The position numbers were made by a program, and so were the translations under genes. Shown here piece by piece: positions 1 to 64,000 of a stretch of DNA of 64,000 bases. The notes beneath the pieces were generated by a model that was not told the origin of the DNA, did not search any database, and saw nothing but the letters and a program-made list of their open reading frames with translations. The first letter of the stretch is position 1. Each line of letters begins with the position of its first letter. This stretch comes from Capitulum mitella (Eukaryota; Arthropoda; Thecostraca; Pollicipedomorpha; Pollicipedidae): NCBI GenBank assembly GCA_030062745.1, contig CP099840.1:31623006-31687005 (forward strand). Reading direction: 5' to 3'.

Positions 1-2317
1 GAGCTCTCCTCTGGGCCGCGAATGAGTCAGCAGGCCAGGGACGGGCACGAGAGTCCTGACTCACTGATCGCACTCGAGGAGCCGAACCTGACTGGCCGAA
101 AGCTCTCGAGAAAACTGCGCTGTTGTTTATCTCAACGACTTGCGATCAGACTAGGGCTTAGAGGCATCCCATGGGAATTCTCAGCTCTCGTAATTAGGCT
201 TGCTAAATGCTAGTCCAAGGTGACTGCGGATCTCGGGACCAGATTTCTCACATTTGCCTGGCAACTGTGTTTTGAGAGGTAAAAGTCTCATTGTTTTTCG
301 ACCGGAAATGCCACGCTATGAAACGTTCTAAATGGTGCATGTTGTAATCAACAAGTATAACATATTGCAAACGTAAAAAGACAGAATGCCCAGACTTTCA
401 TCATACCGCCGTAAATGAAGTGCTCGCAAAATATTAGGCTTTGCAGGTCAAAACTATTTGCGTGAAAATCTTGTGCGTGAACGAGAGAAGACGTCCTTGT
501 TGTAGATAATCCAACCGGTGCGCAGACCTCCCATGGTTCAACGAGGCTGGGCTGTTGGCCCCTAATTAAATGCTCCCCCTCTTGCGTGAATACCTCCGAC
601 TACGGTGCCCCTCCAAGCCCTTTCGAAGTGAAATGAAGGCAATGGAATCTTCAAATTATCCTCATTACGGCAACAGCTTTCTCCTGTTTTCTGGTGGGTG
701 GCATGTTTGGGAAAATCAGAAATTATGCATGGCCTGGTTTATGAAAGGGTGGCACTGACCAAAGGCCCTCAGAAGTGTTGGTTTGACGACTCAATTACGC
801 CCTGCGCTGGGCAATTAGGATCCGAAAACAATGGACGGCGGCACCGTAAAACGGCCTCGCTAGACGGTCCACATACGTGGCCCACCTGCACCCTTCTGAC
901 GTCGCTCATACTCAGGACACTGCACCCGGCCCAGGCGGGGCGACCTGCACCCCACAGAAGGCGGGAAAATAACTGCCTGGAACTGAATGCTGTTTTTCAG
1001 CGACTGAGGGCGTACGTGGGGCGGAAGAAGGCGCACAACTTTACCGAGAAATGCCTCCCGGTGTACTTGATGTTTTTGACACCTGGCTGTCGACGCCAGT
1101 GTGAATCAGTGAAATCATTTCAGTGCAGCCGAAGATCTCCGACAATTGGAGTACAGCGGGCCTGAACCGGGTGCTCTGCATGGGGTAGGTGCAGTCTTCT
1201 TTTCTCACAAAGCTGGGGAACACGCGTGCAAATCATCTTTCGTGCACATCTTTCTTTTTTGCACCTTTCTCCTTCGCAACTTCTCGGCCTTTTGACGTCT
1301 TTGTACACGGGAGAATGCAGTGGATCTCCGGTGATGCGTCCTTATTTATTCTTTTTTTTAGTGTTTGACTCGCACAATTTAAATTCTCTCAGTATAACCT
1401 ACACTGAATAGGATGCACTGCCTGCCGCCATTCAGGTCAGAACATTGGTCATGCCCTGTTCCATTCGGTCATTTGCCTGTTAGGTGTGCATACGTTGTTG
1501 CAAAATACTGTCATCAGACTGGTCTAACTGTTTGTTAAACCAATGGCAACACTGCAAGACTGTGAGCCAAGAGACAAATGGCAACAAAATGCGCAAAATA
1601 TCACATCTATTCTTCATCCTTCGCTCTGACTGACTGATGAGAGGCGCTTGGTTCGCGTCCTTCCGCCCAGCTGGCAGAGGCGTCCCTGTCGTTCCGCGCC
1701 GTGTAACAGGACCGCTCCCCTCCCCCCCGGACCAGGAGATCGTGCGGCCGGCGCCTTATCTCACGACTCGTTAGTCCCTCGTCCGTTTATTCAAATGGAG
1801 GTCGGGTTTTACGCTTGTCTTCTGACGGACAGATGGGTATCGGTCGATCGGGAATACATTTCAGAAGCCGTAACAGAGCTTACAGATGATGTCGGATGAG
1901 ATGGGTCAAGACGTCGCTTACATTCTTGAGAAGACGATACTTCCGTGTGGTGCCGCCCGTAGTATCTATCGATCGGGAACGCGTTCTAGAAGATGTAAAA
2001 ATGGGACACCGGCTCCGCTAATTGGGCCCAAACCTGTCGGGATGCCAAAAGTAAAATGCTTCCATAGAACTATTTGTTCGCCTGTTAATATCACTGCAAG
2101 CATGACAATATTTTGTATTACCAGGTTCCTCTTGCATAGCAGAAACTCAGTCTAAGCACGCGTAATTTATAAAAAGCATGTTCCATTACGGCCGCAAAAA
2201 AGAATGTTCCAAGAGTTGATTTTCTGTTGCAGTCCATTTCCACTCTCAGAACGCTGAAGTAGTATGAAGTCAATGTTCACGTTAATTCTGGTTAACAACG
2301 TTGCCATATGCGTAACG
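1..2317. other. Intergenic, no gene recognised
   Basis: I see no exon with convincing splice signals or protein similarity on either strand. Open stretches here are short and of random composition. The right end lies just beyond the 3' end of the minus-strand ChtBD2 gene. Confidence 0.5.
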
Positions 2318-2323
2318 TTTATT
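2318..2323 (-). terminator. Candidate poly(A) signal of the ChtBD2 gene
   Basis: AATAAA on the minus strand, about 200 bases downstream of the stop codon at 2524-2526. The distance is reasonable for a 3' UTR, but such hexamers are common in AT-rich DNA. Confidence 0.4.
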
Positions 2324-2523
2324 TTGCACCACTGTGCACCGTCTAACACTCAACAGTTGCTTTATCTGCTTGTAAACTGGTTTTCAATAACAATAATGAC
2401 TACTTTAACAAATTAAAAACGCCTTCATAACAGCGCAAACCGGCGCAAACCACATACATAACGAAGATATTTTTCGTACATCAAAGTGACACAGTCACAA
2501 GCCTGGTTAAATTGTGTCCCTAG

Positions 2524-5500
2524 TCAGATATCCTCTCTGTCGACCCAGGGTGTAAAATCACGTGGGTTCCAGTCTTCACCGCGAGCGGCAAACCTCTCCA
2601 GAGCTTTGAACGGTCTCGAGAACACACCGTGCCCAACAGACTCACCTAGAATGTCAAGAAGCAATCCATTATTAATGACCTCCTCCATCACGGGACGCAA
2701 CCCAAGACGGCTTCCTTAGCATGAATAAGCAGATTGCCGGAAACCAAGGTAAAGCGTCCAGAATGGATTGATGATGGTAACGCTTCCCACATCTGTAAAC
2801 GCACGTTAAATATTCATAGCCCACTGTTGCACGCCTAGCGAAACAAGATGAGAACAAATATGTCGTGTTTACTAACCTGCGCTGGGTTGCTTTGTGCCTT
2901 CGGTTAGCTCTTTCGGAATCCTCAACCCAAACTCCTTGAATGATTTGTTTTTCAACAGGTCATCGTAGTCAAAGTCGAAGTCCACGGCAGCGTCATTGAA
3001 TCCCTCAGCATAGTCGTCAGACCCATCTAGCGTCTGTCCGTCGAAGCTGTAGTCTTCACTTCTGCCGCCCCTTCCGTCCACGGTCGACTGCTCCTGCTGC
3101 GTCTCGGACGTCGGAGCCGGGGCCGTGGACCGACCGTCGCCGAACGGGTTGTTGCGATCGTAGCCGTCCTGCACGGCGTCGACGCCCCTCTGGAAGGCTC
3201 GGCCGCCGTCCGCCCGTCCGGCATCGGCCACAGTAGGCGGCTCCACGCTCGACTCAGGTGGCGCCAGCTCCGCGGCGGCGGGCGGCCGCGCCATCGGCCG
3301 CGTCGGCGGCGGCCGGACGAAGGTGGTGCGGGAGACGCCGGGCGGCGGCAGGGCGCGGGACCGGCTCCGCGACTCGGCGGCCTCCAGCTGCCGGCCCCCG
3401 CGGCGCCCGATCTCGAAGTCGAACGCAGCGTCCCTGGCCCGCTCCAGGGCGCGGCCGCGGTGGGACGTGCTGCCCGGCAGCTCGCGCGAGCTCGGCGTCG
3501 ACGCAGCGGCGTCCAGTCTCCGCTCCGCCGAGTCGGCGCCGGCGAAGCTCCACCGGCGGCTCTGCGCGCGGCTCAGGAATTCGCTTGCCGCGTCCGGACC
3601 GAACCGGAGCTGCTGCGTGGCGCGCCGGCCCGGCTTGCCGCCGTAGGTGACGCGGATGATGAACGGCTTCGTTTTGACCTCCTTCCCGAGCTTCTGGCGG
3701 TCCTGCGGCGCCCTGAGTGTGGCCACGAACGTTTCTCACTCCGACGAGTGTAGCCCCCCTCTTCGTCGCCGTCGCCTGACGGTGCGTAGTTCCCGGTACG
3801 CTCGCTAGATGGCGGACGTCGGTACTGCTCGGTGGTGCTCGAAGCCGAGTAGGCCGAGTACGTCGAGTGCAGGTCGTTGCTCGGAGCTCGGTGGCTGTCG
3901 GGCCGGCCGCGGTACGAGCCCTCTGACCTGAGCGGAGCCCGAGGCCTCGCGGTACCCCCGACGCTGGACGAGTGATAAGATCCTCTGCTCTCGTGGCCGC
4001 CCGAACGGTACGACGATTCCCCGCCCGGACGAGGGCTGTACGACTTCGCCGGAGGCCTGTAGTCGTCCGTGGCAAAGTCCTCGTAGTCGTCGATCCAGTC
4101 GTCCTCGAACATGTAGCCTGACATGAAACGACCCTCCTGAAAACGTCCCCAGGATTATCTGACCTGTTGGCGGGACCTGACGTGATGTGACTTGAACTGA
4201 CTCGGCCTGGCCTGACCGGACGTTATCTGACTGGACCCGGCCGGGGCTTCTGTGCTAGCTCATTATAGGTCGGATGAAAAACTACTAAAAATTGTTTCCA
4301 TAGTTTTCCTTCTCGTTATCGTATTTAACTTCAACAGCGCTTTCGTGCTGGCTCATTACAGGCCGAGGGAGAAAACTACGAATGTATCGTTTTTGGAGTG
4401 GGTTATCATGTCAACGTGCCAGCGCCTTTTTCTACAGCTGTGCAGACCACTGTAATATCACACTGCAGGCACTTTTACTCACTCTGAACGTAGAGGATGG
4501 CAGTGGCTGGTCTTCTGTGCAGTCCGTGTTGAACCACCAGTCACACGTGGCCAGCGACTGGCTGAATACCGTACCGTTCTGGAAGACCAGAGAATCTCGG
4601 CTTAATGACACTTAGATTACTGTCGTAAGGCAGCGCAGACTCTAACCCATTTGATGTCCTTGAAGAACGCAGTTCCCCGTAGGATCTTCGAATCGTTACC
4701 ACTAAGGTATTAACAGCATTTTCTGTGTATCCATCATACTGACAGATGGTAATGTTGTAGTTTAAACGCTGAAAAAAGACGTATAGAAATAATACATGTC
4801 CACCATATGAACGTGTCAATTTGATACCCTGATCATTGGCGCAGCCAACACTTTCATGAAGGACAAAATGATATAACGAAATTGCTAATCGTTTGGCCAT
4901 CAGAGCCCAGTTACTGATAAGTAACAAAGGCAAAATCGGTAGTAATGGGTTTTTATCGGCCCCAATGCACCCTTGGCTGTGCTACTAACTCCGATGCCAA
5001 AACGAGAGGCATGCTTCGTCCCCTCCAGTAAGCTTCACCAAATTAATCGTAATGGATTATTAGGCTCCTCCCATTTTTAACACGCGTGTATGTCCTTTTT
5101 ATAAACGATGCAGGCAAAGGAGGGCATGTTTTTAATAAAGTCTGGGCGATGGAATGATTAATGGCTGCTCAAACCACCAATATGATGAAATCGCTTCAGC
5201 GCTGTCGAATGCTCCCTTTGAAACATTATTCATGTCGAAGAGATTATAACGGGCAGGATAACTGGAAGTTACGAAAGGGGAAAAAAACATAGCTGTCATC
5301 GTTCACTTACCGGGGTCATGTACTCCAGATTCTTAAGGATGCTAGAGAAATACTTTGCTATACCGAACACAAGTTATGCAAATGCCTATTCCACTGAGAA
5401 AATAAATTTGTGCCATCTGTAAACGATGCTACCAGCCTACATCTCTTCATACAACATGTCCCCCCAAAAATGTGCTGCCTACTTTTCTTAACAACAGACG

Positions 5501-8500
5501 TAGTTTTAAAGATAAACAGGTAATTTTTTACATAACTATGCACATGCATCGCACATGCCACGGTATATTTCTGTCCCTGAAACGTTTGTTAGTGCCGGAG
5601 TTATGACTTGATCAAGATGGGGCTCACAATCAAGGAAAAGGCATTTTGCGTTGAAAAATACGCAACAACCAAATCTTCCCAACAGACCGGTTTGGAGTTT
5701 GCACACCGTTTCGGTCTTAAAAGATGCGATTCCCCCAACAGACAGTCAATTTGTCGTAGGATGTAAAAATTCAGAGTTCATGGAACGGTGCACAATCTGA
5801 ATGCGTTCGAAGCTATTCATACGGGAAGACCAAGATTTCAAAGAACTCCAGCCAACATCGCCGTCGTCGCGTCCCTTCGCAGCCACTGCCAAGAGCTCGA
5901 TTTGTCCAACAATGGATTGTCTAATGGATTGTGATGGAGTATTTAAAACCACACCCATACCAGACAAGTGTGTACCATAAACTCGAGCCCCAAGACACGG
6001 AGAAACGGATGGCGATGTGTCAGTGGTTGACCGACAAACTCGAGCAGGAACCAAACTTCCTTGACCTTTAATTTACGTATGAAGCAAACGTTTTGCTCTC
6101 TGGAGATGTCAATTCAAAGAACAATGTTTACTGGGCATCGCACTTCACAGTGAACGCTGCGGTCCGAGCGATTCCCGTCGCTCAGGGCGTGAACGTTGTG
6201 AACAATGTCGCCAAACGCATTCGGACGTGTTTCAGCCGCCGAGGCCAACATTTAGAGCACATAATAAAACAGTCATAAAATCAATACTAAATGTCTTGTC
6301 GTTATGAAAGCTCGTGGAAAAAACATGCAATGCATTACAAATGCTGTGCGAAAATATCACGTTCTTAACTCAATAGGCAAAGAAGCTACTGCCGAGGTTA
6401 AGTGTCACATTTTTGGGGGACACCCTGTACGTGAACAGTAATGATGGAAACGGAACATCGAAATGCAAGTGTTATCAAATTCTGCCAACTATAACGTACT
6501 CTGACTGCCATTCAAGAGCGTCAACCGGCACTTCGCTCAATGAGGGGCAATGGGGCCGCTTTGGATTAAATTGCACCCCAGTGCGGATGTGAAGGATACT
6601 TCTTCGGTGCACTCTGTCGTGTGAACTCCGGTGCACTCCGTGGTGTCAGGAAGGGATAACCGCCACACCCGCCCTCCTACTGACAACTTCACTAGTGAAG
6701 CCATCATGCATACAGCTTCATTACGAATGTCTGTTGAAACGTTTTGGTTCTTTTCTTTGTGGTGAGTAAGCGCTAGTTTACAAACTACGCCTCCAGTTTA
6801 TTTCAGAAGAACGGGTGATCCTGACTTATGGCATGGATTTCCAGTTCATACAAGAATGATGCATTTGGCGGAGCTCCAACTTGCGCTGTCACACATGATT
6901 CCCCTTCTGCGAACTAGTCTGAGTATGCGTTTCTGTCCATTTATGGAACAAGACAACCACGCATGCCTACCGGACTCCACCCGCTGAGCTGATTTCACCC
7001 ACCTGATACTCCGGTGTCACTGCTCACTGCTTAGTCCCCCCGCACACACACCGCTTACTCACCGGACAGAGGAAGGAGCTCATCCGGAACGGACCGTGAC
7101 AGACGTGGTACACCTGGGCAGGCAGAGGACGCTCCGTTACGTCACGGGCCGTGCCACGACGAGATGACTTATTTCATCACGGAATCGAGGCAGCTGCACG
7201 CGCGCCTCACAGCAGGAATGCGTGGCGGCTTAGTTGTGCTTCTGAACGCAAGTAGGCTCTCCGGGTTTGGATTGGTCACACGTTACAGTTGGTCCAGAGC
7301 GTGAGGGACGTTTGTTGATTCTGTCTGCGGATTTGTTGTTCGTACAAGCACTGGTTCCGCTGTTATCAAACTGTGAGTAATTTTCATAGGAAAACCCACA
7401 ATGCGCGAAGAACAGTTACCGGTGGTAATGGGTCATGGCGTATTCCCGCTTATCCAGCGCCGTTAGTCCTTAAATCAAGACTGTTTGGTGATTCGATTCG
7501 AAACAGCTTGACTTGGCATTCTTTCCAGCCGCCATCTCAGCCGTGCTCCTATCGAAACAATCGCCGGTACTTGAGCACAAGTTTACGAAAATCACTAAAG
7601 TGGCAACAGCCGCAAATGCACAGAGCTATTTCACGGACTCAGAAAAGAAACGATATAAAAAGGAGTAAGGGAGAGGGAAAAAAAGGAGAGCGAGAAAGAG
7701 AGAGACGTGCTCGAGTATGACAAATGCCCGGGGGCGGGACAGTTGGAAGCTGCGGCCGTCTCACCTGACACCTGGTGAACACGTCGGAATAGTAGCCCTC
7801 GGGCCGGCCGGCGCACGAGAACTGGGTCACCGGTATACGGCCCAGGATCGGGTAGTCCTCCCCGGGCAGGCCTGCCGGCACAGAACAACATCAGGTCTGA
7901 CGGCACTCTGTCACCTGCCCATCTGACGGTGTAGCTGGACCTGGACCTGACAGCTGGACCTGGCCGGCCGGACAGGCTTCAAGTGGCATGTTCAAATGTC
8001 GGTGACGTTTGAGCGTTTTTAGGAGTCATGGTTCGCTTGATCGATTGGTGAAAACTTCCTGGCGTTTGGACTAGGAAAACTAATGCTAAGGATGCCAGAT
8101 TCATAAGTCAAGAGCCGCTCTTGTCCGTTAGAACAATAATTTTTACAGCCATTTGTAATGCAGCCCGGAGGAAATACGGTCCATCAGTCATCTTCACGCC
8201 CTGAACTACATCCAAAACACGTCATTACGTCACCGCACGCGCAGCGGCCGTGCTCATATTTCATCCACACTAGGTCAGCGGACCGTCACAGAACGAGCCG
8301 ACAATGCGGCAATGTTTATTAATTATTGACAAGGCGCCGTGAGTGGTCATTGTACGCGGCAACCCACTGTGGACCACAGAGCCAGGGCCAACGTATCGAG
8401 GTCCGACTGCACTTCCCGCCACGCCAGCGGGCCGCGACCCTCGACCCGCGCCGTGACGTCATCGGTGACCGGCAGTCAGCTGAAGACTGGTGCCCGTCCG

Positions 8501-10028
8501 GCTGGCGATGGTTTTCTGATGATGTCTTTGGCGGTCGGCGGTGGCGGCCCGTGTTCGCCACGCGGCCGCCGAAGTGACCACATGGCTCGCTTTGTTCGCG
8601 ACGGGTCGTTAATCACCGTCTGGGGCGGCCAGCCGGCCGGCGGGTATCGGGGAGGGTGGGCCCGCCGCCCGGAAGGTGAGCGGGATTGAAAGCGCGCGGG
8701 AGAGAGCTGGGTGCCTTATGGGCTGCTGGGTGGAGCAGCCTCGGACAACACGTGAGGAGGAGGTGCTGAAAACTGATGTTCGTTCACCCGTGACGTAACT
8801 CACTAAGTGAAAAGTGTGAAGAGGATATTTTTGTATGAATCACTTAGAACATGATAAGCAGTTCATGCCATATTTGCAATGCGTGCGTGCAAGCGCTGAT
8901 TGGGCACGAAAGCCCGACTTCGTTCTCCATTTCGCGGTCTCTGTTTTGCAACGCTTTCAAATGCACAGAGGCCGTAAAAACGATTCACCCATCGACCCCA
9001 ACACCGCCAATTCGCCAACATCATGCGCTCTCCGAGCGTCTCGCGCCAGCTAAACTGACCTGGTACGACGTCCCTCAGCCAGTCGAGGCCGCCGCCGCCG
9101 CCGTGGTCGGCGTGGTCGTCGGACGGGTGGCCGCCGTCGTACCCCTGGAGCTCGGGCCTGCCGCGGTCCGCCGGCGGCGCTCCGTACCCGGACAGCGGCG
9201 GCCGGTACGTGGTGATGGCCGGAGCACGGCCGCGCGGCGGCCCGTACCGCGGGCTGGGCGTGGCCCCGCGCGCGGACGGCGCCGGCCTGTACCGCTCCGT
9301 CGGAGGACGGTACCGTGAAGATGGGGCCGATGTGACCCGCGCCGGCGGCGCATTGTATTTGGGCGTCGACGCGCGAAATCTGTCCGACGGTGACCTGAAC
9401 GCGGAAGACGCGTCGTCGAACACGTGCGACGGCGACCTGTGACCGGTCTGCCGGTCGTATTCCCCGGCCGGCGCCCGGTACCTGCTCGACGGCCGGTCCA
9501 GGCCGTTCTGGGGCGCGCGGTACGTCGACGACGGCCGCCCCGTCGGCGCGCCGTACTTCGTCGACGGCCGGCGCCGGCCGGCCGTCAGCCGCCTGGATCC
9601 GCGGTCGCGGTCCTCCAGCGTCGAGTAGGACCGCCTGGCGGCCGGTGCGCCCTCCTCCCTCGGGGTGTCATGTTCGCCGTGCTGGCGCCTGGCGCTCAGC
9701 TGCGCCAGCAGGGAGCGGCGCGCCGCCGGCGGCGTCTGCGCCAGGATCCGGCGCCAGGCATCCGGGCTGGTGCTGGCCAACTGCAGAAGCTCGTCGGACG
9801 CTATCGGGATCGAGATCTGCAGCTGCACCGTGTCCTGGCGACAGGTGCCGATACCGTTGGCGCCATGGTTAACGATACCAGACAATCTCTGCAGCAGAGA
9901 TTGTGTCTGGCATATATATATATATTATTCTATTATTCTTTATATCTCGTATATATATATATATATACATATATATTCTACAAAGACTGTGTCTGGCAGT
10001 TATACATATATATTATGCAGATAAAGCG

Positions 10029-10101
<73 letters not shown>

Positions 10102-11426
10102 CCATTCCTCGAACTCGAATCGCTACAATCGTCTGACAGCTGAATGGTCTGCGGCAGGACGGTTTCCACGGCTGGGGGCTGCCAGCCGGCTCGCTGTCGG
10201 CTGCCAGGTGGCGCGCCGTCAGGCGGGGCCCTCTCCGTGGTGACCCCGGGTCAGCGGCGCTCCACTTACCACAGACGGCCGCGCCGTGTGCTCGTTCCCG
10301 GCCGTGCTGGGCCCAAAGATGTCCCCCGCCGCCGGGCCGCACAGAGCTGGGGAATCAGCGCAGACAGATATCAGCGGGGGTTAACAGTACCCACAGCGCC
10401 CAGCGGGCAGGGTCTCAGAGAGCTCGACACTTCCCGTAAATGGGCACTCTGGAATGTTGGCGCGGGAATGGGTGATGCGGCGGTTTCGAAAGGGTTCTTA
10501 TGAACGCGGCAAGTCATTGTTATCATCCCGGCTCCGCTCATGGGTCCAGGGCCCGGACGTTTGTCCGTGGCATCTGATACCGTTCATCGGGGATTGATCT
10601 GGGCTCTCAATGGGCCATCAGCACCGCCGGCCGGCGAGAAACATGCACATCATCGCCTCTTATTAGATGTCCCGCTTGAGAGGCGTCCGCTCGCTCGGAA
10701 AATTGGGACGTACCGGGTGTCGGGCCGGCTGTCACCGCGCCGGCGGGCGCCGTGGGCGGGCGGCGCCGCGCCTAAAAGGCCGTCGTGCAAGCGGTCATGC
10801 AGCCGGGACTAATTAGTGGCCGCTCGGCAGTGGACGCGTTAATCACGGACAGTTGGCCCCCGGCAGATGGCACGGTTCGGCGGCCCCGGCTTTGTTTCCG
10901 GACCGAGTTCGCGTGATGTGCACTAGATGGTGCACTAGATGCCAGGAATCCGTGCAATGAAATCGTTGAGCGACTGCTATGGCGTGAAACAAAGCGACTG
11001 GGCGAGGTCCAGATAACTAGTCCAGTCTAGGTCACGTATGGGCTGGTTCTGTGGTCCACTGAACGGACCACCCATGACAACGATGATCTTGCTCCGCTGG
11101 TGCACTATTTTGCGCCTGGTCATGCTTTGTGCACGTCCAGAAAATAAAACTTGAAGTCAAGTCCCCATATTCCTACAGTTTCGTTCGCCCGAACCATACG
11201 GAAATTTGCAGCATGCGCCGGACCAAGTCACGCACATTAACCAAAGTAGGAGAAGAAACCTCGCGTTGCCTCGTCGTATGACTGACCTCGCCTCGAGCTG
11301 AGTTGAAAGCAGTCAACGTAACCCGAACCACCCCAAAAAATGTCACGTTCGTTGCGGAGTCGGAGCCGCTTCGGCCGGCTCACCGTTCCAGCAGAGGGCG
11401 ATCAGCAGGGTCGTGGCGGCGTCCAT
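2524..11426 (-). CDS. Secreted CPAP1-like cuticle protein with resilin-like repeats and one ChtBD2 domain
   Basis: Probable extracellular chitin-binding structural protein of about 828 residues. Coding exons in transcript order: 11426-11384, 10346-10270, 9834 (or 9888)-9060, 7871-7765, 7113-7063, 4578-4483, 4136-2877 (containing a frame change) and 2714-2524. Phases agree at every junction outside that change. Exon 1 starts at ATG 11426 with a hydrophobic signal peptide (MDAATTLLIALCWNALCG across the first junction). Exon 3 is rich in Tyr/Pro/Arg/Ser with resilin-like units such as SSTYRAP, SSRYRAP and YGAPP. Exons 4-6 form one peritrophin-A domain, preceded by LPGEDYPILGRIP, with six cysteines near residues 318, 333, 339, 350, 363 and 371 and the hallmark CDWWFNTDC. 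Exon 7 gives an Asp/Tyr-rich then Arg/Ser-rich tail. The last exon ends in a well-ordered stretch finishing WVDREDI. The ChtBD2 call is firm; the repeat-region function (elastic cuticle) is inferred. The exon 3 acceptor is ambiguous and the 5' UTR is not mapped. Confidence 0.8.
3713..3825 (-). other. Putative 113-nt intron, or frame change, inside exon 7 of the ChtBD2 gene
   Basis: The frame entering exon 7 (MSGYMFEDDWIDDYEDF) and the frame leaving it (FKEFGLRIPKELTEG) differ. Removing 3825-3713 (GTACCG donor, CACTCAG acceptor) restores one frame and keeps the correct phase at both outer junctions. The donor is weak and the putative intron is itself coding-like. An assembly indel, for example in the six-G run near 3755, is an equal alternative. 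Confidence 0.35.
5450..6429 (+). mobile_element. Broken mariner-like (Tc1/mariner) DNA transposon in an intron
   Basis: Terminal inverted repeats match over about 25 bases, starting TACAACATGTCCCC on the left and ending GGGGGACACCCTGTA on the right. Both ends carry TA, as expected for a TA target site. Inside, MGLTIKEKAFCVEKYATT begins at 5618 and resembles the N-terminal helix-turn-helix of arthropod mariner transposases. A C-terminal part lies at about 6010-6275, with WLTDKLEQEPNFLD and VAKRIRTCFSRRGQHLEH. At 980 bp it is shorter than intact relatives of about 1.2-1.4 kb. The central catalytic region is largely missing and the frame is interrupted, so it is non-autonomous. It lies between exons 5 and 6 of the ChtBD2 gene. 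Confidence 0.75.
8036..9053. other. Intron of the ChtBD2 gene, GC-rich in part
   Basis: Between exons 3 and 4. A GC- and CpG-rich patch lies at about 8380-8660. The open frames there have no recognisable similarity or splice-site support, so I treat them as non-coding. Confidence 0.4.
9911..10098. repeat. (AT)n microsatellite block
   Basis: Several TA runs, the longest about 66 bases at 10033-10098. It sits in the intron between exons 2 and 3 of the ChtBD2 gene, directly upstream of the exon 3 acceptor. Frames through it read only Ile/Tyr and are not genes. Confidence 0.95.
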
Positions 11427-11890
11427 CGTCGGCCGGAATCTCACATCGCCGCCGCTCCGCTCCGCCGCCGCGCCCGCGTACGGTCCCGTCCCGCGCCGGC
11501 CGCCGTCGGAGCGCGTCTCCGACCAAAGCGTCGGCGCCGGCCGGATCGGAGCCGCGCCGCCGCCGCGCCGCGTCGACTGCCGCCGGCCGCCGCCGAGCGC
11601 CGGAGAAAACCGGCCGCCCGTGGGAAGCGGCGCCGACGGAGGCCGCCCGGCGAAACGGCGGCGATTGTGGTGCGCCGATTGTGGCGCGCCGAATCGCGTG
11701 CAAACAGCGGCGACAGCCGGCTCGGCGCCCGGCCATTATTTGCGGGTGAAAATGGCCGAGACAGGACCGGAGGAAGATGTTACTTTCTGGCCGCGGACAG
11801 ATGGGCGACCGGCCGCTGGCGCCAGCGCCTCCTGCTGCCCGGTGAAGGGGCGCAGGCCAATCTGTCCTCACAACTGCGTGAGGTTGTGAC
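11340..11890. promoter_or_regulatory. CpG island at the 5' end of the ChtBD2 gene
   Basis: Very GC- and CpG-rich block that contains the minus-strand start codon (11426) and extends upstream of it. Frames are open on several strands at once, as expected from base composition rather than coding. Likely promoter and 5' UTR of the gene running leftward. Confidence 0.5.
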
Positions 11891-12768
11891 AAATGTTGAA
11901 CTACGTTAAGCTTTTTGCTCTCATAGTCTTTGACAAGAGCCTGCTTCTTATTCTACACTCATCTAAAGTAGTAGATGCTACTTGGGGCGACTCGGCATTT
12001 GTTGGTTTCCGTCGGCGTCAGAACATCGCATTGCTCTCAACATAGACCAGCCGTCTTCGCCGAAAATTGCCAGCGTCGGTTCGTATGCTTACCGTCTGGC
12101 GACTTAAACGTTTTGGCCTGTTCGACTGGCTGCCTACCATCTGTGAGTCGGGCGAATTTGAACCTGATTGCATGCACACGTCGAGCCTCGACATGTTCCT
12201 AACCACGAGGTGTCGTCGCCAGGGTGTCTGGAACTTGAGTTTCCCACCGCCATTGCCTTTTGTCATAACATTGCTTTTTAATGCATTACAATCAATGCAC
12301 CCGCAATTTCATATCTTCTCATTCTACGTTTCCTCAAGCATAATTGCTCAGTACGCAAGGAAATTTATTTAACAAACACAACGCTCTGCTCCATCTGTCT
12401 GCTACGAGAACCGCAAAACTCCCACGCCTACAACTCGATTAGCAGAAGAGATATTCGCACAGATGACTTTCGCTCGTACGTTACCGTTACCAAACAGAAG
12501 AGGAAATGAAAATCCGTTTAGCTCTCTGGCGTTTTCTCGGTGCGGAAATGACCTCTAAGCTTTCGCATAGTTTCAGACGTAATGTAAAAGCACTGATGAT
12601 GCACTGCAATGCTTTGTCATACCGTTAACTTCCGGTTGACACGAAGTCATCAAAGAAAGGGTTTGGGATGAATAAACGGGACAATTTATTCATGCTTATC
12701 TTATCTTACCACTGAATCTTACCGTGGCGGTTCAAAGAGCGATGCCATTAAATCTAAAGGGTTTTACC
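11891..12768. other. Intergenic, nothing recognised
   Basis: Mixed-composition DNA between the CpG island and a transposon. No coding exon or named repeat seen. Confidence 0.4.
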
Positions 12769-12772
12769 TTAA

Positions 12773-13978
12773 CCCTATTCCCGCCAGGGGGGGGCTGAAT
12801 CCGCCCCCTCTGGGGTTTTTTGCTTGCCAATTCCAGGCTTTTTAACGCAGCTTCACGAAACTTGGTCACTTTTCCTTGCTATTTTTTCTACGCGCTGTGA
12901 CAAAATTTCAAAATTCTACTTTGCTCAGGAGCGGAGCCAGGCAACGTTTTTGGGAGGCACCTCAGGCCATTTCTGGCCATGTTGAGGGTAAAAGGAAAAT
13001 GTCTGCCAAAAACAGAGTTTTAAAGAAAGAACTTAAAGCTTTATATGGATGTATAGCTAAATAGTTAGGGAATGTGCAGATGTAATTTCCTTCATCTGAA
13101 GTCACTTCACAAGGTCAGGTCAAGGTCAAAAGTTAAAATTTGTTTTTTTCGCTATAATTTCGGCGCCAATTTTTCAAATGTCAAACCCGGAATATCTATG
13201 ACGTAGAAGGCTGCCCTCTACCTGTGTGCCAAGTTTCAGCGTGATATCAGGTCGGGTCACGGAGCTATGACCTAAAATGTCAGTGCGCGTACCCTATATC
13301 GCAATAGCCATAAAACGGAATTTTTGAAATAGAATGAATTTCAATGATTGAAAACGTTTATAGATAATATTAAATGCACACGAGATCATTCCAAGTGATC
13401 CAAAGATCACTGGGGGTCATTTAAGGTCAAAGGTCACAAGTTGATCTGAGGAGCGTATGACCATGACAGTTCCTCCTTTTTCATGTCCCTGGCACCGCCT
13501 ATGCTAACATTATACAAACATTGTAATGCGATTTGTACTTCTTTAGCACAACATGACTAGTAGAAGCCAAAAAAGTGTTTTGGCCTCTTTTGTTCATTCA
13601 GTTGTTAGAAAACTAATCCTCCTATTTTTGAAACCCTGTGAACGCCCATGAATTTTCTCAAAATTTCAGATTTGTGGACCCATGGTAAAAGCCCTATCCA
13701 TAATCTGTCGATTCATGCCAGTTTCATCGAAATCGGTCAATAACCAACGGAGTTATAAGAAGTCCAAAAGTGCCCCCATTTTGACATTTTTGCCCCCCTG
13801 TATCCACAAATTCCGAAATTTTTGAAATTTCTTTTTATAAAAATGTAGTTAACGTCACGGCAAATCGATTGCCGTTTGTTGCGATGAAATCGGACGAGTA
13901 GTTCTCGAAATCTCAGGGGGGCCGAATCCGCCCTCCTGCCGGGAATGGACCATACCGTCTAGCCCTCCGGGAATAGGG
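12773..13978. mobile_element. Non-autonomous piggyBac-like element, family 1 (full length)
   Basis: Flanked on both sides by TTAA (12769-12772 and 13979-13982). The ends are inverted repeats CCCTATTCCCG; further in is a second inverted motif, TTCCCGGCAGG followed by GGGCGGATTCGG at the right end. TTAA duplication with CCC...GGG ends is the mark of the piggyBac superfamily. The 1206 bp interior has no transposase frame. It carries repeated AGGTCA-type hexamers, for example TCAAGGTCA at 13120. A second copy begins at 63573 and an inverted, end-less copy lies at about 29825-30950. Confidence 0.8.
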
Positions 13979-13982
13979 TTAA

Positions 13983-14979
13983 TGATTGCCGGGAAGCGAT
14001 TGGAGAAAACCAAATTATCGTTTTTTGGAAGATGCAGAACTCAGCCATGATGATAATGCCTCTCGCGTGATAAAGTCTCGAGTTCCGATGTGTCAAAATT
14101 AGCATTACTCTATATCAAGTAATACAGATGGCGTAGTGGGAGCACAAAATACTGAATTAGCCACCCCTATCCGCATTTCTAGGCACTTGACCACTACTCG
14201 CTGTCAGTCCAGATATTTATAGTTCGCTTTGTGTTCACTGCAAATCACATCACTCCAATGCACACATCATTGTTACCTTATTGATAGTGGTCGACGCTGC
14301 AGTAAAACCGGAAGTCTGGATGGGTTAGTTACGAAATACGGACCGGAGTTGCCCAATCCTATACTAGGAGGAATGTATCGGTTCGTGGGTTGCATTCTTT
14401 GGCATACAGTTCACTGACAGATATAAGTATCACAAATTCATGGTACTGCACGTCAATTAAATCATCATTGAAAATAAGAAGCATTGCCATGCTTGGCACA
14501 AAGTGTCTGTGCCATCGCAATTGCATGGACGTGCAGGCAAAAAACCGTTCATATATGTAATTATTCAACCAAAATGCTGATACGGTTAAACAGCTGCAGG
14601 TATTCGACTCCAGCCGGGAAGCTGTTGTGACTTCTCAGATAATACCGCAGTCGGGAGATGAGGAGAGTTTTGATTCAGTGAAGTCGATCCGTCTCAGACA
14701 ATGCGGTTTCTGCCAAACCATGTAAATGTTGTATAGAACAGGTCAAGATAAAGGCTTTCCTCGGTGTACACGTCATTCATCAAGCTAGTCTACTGCTATG
14801 CGCATCCTCAGTATGTTATCATTTTCTCAACCTCATTATTTCCATTCCCAGAAAGTGTTTGCTGACACTTGAGTCCCCATAGCACAAAGCCTGCTTTCAA
14901 AGAGAGCCGCCCCCAGGATTCAGAGCCTCGGCACAGTCCCGCACCTTTTCACAGTTTAGCCGGCAGCTCCCCTCCTGTT
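13983..14979. other. Intergenic, nothing recognised
   Basis: No exon, repeat family or RNA gene recognised. Confidence 0.4.
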
Positions 14980-15270
14980 TGGGCTCCCCTCCCGCGGGAT
15001 TCCTGGCGCGCGCCAAACGTCAGTTCTGGCGCGCCGCGTCTCGGAGGGGAGGGCGACGGAGGTGGCGGGGGGGGGGGGACAGACGGCCGCCGCCCGGCCC
15101 AGAGGCAGAACAGACGGGGGAGGGGGCCGCAGAGGAGGCAGATGGCACGCGCTCGCTCGGCCTTCCCGCCGTCTCGTAAACAGAGGAGCGCTGCTGGCCG
15201 GCTGTCGCTGGCGGCGGCAGCTCTGGGGAGGCGTTGGGGAGACGCACCGTCTGTCCGCTGGGAGATCGGG
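14980..15270. promoter_or_regulatory. CpG island
   Basis: GC-rich, CpG-rich block containing a ten-G run at about 15069. Frames are open on both strands with Pro/Arg-rich translations, which points to composition rather than coding. No gene could be attached to it. Confidence 0.35.
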
Positions 15271-17339
15271 GAGAAGCTAGGGAGAGACAAACCGTCTACC
15301 AGTCTGCTGTGCGGAGGAGATCGGGGAGAAACTAGGGAGAGACAGGTGGTCTGCCAGTCTGTTGTCCCGAGGAGCTCCTTGGGGCGCAGGAGCTGGGAAA
15401 AAGAGCAGCATCAGACCAGAGCGAGACTGGTAGTCAGCTCGTATGGCTTTGCCGGGACAGCTCTTCGCCTGTCCTCTCTCTGTTCGTGTTGCTGAGAACA
15501 ACGGAGATTGGCACTCACCATGAGTGCCAATGAGTAGCTCAGTCAACGATATGGTCAACAGAACCCGAAACTGGGAGAAACAAACATTATATGTGCATGC
15601 ATTCTGAAATAATCAGGAAAGTTTAAAGCATTCCATGAAGAGCTTTGTTCTTCAGAGCATCATTGGCGATCAACACTGTCGGTAAACTAGTTCGATCGTC
15701 CATCGATTATGCATCTTTCGCATTGACTGTGAAAGAATGGGACGAAAAAACAAGTTGTAATTGGCAAGATTACCAGGCAACCACGCAAGCCCAGTAGAAG
15801 CGACAAGCCCTTAATGTGGAATCGGATACTACCAAAATGAGTAATGCATTTCCGTCACAGATTGCGTGGTTTGCAAGACTTCGCACAAGGAGCGAACCAC
15901 CGCCGTATTACGGGCTATCAAACTGAACATTTCACATCATTCCCGTTAATGTTCTCACGGAGCGCGATTGCGACGGAATCCTTGACCCCGTCCCACGCTC
16001 ATCATATCGGTGTCCGTGGGACGCCCCTCCCCTCCATTACACGCACGTCCGTCCGCCCGTGCGCCGCAGGCGGTGCGTGAGCCGGCCACCGGCGCTCGTC
16101 TGTTTTACGTCCCGGCTGTCATTACCCGGCCGGAGGAGCCCAGTTTGCTTTCGAGCGTGACGTTGCCGTGGGAAAACTGCCTGATCGACTCCCATCCTGG
16201 GTCAGGCTCCGCTTTGGACGCGGTTCCGGTCGAGTCGGAGAATTTGGGTGAAAACGAACTCTTCCGCGGAAAGGTGATAGCGGAGAGCACGACTTAAGCC
16301 ACGCTCAGACATGCGTGGGTCCTCCCGCAAGCGTGCTTCGAATGCCATAGTTGACAGTGTCATTCTTATTAGTCCACTGGAAACAACGAAGTATATGTGA
16401 GGTACTTGTAGTCTGTATGCATTGGTATGTGTCGCGTTGCGTCTACTGCTATTATGTCAGAATTAAGAGCAGCAAAACACTTTGTGACGCTAACCGTTCA
16501 ATCGTAAGAAAATAAAAGCCGTTTCGCAATATACGGAACAGTGCTTTCATAGCTGACAGTGTGAGATGCTCAAAATAAAATCGCCTTTGGTTTCTTTGTC
16601 ACAACTATAGCGCCGCATTCTGCCGTCACTAAGAAGCTTATATCGGAAACTGACCACAAAACAAGCCAGCTGCTGTCGTGTTTTGCTCCCGCCTATAACG
16701 CGTTGCCCCGCAGTTCTGTCGCTGGAATATGACCGCTGTTTGTCTGCTGCGTAGTGGCAGTGAGAAACGTGCCGTATGCCGCTCGCCATCGGCCGGCGCC
16801 CGAGGGCAAACGCGTCGCCGGCGGCGCTGCCTCGCGGTCGACGTCATGCGACTAACGCTGGCCTGGAACGCCTCCTGACGACGACGCCTGGAACACAGCT
16901 GTGGGCGCAGCCGGTCTTGTCAAGCTTCGCGTCGGCTGCCGAACACTTCACGGCTGACTGCTGTTGAGTGAACATGGACATGGTGTTTTTGGCTGAAGAA
17001 GAATGCGGATTTTATTCAGCGGTTCCCGCCTATATGTACCGGATTTTGAACTGTTCGTTCGTTTGTTGTTCATCGGCGATTCGTTAGTTCATTCGTTTGG
17101 TCAGGGTCCACCAAGTGGCTTCGTGATAATGTCTACAGATAGTGTGTTGGGGAGATGGGGACTGAACAGGAGTGACGATGTTGATGTGAGTGACTGATGC
17201 TGTCGTATGACACAGACAATGACCAGCCTCATTTAGAAGTTCTTCTCACTGCACGGATGCCCGGAAAGTCGCCAGAGGTGAACGGCAGAACCACTTTCAT
17301 GAAACTCTGCACAGCTTATGCCCTCATTATCCCCGTCTC
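15271..17339. other. Intergenic, no gene supported
   Basis: An open frame on both strands at 16090-16297 is noted under rejected items. Nothing else is recognised. Confidence 0.35.
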
Positions 17340-17960
17340 TCTTCCATAGTTCCGGCGGCCGGTGCACCGCCCTCTGCCCTCTCCCAGACGGCGGTTGGCC
17401 TGCAGGCTGACCTGCCGGCGGCCGGGTGGCCGATATCTCCGACTCGGGCCGCCTTTTCGGGTCCGTTCCGGGCACGCTCCGGTCGGCCTGGCGTCGTTGG
17501 CGCCACTCCGCCCGCCTCGTCCGGGAAGCGAGAGCCGACCGCGGCGGCCGCGGCGGCCGCTCGCCCGGCGCCGCTCGCCGCGCCGGCACGAATCCGGCGC
17601 GGCTTCCGCGGCGAAACAGCCGCGTCGCACGTGCGTCGTGGAACGCCCGCTGTCCATGGCGAGCCGACTGCCGTGCTGGTCCAGCCTCGGTGACCCGGCC
17701 TGCCGGCGGCCGAGGCCGGACAGCGGCGCGACAGTGCTGCCACCTGGACAGGCCGGCCAGGTGCCTCGGCACGCTCGAGCGGCGCCGGCGCACCTGCTCG
17801 CGTCGGGCCGCGCCCACCGCCCGCGCCGTCCGCCGCCCGCCGCCCGCCGCCGGACGCTGGAGGCCGGATGTCGGCGCACACACGCGCCGTTTAAACCCCT
17901 GCGAGCGGGCGGTCGCGGCGGCTGGACCTCGCTGTTTACCGCCGGACCTGTCGGCCCGAC
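17340..17960. promoter_or_regulatory. CpG island
   Basis: About 600 bases of very GC- and CpG-rich DNA. Frames are open on at least four frames with Arg/Ala/Pro-rich translations and no domain. Likely an unmethylated regulatory island, possibly for the minus-strand cuticle gene to the left or an unseen gene. Confidence 0.35.
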
Positions 17961-19062
17961 CCGGCCAGCTAGCTCGCTCCGCTTTTACAAATATTTCGCC
18001 TTCTACGGCAGGTGTTTTCCATCAAACAACGTTGCCAGCTGATTGGATGGCGCTGTTACCAACTGAGGCCTCCTGTGTGGGACAGGTTTTCCAGGTACCG
18101 GCTCTGATGATTGTCCTGGCGATCTCCTGATCACGTGGAAACACAGAGCTCTCTCAGTCCCGGGAGTACCGTCGTTGTATTGCATCGGGTGTCAGAACTG
18201 GGGCGATGTACATACAGTTATACATGACTAGAATATTAAGTCAGTCACATTTCACACGGTAAGTATGGCGGCAGGACAGACGAACATTATGAACACCATG
18301 TACATGTCACTCAATTCCAGTGAGGTCAAAACGAGGGCTAGGGCAACTGAGAGCAAACGGCTTAATGATAAAGTCACGCATGTTTGCGGATAGAGCTGCT
18401 GGCAGCCGGGAAAAGGGCGAATAATGATGGACTAGTGCTTTGGAAATGAAAGCTTCATTACACAGTCAGTGAGTTATCATCGGGCTGCACTGTGAGCCGG
18501 AAATCCGGACATACGAGCACAAAGAGGAAAACGTCCGACAAGAGCACCAGGGCTGCGGTGCCCGGAGTATTACCTTCTCTATCTACCTATGAGACCAATG
18601 GAAGCTTTAAAACAAACTAAAACACTCTTCGTGGCATGCTGCGAGCATCGTCACGTCTACAACTCATGCCGCGGAGGCCACCACGGGCGATACGTATTAA
18701 CTTTGGTTGCTAGCTGCTAGAGAAGAGTATAGTCACACAAGTGTCGAACTAGCAAAAACTCACTAAGAAACAGATGCAGTCCTCTGGCTGGCGCGCGGTC
18801 CATTCGCTACACCTCCGTTTGGTAACCTATTCCCGTCCGCTTCCCTTCCTCTCCCCGTCTGCAGCTGGCCGTTCCCACAGTTGAGAAACACGCCGAAACG
18901 CGCCGAAAGCGCCGCAGGTGCGGCCTTTCGCTGCGAGCTGACCGTCACCAGCGGCCTGAAACGCTGCTGGAACGCCAGACGTTCCAATCATCAAACACGC
19001 CTAGGACAACTGAAGCAAGACCTCACACGTCACGGGCCTGGGCAGTCCTACGTGACGGACCG
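17961..19062. other. Intergenic, nothing recognised
   Basis: Likely includes the 3' UTR of the minus-strand gene ending at 19063. No repeats or exons identified. Confidence 0.35.
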
Positions 19063-20018
19063 TCACGGGCACGGCTCCGTGGTGACCGCCCACGTCAGCA
19101 CCTGGTCCAGGTAGGCGTTGTCGCGGAAGTGGACGCCGGCGCGGGCGGCATCGGCCGGCGGCGGGCTGGCCGGCGGCGACGGAGCGTCCCGCTGATCCAG
19201 CACCAGGTCGCAGCCGCGGAACACGGCCTCCACCAGGCGGCGCTGCTCGGCCGAGAGAGCCTCCGTGGGCTCGTGCTGCGCCCCGGAGCGGAGCAGCTTG
19301 CCCAGCTGGTCCTCCAGGTCCGTCTCGAGTCGGCGCAGCAGGCTCAGGTACTCCAGATAGGCCGACCTGAGGGCATTCACGTGATCCGGTCAGTCCCGCT
19401 GAAGGAGAATGGTCACGGCAGGTGTTCGGCGCTGCAGAATTCGGTGAATTCGCAGCGCTAACCACATAACCTTCCGTGCTCAACCTTTCAGCCTCAACAC
19501 ATTCGAAAGTGTTAAGGTACGCGATGGCATTTTAGTTTTAAAAAGGCTGTTCATGCCTGGGGACGACACAACACCGAAATGGATCGCAGGTTGCTACGCA
19601 TGCATCAAACTAAGCTCCTCTTCATTCATAAACGTATTGCTTTCAACACCACATGCCCAATCGAACCCCCTGCATTCCCGAAGGCACCATCCATGGTCCG
19701 TCCAATTCCGTCTCGCACAGCAGAATTCCTGGAATCTCTGCAGAGCACGGAGAACCGCCCCCCCCCCCACCGAGCTCCCCCCCCCCACGGGCTGGAGTGG
19801 TGCATTCACCTGGCCTGCAGGTGCTCCATGAGGCCGACCACGGTGGGGTCGTCGGGTGCGCGGCCCTCCTCCTCCACCAGGTAGCGGACCGCCTCTGAGG
19901 CGCAGTCCTGGTAGCCGGCCATCAGCGCGTGCTCCTCTGCCTCGGCCGGCCGGGCCGGGTCAGTGACCTCCGGGTCAACCGCCGCCGGCAGCGTAGCTCC
20001 CCGCACCAGTCCCGGCAT
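19063..20018 (-). CDS. Orange-domain (Hairy/E(spl)-related) protein, gene copy 1
   Basis: Two exons, 20018-19810 and 19366-19063, join in phase (AG|G, giving Arg) to encode about 170 residues from the ATG at 20018. Residues about 30-70 read AGYQDCASEAVRYLVEEEG then DDPTVVGLMEHL. This matches the Orange domain pattern (GF..C..E..RFL, then .V...L..HL) of Hairy/E(spl) repressors, where it helps choose partners. It is followed by a Leu-rich helix (YLEYLSLLRRLETDLEDQLG). The ATG directly follows a good acceptor (GCCGCCCTCAG), so it may be internal; a GC-rich exon ending at 20301 in phase 0 would fit upstream. No bHLH is visible. The nuclear role is inferred from family. Confidence 0.55.
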
Positions 20019-20289
20019 CTGAGGGCGGCCGGGCGGCGGGCGGGTCACAGACGGGTCAGAAGCAGACCTGGTCTGCGGAGACGGCCGCCGGCACGCCACC
20101 AGATGGAGGCATTCCAGGCCTCACCCCAGACTTAGTCAGCCACCTTCCGGTTGAATTTTTGGGCCGCTCGCTGGTGGCGCATACGATGTGAAAAAATGAA
20201 GCTTGTTTTCACAAACACTACATACGATGAGGATTTTCGAAGTCGAAGAATGAGGGCAAATACAATACAAACTTAGCAAAACTCAGATG

Positions 20290-20690
20290 AGACCTCTCAC
20301 CTTTGACAGAGGGTCGACGGCAACTCTCAGCTCAGCGCCGCTCCTCTGCCTCCTGCCCAGCTCCGGAGCTCGGCACCGCGGGCCCCGCTCAGCTCCTGCT
20401 CACCCTCAGCCCGGCCGGCGCGGCTGCGTGCGCCCCAGTCGGGCGCGTCGGGCGACCAATGCTCCCTCACTGCGCGCGGCGCGGCGGCCGCGACTGGCGG
20501 CGGGGGGGGCGGCCCATCTGCTTCCTGCCGCCGACAGCGGGCCGGGGGGAGGGGTGCCGCCGACGACCTGGGGGCAGGCAGATGTGCGCCGGCCGCCGCC
20601 GATCCGCCGGAGATGGCTGGGCTGGGATCAGTCAGTCGCCGAGCTGGCCGCGCTCAAAATTTGAATACCGAGCGGAAGATTGACAGATGC
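20290..20690 (-). promoter_or_regulatory. CpG island with possible 5' exon of Orange gene copy 1
   Basis: GC-rich block just upstream (minus strand) of the Orange exon. A strong donor, AAG|GTGAGA, ends a possible exon at 20301 in phase 0, matching the acceptor at 20018. Upstream coding in this exon is not convincing, so it may be 5' UTR. Confidence 0.4.
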
Positions 20691-20731
20691 GGGGAGTAGG
20701 CTGGGAACTGAGCTAGAGGAATGAGGAATAG

Positions 20732-20756
20732 GGAGAGTCAGAGAGAGAGAGAGAAA

Positions 20757-20806
<50 letters not shown>

Positions 20807-20830
20807 CAGAGACAAAGATAGACAGAAGTG
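20732..20830. repeat. (GA)n microsatellite
   Basis: Long GA-rich run, nearly pure at about 20760-20800, at the edge of the CpG island. Purine-rich runs are common near arthropod promoters, but no function can be claimed. Confidence 0.9.
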
Positions 20831-21289
20831 AAATAAAAGGGAGCGAAAGAACGAAAAAAGGAAGAGAGGGTGGGGCGGGAATAATCTTAACAAGCTGAAG
20901 GGCAAAATCTCAGGCAAAAGCGTCGTAGTAGTTAGAATGGTTAAAAGTTAGCACAGCCGTAAACGTTTGCAGTCCAGTTTCCTGGACGGCTATTTTTGGC
21001 CAACTTTGGATTTCGCAAGAAGGGAAACACGTCTCAAGCAAAATTGCAGATCAAGCAACTTTGGGAGCGGATGATCAGAAATTTTATCACAGGCCGCGAG
21101 AAAGCAATTTTAAGATCGGCAGAAGAAACAGTTTTTAAATTATGTGCGGACATTATTGAGACTGAATGTTTCGGGTTGCCTACTTGTAACTACTCCACTC
21201 TAGAAAGCCAGTGTTTCCAAAGCAGACAAAATTAAAATTAGTTTTAGCTCCCGCAGCTGATGCCCACTCGAATACGCAATTCTGGGAAT

Positions 21290-21830
21290 CCATCCATCTA
21301 AATCCGTCAGCTGACCACCGTCGGCGCGCGCCGTGGCGGAGGCACGTGACCCAGGCGATAGCGAGTGGCGGCGTCCCCACATCGGTCACGTGCGGACCGC
21401 CACGGGCCGCCGGTATGGCGACGCCTCCTGCTCCCGTGCCGCGGTCTGGACCCGCCGGTCTTTGTCGTCGCCGGAAGGTCGACGCGTCGGCCGGCCGGTC
21501 GTGACCTAATGGCGCGTGCGAGCGCGTCTGCCTGGCGACGCGCCGGACGGGGTTCGTTGGGTCCGACCGCGGCGGCCGCCCCGCGTCGGCGGCCGAGCAG
21601 CTGGCCGCCGGGCCACGCACAGCTGTCACCGACGGCCAATCAGCGGCCGCGTCGCCGCCGCGCCGGCCAATCGGCGCCGTTCGCGCGTTTGAACGGCGCG
21701 CCGCGCGTGGCACCGTTTAGTGATATCAAACCGGAGCCGACGCGGAGCCAGCGGTTCTAATCGGGAGCCGCGTGCCAACTGGCGACCGTAGCCGCCACCC
21801 TCCTTTGGAAGCCGACGGCAGCGAAAAGGG
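21290..21830. promoter_or_regulatory. CpG island
   Basis: Very CpG-rich stretch between the two Orange-domain genes. It contains several CACGTG or CACGTGAC E-box-like words (for example at about 21342 and 21387). Multiple frames are open without a recognisable domain. Likely regulatory; which gene it serves is unknown. Confidence 0.4.
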
Positions 21831-22675
21831 TGCGATGGGAGCGTGGGATCAGGAATAGTAGTTTTTTTTAGAATTGCGTCGATTCTTTTGAGTCAGTTCG
21901 TTTTTTTCTGCAAAAGGTGGGCCGTGCGAAATTTGCGCGGCGGGAACGGGTCTTACGCACAAAAAACACCCGTTTCTATAGGCAAAAACTCCCCGAGGAG
22001 AGAAGATGAATCATTTATGAGGGATTGCCATATCCTTTTGCTCAAGACGAGTACCCACCGGTTTTGCTCTGTAAAAAATCGTCGAGGTTATCAATGTGTG
22101 AGAGCGCACCTTACAAAATCGGATAAAGAAAGCCAAGGTTTCAGACCCAGTTCCGACAAAAGAATTCTACAGTGCAAGCGCCACGAGAAATTCCCATCAT
22201 CGTCAAGAATTTTCACATGGATACAGCATTAAAATTGTTTTAGGGCGTGTCTTTGTTCGCGCCGTTTGTTCCGCTTCGTTTCTGCGTTTGAAAATGCAGC
22301 AGTCGTACAAAAAATGTACAATTTCCTAACAATGGGATTCATGAGAAAGTTGAACGTACCCCATATAAGAGCATCTAAAAATTTAACGGCGAGAACGGTT
22401 CTGTGTTTCATGTCAAACGGTGTTCCAAGGGCACGCACAGGGACAGGTCAGGTTTCAAATGCAAAAAAATACTTTCAGTGACACAATCTGTATTACCAAG
22501 CACAGTAACAAAAGACCACATAGTCGTCCAAGCTCATCAGAGAACGCCGCTCCGCGGTCGGTCGCGGGCACGCCCACCGACCGGCTGCCGTCAGTCTCTC
22601 GTCGTCAACGACCCGCCACGGCCGGCGCCAGGTCATAGACCTCCCCTCCGCCCTGCTCTCGGCCGGTGTCACCCG
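21831..22675. other. Intergenic between the two Orange-domain genes
   Basis: Low-GC DNA, then the 3' flank of the minus-strand gene ending at 22676. No exon recognised. Confidence 0.4.
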
Positions 22676-24011
22676 TCACTGGCAGCCGGCTGCGGGCGCG
22701 GCGGCCGGCTGCCGCGCTCCGCACGCCTCGACGACCTCCACATCCTGCCCGCGCCCGGCGGCCGCGTCCCCGCGCTCAGCGGCCGGCCGCCGACCGCCGG
22801 TCGGCTCGGCCACCTCGCCCTGCGGCGCGCCGGCGGCCGACTCGGGCGGCTTGCTGGGCGGCGGCGGGCGCAGCCGCTCCGCCAGCCGGGTGTACTCCGC
22901 CAGCATGTGCGAGCAGACGCCCAGCACGACCGGGTGGTCGGCCGGCAGCCGCTCCTCCTCCGTCAGGAAGCGCACCGCCTCGCCGATGCACAGCGCGAAC
23001 CCGTACAGGTAGGCGGCCGAGGAGGGTACCACGTCCGAGGACGCGGCGGCGGCCGCCACCAGCCGCTCCAGCGTCTCCAGCGGGTCAGAGCCTGAAGCGG
23101 ACCGCCGGTCCGGTCAGTCGTGCGGTCAGACGCCGCCTGAACGGCACCCGGACCGGGCGTCAGACACCGTCAGCACGGGGCCGGTGGCCTGCTGCAGGGG
23201 GTATCCAGCTCACATAGTGACGGAAGGCATTTGTACGTTGCAGAGTCGAATAGGAAGATTGTATCTAAAGATCTGTTGGGGAATTTAACACCATAGCAAG
23301 AGGAGCTTCATACGTGCGGAATGTGAGTATCATCTCAGCATATACTTGGGTTGGATATCGTCTCAAATTTAAGCTCAGTCATCCAAGAGCCAGAATTTCT
23401 TACCATATCACGTCATGATCAGAAAAGATGGGCGTGGGCGTCATATGACCTAGCAGTCGGAACGCTCCAAAGCTCCAACCACACACACGCACACACACAC
23501 ACATATGCAAAAAAGGACGGGCGATTTTGTTTTTAGGGGGAGGCCACAGTAGTCTACATCCGACGGCTTTGTAGGGCAATAAACCGGTCGGTGTACAACA
23601 TCAAACCCGACCATCTAACGCGAACACATGACGGAATGCCACGTTGCTTTGAGGCAGTACCATTTCTCAACTCCAGGACGTGCCCGGTATGATCACTGCC
23701 AAAAAAGGTATAAGCAGTGTGGACTTTAGCGGGTTCTTCGCGCGATCTCTCACATTTAAACATGTGGGTAAACTGTCGAGCAAATGACACCAAAAATAAT
23801 GGGAAAGGGTGAGAGCGGCCGTTGTGATTTTCCCCGCACCCTCCATCATTTAAATCGCGGCGAATTGTGTTCCGAGCTGGACAGCCGACCAATGAGACTG
23901 GTCCGAGGCCGTTCTGCCCTCACCAGCTGGAGCCGGCTGGTGAATCAGGACCTGTGACGTCAGGTCGGCCAGCAGCTGCGCCTGATCCTCTACAAAGCCC
24001 GAGTCGTCCAT
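22676..24011 (-). CDS. Orange-domain (Hairy/E(spl)-related) protein, gene copy 2
   Basis: Two exons, 24011-23924 and 23091-22676, join in phase (G|GC, Gly) to give 167 residues from ATG 24011, which has a good context (GAC before, G after). The N-terminus is acidic (MDDSGFVEDQAQLLADL). An Orange-like stretch, YGFALCIGEAVRFLTEEERL then PADHPVVLGVCSHM, lies at about residues 50-90. A Pro/Ala/Gly-rich tail runs to the stop. Size and domain resemble the neighbour at 19063-20018, but intron positions differ, so duplication is possible but old. The frame stays open upstream of the ATG to an acceptor at about 24048, and a GC-rich exon ending at 24464 would fit in phase. No bHLH seen. Confidence 0.55.
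23484..23502. repeat. (CA)n microsatellite
   Basis: Short ACAC run in the intergenic or intronic sequence of the Orange gene region. Confidence 0.8.
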
Positions 24012-24463
24012 GTCGGGGAGACGGCAGAGAGAGAAAGCAGATCGATCACTGAAAACCAGTCTGAAACAATGCCAATCTCGTGTTCATCCATATTCAGTCA
24101 GTCACGCTGTATTACTTTTCTGTAGTTATTTAACGATCACACCCGAGCTTCTGGGCAAACGTAAGTGCTCAAACAGTCGCTATATGTCGTTGCCAGAATG
24201 CGCGCCTTCTTGACTTTACCAAGCCTGACAATCAAATTCTTAAAGCAACTAAACATGCTTGCGTACAACAACCAAACGAAGAAGCAGAAGCAGTATGGCC
24301 TGTTATTGGCTGAGCATGGTCAGTCATTTTCACACATCAAACAGCGTTTTCACACATCAAACAGCCGCGTTCCAACAAGACCGGCCGAAGTGGTACTGTC
24401 GCTACCTCGGCCGGCGGCAGGTAAGACCCATCTGGGCCGGCGGCAGGTCGGACCCGTCTCTCA

Positions 24464-24755
24464 CCTGTGCGCGGCGCGGCGCAGCCGGCGGCGGCGCGGT
24501 GCGCTCGGCGGTGAGCTCCGGGCCTCAGTGGCCGTCTGAGGCGGCGCCGGCCGGCCGGGCGCCGTCTCCCGGTACCGCCTCGGGGCGTGCCGGCAGCTGG
24601 CGCGTCTCACCTGGAGCGGCTCCCTCTGGCGGCCGTCGGCCGAGGCCAGGCTCTGCGTGACAGCTGTGCGTGAGGCGCCTCCGCGGGGAAGAATCACGCG
24701 GGACGGCCGCTCGGGAAGGCCGGAGTAGTCGGCAGGCACAAATATGGGTGTTTTC
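24464..24755 (-). other. Possible 5' exon(s) of Orange gene copy 2
   Basis: GC-rich minus-strand stretch open in one frame, starting after a TGTAG acceptor-like site (TPIFVPADYSGLPERPSRVI). It has two strong donors, CTCCAG|GTGAGA near 24613 and CGCACAG|GTGAGA near 24464. The latter is in phase with the acceptor before the next exon. No ATG is present in this frame and no domain is recognised, so it may be 5' UTR or part of another gene. Confidence 0.3.
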
Positions 24756-24806
24756 TACAGAGTATGTGCGAATGTACTGTTGAATCCTGTTTTACTTAGG
24801 TGCGAT

Positions 24807-25959
24807 CAGGGGCGGCGGAAGTGGCAGGGTAGGGGGACAGCTGTTCCCCCCCCAATTGCGATGGGTCTGGGACAAGACTTTGTTTCTGCCCCCCTATTTA
24901 TATCTTGGGGCCTCGTAAGAAACTGAACGGAAAAGAAAATGGGGATGAAAGCGACGAACACGCTGTAAGCCAAAAAAGGAAAATGCAGTTATGCAGGCAA
25001 GGAAGTCGGCACATGGCGAGCGTGTTCTTTCAAGTCTTACTTTGTTAGATGCTTCAGCTTCTTCCGGTACGAGCCTCGAACAGGCTGGACTCAAAGCTTG
25101 CCAGAGACCGCGAACTTATAATTTTTAAGGGGCCTCGCGGAATGGGCCCGGCATCTGGCCCGCCACGGCCGCCGCTCTCGCGCCAGCGCCCGTTCGCCCA
25201 CCTTGAAGGCCCGGTGGTTGCGCAGCACGACCGCGTAGAACACGTACCTGGCTGGCCTACCCCGACACAGAATTCGAACCCTGCTAGGGAACCCGGCTTC
25301 CATCCAATTGAGGACCTCATGGTGATTACACTCAAAGGTGGTCCAGCGACCAGGACCTCATAATTTTCAGGGGCCTCGCAGAATTAATGAACCGGGGTGG
25401 CCTGCGATAAACCGGGCTTCAAACCTTGCTAAGGGGCCCTGGCTTAGGTCCAGAAGAGGGCCTCGTACCGATTATCAATCATAATCAAAACAGGGCCATA
25501 GAATGGACCGAGGGGCCCTCGCTAAGCCAGTCCTGGTCTCGGGGATGCCCCAGCATCCGTCCGCTAGAGAGCCTTGCGCGAATTACGCTCAGAAGTTATC
25601 CGGAGACCGGGAACTTACAACTGGTAAGATAACTGGACTTGGATTCCGTTGCCACCGCGCCAGTTGCCTCGGCTTCCGACCAGGTGTGGACGTCAGGAGT
25701 TCACGGTGGGACTAAGCTGTGCCGCACCTGCCGAGTTTAGTGGCTGAATGCCAGACTTCGCACAACGCATGACTGGATCGTGGACTTACCCCGCCCGGTC
25801 GGGCGAAAGACGACTCCTATTAAGTGAAACATGGGGTCTTTTGGGGATTTTGGGGATTAGGGCCCTTCGTAGGAAAGGGAACCTATCAAAATCAAGGGGC
25901 CTGGAAATTTTGCTTTGCCCCCCCCCCCACCCATGATCAAATACGATCCGCCGCCACTG
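24807..25959. mobile_element. Non-autonomous hAT-like element with degenerate internal repeats
   Basis: Ends are inverted: CAGGGGCGGCGGA on the left and CAGTGGCGGCGGA as the reverse complement of the right. They are flanked by 8-base duplications agreeing at six positions (GGTGCGAT at 24799, CATGCGAT at 25960). CAG(G/T)G termini with 8-bp duplications are typical of hAT. There is no transposase frame. The interior holds degenerate copies of a phrase like AATTTTNAGGGGCCTCGCNG, and one GC-rich exon-like piece at 25202-25247 on the minus strand. Confidence 0.7.
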
Positions 25960-26015
25960 CATGCGATACATTAACAGAAGGTTTGATGGCATGTGAGAAC
26001 ACTCACTCACAGCCA

Positions 26016-26137
26016 CGTGGGCGTAGGAACAAGGAAAGGAAAAGGGGTTATGCCCCACTTTTTTGAAATTTAACAGAAGTTCTATGGGGAAAAACGCCTC
26101 TGCCCCCCCCCTTTTTCCGGATGCTCCTCCGCCCCCG
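26016..26137. mobile_element. Short hAT-like MITE
   Basis: Ends CGTGGGCGTAGGAAC and, reversed, CGGGGGCGGAGGAGC match at 12 of 15 bases. They are flanked by CACAGCCA and CACAAACA (6 of 8). 122 bp, non-coding. The ends are less canonical than other hAT-like copies here, so this is a moderate call. Confidence 0.45.
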
Positions 26138-26505
26138 CACAAACAGTATATGAAACCTCTGCTCCAAACAGTAACGTCCAGGCTGCGGCCAGCGTCACGC
26201 CTGAACGGATTCAGGGATCCGGCGACCCATGGATGGCGATCTAGGCGTAACAAGAGAAAACACTCCAGAGCATGACTCAGGTCTCAGGGACTGACTGAAA
26301 ATGAGGCATGGCACCATCGCTTTTTGGATTTCAAATGGGCTCAGGATAGACCACAACACTGGAAGAAGATGAATATCCCCCAAATGACTGCCTGAAGCAC
26401 CACACATTTGCTTTGGGGTTTCAGAGGCATTACACAGCTCCACGTCCTGGAACTATCCCTGATATTAATGGCAATCTTCTGCCCTAAGGCGCCTCCTTCT
26501 CCCCC

Positions 26506-26508
<3 letters not shown>

Positions 26509-26536
<28 letters not shown>
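26509..26536. repeat. (TG)n microsatellite
   Basis: About 14 uninterrupted TG units in intergenic DNA. Confidence 0.9.
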
Positions 26537-26539
26537 GAT

Positions 26540-27385
26540 GTGTGCCGTTCAGACATCTGAAGCGTTCCGCGGCGAAAATTACGCATGAAGATGTCTCGGC
26601 ACATGGGCCTGATATCAGTCCAAAGATGAAGACTTGGAATTATTAAAGATATTTTCGACCATACGTAATGAACAGATGTTTGAGTCTCCCTTACGTGTAC
26701 TGCTAAATCCCGAACAAAATGTAAAGCTCTTTTTTCCATTCCAACGTGGCAGGGCCCACGACGCACTGCATCAGCACATGGTTTTCACGGAGTACTGTTT
26801 GCCATTTAGGGTCTACTCGGGGATCACTGTCATACGTTGTGCAACAGCGTGCGGCTTTCGTGGCGCAATTAAAAGGCTTTCACGACGCAGTCAGAGTAGG
26901 TACGCTGCGTTTCTGTTGTTCGGATGTCAGCAATGAAGAATCTTCAAGCGAAAACTAGGAACCTGCATCCTTTCCCTTTCCTTTTAGAAGAACGTCTGTT
27001 CGAAAAGCAGCCGGTATTCGGCCATCACTCCGACGTTAGCGCTAAACTAGAGTCTAACGGTGTACCCTGGAATTAGTACATTGCAATGAAACAATATCGA
27101 TGCGAAAACGTTGCTCAAGGACCGACCTGAAAGAAATTACTAGGGTAGGGGATTTTGCTACTGTTTTATTTGCTTAGCACATTTCAAAATTGTTTGACAC
27201 CTTCTTTTCTGGTAGCCCAATCTTGACGTACTCTAACATGGTTGTTAGAGCAATGCATCTCAGTTGAGTCACATTCCTTCTGGAGTTTTCAGTTATTATA
27301 TGTGCCTTGATCTGAAAATACCCTACCCACATGTGGCCTTCCAAGATTTCACTAAAAGGCATGAGGACAAAATGCACTTTGCATG
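26540..27385. other. Intergenic, nothing recognised
   Basis: Lies between the hAT-like elements and the 3' end of the Gly/Tyr-rich peptide gene. No exon or repeat identified. Confidence 0.4.
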
Positions 27386-27391
27386 TTTATT
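27386..27391 (-). terminator. Candidate poly(A) signal of the Gly/Tyr-rich peptide gene
   Basis: AATAAA on the minus strand about 205 bases past the stop codon at 27596-27598. Confidence 0.45.
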
Positions 27392-27595
27392 AAACGCCAT
27401 TTTGAGCGCAATGTCGTGTAACCCAAAGTACCTATTATTCTGATCTACTCCTGTATTCGCTGACGCCAGATGCCGCATCCTTGTTCTTCACAAAACGCAG
27501 GCAAGTTTGCATTCCTGAACACGGGAAACCTTGTTCGAGACATAAGATGTTAAGTGCTCACCAGGCTGCGCATTGTTATGCTTGCCACCTTAGCA

Positions 27596-28426
27596 TTAAT
27601 AGCCGTAGTAGCCGTATCCTCCGTGATATCCTCTGGATCCATATCCTCTACCGTATCCTCCATAATGGTATCTTCCGCCGTATCCGCCGTATCCTCCGTA
27701 TCCTCCGTATCCGTGACGGTATCCTCCTAGGTAGCCCGCGGAAGCCGCAGCTACAAGGACCGCGAACACCAGGATCTGCAACGACAGCACCATGCGAGTG
27801 GAATGTGAACAAATGAGACTTCCTTGTATGTCAGGCCATTTGCGTGAGAGGCTGCGACGCGGAATGACCCTGGCGGTCGAGAGCGCCGTTAAATAACTCA
27901 ATGACCGACCAAGTCAGGCCCCTCTTTGGCACAATATGACCGCGGTACAACCATGACAACACGGTAGCGGGATAAACACCAGTCTCAGCATCAATCAGGG
28001 CCTCATCAGTTATAACTCGGCTATTGGTGTCGTAGGTGAGGGTGCCACAATAGCTTATCCGTGTGCCAAATAATGCAGACCCACATGTTTGTGTCCGGAA
28101 AGTATTAGGTAAGTGTGCCTTACCGTCCATTGCTGGATTTCATTTTTGAAACCTAATATTTTTGCCGGGTTAAGGCACATCGTGTAATGCAATGAACTTT
28201 TCTCTGGTCAGAAAGCAACAAACTTAAATGCTTTTTCGATATAAATAACGTTACTTCAGCACTTTCAGAGACGAAATGCCCAAAAGAATATTTCAGATAA
28301 CCCCCGTGAAGTCCCAAATGACCGAACGACTCCGTTTGGCCACCATGGATGCAGTATGGCCATGAAGTGGAATATCCCGAAGCCGAAATAACTGACAATG
28401 GTACTTACCAGGAGCCTGAAGTTCAT
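27596..28426 (-). CDS. Secreted Gly/Tyr-rich peptide (65 residues)
   Basis: Two exons: 28426-28409 (MNFRLL) and 27775-27596, joined in phase 0 across a 633-bp intron with GTAAGT donor and TCGTTGCAG acceptor. The product begins with a clear signal peptide (MNFRLLILVFAVLVAAASAG). The mature part of about 45 residues is nearly all Gly and Tyr with some Arg and His, in GGYGGYG-type repeats ending GYYGY. A tiny first coding exon is typical of arthropod cuticle and secreted-peptide genes. A TATA box lies about 75 bases upstream of the ATG and a poly(A) signal lies downstream. It could be a cuticular or glue-type structural peptide or a Gly-rich antimicrobial peptide; sequence alone does not decide. 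A SINE fragment lies in the intron. Confidence 0.85.
27838..27926. mobile_element. SINE fragment
   Basis: About 70-90 bases match the 3' body of the SINE at 38641-38812, sharing GCGTGAGAGG, TGACCCTGGC/TGATCCTGGC and AAATAACTCAATGACCGACC-like words. The tRNA-like head is missing. It lies in the intron of the Gly/Tyr-rich peptide gene. Confidence 0.6.
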
Positions 28427-28497
28427 TTTTGCTCTAGGCGAGGCGGTCAACGCTGTTGAAAGTGGATGATTGTTGGTCCGTATTCCTTGACGGGCGA

Positions 28498-28505
28498 CTT
28501 TTATA
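28498..28505 (-). promoter_or_regulatory. TATA box of the Gly/Tyr-rich peptide gene
   Basis: TATAAAAG on the minus strand, 72-79 bases upstream of the ATG. This leaves room for transcription to start near 28470 and a 5' UTR of about 45 bases. Confidence 0.65.
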
Positions 28506-28799
28506 CAGCAGCGCTCACCAGCGTGACCTTCCGAAAATGCACAATGCGAAGCAGTGTGGCCTGCTCCGTGACCACTCCGTCTTCTGACAAAGAACACAAT
28601 GACCTCACGATCGAATCTGGCCTGCACCGCCCTGGAGGCCAGAGATTTCTGCGCAGCCAGCCGGAATCTCGCTGCGGAAAAGACCACTGATAACTCGAAC
28701 ACTAACACTAACACCGCGCCTTGAGGAGTAAAATTATCGGCATTTTCGACTGCGCTAGTCGATCTCATTCCAGAGACTGTGGCCGGTCCTGTCCATTGT

Positions 28800-29824
28800 C
28801 TCCGTCCTAATCAATGCCAGGTTGCAGGGACCAGAAAACATTCTGATGCATGTCTGAAAGGCGGCCGTACAATTACGTCGTTATAAAATACTGGACTTAC
28901 TCTTTTGTTTCCAAAATGTCGTGACTGAACTGTACTCTCGCTTCGTTGGTAATTTTGCAACAAATCCGAAAATTCCTGTTCAGTTGTATCGTTTTAGCCT
29001 TCAGGATTCATGTCATGGTTGTAGACTGTAGTCTTGTTTAGAGGAGAGGGTATGCGCCATTTCGAGACGATGTCTCCCCAAGCAAGACGATAAGGCTCAT
29101 ACCAAAACTTCCCGAAGTATACCCTACGGACTGCTACTCCTATGATCTGTTGAACGATTTTGTAGTGTCATTTCACTGACACATAAATCACGAGTATAAC
29201 ACAGCAGCAGTCGAGCACCTAACGCAAAGAGCATGCTCCAATGCATGGCTGGAAATTTCCAAGAATTGCTGGGGAGGGGGGAGTCCACATAGGGTTTCAA
29301 ACCGTTTCTTTCCAGTCACTGCCATAGGCCTAATGTTCCCTGAATATTGAGGTTCCGGACCCCCTCCCCCTCCCAACCGGATTGCCAGCCATGTCCAAAT
29401 GCCAATGTTCTAACACGCCAACCAGTGACGTATTGAAAAAGCAACAACCGAAAGAGTGTCAAAAAGAAAATCTACGGGACTCCAGTTTTTTTGTGAGTCA
29501 GCCAACGCAAACACTGGCCCACCATTTAAAGCACCGTGGCATCCTTTCGAAGCTGGGACGCGTTTTCAAGTTTCGGGGTATATTTCCACGCCCGGCGGTT
29601 CTCTTCTCGGTTTCGAGGGCGTCCTTCTAGGCCTGAGGGCCTTCTAGGCCTGTCCCTCAAGCATCCGAGGCTCCATTCCAGAGCTCCGGGGCCCCCTTCC
29701 GATAATCGGGGTGCATCTTTAACTCTGCCGGTGCTCATAACGCTAAGGCGCATTCCCGTATGGGGAGAGGCGTTTATTCAGCCCGCTCCTGAGATCTCAA
29801 GAACTAACCAACCGGTCTCATTGC
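28800..29824. other. Intergenic with low-complexity G/C-rich patches
   Basis: At 29560-29720 the sequence shows degenerate phrases like those inside the larger hAT-like elements (GGCCTNNNGGCC, CCTTCTAGGCCT). It is probably an eroded transposon, but no ends could be found. Nothing else recognised. Confidence 0.35.
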
Positions 29825-30950
29825 ATCAAGCGACAATCGATTTGCTGCGACATAAACTACATTTTTATAGAAAGAAGTTTTGGAAACTTTGAAAGTGGGC
29901 GGATGCAGGGTGGAAAAACGTCAGAAAGGGGGGGGGGTATTTTTAGTTATTGTAACTCCATTGTTTATAGTCCGATTAGATGCAATTGTCATGAATCGAG
30001 ATATAATCGATGGGACTTTTCCTGTTAACCTATAAGGTTTGATTTTCGGAAAATTCATAGGCGTTTACAGGACTTGGAAAAGAAGGGAAATGTTTCTTTA
30101 ACTAAATGAACATGAAAGGTAAAATATTTTTGGGGTCTTTTACTAGTCATATTATACTTAAGAACTGCAAATCGTGTTACATTGTTCGTATAATGTTGGC
30201 AGAGGCGGCGCTAGGGTCATGAAAACGGGAAAGCTGTCATGATCGCATGTTCATCAAGTCAACTCTCGTCCTTTGACCTTAAATAACCTCAAATGACCTC
30301 CGAGTTGCATGGAATGGTCTTGAATTACTTCACGGTATCTGAAACGTTTCCAGCCATTTGAATTAGCTGTATTTCTAAAAACTATAGATCTGTGACCCGA
30401 CCTGATATTAAACTGAAATTTAAAATACAAGTAGAGGGTAATGTTTGGAGTCACGGGTTTTCCGGATTCTGTATTTCAGAATTAAGTTGCGGAAACATAT
30501 ACATAAACATTATTTTGGTTTTTGATCTTGGCCTGACCTTGTGAAGTGGACTCAGATGAACAAAATGTTTTTGTTGTCTCATTTATTTCCTAATACACTC
30601 GCACAAGTATTAAAGCTTTATCTCAAGAATTTTATTCTTGGCAGCCATTTGTCTTTTGCATTCAGAAATGTCAAAAATGACCTAAGGTGCCTCCCAAAAA
30701 ATTGGTGTGACTGTGCCCCTTGGTCAGGGGCGCTGGAACCGTGGGGACAGGGGACAGCTGTCCCCAACCTTGGGCAACATTTAACGTTAACCCTATGACA
30801 CTACATGGAAAGAAACGAGGTAAAAATCGCGTTTGCCCCCCCCCCATCCATCTCCACAGAGTTTCCACCGCTCCTGCCCTGGGCAAAATGTAATTATGAA
30901 AATCTGATATATAATATATCAGATAATACGTAGGAAGAATATAATAGAAG
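29825..30950 (-). mobile_element. Inverted, end-less copy of piggyBac-like family 1
   Basis: Reading the minus strand, segments line up in order with 12880-13890: the GGCGTTCA/CATGAATTTT region, the GGTCATTTNAGGTCAAAGG region, the gene-like words around ATATCAGGTCGGGTCAC, and AAGGTCAGG. Neither TTAA end is present. A hAT-like MITE at 30725-30876 is inserted near one end, and the alignment resumes after it (GCAAAATGTAATTATGAAAAT). Confidence 0.6.
30725..30876. mobile_element. hAT-like MITE, 152 bp, nested in an older element
   Basis: Ends CAGGGGCGCTGGAACC and, reversed, CAGGAGCGGTGGAAAC. Flanks CCCTTGGT and CCCTGGGC agree at six of eight positions. Non-coding. A clearly older relative lies at 45496-45614 inside GBA2 intron 1. 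Confidence 0.65.
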
Positions 30951-31030
30951 AAATAGAAGAATATAAATATAAATAAGAATATAAAATATAAAATAAGAAT
31001 GAAATAGAAGAATACCTGATAATACGTAGG
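30900..31030. repeat. AT-rich low-complexity run
   Basis: Repeated GAATATAAA and AATAGAAGAAT words, a diverged simple repeat. Confidence 0.7.
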
Positions 31031-33858
31031 AAGAATAGATAGAAAACGTAACCTACGTTCGTGAAGCTGCTTCCAAACCCGAAGATATGACGAGCAAAAA
31101 TCCGCAGGGGGCTTCCGAACCCTCCCCTTACACACGAGAACAGGGTTAAGCCTCTGGGGCTCTTACGCAGGCCTGCGGGGCCGATTTTCAGGTCTGGTGT
31201 CGCCTTTCAGGCATCGGGGTTGCTCCTTCGGTCATCGTGACACCCCTGGAGCTCCTATGGGCCCTGAATAGGTTGTCTGTGAACGAGGTGCCGTCGGTTT
31301 TGTAGACCCCGCTTCCATTGCGCGTTAGTGCGAAATCCCCTTCCACTCCGCGTGTTAATGGGAAGGAATTACCCAAAAATGGCTTCAGCCCTGACAACTT
31401 AGAAGATTCTCGTCCACTAAAGCCATCGGAGATGGTATGACGCATTTCTTACTATCCGTTCTTCGTGAGGAAAATGTTATTTTTGCCGCGCCCAGGATTG
31501 GCCAACTGCATTGGCTTTAAACACATGCTGATGCATTTTCGAATGTTGTTGTGTTTAATTTTTGCGATGCGTATTAGGCATCGATGTGCCCATGCTGTTG
31601 AGCATAATGGTCACTTGTGTGGTGACATATATTTCGGAAACATTCGCAACATATTAAGAAGCATCTCATTTTTTGTGTTATGCTCTTGAAATGTTTTTGC
31701 CTTCCCCAGCCCCGCACTGAAAATCAAATCAAATAACCCGAACCGGTCCGGCCCGGCTTGGTCATAACGCACTTGAAGGGCGTTTGTGACAGGTATATAA
31801 CCTCGCAACGGCTTGGCATGGAATGGTAAAGTTTCACTAGAAATTAACTCAAACCCTTACGATTTTTGCGTGTCCAGTCACGAGGCATTAGCTTGCAATC
31901 TCTTTAGTCTACACAGCCATTTCAAAAGAACGCTTTTGCGTTTAGAAGTTTGCCTACTGCTTTTTTAACCGTTTGGTAATGGCAGCAATAACATGGATAC
32001 GTGTGGGGTTAAACGTGCAATTCATCGGGAGAAGAATGCTGAAATAAACTGAAAAATATCCAGCGTTTTGGTGAAACAGAACAGCCTTCTTTATTCCAGG
32101 AGAGACGAGTTTACATGTTTAAAACATGCCAGCGTTTCGCAACTAGCATTACGGCACTGAAATATGTTCAGTGAAGATGGTTCTGAGCCAAACCATTGAC
32201 TCGTATTCATTAACAAACATTTCCTGAGCAAAATTCAGCCACTCCTGGAAAAGGAAAGGTTATGTTCTTTCATAGTCATACCGGAAGCTCGGGATCCATT
32301 AAGACCATTCGTACTTTGTTCAGGAACGTATTCGTTAGCAGTGTGAAATGCTTCCGCGGAAATAAATACGCCACACGACATTTTGAAATATACTTCCAAA
32401 TTTAAAGAAGAACGCACATATTGCGCTAGTCATGGGCTACGCAAAGCATCTTACCGTTTCTACTGGTCATAAAACATAATACAACGCGCGGAGGACCTAA
32501 TGTTCGTGAGACATTATTGCGCATGTTGTTTATTTTATTTTGGCCAAATAAGATCTCTACAATCACAGACGAGAAGAACAAAGATGAAAGGTGGATTGCA
32601 GGTTGTAAGAGAATCGCAAAGAGAATGCACGCACACAGATTGTCAGCGTTACTTCTCTTCGTGGTCGTCTTTCTGTAACTTGCACTGCACCGAGATGAAT
32701 CGTTTCATCCTTGTTCTTCTCGCCAATAATTGCCTATGGCTTATCTGGTCTGAAAAAACAGCAGTACCGTTTCCACGGTTGGAACGTTTTTTTCTGACAG
32801 CATGCAACTGCGTCGAGATCACGATGACATTCTTCCTCATATTCATGTCGTTTCAAACTATTTGAGCAAATTCATTTTTTTCTGGTACAAAAGGCAAATG
32901 CGCTGGGTGCTATCTATTCGAAGCCGTGTCCTCTTAGCAGATCAACAGACATCTCAGCGAGGAGCAGCGACAGTATCTACGTCTAGTCCGGGCAGAGCAC
33001 GAGGTTCTCGGCTTGTGGAATATTGCCGCCACCATGAAGTGACGCGTGGCCACCTGGCAAAAGAGCAATGAACATGAAAACCATCTAGCTTATGTTGTTT
33101 CTTTGTTACTCATTTGCACATTTTTTGTTCGATTAAGATAATTTGCTGGAGTGATGTTGCGGACCACAACCAGTACCAGGCACAACATGTTATTCTTTTC
33201 GACGTCTTAGAACTATATACTGTCGAAAAGGAAGAAAAGGTGAAGCATTTTTTTCAACGGACTATGCCGTATGAGCTACAAAAAATCTCAAATAGAACCC
33301 CACTTGGAATTCGTGATATTTCAGACTTGGTCTTGAACAAAGACAATTATTCTGCACTGCCGTTCCTCCACCCACTCTTCTACATTAACCTGTTTCTTTG
33401 AGGTCGCCTGCACCCATCCGAATTGGATTAAACGATAAAATAGTCATGCATCCCTTTGAGTATTTGTTTTTGATTTTGCTCACCTCACAATGCAGATTTG
33501 GAGTTTTCTAGTCTGCAAACCATGATCTGAAGGCCTTTTGCAAAGTAGTTCCTTGTTACAGCAACTGACAAGAGGTAGCATTATGTAAGATTCCGTTCAT
33601 TGTCTGTGATTTGCACCATGTACATGCAAACAGCAAGTCATGCTACCATTGTTGTGCTGCACGCAGGATTTCGCGTGAAACGCACGCCATAGAAGTTTGA
33701 AGCTTTTTGTGTGCAGATGAGTCACAAGCCACTGCCATGCAGCTGCGAGCTTTTCCCTCATCAGTATTATAAAGCCCAAGCAATTCAGGTTTTCTGAAGC
33801 ATTCATTACAAGCCCTGATGACAGTCTAATTAAGGTTTCCTGGGTAAAAATTGCTTTG
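31031..33858. other. Intergenic, no gene supported
   Basis: The first 300 bases contain GGGGCTC/CAGGCNTCGGGG-type degenerate repeats like hAT-like interiors. The rest is unremarkable, with no exon having both splice signals and coding character. Confidence 0.4.
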
Positions 33859-33862
33859 TTAA

Positions 33863-35126
33863 CCCGTCCCCGACTGGGGGGCAGTTGACTGCCCCCCTGA
33901 GGTTTTTCGGGGATTGCAAGAGAACGAACAAACACAGAGTCACGAAACTTTGTGTACCTTTTGCTTCATCAGTTTTACATCTCGTGTCAAAATTTCGACC
34001 TCAGATCAGATCAGGTGCCTGACCTAGGTCAGGTCAAACAGACCTATGTCCAAAAACGTTTAGCGCCCTCTAACTTTTTCGCAAAACAAGATACCTCAAT
34101 AATACTTTCAGGGATCAGTGAACGTGATAGATGCAACAAATCTGCTATCTCAGATTTTTCGGAATTTTCCGGGTCATTGATCTAAGGTCAAGCCCATTTT
34201 TAAGACATGTCGTCGTTTCTCGAAAATTGACGGAATATTTCATAACATTTTTAATGTGGAGTCAAGCAGACATCTAGTTACCGTCATTAGGCAAAGTATC
34301 GTCATCAGGCAAAGACCTCAGGTCAATAGCTGGAATTGACCTGAGGTCAGGTCAATTCCAGCTATTGACCTGAGGTCAGGTCACGAATAACTGTAATGAG
34401 CCAAAATATGCCACCGTTAAAATCATCGATGAATTCCTCAGAATGGGTAGAAAATGACAGAACTAGCTTGCACAGACGTAAGTAATACCAGGAACCTCAA
34501 AAAGTTTGAAAAAGTAGTATATTTTGGACATGAACAGGCTCTCGCGAATAAAGCTCCGCCAATTGTGTAGATTGGTAACTAGTGAATTTTTCCAAAATTT
34601 AAACATGCAAAACCATTACAAGAACCTATAAGATCAATAAAATATACATAGGGCGTCTTTTTTCGCGAAAATAAAGGAACGCTAAAATTAGTTCCCCGTT
34701 AATTTGTTACTGCATACGGCAGCAGCGCACGCCTACAGTTACCGTGAGAAATGCCGTGTCTTTAACTCAACGTTTCGGCGTATATATTGAACAAATCTGG
34801 GAAATTAGACGTGTATCGGCATCCGCAGACTTTTGCTTGTGCGCTGGTGCCTTTACCTAACTGTTTTTAGTCACAGCCCTTGAGATTCAGGCCATTTCTT
34901 GGTCTCATGCAATCGGGTATGAGAAAACATATATAGGGCGTAAATTGCTTACATATTATCTAAAACTAAAAATGAGACCAGTTTCGAGCTCTGCTCGTCA
35001 CAAGGTTTCCAACGGTGTGCTTATTTTTATCGTGCGACCAACCGTTTGTGAGTTAGAGTGGAGAGGGCGGCCCACTGCCCCCCCTTAGTCGCCCTTGTTC
35101 GAAACGGACCGACGGTCGTGCGCGGG
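33863..35126. mobile_element. Non-autonomous piggyBac-like element, family 2, copy A (full length)
   Basis: 1264 bp between TTAA sites (33859-33862, 35127-35130). Left end CCCGTCCCCGACTGGGGGGC; the right end reversed begins CCCGCGCACGACC, so the terminal match is short. A subterminal GGGGGCAG...CTGCCCCCC hairpin follows the left end. No transposase frame. Several AGGTCA half-sites lie in the left third. A different family from 12773-13978, although both show TTAA and CCC ends. Confidence 0.75.
34314..34377. repeat. Perfect 29-bp inverted repeat with 6-base loop
   Basis: Arms 34314-34342 and 34349-34377 are exact reverse complements and contain AGGTCA/TGACCT hexamers. It lies inside family 2 copy A; copies B and C have only a single arm-like sequence here. 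Confidence 0.9.
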
Positions 35127-35130
35127 TTAA

Positions 35131-36397
35131 GCAGGGTGACGATGGCTAAGGCAGCATGCGTTGTCAGTTTCGCATGCAGAAATGTTTGGTTTCTGAGGAC
35201 GGATGTCTGTTCATGGGAATGCACTGGTGGAACCTGAACGTGATAGGGCTGAAATATACAGCCTTGGCCTATGGAGGGGGAAATTGCCACCCTAAGGGTC
35301 ATCCAAGCTCGGGCCCCCAACGTTTTTTCCTGCGCTGGATCGGTCGATCAATAATGTCAGTGGCGGATTCAGACCACGCGCTAAAGGGGCCAAATCTCCA
35401 TCTTTTATGGTAACGTACCCTATATGTTGATTTTTCGTACGGTTTGGGACATATTGTCCCACCATTTTCGAAAATTGACATGTACATGAAAAAATTGTTT
35501 TGAAAACGAAATGTGTACAGCACCAACCCAGAAAAGTACTAGGGTCAAAAGATATGTTGGTTCTTCGTTTTCTAACGACAGGGAAGGGGGCATAACTCCA
35601 ATTGTCCCCGGACCTGCCCCGGGAGTAGAGTAATTTAAGGTCAGAGTATTGACGCCAATACGTGGGACATTTCTGGTGTTCGTCGTATCATCTATTCGAA
35701 TGCCATGAATCAGACACGGGTGTCCTTAAACTCTAACCAGGGCTAACAAAGGTGAATCCGTGGTCGGTAACGATCTTTATCATATATGTCCGTGTTAGTC
35801 ACAGTGCCTGCATTATTGCGTATTACATGTGGGCAAAACATGAATATGTTTTGCCCACATATTCATGCTCCCAACCACAGGTAAAATCACGCCCTAGTAA
35901 CACTAATTTTAAACCACTGAGACGGCTGCTATTTGTGAATTTTCCCTCTCCCGTGCAATAGGTACGTTATGACATCAAGCGTCTGGTCTGATCACCCCCT
36001 TCCTAGTCCTGTCTTGCAACAGACCAAAAATAAATCCTCTGCTCGCGTACCCCAAACAGGACGTGGAGCGCGTTCTGACCATATGGCTCATTGGGCTGGC
36101 GCCTGAGATGGCGGATGGCAGCAACGTCATTTGGCAGCAGCGCCATCTGGGCATCGGCGACGAAGTGTGGTCTGATCCCTGTGTTCTGTGGGCGGAATTG
36201 ACTCGTCGTCGCGCGGTTGTGCTATCATTGTTCTCATTGCTATTTGTCGTATTGATTTCTTATTCTGAAACAATCTTAATTCTGTAGATGATTTCACTAA
36301 AGGTGGGTTGATTTGCCTGAAGCTCAATCCATAAGCGGAAGTAAAAAACAGTGTAGAGTCAAGCATGACTTGTTTTTGTATTGCAAGAAATTCTGAG
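35131..36397. other. Repeat-rich intergenic segment
   Basis: A possible hAT-like left end, CAGTGGCGGATTCAG, starts at 35358, but I found no matching right end or target duplication. A perfect hairpin lies at 35827-35860. No gene recognised. Confidence 0.4.
35827..35860. repeat. Perfect 15-bp hairpin
   Basis: ATGTGGGCAAAACAT and its exact reverse complement separated by GAAT. It stands alone and could be a transposon end pair or a DNA hairpin. Confidence 0.9.
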
Positions 36398-36401
36398 TTA
36401 A

Positions 36402-37354
36402 CCCGCTCCCGACTGGGGGGGGGGGCAGTTAACTGTCCCTCCCTGAGGTTTTTCTGGGATTGCGAGAGAACGAACAAACACAGAGTCACGAAACTTCGTG
36501 TACCTTTTGCTTCATCGATTTTACATCTCGTGTCAAAATTTTGACTTTAGGTCAGGTCAGGTGCATGACCTAGGTCAGGTCAAACAGACCTATGTTCAAA
36601 AAAGTTTAGCGCCCTGTAACTTTTTCGCAAAACAAGATATCTCAATAATACTTTCAGGGATTAGTGATCGTGATAGATGCAACAAATCTACAACCTCAGG
36701 TTTTCCGGATATTTTCCGGGTTATTGACCTAAGGTGAAGCCATTTTTAAGACGTATGGTGGTTTTTCCGGAAATTGACGGAATATTTCATAATATATTTA
36801 GTGTGGAGTGAAGCAAACATCTAGTTGCCGTCATTGGGCAAAGTATCAATGACTTCCAGCCATTGACCTGAGGTTAGGTCACGAATAACTGCAGTGAGCC
36901 GAAATGAACCACTGTCAAAATCGACGATGAATTACTCAGAAGGGGTAGAAAATGGCAGAACTAGCTTGCACAGACGTAAGTAATATTATATATTACATAC
37001 GTATATATTGAAAAAAAATCTGGGAAAATTAGACGTGTATCGGCATCCGGGGACCTTTACTTGTGCGCTGGTGCCTTTACCTCTGCGTTATTAGTCACAG
37101 CCCTTGAGATTCAGGCCATTTCTCGGTCTCATGCAATCGGCTATGAGAAAACATATATAGGGCGTAAATTGCTTACATATTATCTAAAACTAAAAAAATG
37201 AGATCAGTTTCGAGCTCTATTCGTCACAAGCTTTCCAACGGTGTGCTTATTTTTTATCGTGCGACCAACTGTCCGTGAGTTAGAGGGGGGAAGACGGCCA
37301 ACTGCCCCCCCCCCAGTCGCCCATGTTCGAAACGGACCGACGGTCGTGCGCGGG
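36402..37354. mobile_element. piggyBac-like family 2, copy B (internally deleted)
   Basis: Begins after TTAA at 36398-36401 and ends at TTAA 37355-37358. It matches copy A at both ends, but about 270 bases from the middle are replaced by a short TATATTA-rich join near 36985. Its right TTAA is shared with the next element. Confidence 0.75.
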
Positions 37355-37358
37355 TTAA

Positions 37359-38554
37359 CGTTTCTTTATTTTCGCGAAAAAAGCGTATCCATGTAAATTT
37401 TATTGATCTTAGTGATTTCTGTGAAGGCTTTTCATGCTTAAACTTTGGAAAAATTCACTAGTTACCAATCTACACGATTGGCGGAGCTTTATTCGCGAAA
37501 GCCTGTTTATTTCCAAAATATGCTACTTTTTCAAACTTTTTGAGGTTCCTGGTATTACTTACGTCTGTGCAAGCTAGTTCTGCCATTTTCTACCCACTCT
37601 GAGTAATTCGTGGTCGATTTTGACGGTGGTACATTTTGGCTCACTACAGTTATTTGTGACCTGACCTCAGGTCAATAGCTGGAAGTCATTGATACTTTGC
37701 CCAATGACGGCGACTAGATGTCTGCTTGATTCCACACTAAAAATGTTATGAAATATTCCGTCAATTTCCTAGAAAACGACGACGTGTCTTAAAAATGGGC
37801 TTGACCTTAGGTCCATGATCCGGAAAATTTCGAAAAACCTGAGATAGCAGATTTGTTGCATCTGTCACGTTCACTAATCTCTGAAAGTATTATTGAGATA
37901 TCTTGTTTTGCGAAAAAGTTAGACGGCGCTAAACTTTTTTGGACATAGGTTTGTTTGACTTGACCTGAGGTCAAAATTTTGACACGAGATGTAAAATTGA
38001 TGAAGCAAAAGGTACACAATGTTTTGTGACTCTGTGTTCCTTCGTTCTCTCGCAATCCCGGAAAAACCTCAGGGAGGGGGCAATTAACTGCCCCCCCCGG
38101 TCGGGGACGGGTTAAAATAAATTCCTGTCAATTTGGTACTGCATACGGCAGCGGCGCACACCGACAGCTGGCGGGAGAATTGCCGTGTCTTTAACTCATC
38201 ATTTCGGCGTATATATTAAACACATCTGGCGAAATTAGACGTGTATCGGCATCCACGGACAGCTACTTGTGCGCTGATGCCTTTACCTATGCGTTATTAG
38301 TCACAGTCCTTGGGATTCAGGCCATTTCTCAGTCTCATGCAGTCGGCTATGAGAAAACATATATGGGGCGTAAATTGCTTACATATTATCTAAAACTAAA
38401 AATGAGACCAGTTTCGAGCTCTACTCGTCACAAGCTTTCCAACGGTACGCTTATTTTTACTGTGCGACCAACCGTTCGTGAGTTAGAAGGGGGCGGCCAA
38501 CTGCCCCCCCCCCCAGTCGCCGATGTTCGAAACGGACCGATGGTCGTGCGCGGG
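37359..38554. mobile_element. piggyBac-like family 2, copy C with left half inverted
   Basis: Between TTAA sites at 37355-37358 and 38555-38558. Bases 37359-38111 are the left half of the family in reverse orientation, with the left terminus (GTCGGGGACGGG) now pointing inward to an internal TTAA at 38112-38115. Bases 38116-38554 are the right half in normal orientation. Both breakpoints fall exactly on TTAA. Confidence 0.75.
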
Positions 38555-38640
38555 TTAAATTCCAGTCTGGAGTTTTGGATCTTGGATTCCTCGCAGTGGA
38601 TCTACGACCCTATTTCCATAACTAAAATGTGGGCGACATA

Positions 38641-38812
38641 GTGTAGTGATTTCTTTGCTTGCCTAGTGGCCGAAAGGTCTCCAGTTCGAGTCTGAGTAAC
38701 AGCGAGATGTCGCTGTCCCTCGCGATGACCGGCGTGAGAGGTTGCAACGCGAAATGATCCTGGCAGTCGGCAAATAACCCAATAACCAACAAATCAACCA
38801 ACCATAACTGAA
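38641..38812 (+). mobile_element. tRNA-derived SINE
   Basis: A tRNA-like head has an A-box-like TTGCCTAGTGG (38659-38669) and B-box-like AGTTCGAGTCT (38683-38693), the internal RNA polymerase III promoter. A body and an AACCAA-rich tail follow. A second, headless copy is at 27838-27926. Confidence 0.65.
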
Positions 38813-38845
38813 AACAATGGATCATTGGTGGAATTGGATTAGAGC

Positions 38846-41800
38846 CAGGAGCGGATCCAGGATTTCGTCAGGGGGACGAATGGTCAGCGCGGGGTCCTCT
38901 CCTGCCCCCCCCCCCTTTTTGCATTTGAGATATAAAGAAACCCTGATCTGCTCGGGTCCAGGCGGAAATACTTGATCTAATTTTGCGTGTTTTTCCATGA
39001 AAGGCAACCAAAAAAAAAACAAGCGCGTCACACCATTCAGGAAAATTTTTCGTGTCGTTCCCGTACAAAGTGCCCAAAATATGACAACGGCGAGATTTTA
39101 GGCGGCTGTGTCCCTCCCTCTACTTGAAATGTCGTGTCTGTATGTGGTCCAGGAGCCCCTCTGCCGCTTTGTAGCTTATGAAGACCTTTCGCTAGCTTTT
39201 TGGTGATCTTGGGCCATCTGCCGTTTCAAGGTCGTCTAGTGGTCTCAGGTTCCTTTTACAGTTTCACGTGTCCCTCGGGACGTCTCAGGCGCTCCTTTGG
39301 CGGCTGTAAGGACACCTCGGGCAGTGTCATAGGGCCATCCGGCAGCTTCAGGGACACTTGAGCCATCTCGGGTCCCCTCCTGTCGCCTCTGGAGAATTTT
39401 TGCGCCTAAAAGGCCCCTCAGGCAGTACCAGGGACCTTTATAAGTCTCACTCTGCCGTGACATGGCGGCCTTTGTAATCCCCAGGCCGCATCCTCTGGCA
39501 GTTTCAGGAGTTGTCTGGACGTCTCAGGGTTTAATAGTTTCAGGAGCTCCTCTGGTCGTCTCAGGGGCCCGTTTTGCTGAAGACTTCTAGTTAGCAGCCT
39601 CAAAGGTGCATCTTTAGCAGTCTCAGTCGACCCTCTGTGGTCTTGGAGCCGTCTTATCTTCTCCGGGGAGCTTTTTTTCGCCGTCTCAGGGGCCCTCTGG
39701 CAGCTACAGAAGACCTTTTGGCGATTTCAGGGCCCCTGTGCAATGTCATGAGCCTACTGATCTCCAGTCTCCAGTATCTCCATAGCTGGACCTTCCTGTG
39801 TTGCATGGGGTATATCTGACAGTTCTTAACACGCACATTGGAAGGGGATTTCGTGCTAACGCGCACTGGAAGGAGGAGTCAAAAAGTGCCCCTCCGATCT
39901 CGGCAACGGAAAGAGTTAGAGACATGAAATTTTATGGACAGAGTAGGGCCACAACGATTCACATTTTGTGCAATTTTTATGACCCTAGATCAATATCTTC
40001 AAGGTCAAAGGGGTGGAAAAGGTCAGCTTTTGACACTTTCTCGGCGCATACAGGCCATTCCATTCAACTTTTCGAACGAAACGGGAAAAGGGTGTTTGTT
40101 TGGCCGTTAAAACGAGGATACGACAACTTCCATCCATTCTGCGTATTGACTGAGGATTAGGTTAAGGTCACGTCAGGTCATTAACCTATGGTGTCATTTT
40201 TTATCCTTTGCAGATCATATTTCGAGCAACACGGGGCAGCTCGAATGTAAATAAGGGCGAAACACTTGTCTTTTGGCTTATTTTCAGTAAAGGTAGTCAA
40301 CATTGATACATTTGGTCATTTCCTGCGTTTCTATGTATGTATGTATCTATCTGTATATATGTATATACTTGTATCAATGTGTCAGCGTGTTTTTATTAGG
40401 GTCTTTGCATATTTGATACAAATTGGCATATTGCAAAAAATCTGGACCAGGCCACAAAATAGCTGCTCTTGACCTTTGATGACCTTGACCCGAAATGATC
40501 CTGGTATATACGTAAGCATATCCATGTGCGCACACCTGTTTTTATTAGGGTCTTTGAATACATATTTCGTACAAATCGACACGTCGCAAAACAAATCTGG
40601 GCCAGGTCACAAAATATTTGACCTTGATCTTAAATGGCCTTGGCCTTCACTGACCCTGGTATTTGTAAGCGTATTAATGTGCGCACACATGTTTTTATTA
40701 GAGTCTTTGAATGCGTATTTCATGCAAACCGACATGTTGCAAAGCAAATATCGGTTACAAGCTGTCAAACAAACTGCTGGTTAAAGATCAGGTTACAAGC
40801 TGTTCGACCTAGGCTTTTGATGACCTTGATCCTTATTGACTCTGACTTTGGTCTTGGTATATCCATCACTTATGCCCAGATGACGTCGCGTGATTGTGCT
40901 CAAACGATAATCTTAGGTAGAACGCTGGTTCATTCACAAAGTTTCCATTTGCCAGCGACAACATTCCTTTTCGTCACGTTTGCCTGACCTGAAACGCTTG
41001 AAACATAAAAAAAATTCAGCCGATTTTCGATTTTTCTGCGTCATTCGACGAGTTATTCAATTGCCATGAATTTCACAAAGTACCAGCAACCAGCTCTGAT
41101 CTGTTCTCGAGATATTCAAGAAAAACAGGCGGGGGGGGGGGGGGCACAAAGAACTCCTTCCAATGCATGTGTTAAAACCACTCTAGCCGTATCAGGGGCC
41201 TCTGTTGGCACCTGAGGGGATTCACTACAGTCTTTTCTGTGCCAGAAGCCCGCCTAACGCACCCGGGGGCAGAGGCGCAGCCGGCACAAAATTTCGAAAG
41301 GTCCTCGCCCGCGGTGGGCTCCCTCACTTCATGTGGGCTCCCGAGACAGAAATACCAACATAACACTTCACAAGAGGCTCACAAAGGGGTGCGGTCGGCC
41401 CGATATCTCGAGGGTGGGGGTGCGTGACCAACGACGAGCCCGTATCTCATGTGCGCGTCCATGGATAAAAAAAAAAAAAACAGTTAAAATTCTGCCACAA
41501 TGGTCACTTGCCGTTCCTCAAAGTTACCATTTGCAACCAGCTGGCTCTTCTCTGATTGTCGATGTTGGTGGCAAAACCAATTTTATACTGGGGATCTCCA
41601 TAACTGTCAGGGGATCCCTCTGCAGACTGTCACGGGCTTCTATACATGCCAGAGGACCTCTCTACAGGCCGTAAGCAAGCTCTCCCACAAGCCGCCCGGG
41701 GCCCCTACAGGCGGCGGCAAGGGCCCTTGCATGTCAGCAAAGTCCGACGGGCAAGGGGCCCTTACAGACCGGTAGGGCTCCATAGCACAACAAGAACTCC

Positions 41801-42655
41801 CTCCACACGCCAGCAGGGACCTCGAAGGTCGGAAGGAGGCCCCCTTCAAACCGGCAGGGGGCCCTGTAGGCCGTCAGGGTGCCCCTGCAGGCCGACAGGG
41901 CGCCCCTTGTAGGCCAGCAGGGAGCCATTACAGATCAACAGGAGCCCTGCATGCTGGCAGCGGATCCTACAGGCCTGCAGGGGTTCCTTTAGGCCGGCAG
42001 GGGGCCCTCACAGCCTGGCAGGGACACGGCAGACCAGTAGGGGGTTCCCTACAGGCTGATAGGGGACCCTCTAGCTTGGATCTCTTTACGCGGTCGCATG
42101 GACCGTTTGCCGTCTTGGGGTCCCTCTTGCGGTCCTAGGGACACTTGTAGAGTTTCAGGGGCCTCTCTGTCTATCTTTGAGGCCATCTTGCCGTCTCAGG
42201 ACCTCATTAACCCTCCCCTAAGCTTTCTGACTGCATCAGGAACCTTCAGCTTTTCACACATCTCTTCACATGAAACCCATTCGGGGCGCCTATCCCATTT
42301 CATTTGTCCCTATGCCGTCCTAGAGATTCAGCCCTCATCTTAACCTACTCAGGGACCCTGGGATGTTTCTGGCGGTCTCAGGGGCAATCTACCGTGCTGG
42401 GGCTTTGTTGTGGTCTCAGGGGCCCTTTGGGAGCTCCAGGGGTTCCTCTATACATCTCACGGATCATCTAACCCTGTCACAGGCCCTCCTGACTGCATCA
42501 AGAATCCGTTACATTTTGACAGAGACCCCGTGATACTTAAACGTGGTCCTTTTGAGTCTGAGAGGGGCCCCCTAGGGGCCCGTCCGAAGATGGGCCCTTC
42601 TCGGGCTTCGGGGGAGGGGTGATCGCCTTCATCGCCCCCTTTGGATCCGCGCCTG
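38846..42655. mobile_element. Large non-autonomous hAT-like element (3.8 kb) filled with degenerate repeats
   Basis: Left end CAGGAGCGGATCCAGG and right end reversed CAGGCGCGGATCCAAAGG are inverted repeats. Flanks ATTAGAGC (38838-38845) and ACAAGAGC (42656-42663) agree at six of eight. No transposase frame. Two stretches (about 39150-39780 and 41600-42600) are degenerate tandem phrases like CTCAGGGGCCCCTCTGGCAG and its mirror. The middle part has repeated TGACCTTGA and AGGTCA words. Confidence 0.65.
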
Positions 42656-42663
42656 ACAAGAGC

Positions 42664-43600
42664 CGAGGGTTTGCATGCATTTTGGGATTAGAATCCTAGG
42701 GTGAATGGATTTGGATTGGGATCGGGATTCGAGATTGTAAAAGATTCGAATCTTGGCATCAAATATCAGAATTTTTAACCTTTTAATTTTACATGCTTCC
42801 CACTTTTAAACTGAATTAACCGGTTTCTGGTTGTCTGTTCTTAGCGCATTTGACATTGGGGCACTTCTAACGTTTCGGCCAGAAAATGGAAACATGCTGG
42901 AGGCGGAGTAAAACCAGTCACCACAGCAGGGTCCGGTCAATAACTAATGCATTGTAAGAAAACGTAGACTAAGCGACTTAGTCCGACGTAACATGCACAG
43001 AGAGAGAGAGAGAGAGGGGGAGAGAGGGAGGGAGGGAGAGAAAGAGAGAGAGAGATTTGTGATACATTTAATTAGTTCGAAGAAAGTCTGAACCTGGGAC
43101 ATACTTCGACATACTAACTTGCGTACTGAAATGATGCTTATGGGACTTGACTGTGGTTTTAGGATTCGAGTCGTGATTTTCAAGGTTTGAATCCTGGCTT
43201 TCAGGATTAATTCGAGAATTCGCAAGATTGGAATCTATTCGAATTCTGCAAATCCGAATCCTCAGCTCCAGTTTGGATCTAGGATCTATAAGATCTGTAT
43301 TTTTGATCCATTTTTGGAACAGAGTCGCACGTTTGATGACGAAACAATTATTCTACGTGCAGCGCGCACGGGGCGATTGGAGAGTGCGTGACATCATAGA
43401 AATAAACTTTTCCCAACAATGACAAATGATTACAGATCCTGGGAGTTCGACAATCAACGCGCTTATGCGACGTTTAGATGAGGTATTTGCGGCAGGCATG
43501 AAGCCGGTGGTCGGCCGGCCACACCTCTTGCGTAGGGAGTGCGTGGAGTTGCCCGCTCCCTTCTTGTCTGTGGCGTGGTGGTTCTAGAAAGCGAACAGCT
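42664..43600. promoter_or_regulatory. Upstream region of GBA2
   Basis: Contains a GA-rich microsatellite (42992-43057) and repeated GGATTNGAATC-like words at 42680-42780 and 43140-43270. The last 230 bases before the ATG are CpG-bearing (GCAGCGCGCACGGGGCG at about 43350), unlike intron 1. Probably the promoter and 5' UTR. The GBA2 frame stays open upstream of the ATG, so a longer N-terminus is not excluded. Confidence 0.4.
42992..43057. repeat. (GA)n microsatellite
   Basis: AGAGAG runs with GGGA interruptions upstream of GBA2. Confidence 0.85.
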
Positions 43601-43738
43601 ATGACAGAATATGGATTCCAAGTAAAGCTTGACCACACATTTCCTGAGAGATGGGATGCAAATTTTCGGCCTCGTCTCAACCAAGTATGGGGCTTTGTTT
43701 CCCTGGGACTGAGGTAAGTTTTGATGTTATTTATTTGT

Positions 43739-43773
<35 letters not shown>

Positions 43774-46700
43774 TGTATGTACTTAGTGAGCGGCAGCTAA
43801 CAACAGCAGGTGATGACAGCATGTGCATTATCTGATGCATGTGACATTAACAACCCAAACCACATGGATGGAAATCATGCCTGCATCAATGCATATGAAG
43901 CAGCAATAACATTTCATGGTAAATTGTAACAGTCACTGAACAGTACAGTAGGAAACAGTAACTACCAAACACTAAAAGCCATCAGTACACTGCAAACACT
44001 GCTGTTTTGGGATCAAAACCTTGTCCAGTCTTCTCCATTTATTTGTACATGCCTCTTTGTTCATTTTAATCTAGCTATTTATCATTCTTGCATGATTTTC
44101 CTTCTTGGAAATAGTTTGTGCTGTTCCAAATGTGGATTATACTGCTTGCATCTCACTGTGTAGACCACTGTTGTAATAGATACAGTGATATTTTCTTTAG
44201 CTGATAGGTCTGTTGGGAAAAACAAATCCTTTTGAAGGGCTCAGTGCAATTCCCGTGAAAGACAGATCTATGCACATTACTTATAAAGTTTTTTTTTGTT
44301 ATTTGGCAATGACTAAAGAGGTGCAGCAGTGTTCCTTTACTGCTTTTGCAGAAGGAACAAAGATTGTCTTTTCTTTGGTTGATGATTGCAAGGAAATGAT
44401 TTGCCACCATTGTATGATTGATGAGCTTGAAGTGGAAAACATGTAAGTATGATGATGTGGTGCACCTGTTGATGTCAAAAAGTGTACCTTTCCAGTATTT
44501 ACCTATATCTTTCAGTCATTTGGTTTCTGCTTTTACAAATGAACATTTTTGCATCATATATGTGTAACAAATGCATTGTATGCCATTTTTCCTAATGTGT
44601 GAACATTGTAAACTGTTTTCAGCCTAACTGGAAAGACAGGTGCATTTGTATCCATATGACACTGTCCTGAAACATTTGTGGCACTTGTTATTCATCATAC
44701 TAGGCTTTGGTAATTCAAGAAATTCATTCTTATCCTGTAACAGTAAAATGATTTGTTCCTTGTTCAGAACTGTTTTGTGCTAGGATTAATGAGATCTGTT
44801 ATGAACCTGAGTCCTTTATTGTTCCTTTCCCTGACAGTTGTGTTTGGGTTTGGGATGTAGTCAGAAAACCAGATCTGCTCTGTTAACAAATCCTTTTTAC
44901 TTTTGTCCCAACACTTCTTATATTCAGCCCATGAGGAAAGTATACCAATGCAGAACCTTTCATTTACATTTTGTTTAAACTTATTTAACTACAGCATACT
45001 GCACAGAACAACCCTTTCCACACTAGGCAAAATGTGAATTCTTCTTAATTCTGCCCAGTTTGCTTTTGAAAAAAAGTAGACATGAAACTTTCCAATTTTA
45101 TTTTAAATTGCAGGGAATGGGCTGGGTAGAGCCATGAACAAATGAACCAGTTTGGATACACCAAGACATTTCACTATGGTAATGCTACCAAGAAATGCAA
45201 GTGGCCATTTCCTCCAAAAGGCTAGCACTGCATTTACATCATCTAGCTTGCTTGTGATGTTGAACTCCACAATTTGCTTGGGGTTTCTGGCAAAAATTAT
45301 CCTAACAACTTTAAGTTCTAGGACCCTAGTTTAGCTGAGGAACTTGCTCCCTAAGCTGTGTTTTATCTATCTTACCTATAGCTGGGACTGTGGTAAGTTG
45401 TTGGTATCCAAAGGGGTGGCAAAATCATATCTATAACCTGTTGTTGGAGGTATTGGTGGTAAAATGGACATATTGAGAGTGGATAGGCTATTTTCAGCAG
45501 CTGCCTCCCCCAGTTTTTTGAAAAAATTAACACTAACCATATAGTAATGCATGGGAAGAAATGGGCACAAAATCATGTTTGCCTCCATTTCCATAGGCTC
45601 CACTACTCCTGGTGTCCCAAGTGCACAATTGTGCCATGGTCCCTGGTTGAACCAGGTGCTGAAGAAAAATCCTACAAGATAGTAGCAAAGCATCTGATTT
45701 GTAAATCAGGATTTGAATGTAGGATAAAACTGTTTTGGAATGTTTTTGTACAGACATATTCAAAATGTCAAAATGATTAACATCAGTAGTTTACTTGCAT
45801 GGTGTTTTGTGACTGATGTACTGTCATGCATGGAGCAGTTCTGGTCTGGCCTCAAAACTTTACCCTGCAGAACAAATTTGATCCCTGCTTTGGAATCTCT
45901 TGACATTGTGTCCAAATGTCTGGCTGCCTTCTGGAATCCCTGGTCAAATATAGGTCATTGTTTCTCATTCCAGGACCTCTCATATGCTGCATTCATTTAC
46001 CCAACACATTCACCACTTGATCATGGTGGTACTGGTCATGTGCATCTCATAAAATAAAGTTGTTGCATTGTTCAGTGCTGTACCTGTTTTGTTTTGTATT
46101 GGTTATTGAAAGGTGGACATGTAACATAGCTATTCCATGGCTGCTGAGGTGGAAAAGAGTTCCAAGATATGTAATGATAGTCAAAATTTATGTAAGACGC
46201 CTGCATTGCTCAAGCTGGTACTGCAGTTGTTGTTTCTTTCTTGTTCCTTTTTTGTGGTTGTCATTGTTTAGAAAAGTATCTTATGATCTCAGTTACCTCT
46301 GATTTCACTTATGGTAATAAGATACTTATGGTAGTAAGACTGAACTACTCAGTCAAATGCAGAAATCCTGATATCATCCAAAAGATTTTGAAATTTGCGA
46401 CCCGAATCATCTCGGGCAAGCGCAGATTCGACCACGTGTCGGGTGTGCGGGACACCCTGGGATGGCGTGACTCATTTCAGCTCTTCCAATACCAGTCCCT
46501 CTGCCTTCTCGACAAAATCCAAACCGCTAGCCAACCCGAGTGTATCGCCCGTCAGATCTGCGCAAACCGAGACCACCCTGACCACGTCCGTCCCACGAGA
46601 CAGGACGGTCTGCTACACGTGCCCAGTATCCGCACTGAGGCGGGGAAGGGTTGCTTTGTGCACAGGGCTCCATGTCAGATGAATGTACTGCCATCACACA

Positions 46701-47010
46701 TCCGTGATCTGAATGTCGCACCCTTCAGGCGGAAAGTAAAGGCACGTCTGCGTGCTGTCCGCGATCACCAGTACCCCTTCTGTTAGCTGTGGCATCATGC
46801 TCGCTTTTATATTTGTATTTTCTACATGCTAAGTATATACTACTATTTTTACTCCTGCTATGTTCACTATCTACTCTTAGAGTTAAATAGTGTTTGAAAC
46901 CCTTTTGGATGGGGAATTTTTAACCTAAATGGAAAAAAAATTTTTTTAGGGAAAAAAAATTTTTTTTTTTTTTTTGAGCCCTTTTTTTTTTTTTTTTTTT
47001 TTTTAATTTT

Positions 47011-47057
<47 letters not shown>

Positions 47058-50000
47058 ATAAAATTTAACTCCCCTTTTATTTTTTTATAACCACTTTTAA
47101 AAATTAAAAAAAAAATTTTTTTTTTTAATTTTATTTTTTTTTTTAAAAATTTTAAAAAAAAAAAATAAAAAAAAAAAAAAAAAAAAGGTGCTCTGAGGCT
47201 TGAGTGCACTGAACAGGGCAGAATTTTATTTTCGATCTTGGCGTTGGAGTGTAATTTTCGTTTTGAAGCTCATGTTTCCCAGAGTAATCCTGGTTTAAGT
47301 TGGCATTCTTGATGTTAGTTGGTCAGGTATGTTGTCATACCTACTTAAAGCAGTTATGACATCATACCTGCTTCTTTCTGAATGGAGACAGGGTTATCTG
47401 CATGCAAAGTCAGGAATCTGTCAGCATGGTTATGATTTAACTTTTTGATGGAGGCACAATATCAAACTTTTGGAGCAGAAAGTGTTTTTGGAGCATAAAC
47501 TTTCTGGTGGCCCTTACACAAAAAAACAACAAAACAAAAAAATGGTACCTTCTCCAACTCTGCCCATAATCATTCAACACTCTAGGGGTGAAGCAGAGTT
47601 ATTTGTGGCATGCTATAGAAATGTAATGTCAGTCTATGGATTACTGTTCACAGTATGCTATTCATTTTTGTATTAGGGATTAAGCATAATTTTGCAATAA
47701 TGATCCTGAAGTGCATTAAAACTTCATTAGAACTTAATGTTTTGCTTCATAATGGACTTTGGACAGAATGGGACAGGACTTTGTAATGAATGTCCTGTCA
47801 CTGAATTTACATTATTTCATCTACAGCATATTTGGCAGTTACATCAAGCAGGCAGATCACCTTATTTTGCTGCATTCGTATTAGTGTTATGGTTTTTGAA
47901 AATTAGTATATTTTTTGTCCATTTGAAAGTGGTTTCCAAATGCATTGAAGGATTACTACCTATATGCCATCCTGGACTTCTTACTTTTTTAATTCTTCAA
48001 CAGAGCAAAGGTGACTGATGATCATTTGGTATTCTTTACAGATATCTTGTGTGGTATTTTGGAATGTGGTTTCAAGGAAAGAAACCATTTATTGACCAGC
48101 TTCACCCTGTCACTGGAAAGCAAATATATGGTAAGTCATTCCCAATAATGTAGTGGCGACGTGTAGGCATAGCGTGCAAGTTTTTAGTTTGTGCATTTTG
48201 AAAATCATAGCATTGTGACATTTCCCATGAGCATGCTGGTAGCTGGTGTTTTGCCCACCTCTGTCCAGGTTTGTTCTGGCGTTGTGGAGCCAGTAGTATT
48301 GGCAGCCTGGAGATGACCATCGGTAACGGGACGTGCCGCTGGCCGCCAGGCGTGCCCCTGGGCGGCATCGGCTCCGGCACGGTGGGGCGCGGCTTCTGCG
48401 GCGAGTTCACCCGCTTCCAGATGCGGCCCGGCCTCTACGACTACGCCACGGCGGCGGCCGACCAGTTCATCGTGCGCGTGGCCGGCTGGCCGGGCGGCGA
48501 TGCCGACTACCAGCAGGTGCTGACGTCACGCGCGGCGCCGGCCGGCCGGCTGGGCAGCTGGCGCTGGTCGTTCCCGGGCGAGGAGGCCAGCTACCGCGGC
48601 CTGTACCCGCGCGCCTGGACGCGCTTCACGCTGGCCGACCAGCAGCTGGTGCTGACTGTGCGCCAGGTCTCGCCCGTCATACCGCACAACTACAAGGTAG
48701 GCCGCCTCACTGCCGGGCACGTTGGCGTGTCGCACATTTGTCCGTCCGTCCAAGGGTGAACCCATTGGAGCGATTTCACGGATCAAGCGACTTGAATGTC
48801 AGCTGGGCTGCCAAAATTAAGGCTGGGAAAATTATTGTTAGCCTTGCATATCGCTTGACTTTAGCGAAGGCGTCACCGTTTGTTAGCTGCTGGGCATTAC
48901 GGCTGCTCCGTAGACACTTGAAACAATACCCGCGCTGGTTCAGAATGGCCATTTATGCCTCGTCGAAGGCAGCAATGACGAAGACGACTTCCTTTTAAAT
49001 GCGTGGCGAAATAAGGCCCTGTGTCATGTGACGAGGAAATAACGCTCTCCGCTTCCTTTTATCACCACTCACGTCTCGTGGATTGTGCTGTTCTATGGTA
49101 CACCGACACGTTTGTGGCGGGTATTCTCGTTGTTATGGTGCCACGTTTGGGCGTGCTTCAGGACACGTCACTGCCATGCGGCGTGTTCGTGTGGGACATT
49201 GAGAATACGGGCACCGAGGAAAAGGACGTCAGCATCACCTTCACATTCGAGAATGGAACTGGCTCCAAAAACTCAGGTGCGACTGTGACGCCTTCCGTGT
49301 GTGTTTTTCTAGCTGTTTTAGAGGGATTCCACTTTGGCCAGTAGGGATTCACAGTATGCATTAGGTTTTCAAGTAGCCCTCGCAACATAACTTTTTGTCG
49401 CGAACAGTTGTGCACAGCGGTTTGGCGACGGGCTGTCGCGAGGCTAGCTACGATGTTAACATTCAATCGTCCTTGTGCATTCTGGTCAATCTCAGGAGAA
49501 ACTTGTCATTAAGCTTCACCGCAGCATTTGACGCGGTTCGTGTCGCTCGCCCTACGCCGGAAAATCGCCAGTTTGTTGTTATTACAGCCTTAAAACTACG
49601 CCGGGTCGGAGGGGGGGGGGGAACGCCACATCTGAGCCGTCGCCCTAGACGACCACCCCCACTCGGCTGAGGGTGGGCCGTGCCGCTGCAGGGACCCGTG
49701 GCGTGGCGGTGCCGTTCGGTCCTGACCAGCCGGCGGCGGACGACGTGTCCGGCATGATGATCCAGCAGGAGGTGGCCGGCGTGCCGTGCCGGTACGCCCT
49801 CGGCGTCCTGTCTCAGGTACGCGCCGCCGCCGGCCGGCCGGAGGTCGGGGCGCTCCGGCCGACACCGAACTGCCGAGGACGCGGCGACCTGGCCGTGCGG
49901 CGCGACATTATCCGACCACGTCACTGCCGAACGCATTCCAGTCTCGGTGACAACGAATAGAATTATCTGTCGTGCTAGAAATCGTTTGATCGTTATAAAA

Positions 50001-53000
50001 ACCTGTTCAAAATTGACAGACTTGTACATGATGCACAAGAGCGTGTACGACGTTGTCTTATACTGAGGCGTCTCCGTTTCAGGAGGGTGTCAGCGTCAGT
50101 AGGACTACATTTGATCCGACCGGGAACGGATCAGACCTCTGGGATCAGCTGGCGAAGAGGGGCTATCTCACCTTCCAGGAGAACAAGAAGGAAGCGTCAA
50201 GTATGCGGGCTAGTTTTGACGCGTCTGGCGCCGGGGACGCCCATTTCTGTTCCCTCGATCAGCGTGCTTCTGCCTCGCAGGAACCTCGCAGTGGTGTGAA
50301 GGGACACGTTAACCTATCTTGCACTGTGCGCTTGCTGACCGTGGCGGCTCGCTTCAGTGACGTCATCGTCCCAGTCCGCCCCAGTCAAAGAGCAGCCCTG
50401 CGCGATATTGGCTGCTACGTCTGGCGCGCCTGAATCGTGTGTCCGTAGGTAAATTTTGTTTGTGTTTCACAATAGACGACTACTTGATCATGTGCGTTAA
50501 GACTTAAATGCCCCGCAACGTTATACCAAGGACAGGTTAAGAGGACGTAATGGTTTAACTAACGCGGTATCCGTTCACCCCGTCCGTGTTGTGCTGCCAG
50601 GTGTGGGTGTGGCCGTCAGCGGCGGGGTGACGGTGCCCGGCGGCGCTCGTCGAACACTCGAGATGGGCCTCGTTTGGCACATGCCCGAGATCAAGTTCGT
50701 CGACGGAGGCGCTCCGCTCAGACGGTGGGTCGGGACTGCAGTGTCGCACGGCGGGGCGGTGTTCGCAGTGGTCGGTACGCTGCAGCGCTTCGAGCTGTGG
50801 TAGCGGGATATCAGATGTGCTGATCGAAACGTGTTCTTAGGATTGTGAAGATGTGTAAGCCTTATGTGTAAGCCGAATAGCAATCAGTGTCAGGAAGTTG
50901 TGGTAAGGTTAAGCAAAACTGATTTTTTGTCTCTGATTCCGTTTCTAAACATGTGGAAAGTCATGGCAGTGGAATGCGTCCTTAAAGGTAAACCTGTACA
51001 AGGACCATTGGGTAGTTTTGAGACACGTTTGGTGCTGAGGGTGTTTAAGCCCGGTGCGACAGGTGTAAGCCCGTGGTAACAACTCGTGCCACAGGTACTA
51101 CACTAAGTGGTTCGAGCAGGGCCAGCAGGGGGCAGAGCGGCTCTGTCAGTACGCCTTGCGCAGCCGGGAACGCTGGGAGCACGAGATCGACGCCTGGCAG
51201 CAGCCGATCCTGGCCGACCCGTGAGTGCGCCGTGTGTCCCGTCTGGGGGCGTCCGAACAGGGGCACGGCCGTAGTGATGGCGGGCTGTCAGCTGCCGTTG
51301 GTCGGCCCCCGCTCTGCCGTGGCGAGCTCCCGGCAGTGGTAGTCTCCGACTGTTGCTCGCGTGCCAGGCTGTCGAAACACCCGCGGGGGTCCGGTTTGGC
51401 GCCTCCAGGGACGGATATCGGTGTCTGGCTGCTCGGTCTGGACGCCCTACCCTGTTCCAGTGGCCTGCCGGACTGGTACAAATCGGCCCTCTTCAACGAG
51501 CTGTACTACATATCGGACGGAGGCAGCCTGTGGCTGCGGGCTCCCGGCGAAGAGGAGCTGCCAGAGTTGGACCCCAGGTAAGCCCCTGCTCTGGGGCCGG
51601 TCCGACCGGCCGCCACGACACGGGAACACCGAGACGTGGGACCTGTATGTAGCGGTCACCGCGTGGCCTGTGTATAGCGGTCCACCATGTGGCCTGTATA
51701 TAGCGGTCACCGCGTGGCCTGTGTACAGCGGTCACCATGTGGCCTGTATGTGGCGGTCACCGCGTGGCCTGTATATAGCGGTCACCGCGTGGCCTGTATA
51801 TAGCGGTCACCGTGTGGCCTGTATGTAGCGGTCACCATGTGGCCTGTATATAGCGGTCACCGTGTGGCCTGTATATAGCGGTCACCGCGTGGCCTGTATA
51901 TAGCGGTCACCGCGTGGCCTGTATATAGCGGTCACCGCGTGGCCTGTATATAGCGGTCACCGCGTGGCCTGTATATAGCGGTCACCGCGTGGCCTGTGTA
52001 TAGCGGTCACCATGTGGCCTGTATATAGCGGTCACCGCGTGGCCTGTGTATAGCGGTCACCGCGTGGCCTGTATATAGCGGTCACCGTGTGGCCTGTATG
52101 TAGCGGTCACCGCGTGGCCTGTGTATAGCGGTCACCATGTGGCCTGTATATAGCGGTCACCGCGTGGCCTGTGTATAGCAGTCACCGTGTGGCCTGTGTA
52201 TAGCGGTCACCATGTGGCCTGTTTATAGCGGTCACCGTGTGGCCTGTATATAGCGGTCACCGTGTGGCCTGTATATAGTGGTCACCGTGTGGCGTGTATA
52301 TAGCGGTCACCATGTGGCCTGTATATAGCGGTCACTATGTGGCATGTGTACAGCGGTCACCGTGTGGCCTGTATATAGCAGTCACCATGTGGCCTGTATA
52401 TAGCGGTCACCATGTGGCCTGTATATAGCGGTCACCGTGTGGCCTGTATATAGCGGTCACCGTGTGGCCTGTATATAGCGGTCACCATGTGGCCTGTATA
52501 TAGCGGTCACCGCGTGGCCTGTGTATAGCGGTCACCATGTGGCCTGTATGTAGCGGTCACCATGTGGCCTGTATATAGCGGTCACCGTGTGGCCTGTATA
52601 TAGCGGTCACCGTGTGGTCTGTATATAGCGGTTACCATGTGGCCTGTATTTAGCGGTCACCGCGTGGCCTGTATATAACGGTCACCGTGTGGCCTGTATA
52701 TAGCGGTCACCGTGTGGCCTGTATATAGCGGTCACCATGTGGCCTGTATATAGCGGTCACCGTGTGGCCTTATATAGCGGTCACCGTGTGCCTGTATGTA
52801 GCGGTCACCGTGTGGAGCGGTCACCGTGTGGCCTGTATATAGCGGTCACCGCGTGGCCTGTATAGCGGTCACCATGTGGCCTGTATATAGCGGTCACCAT
52901 GTGGCCTGTATATAGCGGTCACCGTGTGGCCTGTATATAGCGGTCACCGTGTGGTCTGTATATAGCGGTTACCATGTGGCCTGTATTTAGCAGTCACCGT

Positions 53001-56000
53001 GTGGCCTGTATATAGCGGTTACCATGTGGCCTGTATATAGCGGTCACCATGTGGCCTGTATATAGCGGTCACCGTGTGGCCTCTATATAGCGGTCACCGC
53101 GTGGCCTGTATATAACGGTCACCGTGTGGCCTGTATATAGCGGTCACCGTGTGGCCTGTGTACAGCGATCACCGTGGGACCTGTATGCAGCGGCCAGTGT
53201 GACCTGTATACAGGAGTCGTGGAACCTGTACACAGCGGTCATCGTGTAATCCGTTACAACGGCCACAATGTAACTGGTATACAGCAGCCACATTGGGACC
53301 AAAATAGCTGTGCGTTGTCTGCCTGGCTGAGCGGAGTTGAGCGGGCGGAGGAAACGTTTCATACGTTGCGCTCGCTTGCCCGGTCCATACAGTTACGCAT
53401 GATGCACGCAGGAGCAGACGGCGTACTCATGAATGGCGAGCCTCAGAATGCAGGGCGTTTTCACGCACGCTGCATTTCTGACGTTGACCCTAGTCCAATT
53501 TTGTCCTCCCCCGTCATCCTTATCCGCGCTGGACCACCCCTCCCCCCAAACACCAGACGGTCCGGCCATCGTAACCAGCCATCGCACGCCGTCCGGTCCT
53601 GTGTTACCTGACTCACCACTGCCTGCGACCGTTACAGGCGGGAGTACGGCCGGTTTGCGTACCTGGAGTCGCACGAGTACATCATGTACAACACGTACGA
53701 CGTACACTTCTACTCGTCCGCCGCGCTGATCCAGCTGTGGCCGAAACTGCAGCTCTCCCTGCAGTACGACATGGCGGAGTTTGTCGCGCAGGTGGGAGCC
53801 GTTTTCGCCCCTACGGCACGGGGCGATTGGGATGCTATTTGGTGCATGGATATCGCAGGTGAGATGATAATTGTTACTGATTCTCTGGCATGCGTGTGGA
53901 TACCCAGGAATGTCATTTGTGTCGTTCGCGGCCGTTGAGCGGCGAGAGAGCAGCCGCGTGGCTTGGTGAATACCGGGCGTATCCATTCTCCGTATGACTG
54001 TGTCACTGCCCGTACTGCCCGGAGAGGCCCGGCAGTGGTTACCTGTCCTTATGCTGACTCCGCAGTTATGCTCAGGAGGACCTGTATACCAGCTTTACAG
54101 CCTGGTCCTGTCCTGACCCCTGAGCCATGTCCGCGGGAGAATCTGTACGGCCCGTCCCTGTCCTGACCCCTCAGCCGTGTCCGCTCTAGGATCTGTTCGG
54201 TCTGTCCCTGTCCTGACCCTCAGCCGTGTCCGCGGTAGGATCTGTATAGTCTATCCCTGTCCTGACCCCTTAGCCGTGTCCGCTGTAGGATCTATGCGGT
54301 CTGTCCCTGTCCTGACCCTCAGCCGTATCCGCGGTAGGGTCTGTATAGTCTATCCCTGTCCTGACCCCTTAGCCGTGTCCGCTGTAGGATCTATACGGTC
54401 TGTCCCTGTCCTGACCCTCAGCCGTGTCCGTGGTAGGATCTGTACAGTCTATCCCTGTCTTGGCCCCTTAGCCGTGTCCGCGGTAGGATCTGTTCGGTCT
54501 ATCCCTGTCCTGACCCTCAGCCGTGTCCGCGGAAGGATCTGTACAGTCTGTCCCTGTCCTGACCCTTTAGCCGTGTCCGCGGTAGCATCTATACGGTCTG
54601 TCCCTGCCCTGACCCTCAGCCGTGTCCGCGGGAGGATGTGTACGGTCTGTCCCTATCCTGACCCCTCAGCCATGTCCGCAGGAGGACCTGGAGAGTCGCA
54701 AGGCGCTCTACAGCGGGAAGACCGTCCCCCGGAAGGTGGCCAACACGGTGCCGCACGACGTCGGTAATCCAGGCGTGCCAGGTGCGTCCGGCGGCCTGCC
54801 GCGGCTGCGGTCGGCACCGCGGCCCGCCGGCCCGAGCTCCGGGCGCCTGAGGTTCGCAGTAGGCCGTGCTCAGTCGCGGGGGATGTTGTTTCAGCTTGCG
54901 CCCCGTTTCGCGCGTGAGAGCGTGAACGCGATGGTTGCCAGATGCCACCGGTGCGGCATTCGAAAGACGCGGCCGAACGAGGCTGTGTCGTTTTTTTAAG
55001 GTCTAAAACGTGTACTGTTGTATGTTGTTTGGCAATAACATTGTCCATTTTATCTTTGCCATCCAGATGAAATGCCATTCTGCAAGCTGAACGCCTATCA
55101 GATTCATGACGTGTCGACCTGGAAAGACCTGAATCTGAAGTTCGTCCTGCAGGTTGGTCTGTGTTACGCGCGAATATCAGTGGACCTTGAGATGCGTGTA
55201 TTAGCATTGTTAGCGCATGTTATGTCGCCTCCTGAATCAATATTGTTTCATCGTGGAAAGACAACTAGTCGATGTTTTGTTCTTCACTGTTTGGAAAGGA
55301 AATATTCGTTCCGCACGAGGCGTGGCGCACGCCGGACGAGTGGCTGTCTCGGGCCGCCTCCCCAGCCGGTGCTCCGTGTGTGTTCCCAGGTGTTCCGGGA
55401 CCACCGAGCGACCGGGAGCCGCCGTTACCTGGAGGCCATGTGGCCCTCCTGCTGCGCCGTGATGGCCGTGGCCCGCTCCTGGGACACGGACGGCGACGGC
55501 ATGATCGAGAACTCGGCCGTGCCCGACCAGACGTACGACACGTGGGTCATGGAGGGGCCCAGGTGAGCCGGTTTCGTCCTGGTCCCGAGTCGGGACCGAC
55601 CGGGCCACCGCGGTCGGCGGCCCGGTCGGTACGGTGCACGTGTTCAGTCGGGTCGTCCTGGGGCTAAGGAAACGGCCATGCCGGATGGGACTACTGGAAA
55701 CATTTTTCCCTGCGTTTCCGTGCATGTGTAACATGAAAGTTTGCGGCGACCGTCGAGGACGGGCGAGACGCCAGATTCTGCGTTGCTGGAGCGGTGCTTG
55801 ATGATACGCTTTATGGATCGGAGACGCCGCCTCTGGTGCCGTCCGGCACTGCCAGCGTGAGCGGTGCATGCCTTGCGTCGCCGCTGAGGTTGTTGTCTGA
55901 CGTGTGGCGGCTCTGCACCGCCGGCAGCGCCTACTGCGGCGGCCTCTGGGTGGCGGCGCTGTACGCCATGACCCAGATGTCAAAAGAACTGGAGGCTGCT

Positions 56001-57585
56001 GACGTCCACGACCTCTACAGCGACCTCCTGACCAAGGCGCAGAAGGCTTACGTCGACAGATTGTGGACCGGTTAGTGGGGGGCTTTGCCATTTCTTTGTA
56101 GTATTCATACTTGATTGGATGCTTTGTTTCTCCCTTGTCTATTGTGCACTTGTTCCGTTTTCTTGTCGGAATCGCCTTCAGATGGTTTTGCATTAGGCTG
56201 TGATTAGTATGACTGTCTCGTGTTCATTTACTGTGGGACGGGGTTTGTCCGTACAGACAAACCCCGTCCAGTCGTTGCCGGAGCCGGTAAGTGTCCTTCA
56301 CGTGCGTGACTGTTCCTGATGGGTTTCTGGTTACGTTCGGCAGGCTCTTACTACAAGTTCGACTCGTCCTCGGGCGGGCACGCGAAGTGCATCATGGCGG
56401 ACCAGCTGTGCGGCCACTGGTACCTGCGGGCCTCGGGCGTCTCCGATCCAGTGCGTGCAGCCGGAGTCTGCGCTCTGTGTTAGGGGGGCCGCCGTAAGGC
56501 GAGCCAGGAGCCAGCTGCTGCAGGCAGTCATTTGGGAGTTCTGCTATTGCTTCATATGCCTCAGGACTGGTGCTGGCGCGTGTTTCCCGCGGGATGCGGA
56601 CGAAATATCGTGGGGATCGATTACGAAGGAAAGAATTAGAAACACTTGAAATCCGTCGCATGGAGATATATACCTGAGCATTCCCTTGTAAAACGTACTT
56701 TACCACTAATTTGTTTCAGGGTCACATTGTGGCCCTGCGGTGTTACCTCTTATTGTTACGCTTCCTGGGCATACTATCTTTTGGGGATCTCGCGTTACCC
56801 CTGCCCCCCGCCACTTCATGGCACTGACAGCGGCTGCCCCCGGCGACGGACGGCTGGCGCCAGCTGCCCTGGTGACACCGTCTCTCCTGTCGCCGACCGG
56901 CAGGTGTTCAGCCACGCGTCGACGGCGCTGCGCACGGTGTACGAACACAACGTGCTGCAGTTCCGGGACGGCCGGCAGGGGGCCGTGAACGGCATGATGC
57001 CCGACGGACGGGTCGACGAGCACACCCTTCAGAGCGAGGAGACGTGGACGGGCGTCACGTACGCGCTGGCCGCCGCCCTGATTCACGAGGTACGGCCGGC
57101 CGTCGACGGTGCTGCCATCTCCCGGCCGTCGACGCCGACGCCGGGGACACGCCGGAGGCCACGGCGAGGCTTTATTTTGTGCGTTTCAGCGTTTTCCCGT
57201 GGCCACGACCGCGTCGTTTGCATTTCGGTATCTCTGTCATGCCAAACGACAAAATTTTCTCGCTTTTTGATGCACCATTTGGCGAACGGTCGAAACCAAC
57301 AACGCAGAACTTTCCGTATTTCCCCGAAACGCCGTCCCGGATGTCTGCAAGTGGTGTCACGTTATTCGGACTGCCCCGCAGGGTCTGGTGGAGGAGGGGT
57401 TCCGCACTGCCGAGGGCATCTACCGCACCGTCTACGAACGGATCGGCCAGGGCTTCGAGACGCCCGAGGCGCTGTACCCGGAGCGCCACTACCGGGCCGT
57501 CGGCTACATGCGGCCGCTCAGCATCTGGGCCATGCAGCGCGCCTGGGAACAGCGCCGGAGGCGGGTCGATAGTGACGCCATCTAG
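43601..57585 (+). CDS. GBA2: Non-lysosomal glucosylceramidase (GH116)
   Basis: Hydrolyses glucosylceramide to glucose and ceramide at the cytosolic face of membranes. Seventeen exons: 43601-43713, 48042-48130, 48350-48696, 49162-49276, 49692-49816, 50083-50200, 50601-50724, 51095-51220, 51461-51577, 53638-53791, 54682-54781, 55067-55152, 55390-55562, 55928-56070, 56344-56450, 56904-57089, 57382-57585. All join in phase with GT-AG introns: 808 residues and no internal stop. The N-terminal beta domain shows [13 protein letters not shown] (about 70-82). The catalytic alpha-barrel starts near [17 protein letters not shown] (391-407) and continues with [17 protein letters not shown] (434-450), DGDGMIEN (572-579), PDQTYDTW (583-590) and [10 protein letters not shown] (784-793). 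The nucleophile Glu and acid/base Asp should lie in the second and fourth of these catalytic-domain blocks. It is shorter than human GBA2 (927), mainly at the termini. The start is the first ATG before [15 protein letters not shown], which matches the family N-terminus. Confidence 0.95.
43727..43773. repeat. (TTTA)n microsatellite
   Basis: About eleven ATTT units just inside GBA2 intron 1. Confidence 0.95.
44153..44410 (-). mobile_element. Old LINE reverse-transcriptase C-terminal fragment
   Basis: A minus-strand frame reads [20 protein letters not shown], the Cys-His zinc-knuckle-like block found after the reverse transcriptase domain of many non-LTR elements. 5' and 3' parts are absent. 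It is CpG-poor like the surrounding intron, so it is old. Confidence 0.45.
45496..45614. mobile_element. Old, CpG-decayed copy of the 30725 MITE
   Basis: Aligns with the right 120 bases of 30725-30876: AGCTG, TTAACACTAACC against TTAACGTTAACC, GCATGGGAAGAAATGGG against ACATGGAAAGAAACGAG, AATCATGTTTGCC against AATCGCGTTTGCC, and CTCCACTACTCCTG against TTCCACCGCTCCTG. Every CG in the younger copy is CA, TG or TA here. Confidence 0.6.
46378..46870 (+). mobile_element. 5'-truncated LINE 3' end (CR1/Jockey-type reverse transcriptase tail)
   Basis: Frame 46378-46786 reads [20 protein letters not shown] then [10 protein letters not shown] and ends with [20 protein letters not shown], the typical C-terminus of non-LTR polyproteins (ARII.G..KFDHV and LP..IR......F...L). 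A short 3' UTR follows. It still contains many CpGs, so it is younger than its host intron. Only the last 135 or so residues remain. Confidence 0.7.
46915..47187. repeat. Poly(A)/poly(T) block
   Basis: About 270 bases of nearly pure A and T homopolymers arranged as T-runs and A-runs, including a run of over 35 A. It may be an inverted pair of LINE tails or an assembly artefact. Confidence 0.85.
51640..53235. repeat. 25-bp minisatellite in GBA2 intron 9
   Basis: About 60 tandem copies of a 25-base unit close to GTGGCCTGTATATAGCGGTC plus ACCGC. Variation is limited to a few positions (GC/GT/AT after ACC, TATATA/TGTATA/TATGTA), with rare one- to four-base losses near 52770-52860. Edges decay gradually at 53170-53290. 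The unit length is not a multiple of three, and its open frames are not genes. Confidence 0.95.
54040..54690. repeat. About 50/99-bp minisatellite in GBA2 intron 10, ending at the exon 11 acceptor
   Basis: Roughly a dozen units of 49-50 bases (CTGTCCTGACCC..CAGCC, GTGTCCGCGGTAGGATCTGT). Two variants alternate to make a 99-base dimer. The last unit contains the real exon 11 splice acceptor (CAGCCATGTCCGCAG|GAGG). Confidence 0.9.
56237..56268. repeat. Perfect 13-bp hairpin in GBA2 intron 14
   Basis: GACGGGGTTTGTC, a six-base loop, then GACAAACCCCGTC, about 75 bases before the exon 15 acceptor. It would form a stable RNA stem in the pre-mRNA. Confidence 0.9.
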
Positions 57586-60500
57586 GAGCGGCGCGACGCA
57601 CTACAACTTGCCGCCGCCGCGGCACGGCGCGTTTTCTAGAAATGTTTGCGTCGTTGCATCGCGCTAAGGGAGATGTGATTTTCGGAGTGGTATGGAAGGC
57701 CTTCGATTTCGCCGCGTATAATCTTTTCGCGCGGGTTGGTTTTTGTTTAAAGGCTTCGTTTTTTGTTATCCAGAATCGGCTGTGGACCCGCTGGAGAGTG
57801 AACAGGCAGTGGAAATGGGAACGGGCACGGATACCATTGTGATGTGAGCTGTGCATAAAATCTTTTAGAACCCAGCAGCTGCTCTCGTAAATCAGGTTGT
57901 CTCATTTGTTCATAGACAATATTGGAAGAGAGGCGAAACGCAACTAAACGCACTAGAAAACGTTCCGGTACTCAGATTGGTGTGTCCCCTTGTTTAGTTC
58001 TTGTTTCCTTTCAGCATGTCATACGATGTATTTACCACTGTTGGCTTGGTTGTCCTTGGTGTTTGTGACGAGGTAATGCCAGGTTCGATGGCGACTGAAA
58101 CTACTTTTTAAATCGATCTTATGGGTTTGTCGTCTTTTCGTCCGCCGCGAGATGATCATGTAACACGTAGCCAAAACAGGCCACTCGCACATCCAACGGC
58201 GATGACAGCTATATATCAGTAAAAGTTAAATGTCGGTATTTTTCATTCAGCCCCTAATCGCTGGTCTACAGTTGAAATGATGTTACCAGTATAATCGCGC
58301 CAGCTGCAGGATTGTCGGGCAGAGAAAACATGGAACCGTGGCCAGGATCGGGCTGACGTTTTCAGGCCCGCTCTCGGGCGCCGTGCGTTGTTTTTTTTTG
58401 TCGTGTTTACGGCCGCTCTAGGTCAGTTTTTACGGTGCAGGGATCGCAGTGTGCTGACACAGGCGTGGGCCGTGTATTGAGATGCCCTGTTTCGCCGCGT
58501 TTCTCAGTATTCTGTCGGGAGATTTCCGCCGGTTCGGTGTCGCCTGGCCCGGACAGGCGCCGTCCAGCGTTATCTCTCGTCGCCTGCCAGTGGCCGTGTG
58601 TATCCGTCACACCCGGTGGTCTCCCCGCCGCAGGGGCCGACCTGTGCGAGCGCGGGACTGCCCCGGTCAGCGACTCGACTCCGGTCGTCGGGTCAGGGCC
58701 CCAGCTGGCGGTTGGCGTCGCTCGCTCGGCAGCCCCCAGTGCCTTTGCGCGTCCCCGCGTGCATTGTTCGCAGGCCCTTGTGCCGTGCGGTGCGCTGTAC
58801 TATACGCCGTGCTGTGCGGCCGGCCGTCAGCTGTCGTCCCGCTGTCAGCCTTTTCACCGCTGTGTGCCGCCGTTTGTGCTTGTGCTGCGTGTGTGGCGCG
58901 TGCTGTCTAGTTTTGGTACCGCTTGCCGTGATAGTGTAAGCTGGCTGACATTGTCAGATCGGGCTTCGTTGGCTTCCCATGTATTTCCACTTTTATTGAT
59001 TGCTTGTGTCGATGTCTCTGTTATCAACGTTTTGTTCATCACTGATTGCTGCTCTTATCACTACTTTAGTCATATGTTCCTTGTTTTTTTGCTGCTGTTA
59101 ACATTGCTTTAGTCGTATGTTCCTCGTCTTCCTGGGTTTGCCGGTGAAAGTGGGATTGAGTCCGAATATTTAGCATGACGCCCGTAACCGTGCACGTATC
59201 AGGATGATGGCCATCTCGCGTGTATTTATGCGCAGCCGCCATCTGGGAATTCGCTTGATTTTGCCGTGCTTCTAGGCGTGGTTATCAGTTTGGTCGCGGA
59301 ATGGCCAGTGCGGTGAATGCACGAGTCGTGCGGACTTTGCCGCGCCACGCTCCGTTCGGGCCGTGCTGTCATGTCTGCTGACTTGTGCGTGTTCGATTCT
59401 TCTGTGTTCCACTCCTGGATCAGCCGGGTGAGATATGCAATGAACTACATTCGTATTTCCTACGTGTTGGACTAAATGATGAAAAAGGCGTTTTTGGCCG
59501 CTTGTACAGGCGCAATACAACGTTTCCAGTTATGCGTAACCTGTGGCGTGATCCGTATGATTTGGTTCATATCAGTATTTTTGTCAGCATCGTATCAGTA
59601 TAACTGTAGCTTCTTTTGGGGCAGATGTGACATGTGCAAGTCGAGACGATGCGTTAGAGGTGACCAGTAGCGTATTTTCGTTTTTGAGAAGATTGGAGGA
59701 GCTGACACATTTCGGCAGCTGCTGTTAGGGCAGTGAGCAAGATGAAAATTAACCGTACGGGACGGTGTACGATTATTTCATTCTCACATAGGGAGATCGA
59801 TGCATGGTTGCTGGACTTCAATGGAAGTCAGTGGTACGCTTGGTTAGATATTCCCTCAGCATTTCGGACGCTTGAACGCAGGAACCCGACCAGCGGCCGT
59901 GTCGGAGAAGCTGGTTCCTGGAGCTGCAGCTCAGCTTCACCGGGTAGTGGACCCAACGGCGCACTCTTCCGACTTGTCCGCATCCGCCGGCCTCGCTTGG
60001 TGTCGGTGTCTAAAGGAGTCGAAGGGCACGAAAACAGCTGATGGCGACAGCACTGGAAAATTCGAATGAGCGCTGTGCAGTTCTTTGAAATGGGCCACGG
60101 AAGGTCTGTGAGATTGTTCCTGCGCGCCACGCCGGGTCTCCACACGAATGTCGTTCAACGCGGAAAATGTCATCGGTGGAAAAAATAGAAGGTTCCTCAC
60201 AAATTGGCATGGCCATGTTGATTGAAATTAGGATTTCGCCAGCTGCGGTTACTGTATCGATAAAGTCCAAATCCAGACAGCCATAAATAAGCAATGACTT
60301 CTTGATCTGAAACATTATTTCCCGCGACAGTGACTTTTATTACCTGTTACGTGCAGGCGGCGATGAGTTGCTATGCCTGGCTTTCGCCAATGCCATTAAC
60401 TGTAATGATTGCGGACATTGCATAACGTTAAATGTCATGGCAGCATCCCGGAGCTGCCGACAAACCGCACGAACATCACCAAGCCATTCGCGCGACGGTC

Positions 60501-61279
60501 GCGATCCGGGAAATGGCATCACTAATGCTACGTGCTTCATGTCTCAACGACGGATGCCATCTTGTTTGAATTTTTTGAGGAGTGGTTCAACACTTGTTTG
60601 AGGCATTCCTGCTGCAAGCTCCTGACATCAATGCTGATGGGCCATTTCAGAGCAGTCAAAACAGTCCAACAGGAAAACGTGAAATCATGGTTGACGCCAG
60701 TGATATCAACAAACAGTGCACAAGAAGTCGTGTCCCAGGGGTAAAAGCTTTTTCTCTCCGGCAGAACCACCGTCAACGTCTTCTTATATTCGATACTATG
60801 ATGCATCTGCTGCTATGAAATGTCAGTTCCGTCAAACCCTCTCATCAGAAATCTTCTCTCATCACGTCTCATCAGAAATCTTTTGGCAATGGACATTGTT
60901 CAAAACAACAGTGGATGGTTGTCGCACCCCGACTGAATGGAGCCGAGGTGCACGGGAGGCGGTGCAAATTCAAACTGGTTAGGTGCAAGAATAGAAGTTA
61001 CTGCGCGAAGATTAGAACATTCGACTATTCTGAGCATGCAAGACCGATGACACTTGAGACGAACGCTGCTGGAAATCCCGCTCTGGGTGCGTCGAGGAGA
61101 ATATGCCTTTCCGATTATGCTGAGGGATCGTGTGAGCTTTTGCGGAGGACTGTCATATCGCCCCCTCAATCAGAATTTGAAGGCTGAGATGGCAGACTAG
61201 AAAATTTCGAGGCCATTTGTTTAGGGGAGCGCGCACGCATGCGGATATCTGGTCTAAGTTAATTGTAACTGCTCTTCAC
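57586..61279. other. 3' flank of GBA2 and intergenic DNA, no gene supported
   Basis: The GBA2 3' UTR must begin here, but no strong AATAAA was found close to the stop. A 225-codon plus-strand frame at 58435-59112 lacks any domain and is GC-driven. The 60000-60900 segment may be an eroded transposon, but no ends or transposase motifs are convincing. Confidence 0.4.
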
Positions 61280-61949
61280 AAAACAAAATAGCGGCCAGCT
61301 CACTAATCTCCGTGAAGTCTGCGACGTATTCCGATTCAAATACGACATCTTATTTCTCTGAAATTTCGCTCAGAGGTAGTCCTCACCAAGTTAGTCACGA
61401 ATCTGAGATCCATTTTGCTACAGTACTTGACCTTCAGGGTCAGATTCAAAGTCAAAGGACGGGAAAGGCTATACCGAACACAAATTACGGGCGAAACTGA
61501 ACAAAGCCTGTATCAAAACATAGACCGGGTCAAACTCTGGGGTGAGCGAGGTCTTCTTCGTAAAAGATGCCGATTTTCAAGGTCCAATTCAAGGTCAAAT
61601 GACGGAAACGTCAGGACCAAGGGCTCCGCTACGTCATATTGATTGGGGGTAGAGCAAAGGTGGCCCAAGGAGCTCATCTAGCAAACTATAAAAGGACAGA
61701 ATTTCGGCTTAAACTCAATATAGCTGGCATTTACTGCCGCATTCAACAGCAGGAGAAAACAGCCCTAAATTAAGTACATGTTTTTTCTTGTAATATCTAG
61801 CGAATGCAGCATACGCTCTTCGGGTACAAATACTGGCGCCTATATCCGGCAGTTATTGGGAGGTTTTATCCCCTTATTAGATGGTTGGAAGAGATGCATC
61901 CCCGTCCCTTCCTGTAGCGGAGCCCAAGGTCAGAACCCAAAGTTACCGG

Positions 61950-62283
61950 CATTGGCGGATCGGGGGGGGGGGCGGGCGCATTTCGACCATGTCCCCCCAA
62001 CCGCGATTAAGGGGCCAAATAGCCATTTTTCCCCCCAAAAGACACGGTTATTTCTACTCAACCAGAGTTTGAAGTTGCTGGAATTCCGAATCCAACCAAT
62101 GGCCAGCCTCCCCCCCGCCCCTTCTCCTGGTCGATGGCCTACTCAGCCGCTAAAGTACACTCCGAACCCACGGCCACCGTTTTCCATCCCCCCGTCGACG
62201 ACTCCGCTGACCTACCATCTAGACACCAGATACTCTAGTTTGCACCCCCCCCCCCCAAATAGAGCCGCTGCGTCCGCCCCCTG
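61950..62283. mobile_element. hAT-like MITE nested in the tandem array
   Basis: 334 bp from CATTGGCGGATCGGGG to GTCCGCCCCCTG, flanked by GTTACCGG (61942-61949) and GTTACCGA (62284-62291), seven of eight identical. The host array phrase (ACTTACCGGTATTC) continues across it. C-rich and non-coding. Confidence 0.6.
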
Positions 62284-63023
62284 GTTACCGAAGAATTGAA
62301 CAAAACCGGTCTCAAAAGATAGCCCATCACAAACTCCACTGAGAGAGATTTTCGTTAAGACAGACGATGACCTTCAAGGTCAAATGACGTGGAACGTCAG
62401 AACGTCCCAACTTACGCGCGCAACTGAACGAAACCGACATCAAAAGATATCCAGTGTCAAACTCCGTGGCGACCGACGTTCTCTCTAGAATTGCATTCGA
62501 CCTTTAAGGTTAAATTCGAGATCAAACAACGAGGAACAGCAGAATGCTTCAACTTGCTGGTATTCGGGGTCAAAACTATTCTCAAAAGATAGCTCGTTTC
62601 AAGTTCTATGCAAAACAAAGTTTTCTTAGTGATAACAGTTGACCTTCAAGGTCAAATTCAAGCTCAATAAGGGGGGTCGGATCTCAAGTGTAGGACAAGG
62701 GTCGAACGCAAAAACTTACCGATATTCATAGCTGCAGGTGGTATCAAAAGAGAGGTAATACCAGTCTACATCAGGGTCTTGGATGTCGATTCGATAACTG
62801 CTGACCTACAAGGCCAAAACCAAGGTCAAATGACGGGGAACGCCAAAACGTCCAAGCCTGCCGAACAAATGAATTACGCTAGTATCAAATCATGTCAAAC
62901 TCAAGGTGAGCGAAATTTTCTCCAAAATCGCTGCCGGCCTTCAGGGTCAACGTCAAGGTCAAAGGACCGGGAATGCCAGAACGCCCAAACGCGCCGGTAT
63001 TTGGGGCCAAAACCACTCGCAAC

Positions 63024-63107
63024 CAGGCACGTAGCCAGGATTTTCCTCGGGAGGAATGTTAAATTTTGTCATATGCTACTCGCATATAACGAAACTTACC
63101 GATACTT

Positions 63108-63151
<44 letters not shown>

Positions 63152-63309
63152 TTTACGCACAGGAAAGCAAAATGTTTGCTTTTGCAAAATATATATGATA
63201 AATTTTACGTATTCTTGCGAAATCACCATCTATCTAGCGTATATATCTAGCGTAGACCACTTGGCTCAGGAGTGGCCATGGCCCCCATGGCCCCTTGGCT
63301 ACGTCCCTG
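63024..63309. mobile_element. hAT-like MITE with perfect 8-bp target duplication
   Basis: Ends CAGGCACGTAGCCAGG and, reversed, CAGGGACGTAGCCAAGG; flanks CTCGCAAC at 63016-63023 and 63310-63317 are identical. Contains a (TA)n run at 63112-63150. The exact duplication suggests it is one of the youngest insertions here. Confidence 0.8.
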
Positions 63310-63572
63310 CTCGCAACAGATAGCCCGTGTCGAGTTCTATGGAGATAAAAGTTTTCATGGTGATACCAGTTGTTCCTCAAGTTCAAAGTCAAGCTCAACC
63401 AATGGTAAGGGTGCAGAATGTAGGACAAGGGTACGGCGCACAAACTTACCGGTATGCGTATCCAAACCGGTATCAAAAGACACCTGGCGCAAATGAAACC
63501 GGTTCCAAAACATCGCTAGTGTCAAACTCCAGGGTGAGCGAGATTTTCTCCAAAATCGTGTTTGACCTTTAA

Positions 63573-64000
63573 CCCTATTCCCGGCAGGGGCAGGGGCTGA
63601 ATCCGCCCCCCGCCACCTCGGGTCTTTTGCCTGCCAATTCCAGGCTTTTTAACGCAGCCTCACGAAACTTGGTCACTTTTCCTAGCTATTCTTTCTACGT
63701 GCTGTGACAAAATTTCAAAATTCTATTTTGCTCAGGGGCGGAGCCAGGCAACGTTTTTGGGAGACACCTCAGGCCATTCTTGGACATGTTGAGGGTAAAA
63801 TGAAAATGCCTGCCAAAAACAACGTTTTTTAGATAGAACTTAAAACTTTATATGGATGTAGAGCTTAATAGTTGGGCGAAATGTGCAGATATCATTTTGT
63901 TCATCTGAGGCCACTTTACTACACTAAGGTCAGGTCAAGGTCAAAAGTCAAAATTTGGTTTTATTGCAATTATTTCGGCACTGTTTTTTTCAAATGCCAA
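63573..64000 (+). mobile_element. piggyBac-like family 1, second copy (cut by window end)
   Basis: Starts after TTAA (63569-63572) with CCCTATTCCCGGCAGGGG and matches 12773-13200 almost base for base. The right end lies outside the window. Confidence 0.8.

What the first reader, a model, noticed from the sequence alone, without database searches (positions are those of the whole stretch)
43714..48041. CpG desert in GBA2 intron 1, with a decayed repeat that records the mechanism
Long parts of this 4.3 kb intron have no CG at all, while neighbouring DNA is CpG-rich. An old MITE copy at 45496-45614 can be compared with its relative at 30725-30876. At the CGs of the younger copy in the shared part, the desert copy has CA, TG or TA (CGCG became CATG). 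This is the signature of deamination of methylated C. The younger LINE at 46378-46870 still has CpGs.
Basis: partly seen in the sequence, partly recalled or inferred. Interest (0 to 1): 0.72.

Follow-up and report, generated by a model that had tools for sequence, protein, structure and literature searches.

The report
Scar of DNA methylation in GBA2
The front part of an animal gene has lost almost all of its CG letter pairs, most likely because they were chemically marked in the germ line for a very long time and slowly mutated away; the process is known, and what stands out here is how complete and sharply bounded the loss is.

Summary
The CpG desert is real and far beyond chance. 43793-46196 holds 1 CG; 2000 shuffles average 86, minimum 58. 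The rest of the window has CpG o/e 1.03, and other AT-rich windows average 0.91. CG is lost and mainly TG and CA are gained: about 140 CGs missing against about 162 extra TG+CA. The repeat comparison holds at 5 of 5 CGs, but it is one pair at 64% identity and direction is only partly shown.

Correction: the desert is not an intron feature. It begins in exon 1 or early intron 1, runs through exon 2 and ends between 48125 and 48327; the next 8.9 kb of the gene has o/e 1.05. Best reading: footprint of dense germline methylation over the 5' part of the gene. It does not match the exon 2-4 pattern described for Daphnia and Nasonia, because exon 3 onward is CG-normal and most of the footprint is intron. 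Low silent-site GC in exons 1-2 is only partly explained by CG loss. Methylation was not measured; species unknown; the own-genome search did not complete.

The parts
43674..48320 (+). CpG desert (with a CG-normal insert inside), 5' part of the GBA2 gene
   Evidence: ML change points 43674 (interval 43674-43867) and 48321 (48125-48327); core without insert and poly-A/T: 11 CG for 136 expected, o/e 0.08
43793..46196 (+). strongest stretch, 1 CG in 2404 bp; TG o/e 1.59, CA o/e 1.51
43601..43713 (+). proposed first coding exon of GBA2; 2 CG for 5.9 expected
   Evidence: splice donor and phase, counts; assignment of exon 1 also rests on a recalled likeness to human GBA2, no call aligned it
48042..48130 (+). 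exon 2 of GBA2, inside the desert, 0 CG
   Evidence: splice signals and phase; its last residues align to a solved relative; count (there taken to 48131)
48350..48696 (+). exon 3 of GBA2, CG-normal (51 CG, o/e 1.08)
   Evidence: Pfam PF12215 E 5.8e-38 on the frame 48211-48756
45496..45614 (+). decayed repeat copy without any CG
   Evidence: aligns to 30725-30876, E 1.7e-5; 5 of 5 CGs of the other copy are CA/TG/TA here
30725..30876 (+). repeat copy outside the desert that keeps CGs
46378..46870 (+). LINE-like insert with normal CG content (31 CG, o/e 0.94)
48697..57560 (+). remaining part of the GBA2 gene, CG-normal (788 CG, o/e 1.05)
   Evidence: Pfam PF04685 on frames 55039-55563 and 56640-57569

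Best explanation
The desert is the mutational footprint of dense, long-lasting CpG methylation in the germ line over the 5' part of the GBA2 gene, in an animal whose DNA around this gene is otherwise CG-normal and so presumably unmethylated. Methyl-C deaminates to T, so CG became TG on one strand and CA on the other until almost none was left. Older DNA inside (the decayed repeat, exon 2) lost its CGs; a younger insert (the LINE-like piece) has not yet. Shown: CG-specific loss, compensating TG/CA, the two ends, inclusion of exon 2, a CG-normal rest of the gene. Inferred: methylation itself, its presence in the germ line, its persistence today, and what sets its ends.
For: 1 CG against a shuffle mean of 86. 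Against 54 overlapping 1-kb control windows of GC<0.46, CG departs most (z -6.7), then TG (3.5) and CA (2.2). About 140 CGs lost (10-step estimate) against 162 extra TG+CA, and the restored GC of 0.41 is that of neighbouring AT-rich DNA. TG and CA are raised alike (387 for 268 expected, 291 for 189). Transitions at 6 of 10 CpG bases of the repeat against 5 of 44 other ungapped C/G, Fisher p 0.0026. Only two low segments in 64 kb in a two-state HMM, both here. Codons ending NCG: 0 of 9 in exons 1-2, 52 of 122 in later exon pieces (summed).
Against: No methylation data, no second gene, no other species. TC (z -2.0) and CT (1.8) also shift. 4-fold GC in exons 1-2 (8 of 28) is below what full CG decay from later-exon usage predicts (at least 0.49; P 0.021), so something besides CG loss made this part AT-rich. 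The repeat test is one pair; a possible third copy outside the desert shows CA and TG at 2 of the 5 CGs too. Described arthropod methylomes favour exons, with exons 2-4 highest; here exon 3 is CG-normal.
Confidence: 0.85

Rival explanations
1. CG-poor foreign or inserted DNA: a large element, or DNA of another organism joined in by assembly, sits in the gene.
For: The left end lies near a (TTAT)n run at 43727-43778 and there is a poly-A/T tangle at 46915-47194 that looks like poor assembly. GC is lower than in the rest of the gene (0.37 against 0.58).
Against: Exon 2 lies inside and joins exon 1 and exon 3 in phase with splice signals. The TG/CA gain matches the CG loss, which a merely CG-poor foreign piece need not show. 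A chimera would need two joins within one gene that keep the frame.
Confidence: 0.05
2. Selection or another CG-specific process unrelated to methylation (for example avoidance of CG in the transcript, or an enzyme that edits or removes CG) cleared the segment.
For: The best stretch is very complete: 1 CG beside 440 TG+CA sites. At a loss-to-gain ratio of 18 (human-like, recalled) 12 would be expected, P 6.5e-5; about 50 gives P 0.066.
Against: That stretch was chosen after the fact; the whole core (11 CG, 678 TG+CA sites) fits a ratio near 30 and is only marginal at 18 (P 0.037). The insert inside keeps its CGs, which selection on the transcript would oppose. Later exons of the same transcript are CG-normal.
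Confidence: 0.05
3. Ordinary AT-rich intron composition.
For: The segment is AT-rich (GC 0.37), and silent sites of exons 1-2 are AT-rich beyond CG loss.
Against: 133 overlapping 500-bp windows with GC<0.42 elsewhere average o/e 0.91, minimum 0.50.
Confidence: 0.02

Closest known systems
5'-biased gene-body methylation of arthropods: Daphnia (PMC6097596, passages) and Nasonia (PMC3794928, passages)
   Same: Footprint lies in the 5' part of a gene, starts about where coding starts, and fades well before the 3' end.
   Different: Those studies find methylation mainly on exons, highest on exons 2-4 (Daphnia) or in the first 1 kb of coding (Nasonia), with introns low. Here most of the footprint is intron 1, and coding is CG-normal from exon 3, about 200 coding bases in.
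Exon/intron-even methylation in two crustaceans, Parhyale and Armadillidium (PMC7343188, passages)
   Same: Introns are affected like exons.
   Different: No report there, in the passages seen, of a bounded CG-free domain; the species of this window is unknown.
Inference of past germline methylation from CG o/e (PMC8821070 and PMC11706791, passages)
   Same: Same logic: methylated CG decays to TG/CA.
   Different: Those use whole coding sequences per gene; here ends within one gene are resolved to about 200 bp and the o/e is 0.01-0.08, below the per-species means quoted (0.5 and 0.47).
Vertebrate genome-wide CG depletion (recalled)
   Same: CG loss with TG/CA gain.
   Different: Global there (o/e about 0.2, recalled), local and more complete here.

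Membership tests
Mutational footprint of germline CpG methylation | CG o/e far below that of comparable DNA nearby | tested here: met
   0.08 in the core against 0.91 in AT-rich control windows
Mutational footprint of germline CpG methylation | Matching gain of TG and CA on both strands, other dinucleotides little changed | tested here: met
   162 extra TG+CA for about 140 lost CG; z for CG -6.7, TG 3.5, CA 2.2, TC -2.0, CT 1.8, others within 1.1
Mutational footprint of germline CpG methylation | CG sites change by transition more than other C/G in homologous copies, with known direction | tested here: inconclusive
   6 of 10 against 5 of 44 in one pair, p 0.0026; direction supported by noise-level further copies at 2 of 5 CGs and opposed or ambiguous at 2
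Mutational footprint of germline CpG methylation | The segment is methylated in the germ line | not testable with these tools
   no methylation data
5'-biased, exon-centred arthropod gene-body methylation | Footprint confined to the 5' part of the gene | tested here: met
   43674-48320 against o/e 1.05 over 48697-57560
5'-biased, exon-centred arthropod gene-body methylation | Exons 2-4 affected | tested here: not met
   exon 2 has 0 CG for 3.1 expected, but exon 3 is at 1.08 and the 500-bp bins of 48501-50500 are at 1.05-1.27
5'-biased, exon-centred arthropod gene-body methylation | Organism is an arthropod with DNMT1 | not tested
   species not given; the own-genome search did not complete (16 tries, last)

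The most novel reading that the evidence does not exclude
In this lineage germline methylation is laid down as discrete, nearly saturated domains of several kilobases over the first intron and exon 2 of selected genes, stopping before the CG-rich coding exons, and held long enough to remove over 90% of the CGs and to change codon use in the exon caught inside. That would be an intron-centred mode, unlike the exon-centred one described for Daphnia and Nasonia.
Probability: 0.25. Interest if true: 0.5.

Novelty: new member of a known kind. Interest (0 to 1): 0.36.

Why it matters
In DNA that is otherwise CG-normal, such a desert marks where germline methylation used to be, to within about 200 bp, without a methylation assay. 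It caught an exon and left no NCG codon in it, and inserts of different age inside it could serve as a clock of decay. If such domains are common in this genome, their ends would show whether methylation follows exons, the start of transcription or local base composition.

Tried and rejected
Rejected: plain AT-richness (controls); insertion or chimera (exon 2 inside and in phase; reads could not be checked).

Not settled: whether milder footprints exist elsewhere in the window. Nine other stretches have 400-bp windows below o/e 0.55; their o/e as merged stretches is 0.46-0.64. The lowest, 41461-42720, is partly tandem repeats with TG/CA of 1.07, but four of the nine (13301-13800, 26041-26680, 27121-27520, 33241-34100) have TG/CA of 1.26-1.33. 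Over 110 windows outside the desert CG correlates negatively with CA (rho -0.38) and TG (-0.20), but about as much with AG (-0.30) and CT (-0.29), so I do not read this as partial decay.

Led nowhere: Rfam at gathering threshold, 0 matches. Pfam on 30 open frames in three answered calls: 3 matches, all GBA2 domains; 0 of 20. Many frames were not submitted, so other genes may be present. Papers on barnacle methylation: 6 listed, none on it by title; 0 with the Amphibalanus terms. 'CpG desert': 46 papers hold the term, 10 listed, by title mainly about epimutations and inheritance. Listings only apart from the five papers of which I saw passages.

Full report
Observation. Counted in 500-bp bins over 64 kb, CG o/e is near 1 in most bins and 0.00-0.07 at 44001-46000 and 47501-48000. 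The strongest stretch, 43793-46196, has 1 CG; 2000 mononucleotide shuffles gave a mean of 86 and a minimum of 58. CG-free gaps of 1944, 618, 463, 431 and 280 bp all lie in this region (the 431-bp one spans the poly-A/T tangle); the longest elsewhere is 205 bp.

Specificity. Against 54 overlapping 1-kb control windows of GC<0.46, the mean of four overlapping desert windows departs most for CG (z -6.7), then TG (3.5), CA (2.2), TC (-2.0) and CT (1.8); TT is -1.1, CC 1.0, TA -0.8, GpC 0.5. In the pooled core (43674-46377, 46871-46914, 47195-48320; the insert and the poly-A/T stretch left out) there are 11 CG for 136 expected. Restoring the control o/e of 0.91 takes about 140 CGs (estimated in steps of ten); TG+CA exceed the control level by 162; GC would be 0.41. 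TG and CA are raised alike. This is what deamination of methylated C on either strand leaves.

The unit is a gene segment. The gene is GBA2-like, family GH116 (PF12215 E 5.8e-38; PF04685 E 5.4e-31 and 1.5e-19), on the + strand to at least 57549. Exon 2 is 48042-48130 and exon 3 48350-48696 by splice signals and phase. The alignment to a solved relative begins at the end of exon 2, so exon 1 rests on phase and on a recalled likeness to human GBA2; several later exon pieces were picked by eye from frames. Change points are at 43674 (1.92-log-likelihood interval 43674-43867) and 48321 (48125-48327), and a two-state HMM finds only two low segments in 64 kb, 43681-46380 and 47261-48140. The desert thus takes in exon 2. 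Exon 3 is at 1.08, intron 3 at 1.13, and 48697-57560 at 1.05.

Codon use. NCG codons are 0 of 9 in exons 1-2 and 52 of 122 in later pieces (summed). 4-fold GC is 8 of 28 against 249 of 284. Decay of every CG at later-exon usage would leave at least 0.49, so the observed 0.29 is lower than CG loss alone predicts (P 0.021). Some further AT shift is unexplained.

Repeats. The copy at 45496-45614 aligns to 30725-30876 with 74 of 115 identities (E 1.7e-5 in the window search, 44.0 bits; the best hit of the desert's left part to the reversed window, a null, had 35.4 bits). All 5 CGs in the aligned part read CA, TG, CA, TG, TA; transitions fall on 6 of 10 CpG bases against 5 of 44 other ungapped C/G (9 gapped ones left out), Fisher p 0.0026 with bases taken as independent. 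Two further matches outside the desert (29276-29337, 32.6 bits; 25905-25959, 29.7 bits) are at noise level. In a poor alignment they keep CG at 2 of the 5 sites, one of them shows CA or TG at 2 others, and 1 cannot be compared. So direction is only partly shown, and decay outside the desert is not excluded. The LINE-like insert has 31 CG for 32.9 expected: younger than the decay time, or unmethylated; this cannot be told here.

Completeness. For the chosen best stretch (440 TG+CA sites, 1 CG) a loss-to-gain ratio of 18, recalled as human-like, would leave 12 CG (P 6.5e-5); 50 gives P 0.066. The whole core (678 sites, 11 CG) fits about 30 and is marginal at 18 (P 0.037). Strong, but within reach of ordinary decay.

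Comparison. [quoted passage not shown] PMC3794928 that most methylated CGs of Nasonia lie in the first 1 kb of coding, with introns at 0.7%; PMC7343188 that exons exceed introns in most species but hardly differ in two crustaceans; PMC8821070 and PMC11706791 infer past methylation from CG o/e. The present footprint agrees in lying 5' and differs in being mainly intronic and ending before exon 3. I therefore file it as a methylation footprint, not as a member of the exon-centred arthropod type. Two listings showed no title on such a desert; that is no proof of absence.

Limits. Species unknown (a GC-rich crustacean such as a barnacle is a guess from memory). One gene. Own genome never searchable (16 tries, last). 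No methylation data.

Noticed in passing
46915-47194: Tangle of long A and T runs with almost no other sequence, behind the LINE-like insert; looks like a poly-A tail spoiled in assembly or gap filling (inference).
   Followed up: no
51635-53210 and 54107-54686: Two tandem arrays inside the GBA2 gene: a 25-bp unit in about 63 copies (TRF period 50, 31.8 copies) and a 99-bp unit in about 5.8 copies.
   Followed up: no
43601-48130 versus 48350-57549: Silent-site GC jumps within one gene: 4-fold GC 8 of 28 in exons 1-2, 249 of 284 in later exon pieces; CG decay explains only part.
   Followed up: partly
41461-42720: Lowest CG o/e outside the desert (0.46) at GC 0.57, partly imperfect tandem repeats of about 20 and 43 bp; TG/CA not raised (1.07).
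   Followed up: partly
33241-34100, 26041-26680, 27121-27520, 13301-13800: Milder low-CG stretches (o/e 0.54-0.64) with raised TG/CA (1.26-1.33); weak footprints are possible.
   Followed up: partly
47324-47370: 47-bp palindrome, 85% self-complementary, inside the desert; perhaps the remains of a small inverted-repeat element.
   Followed up: no
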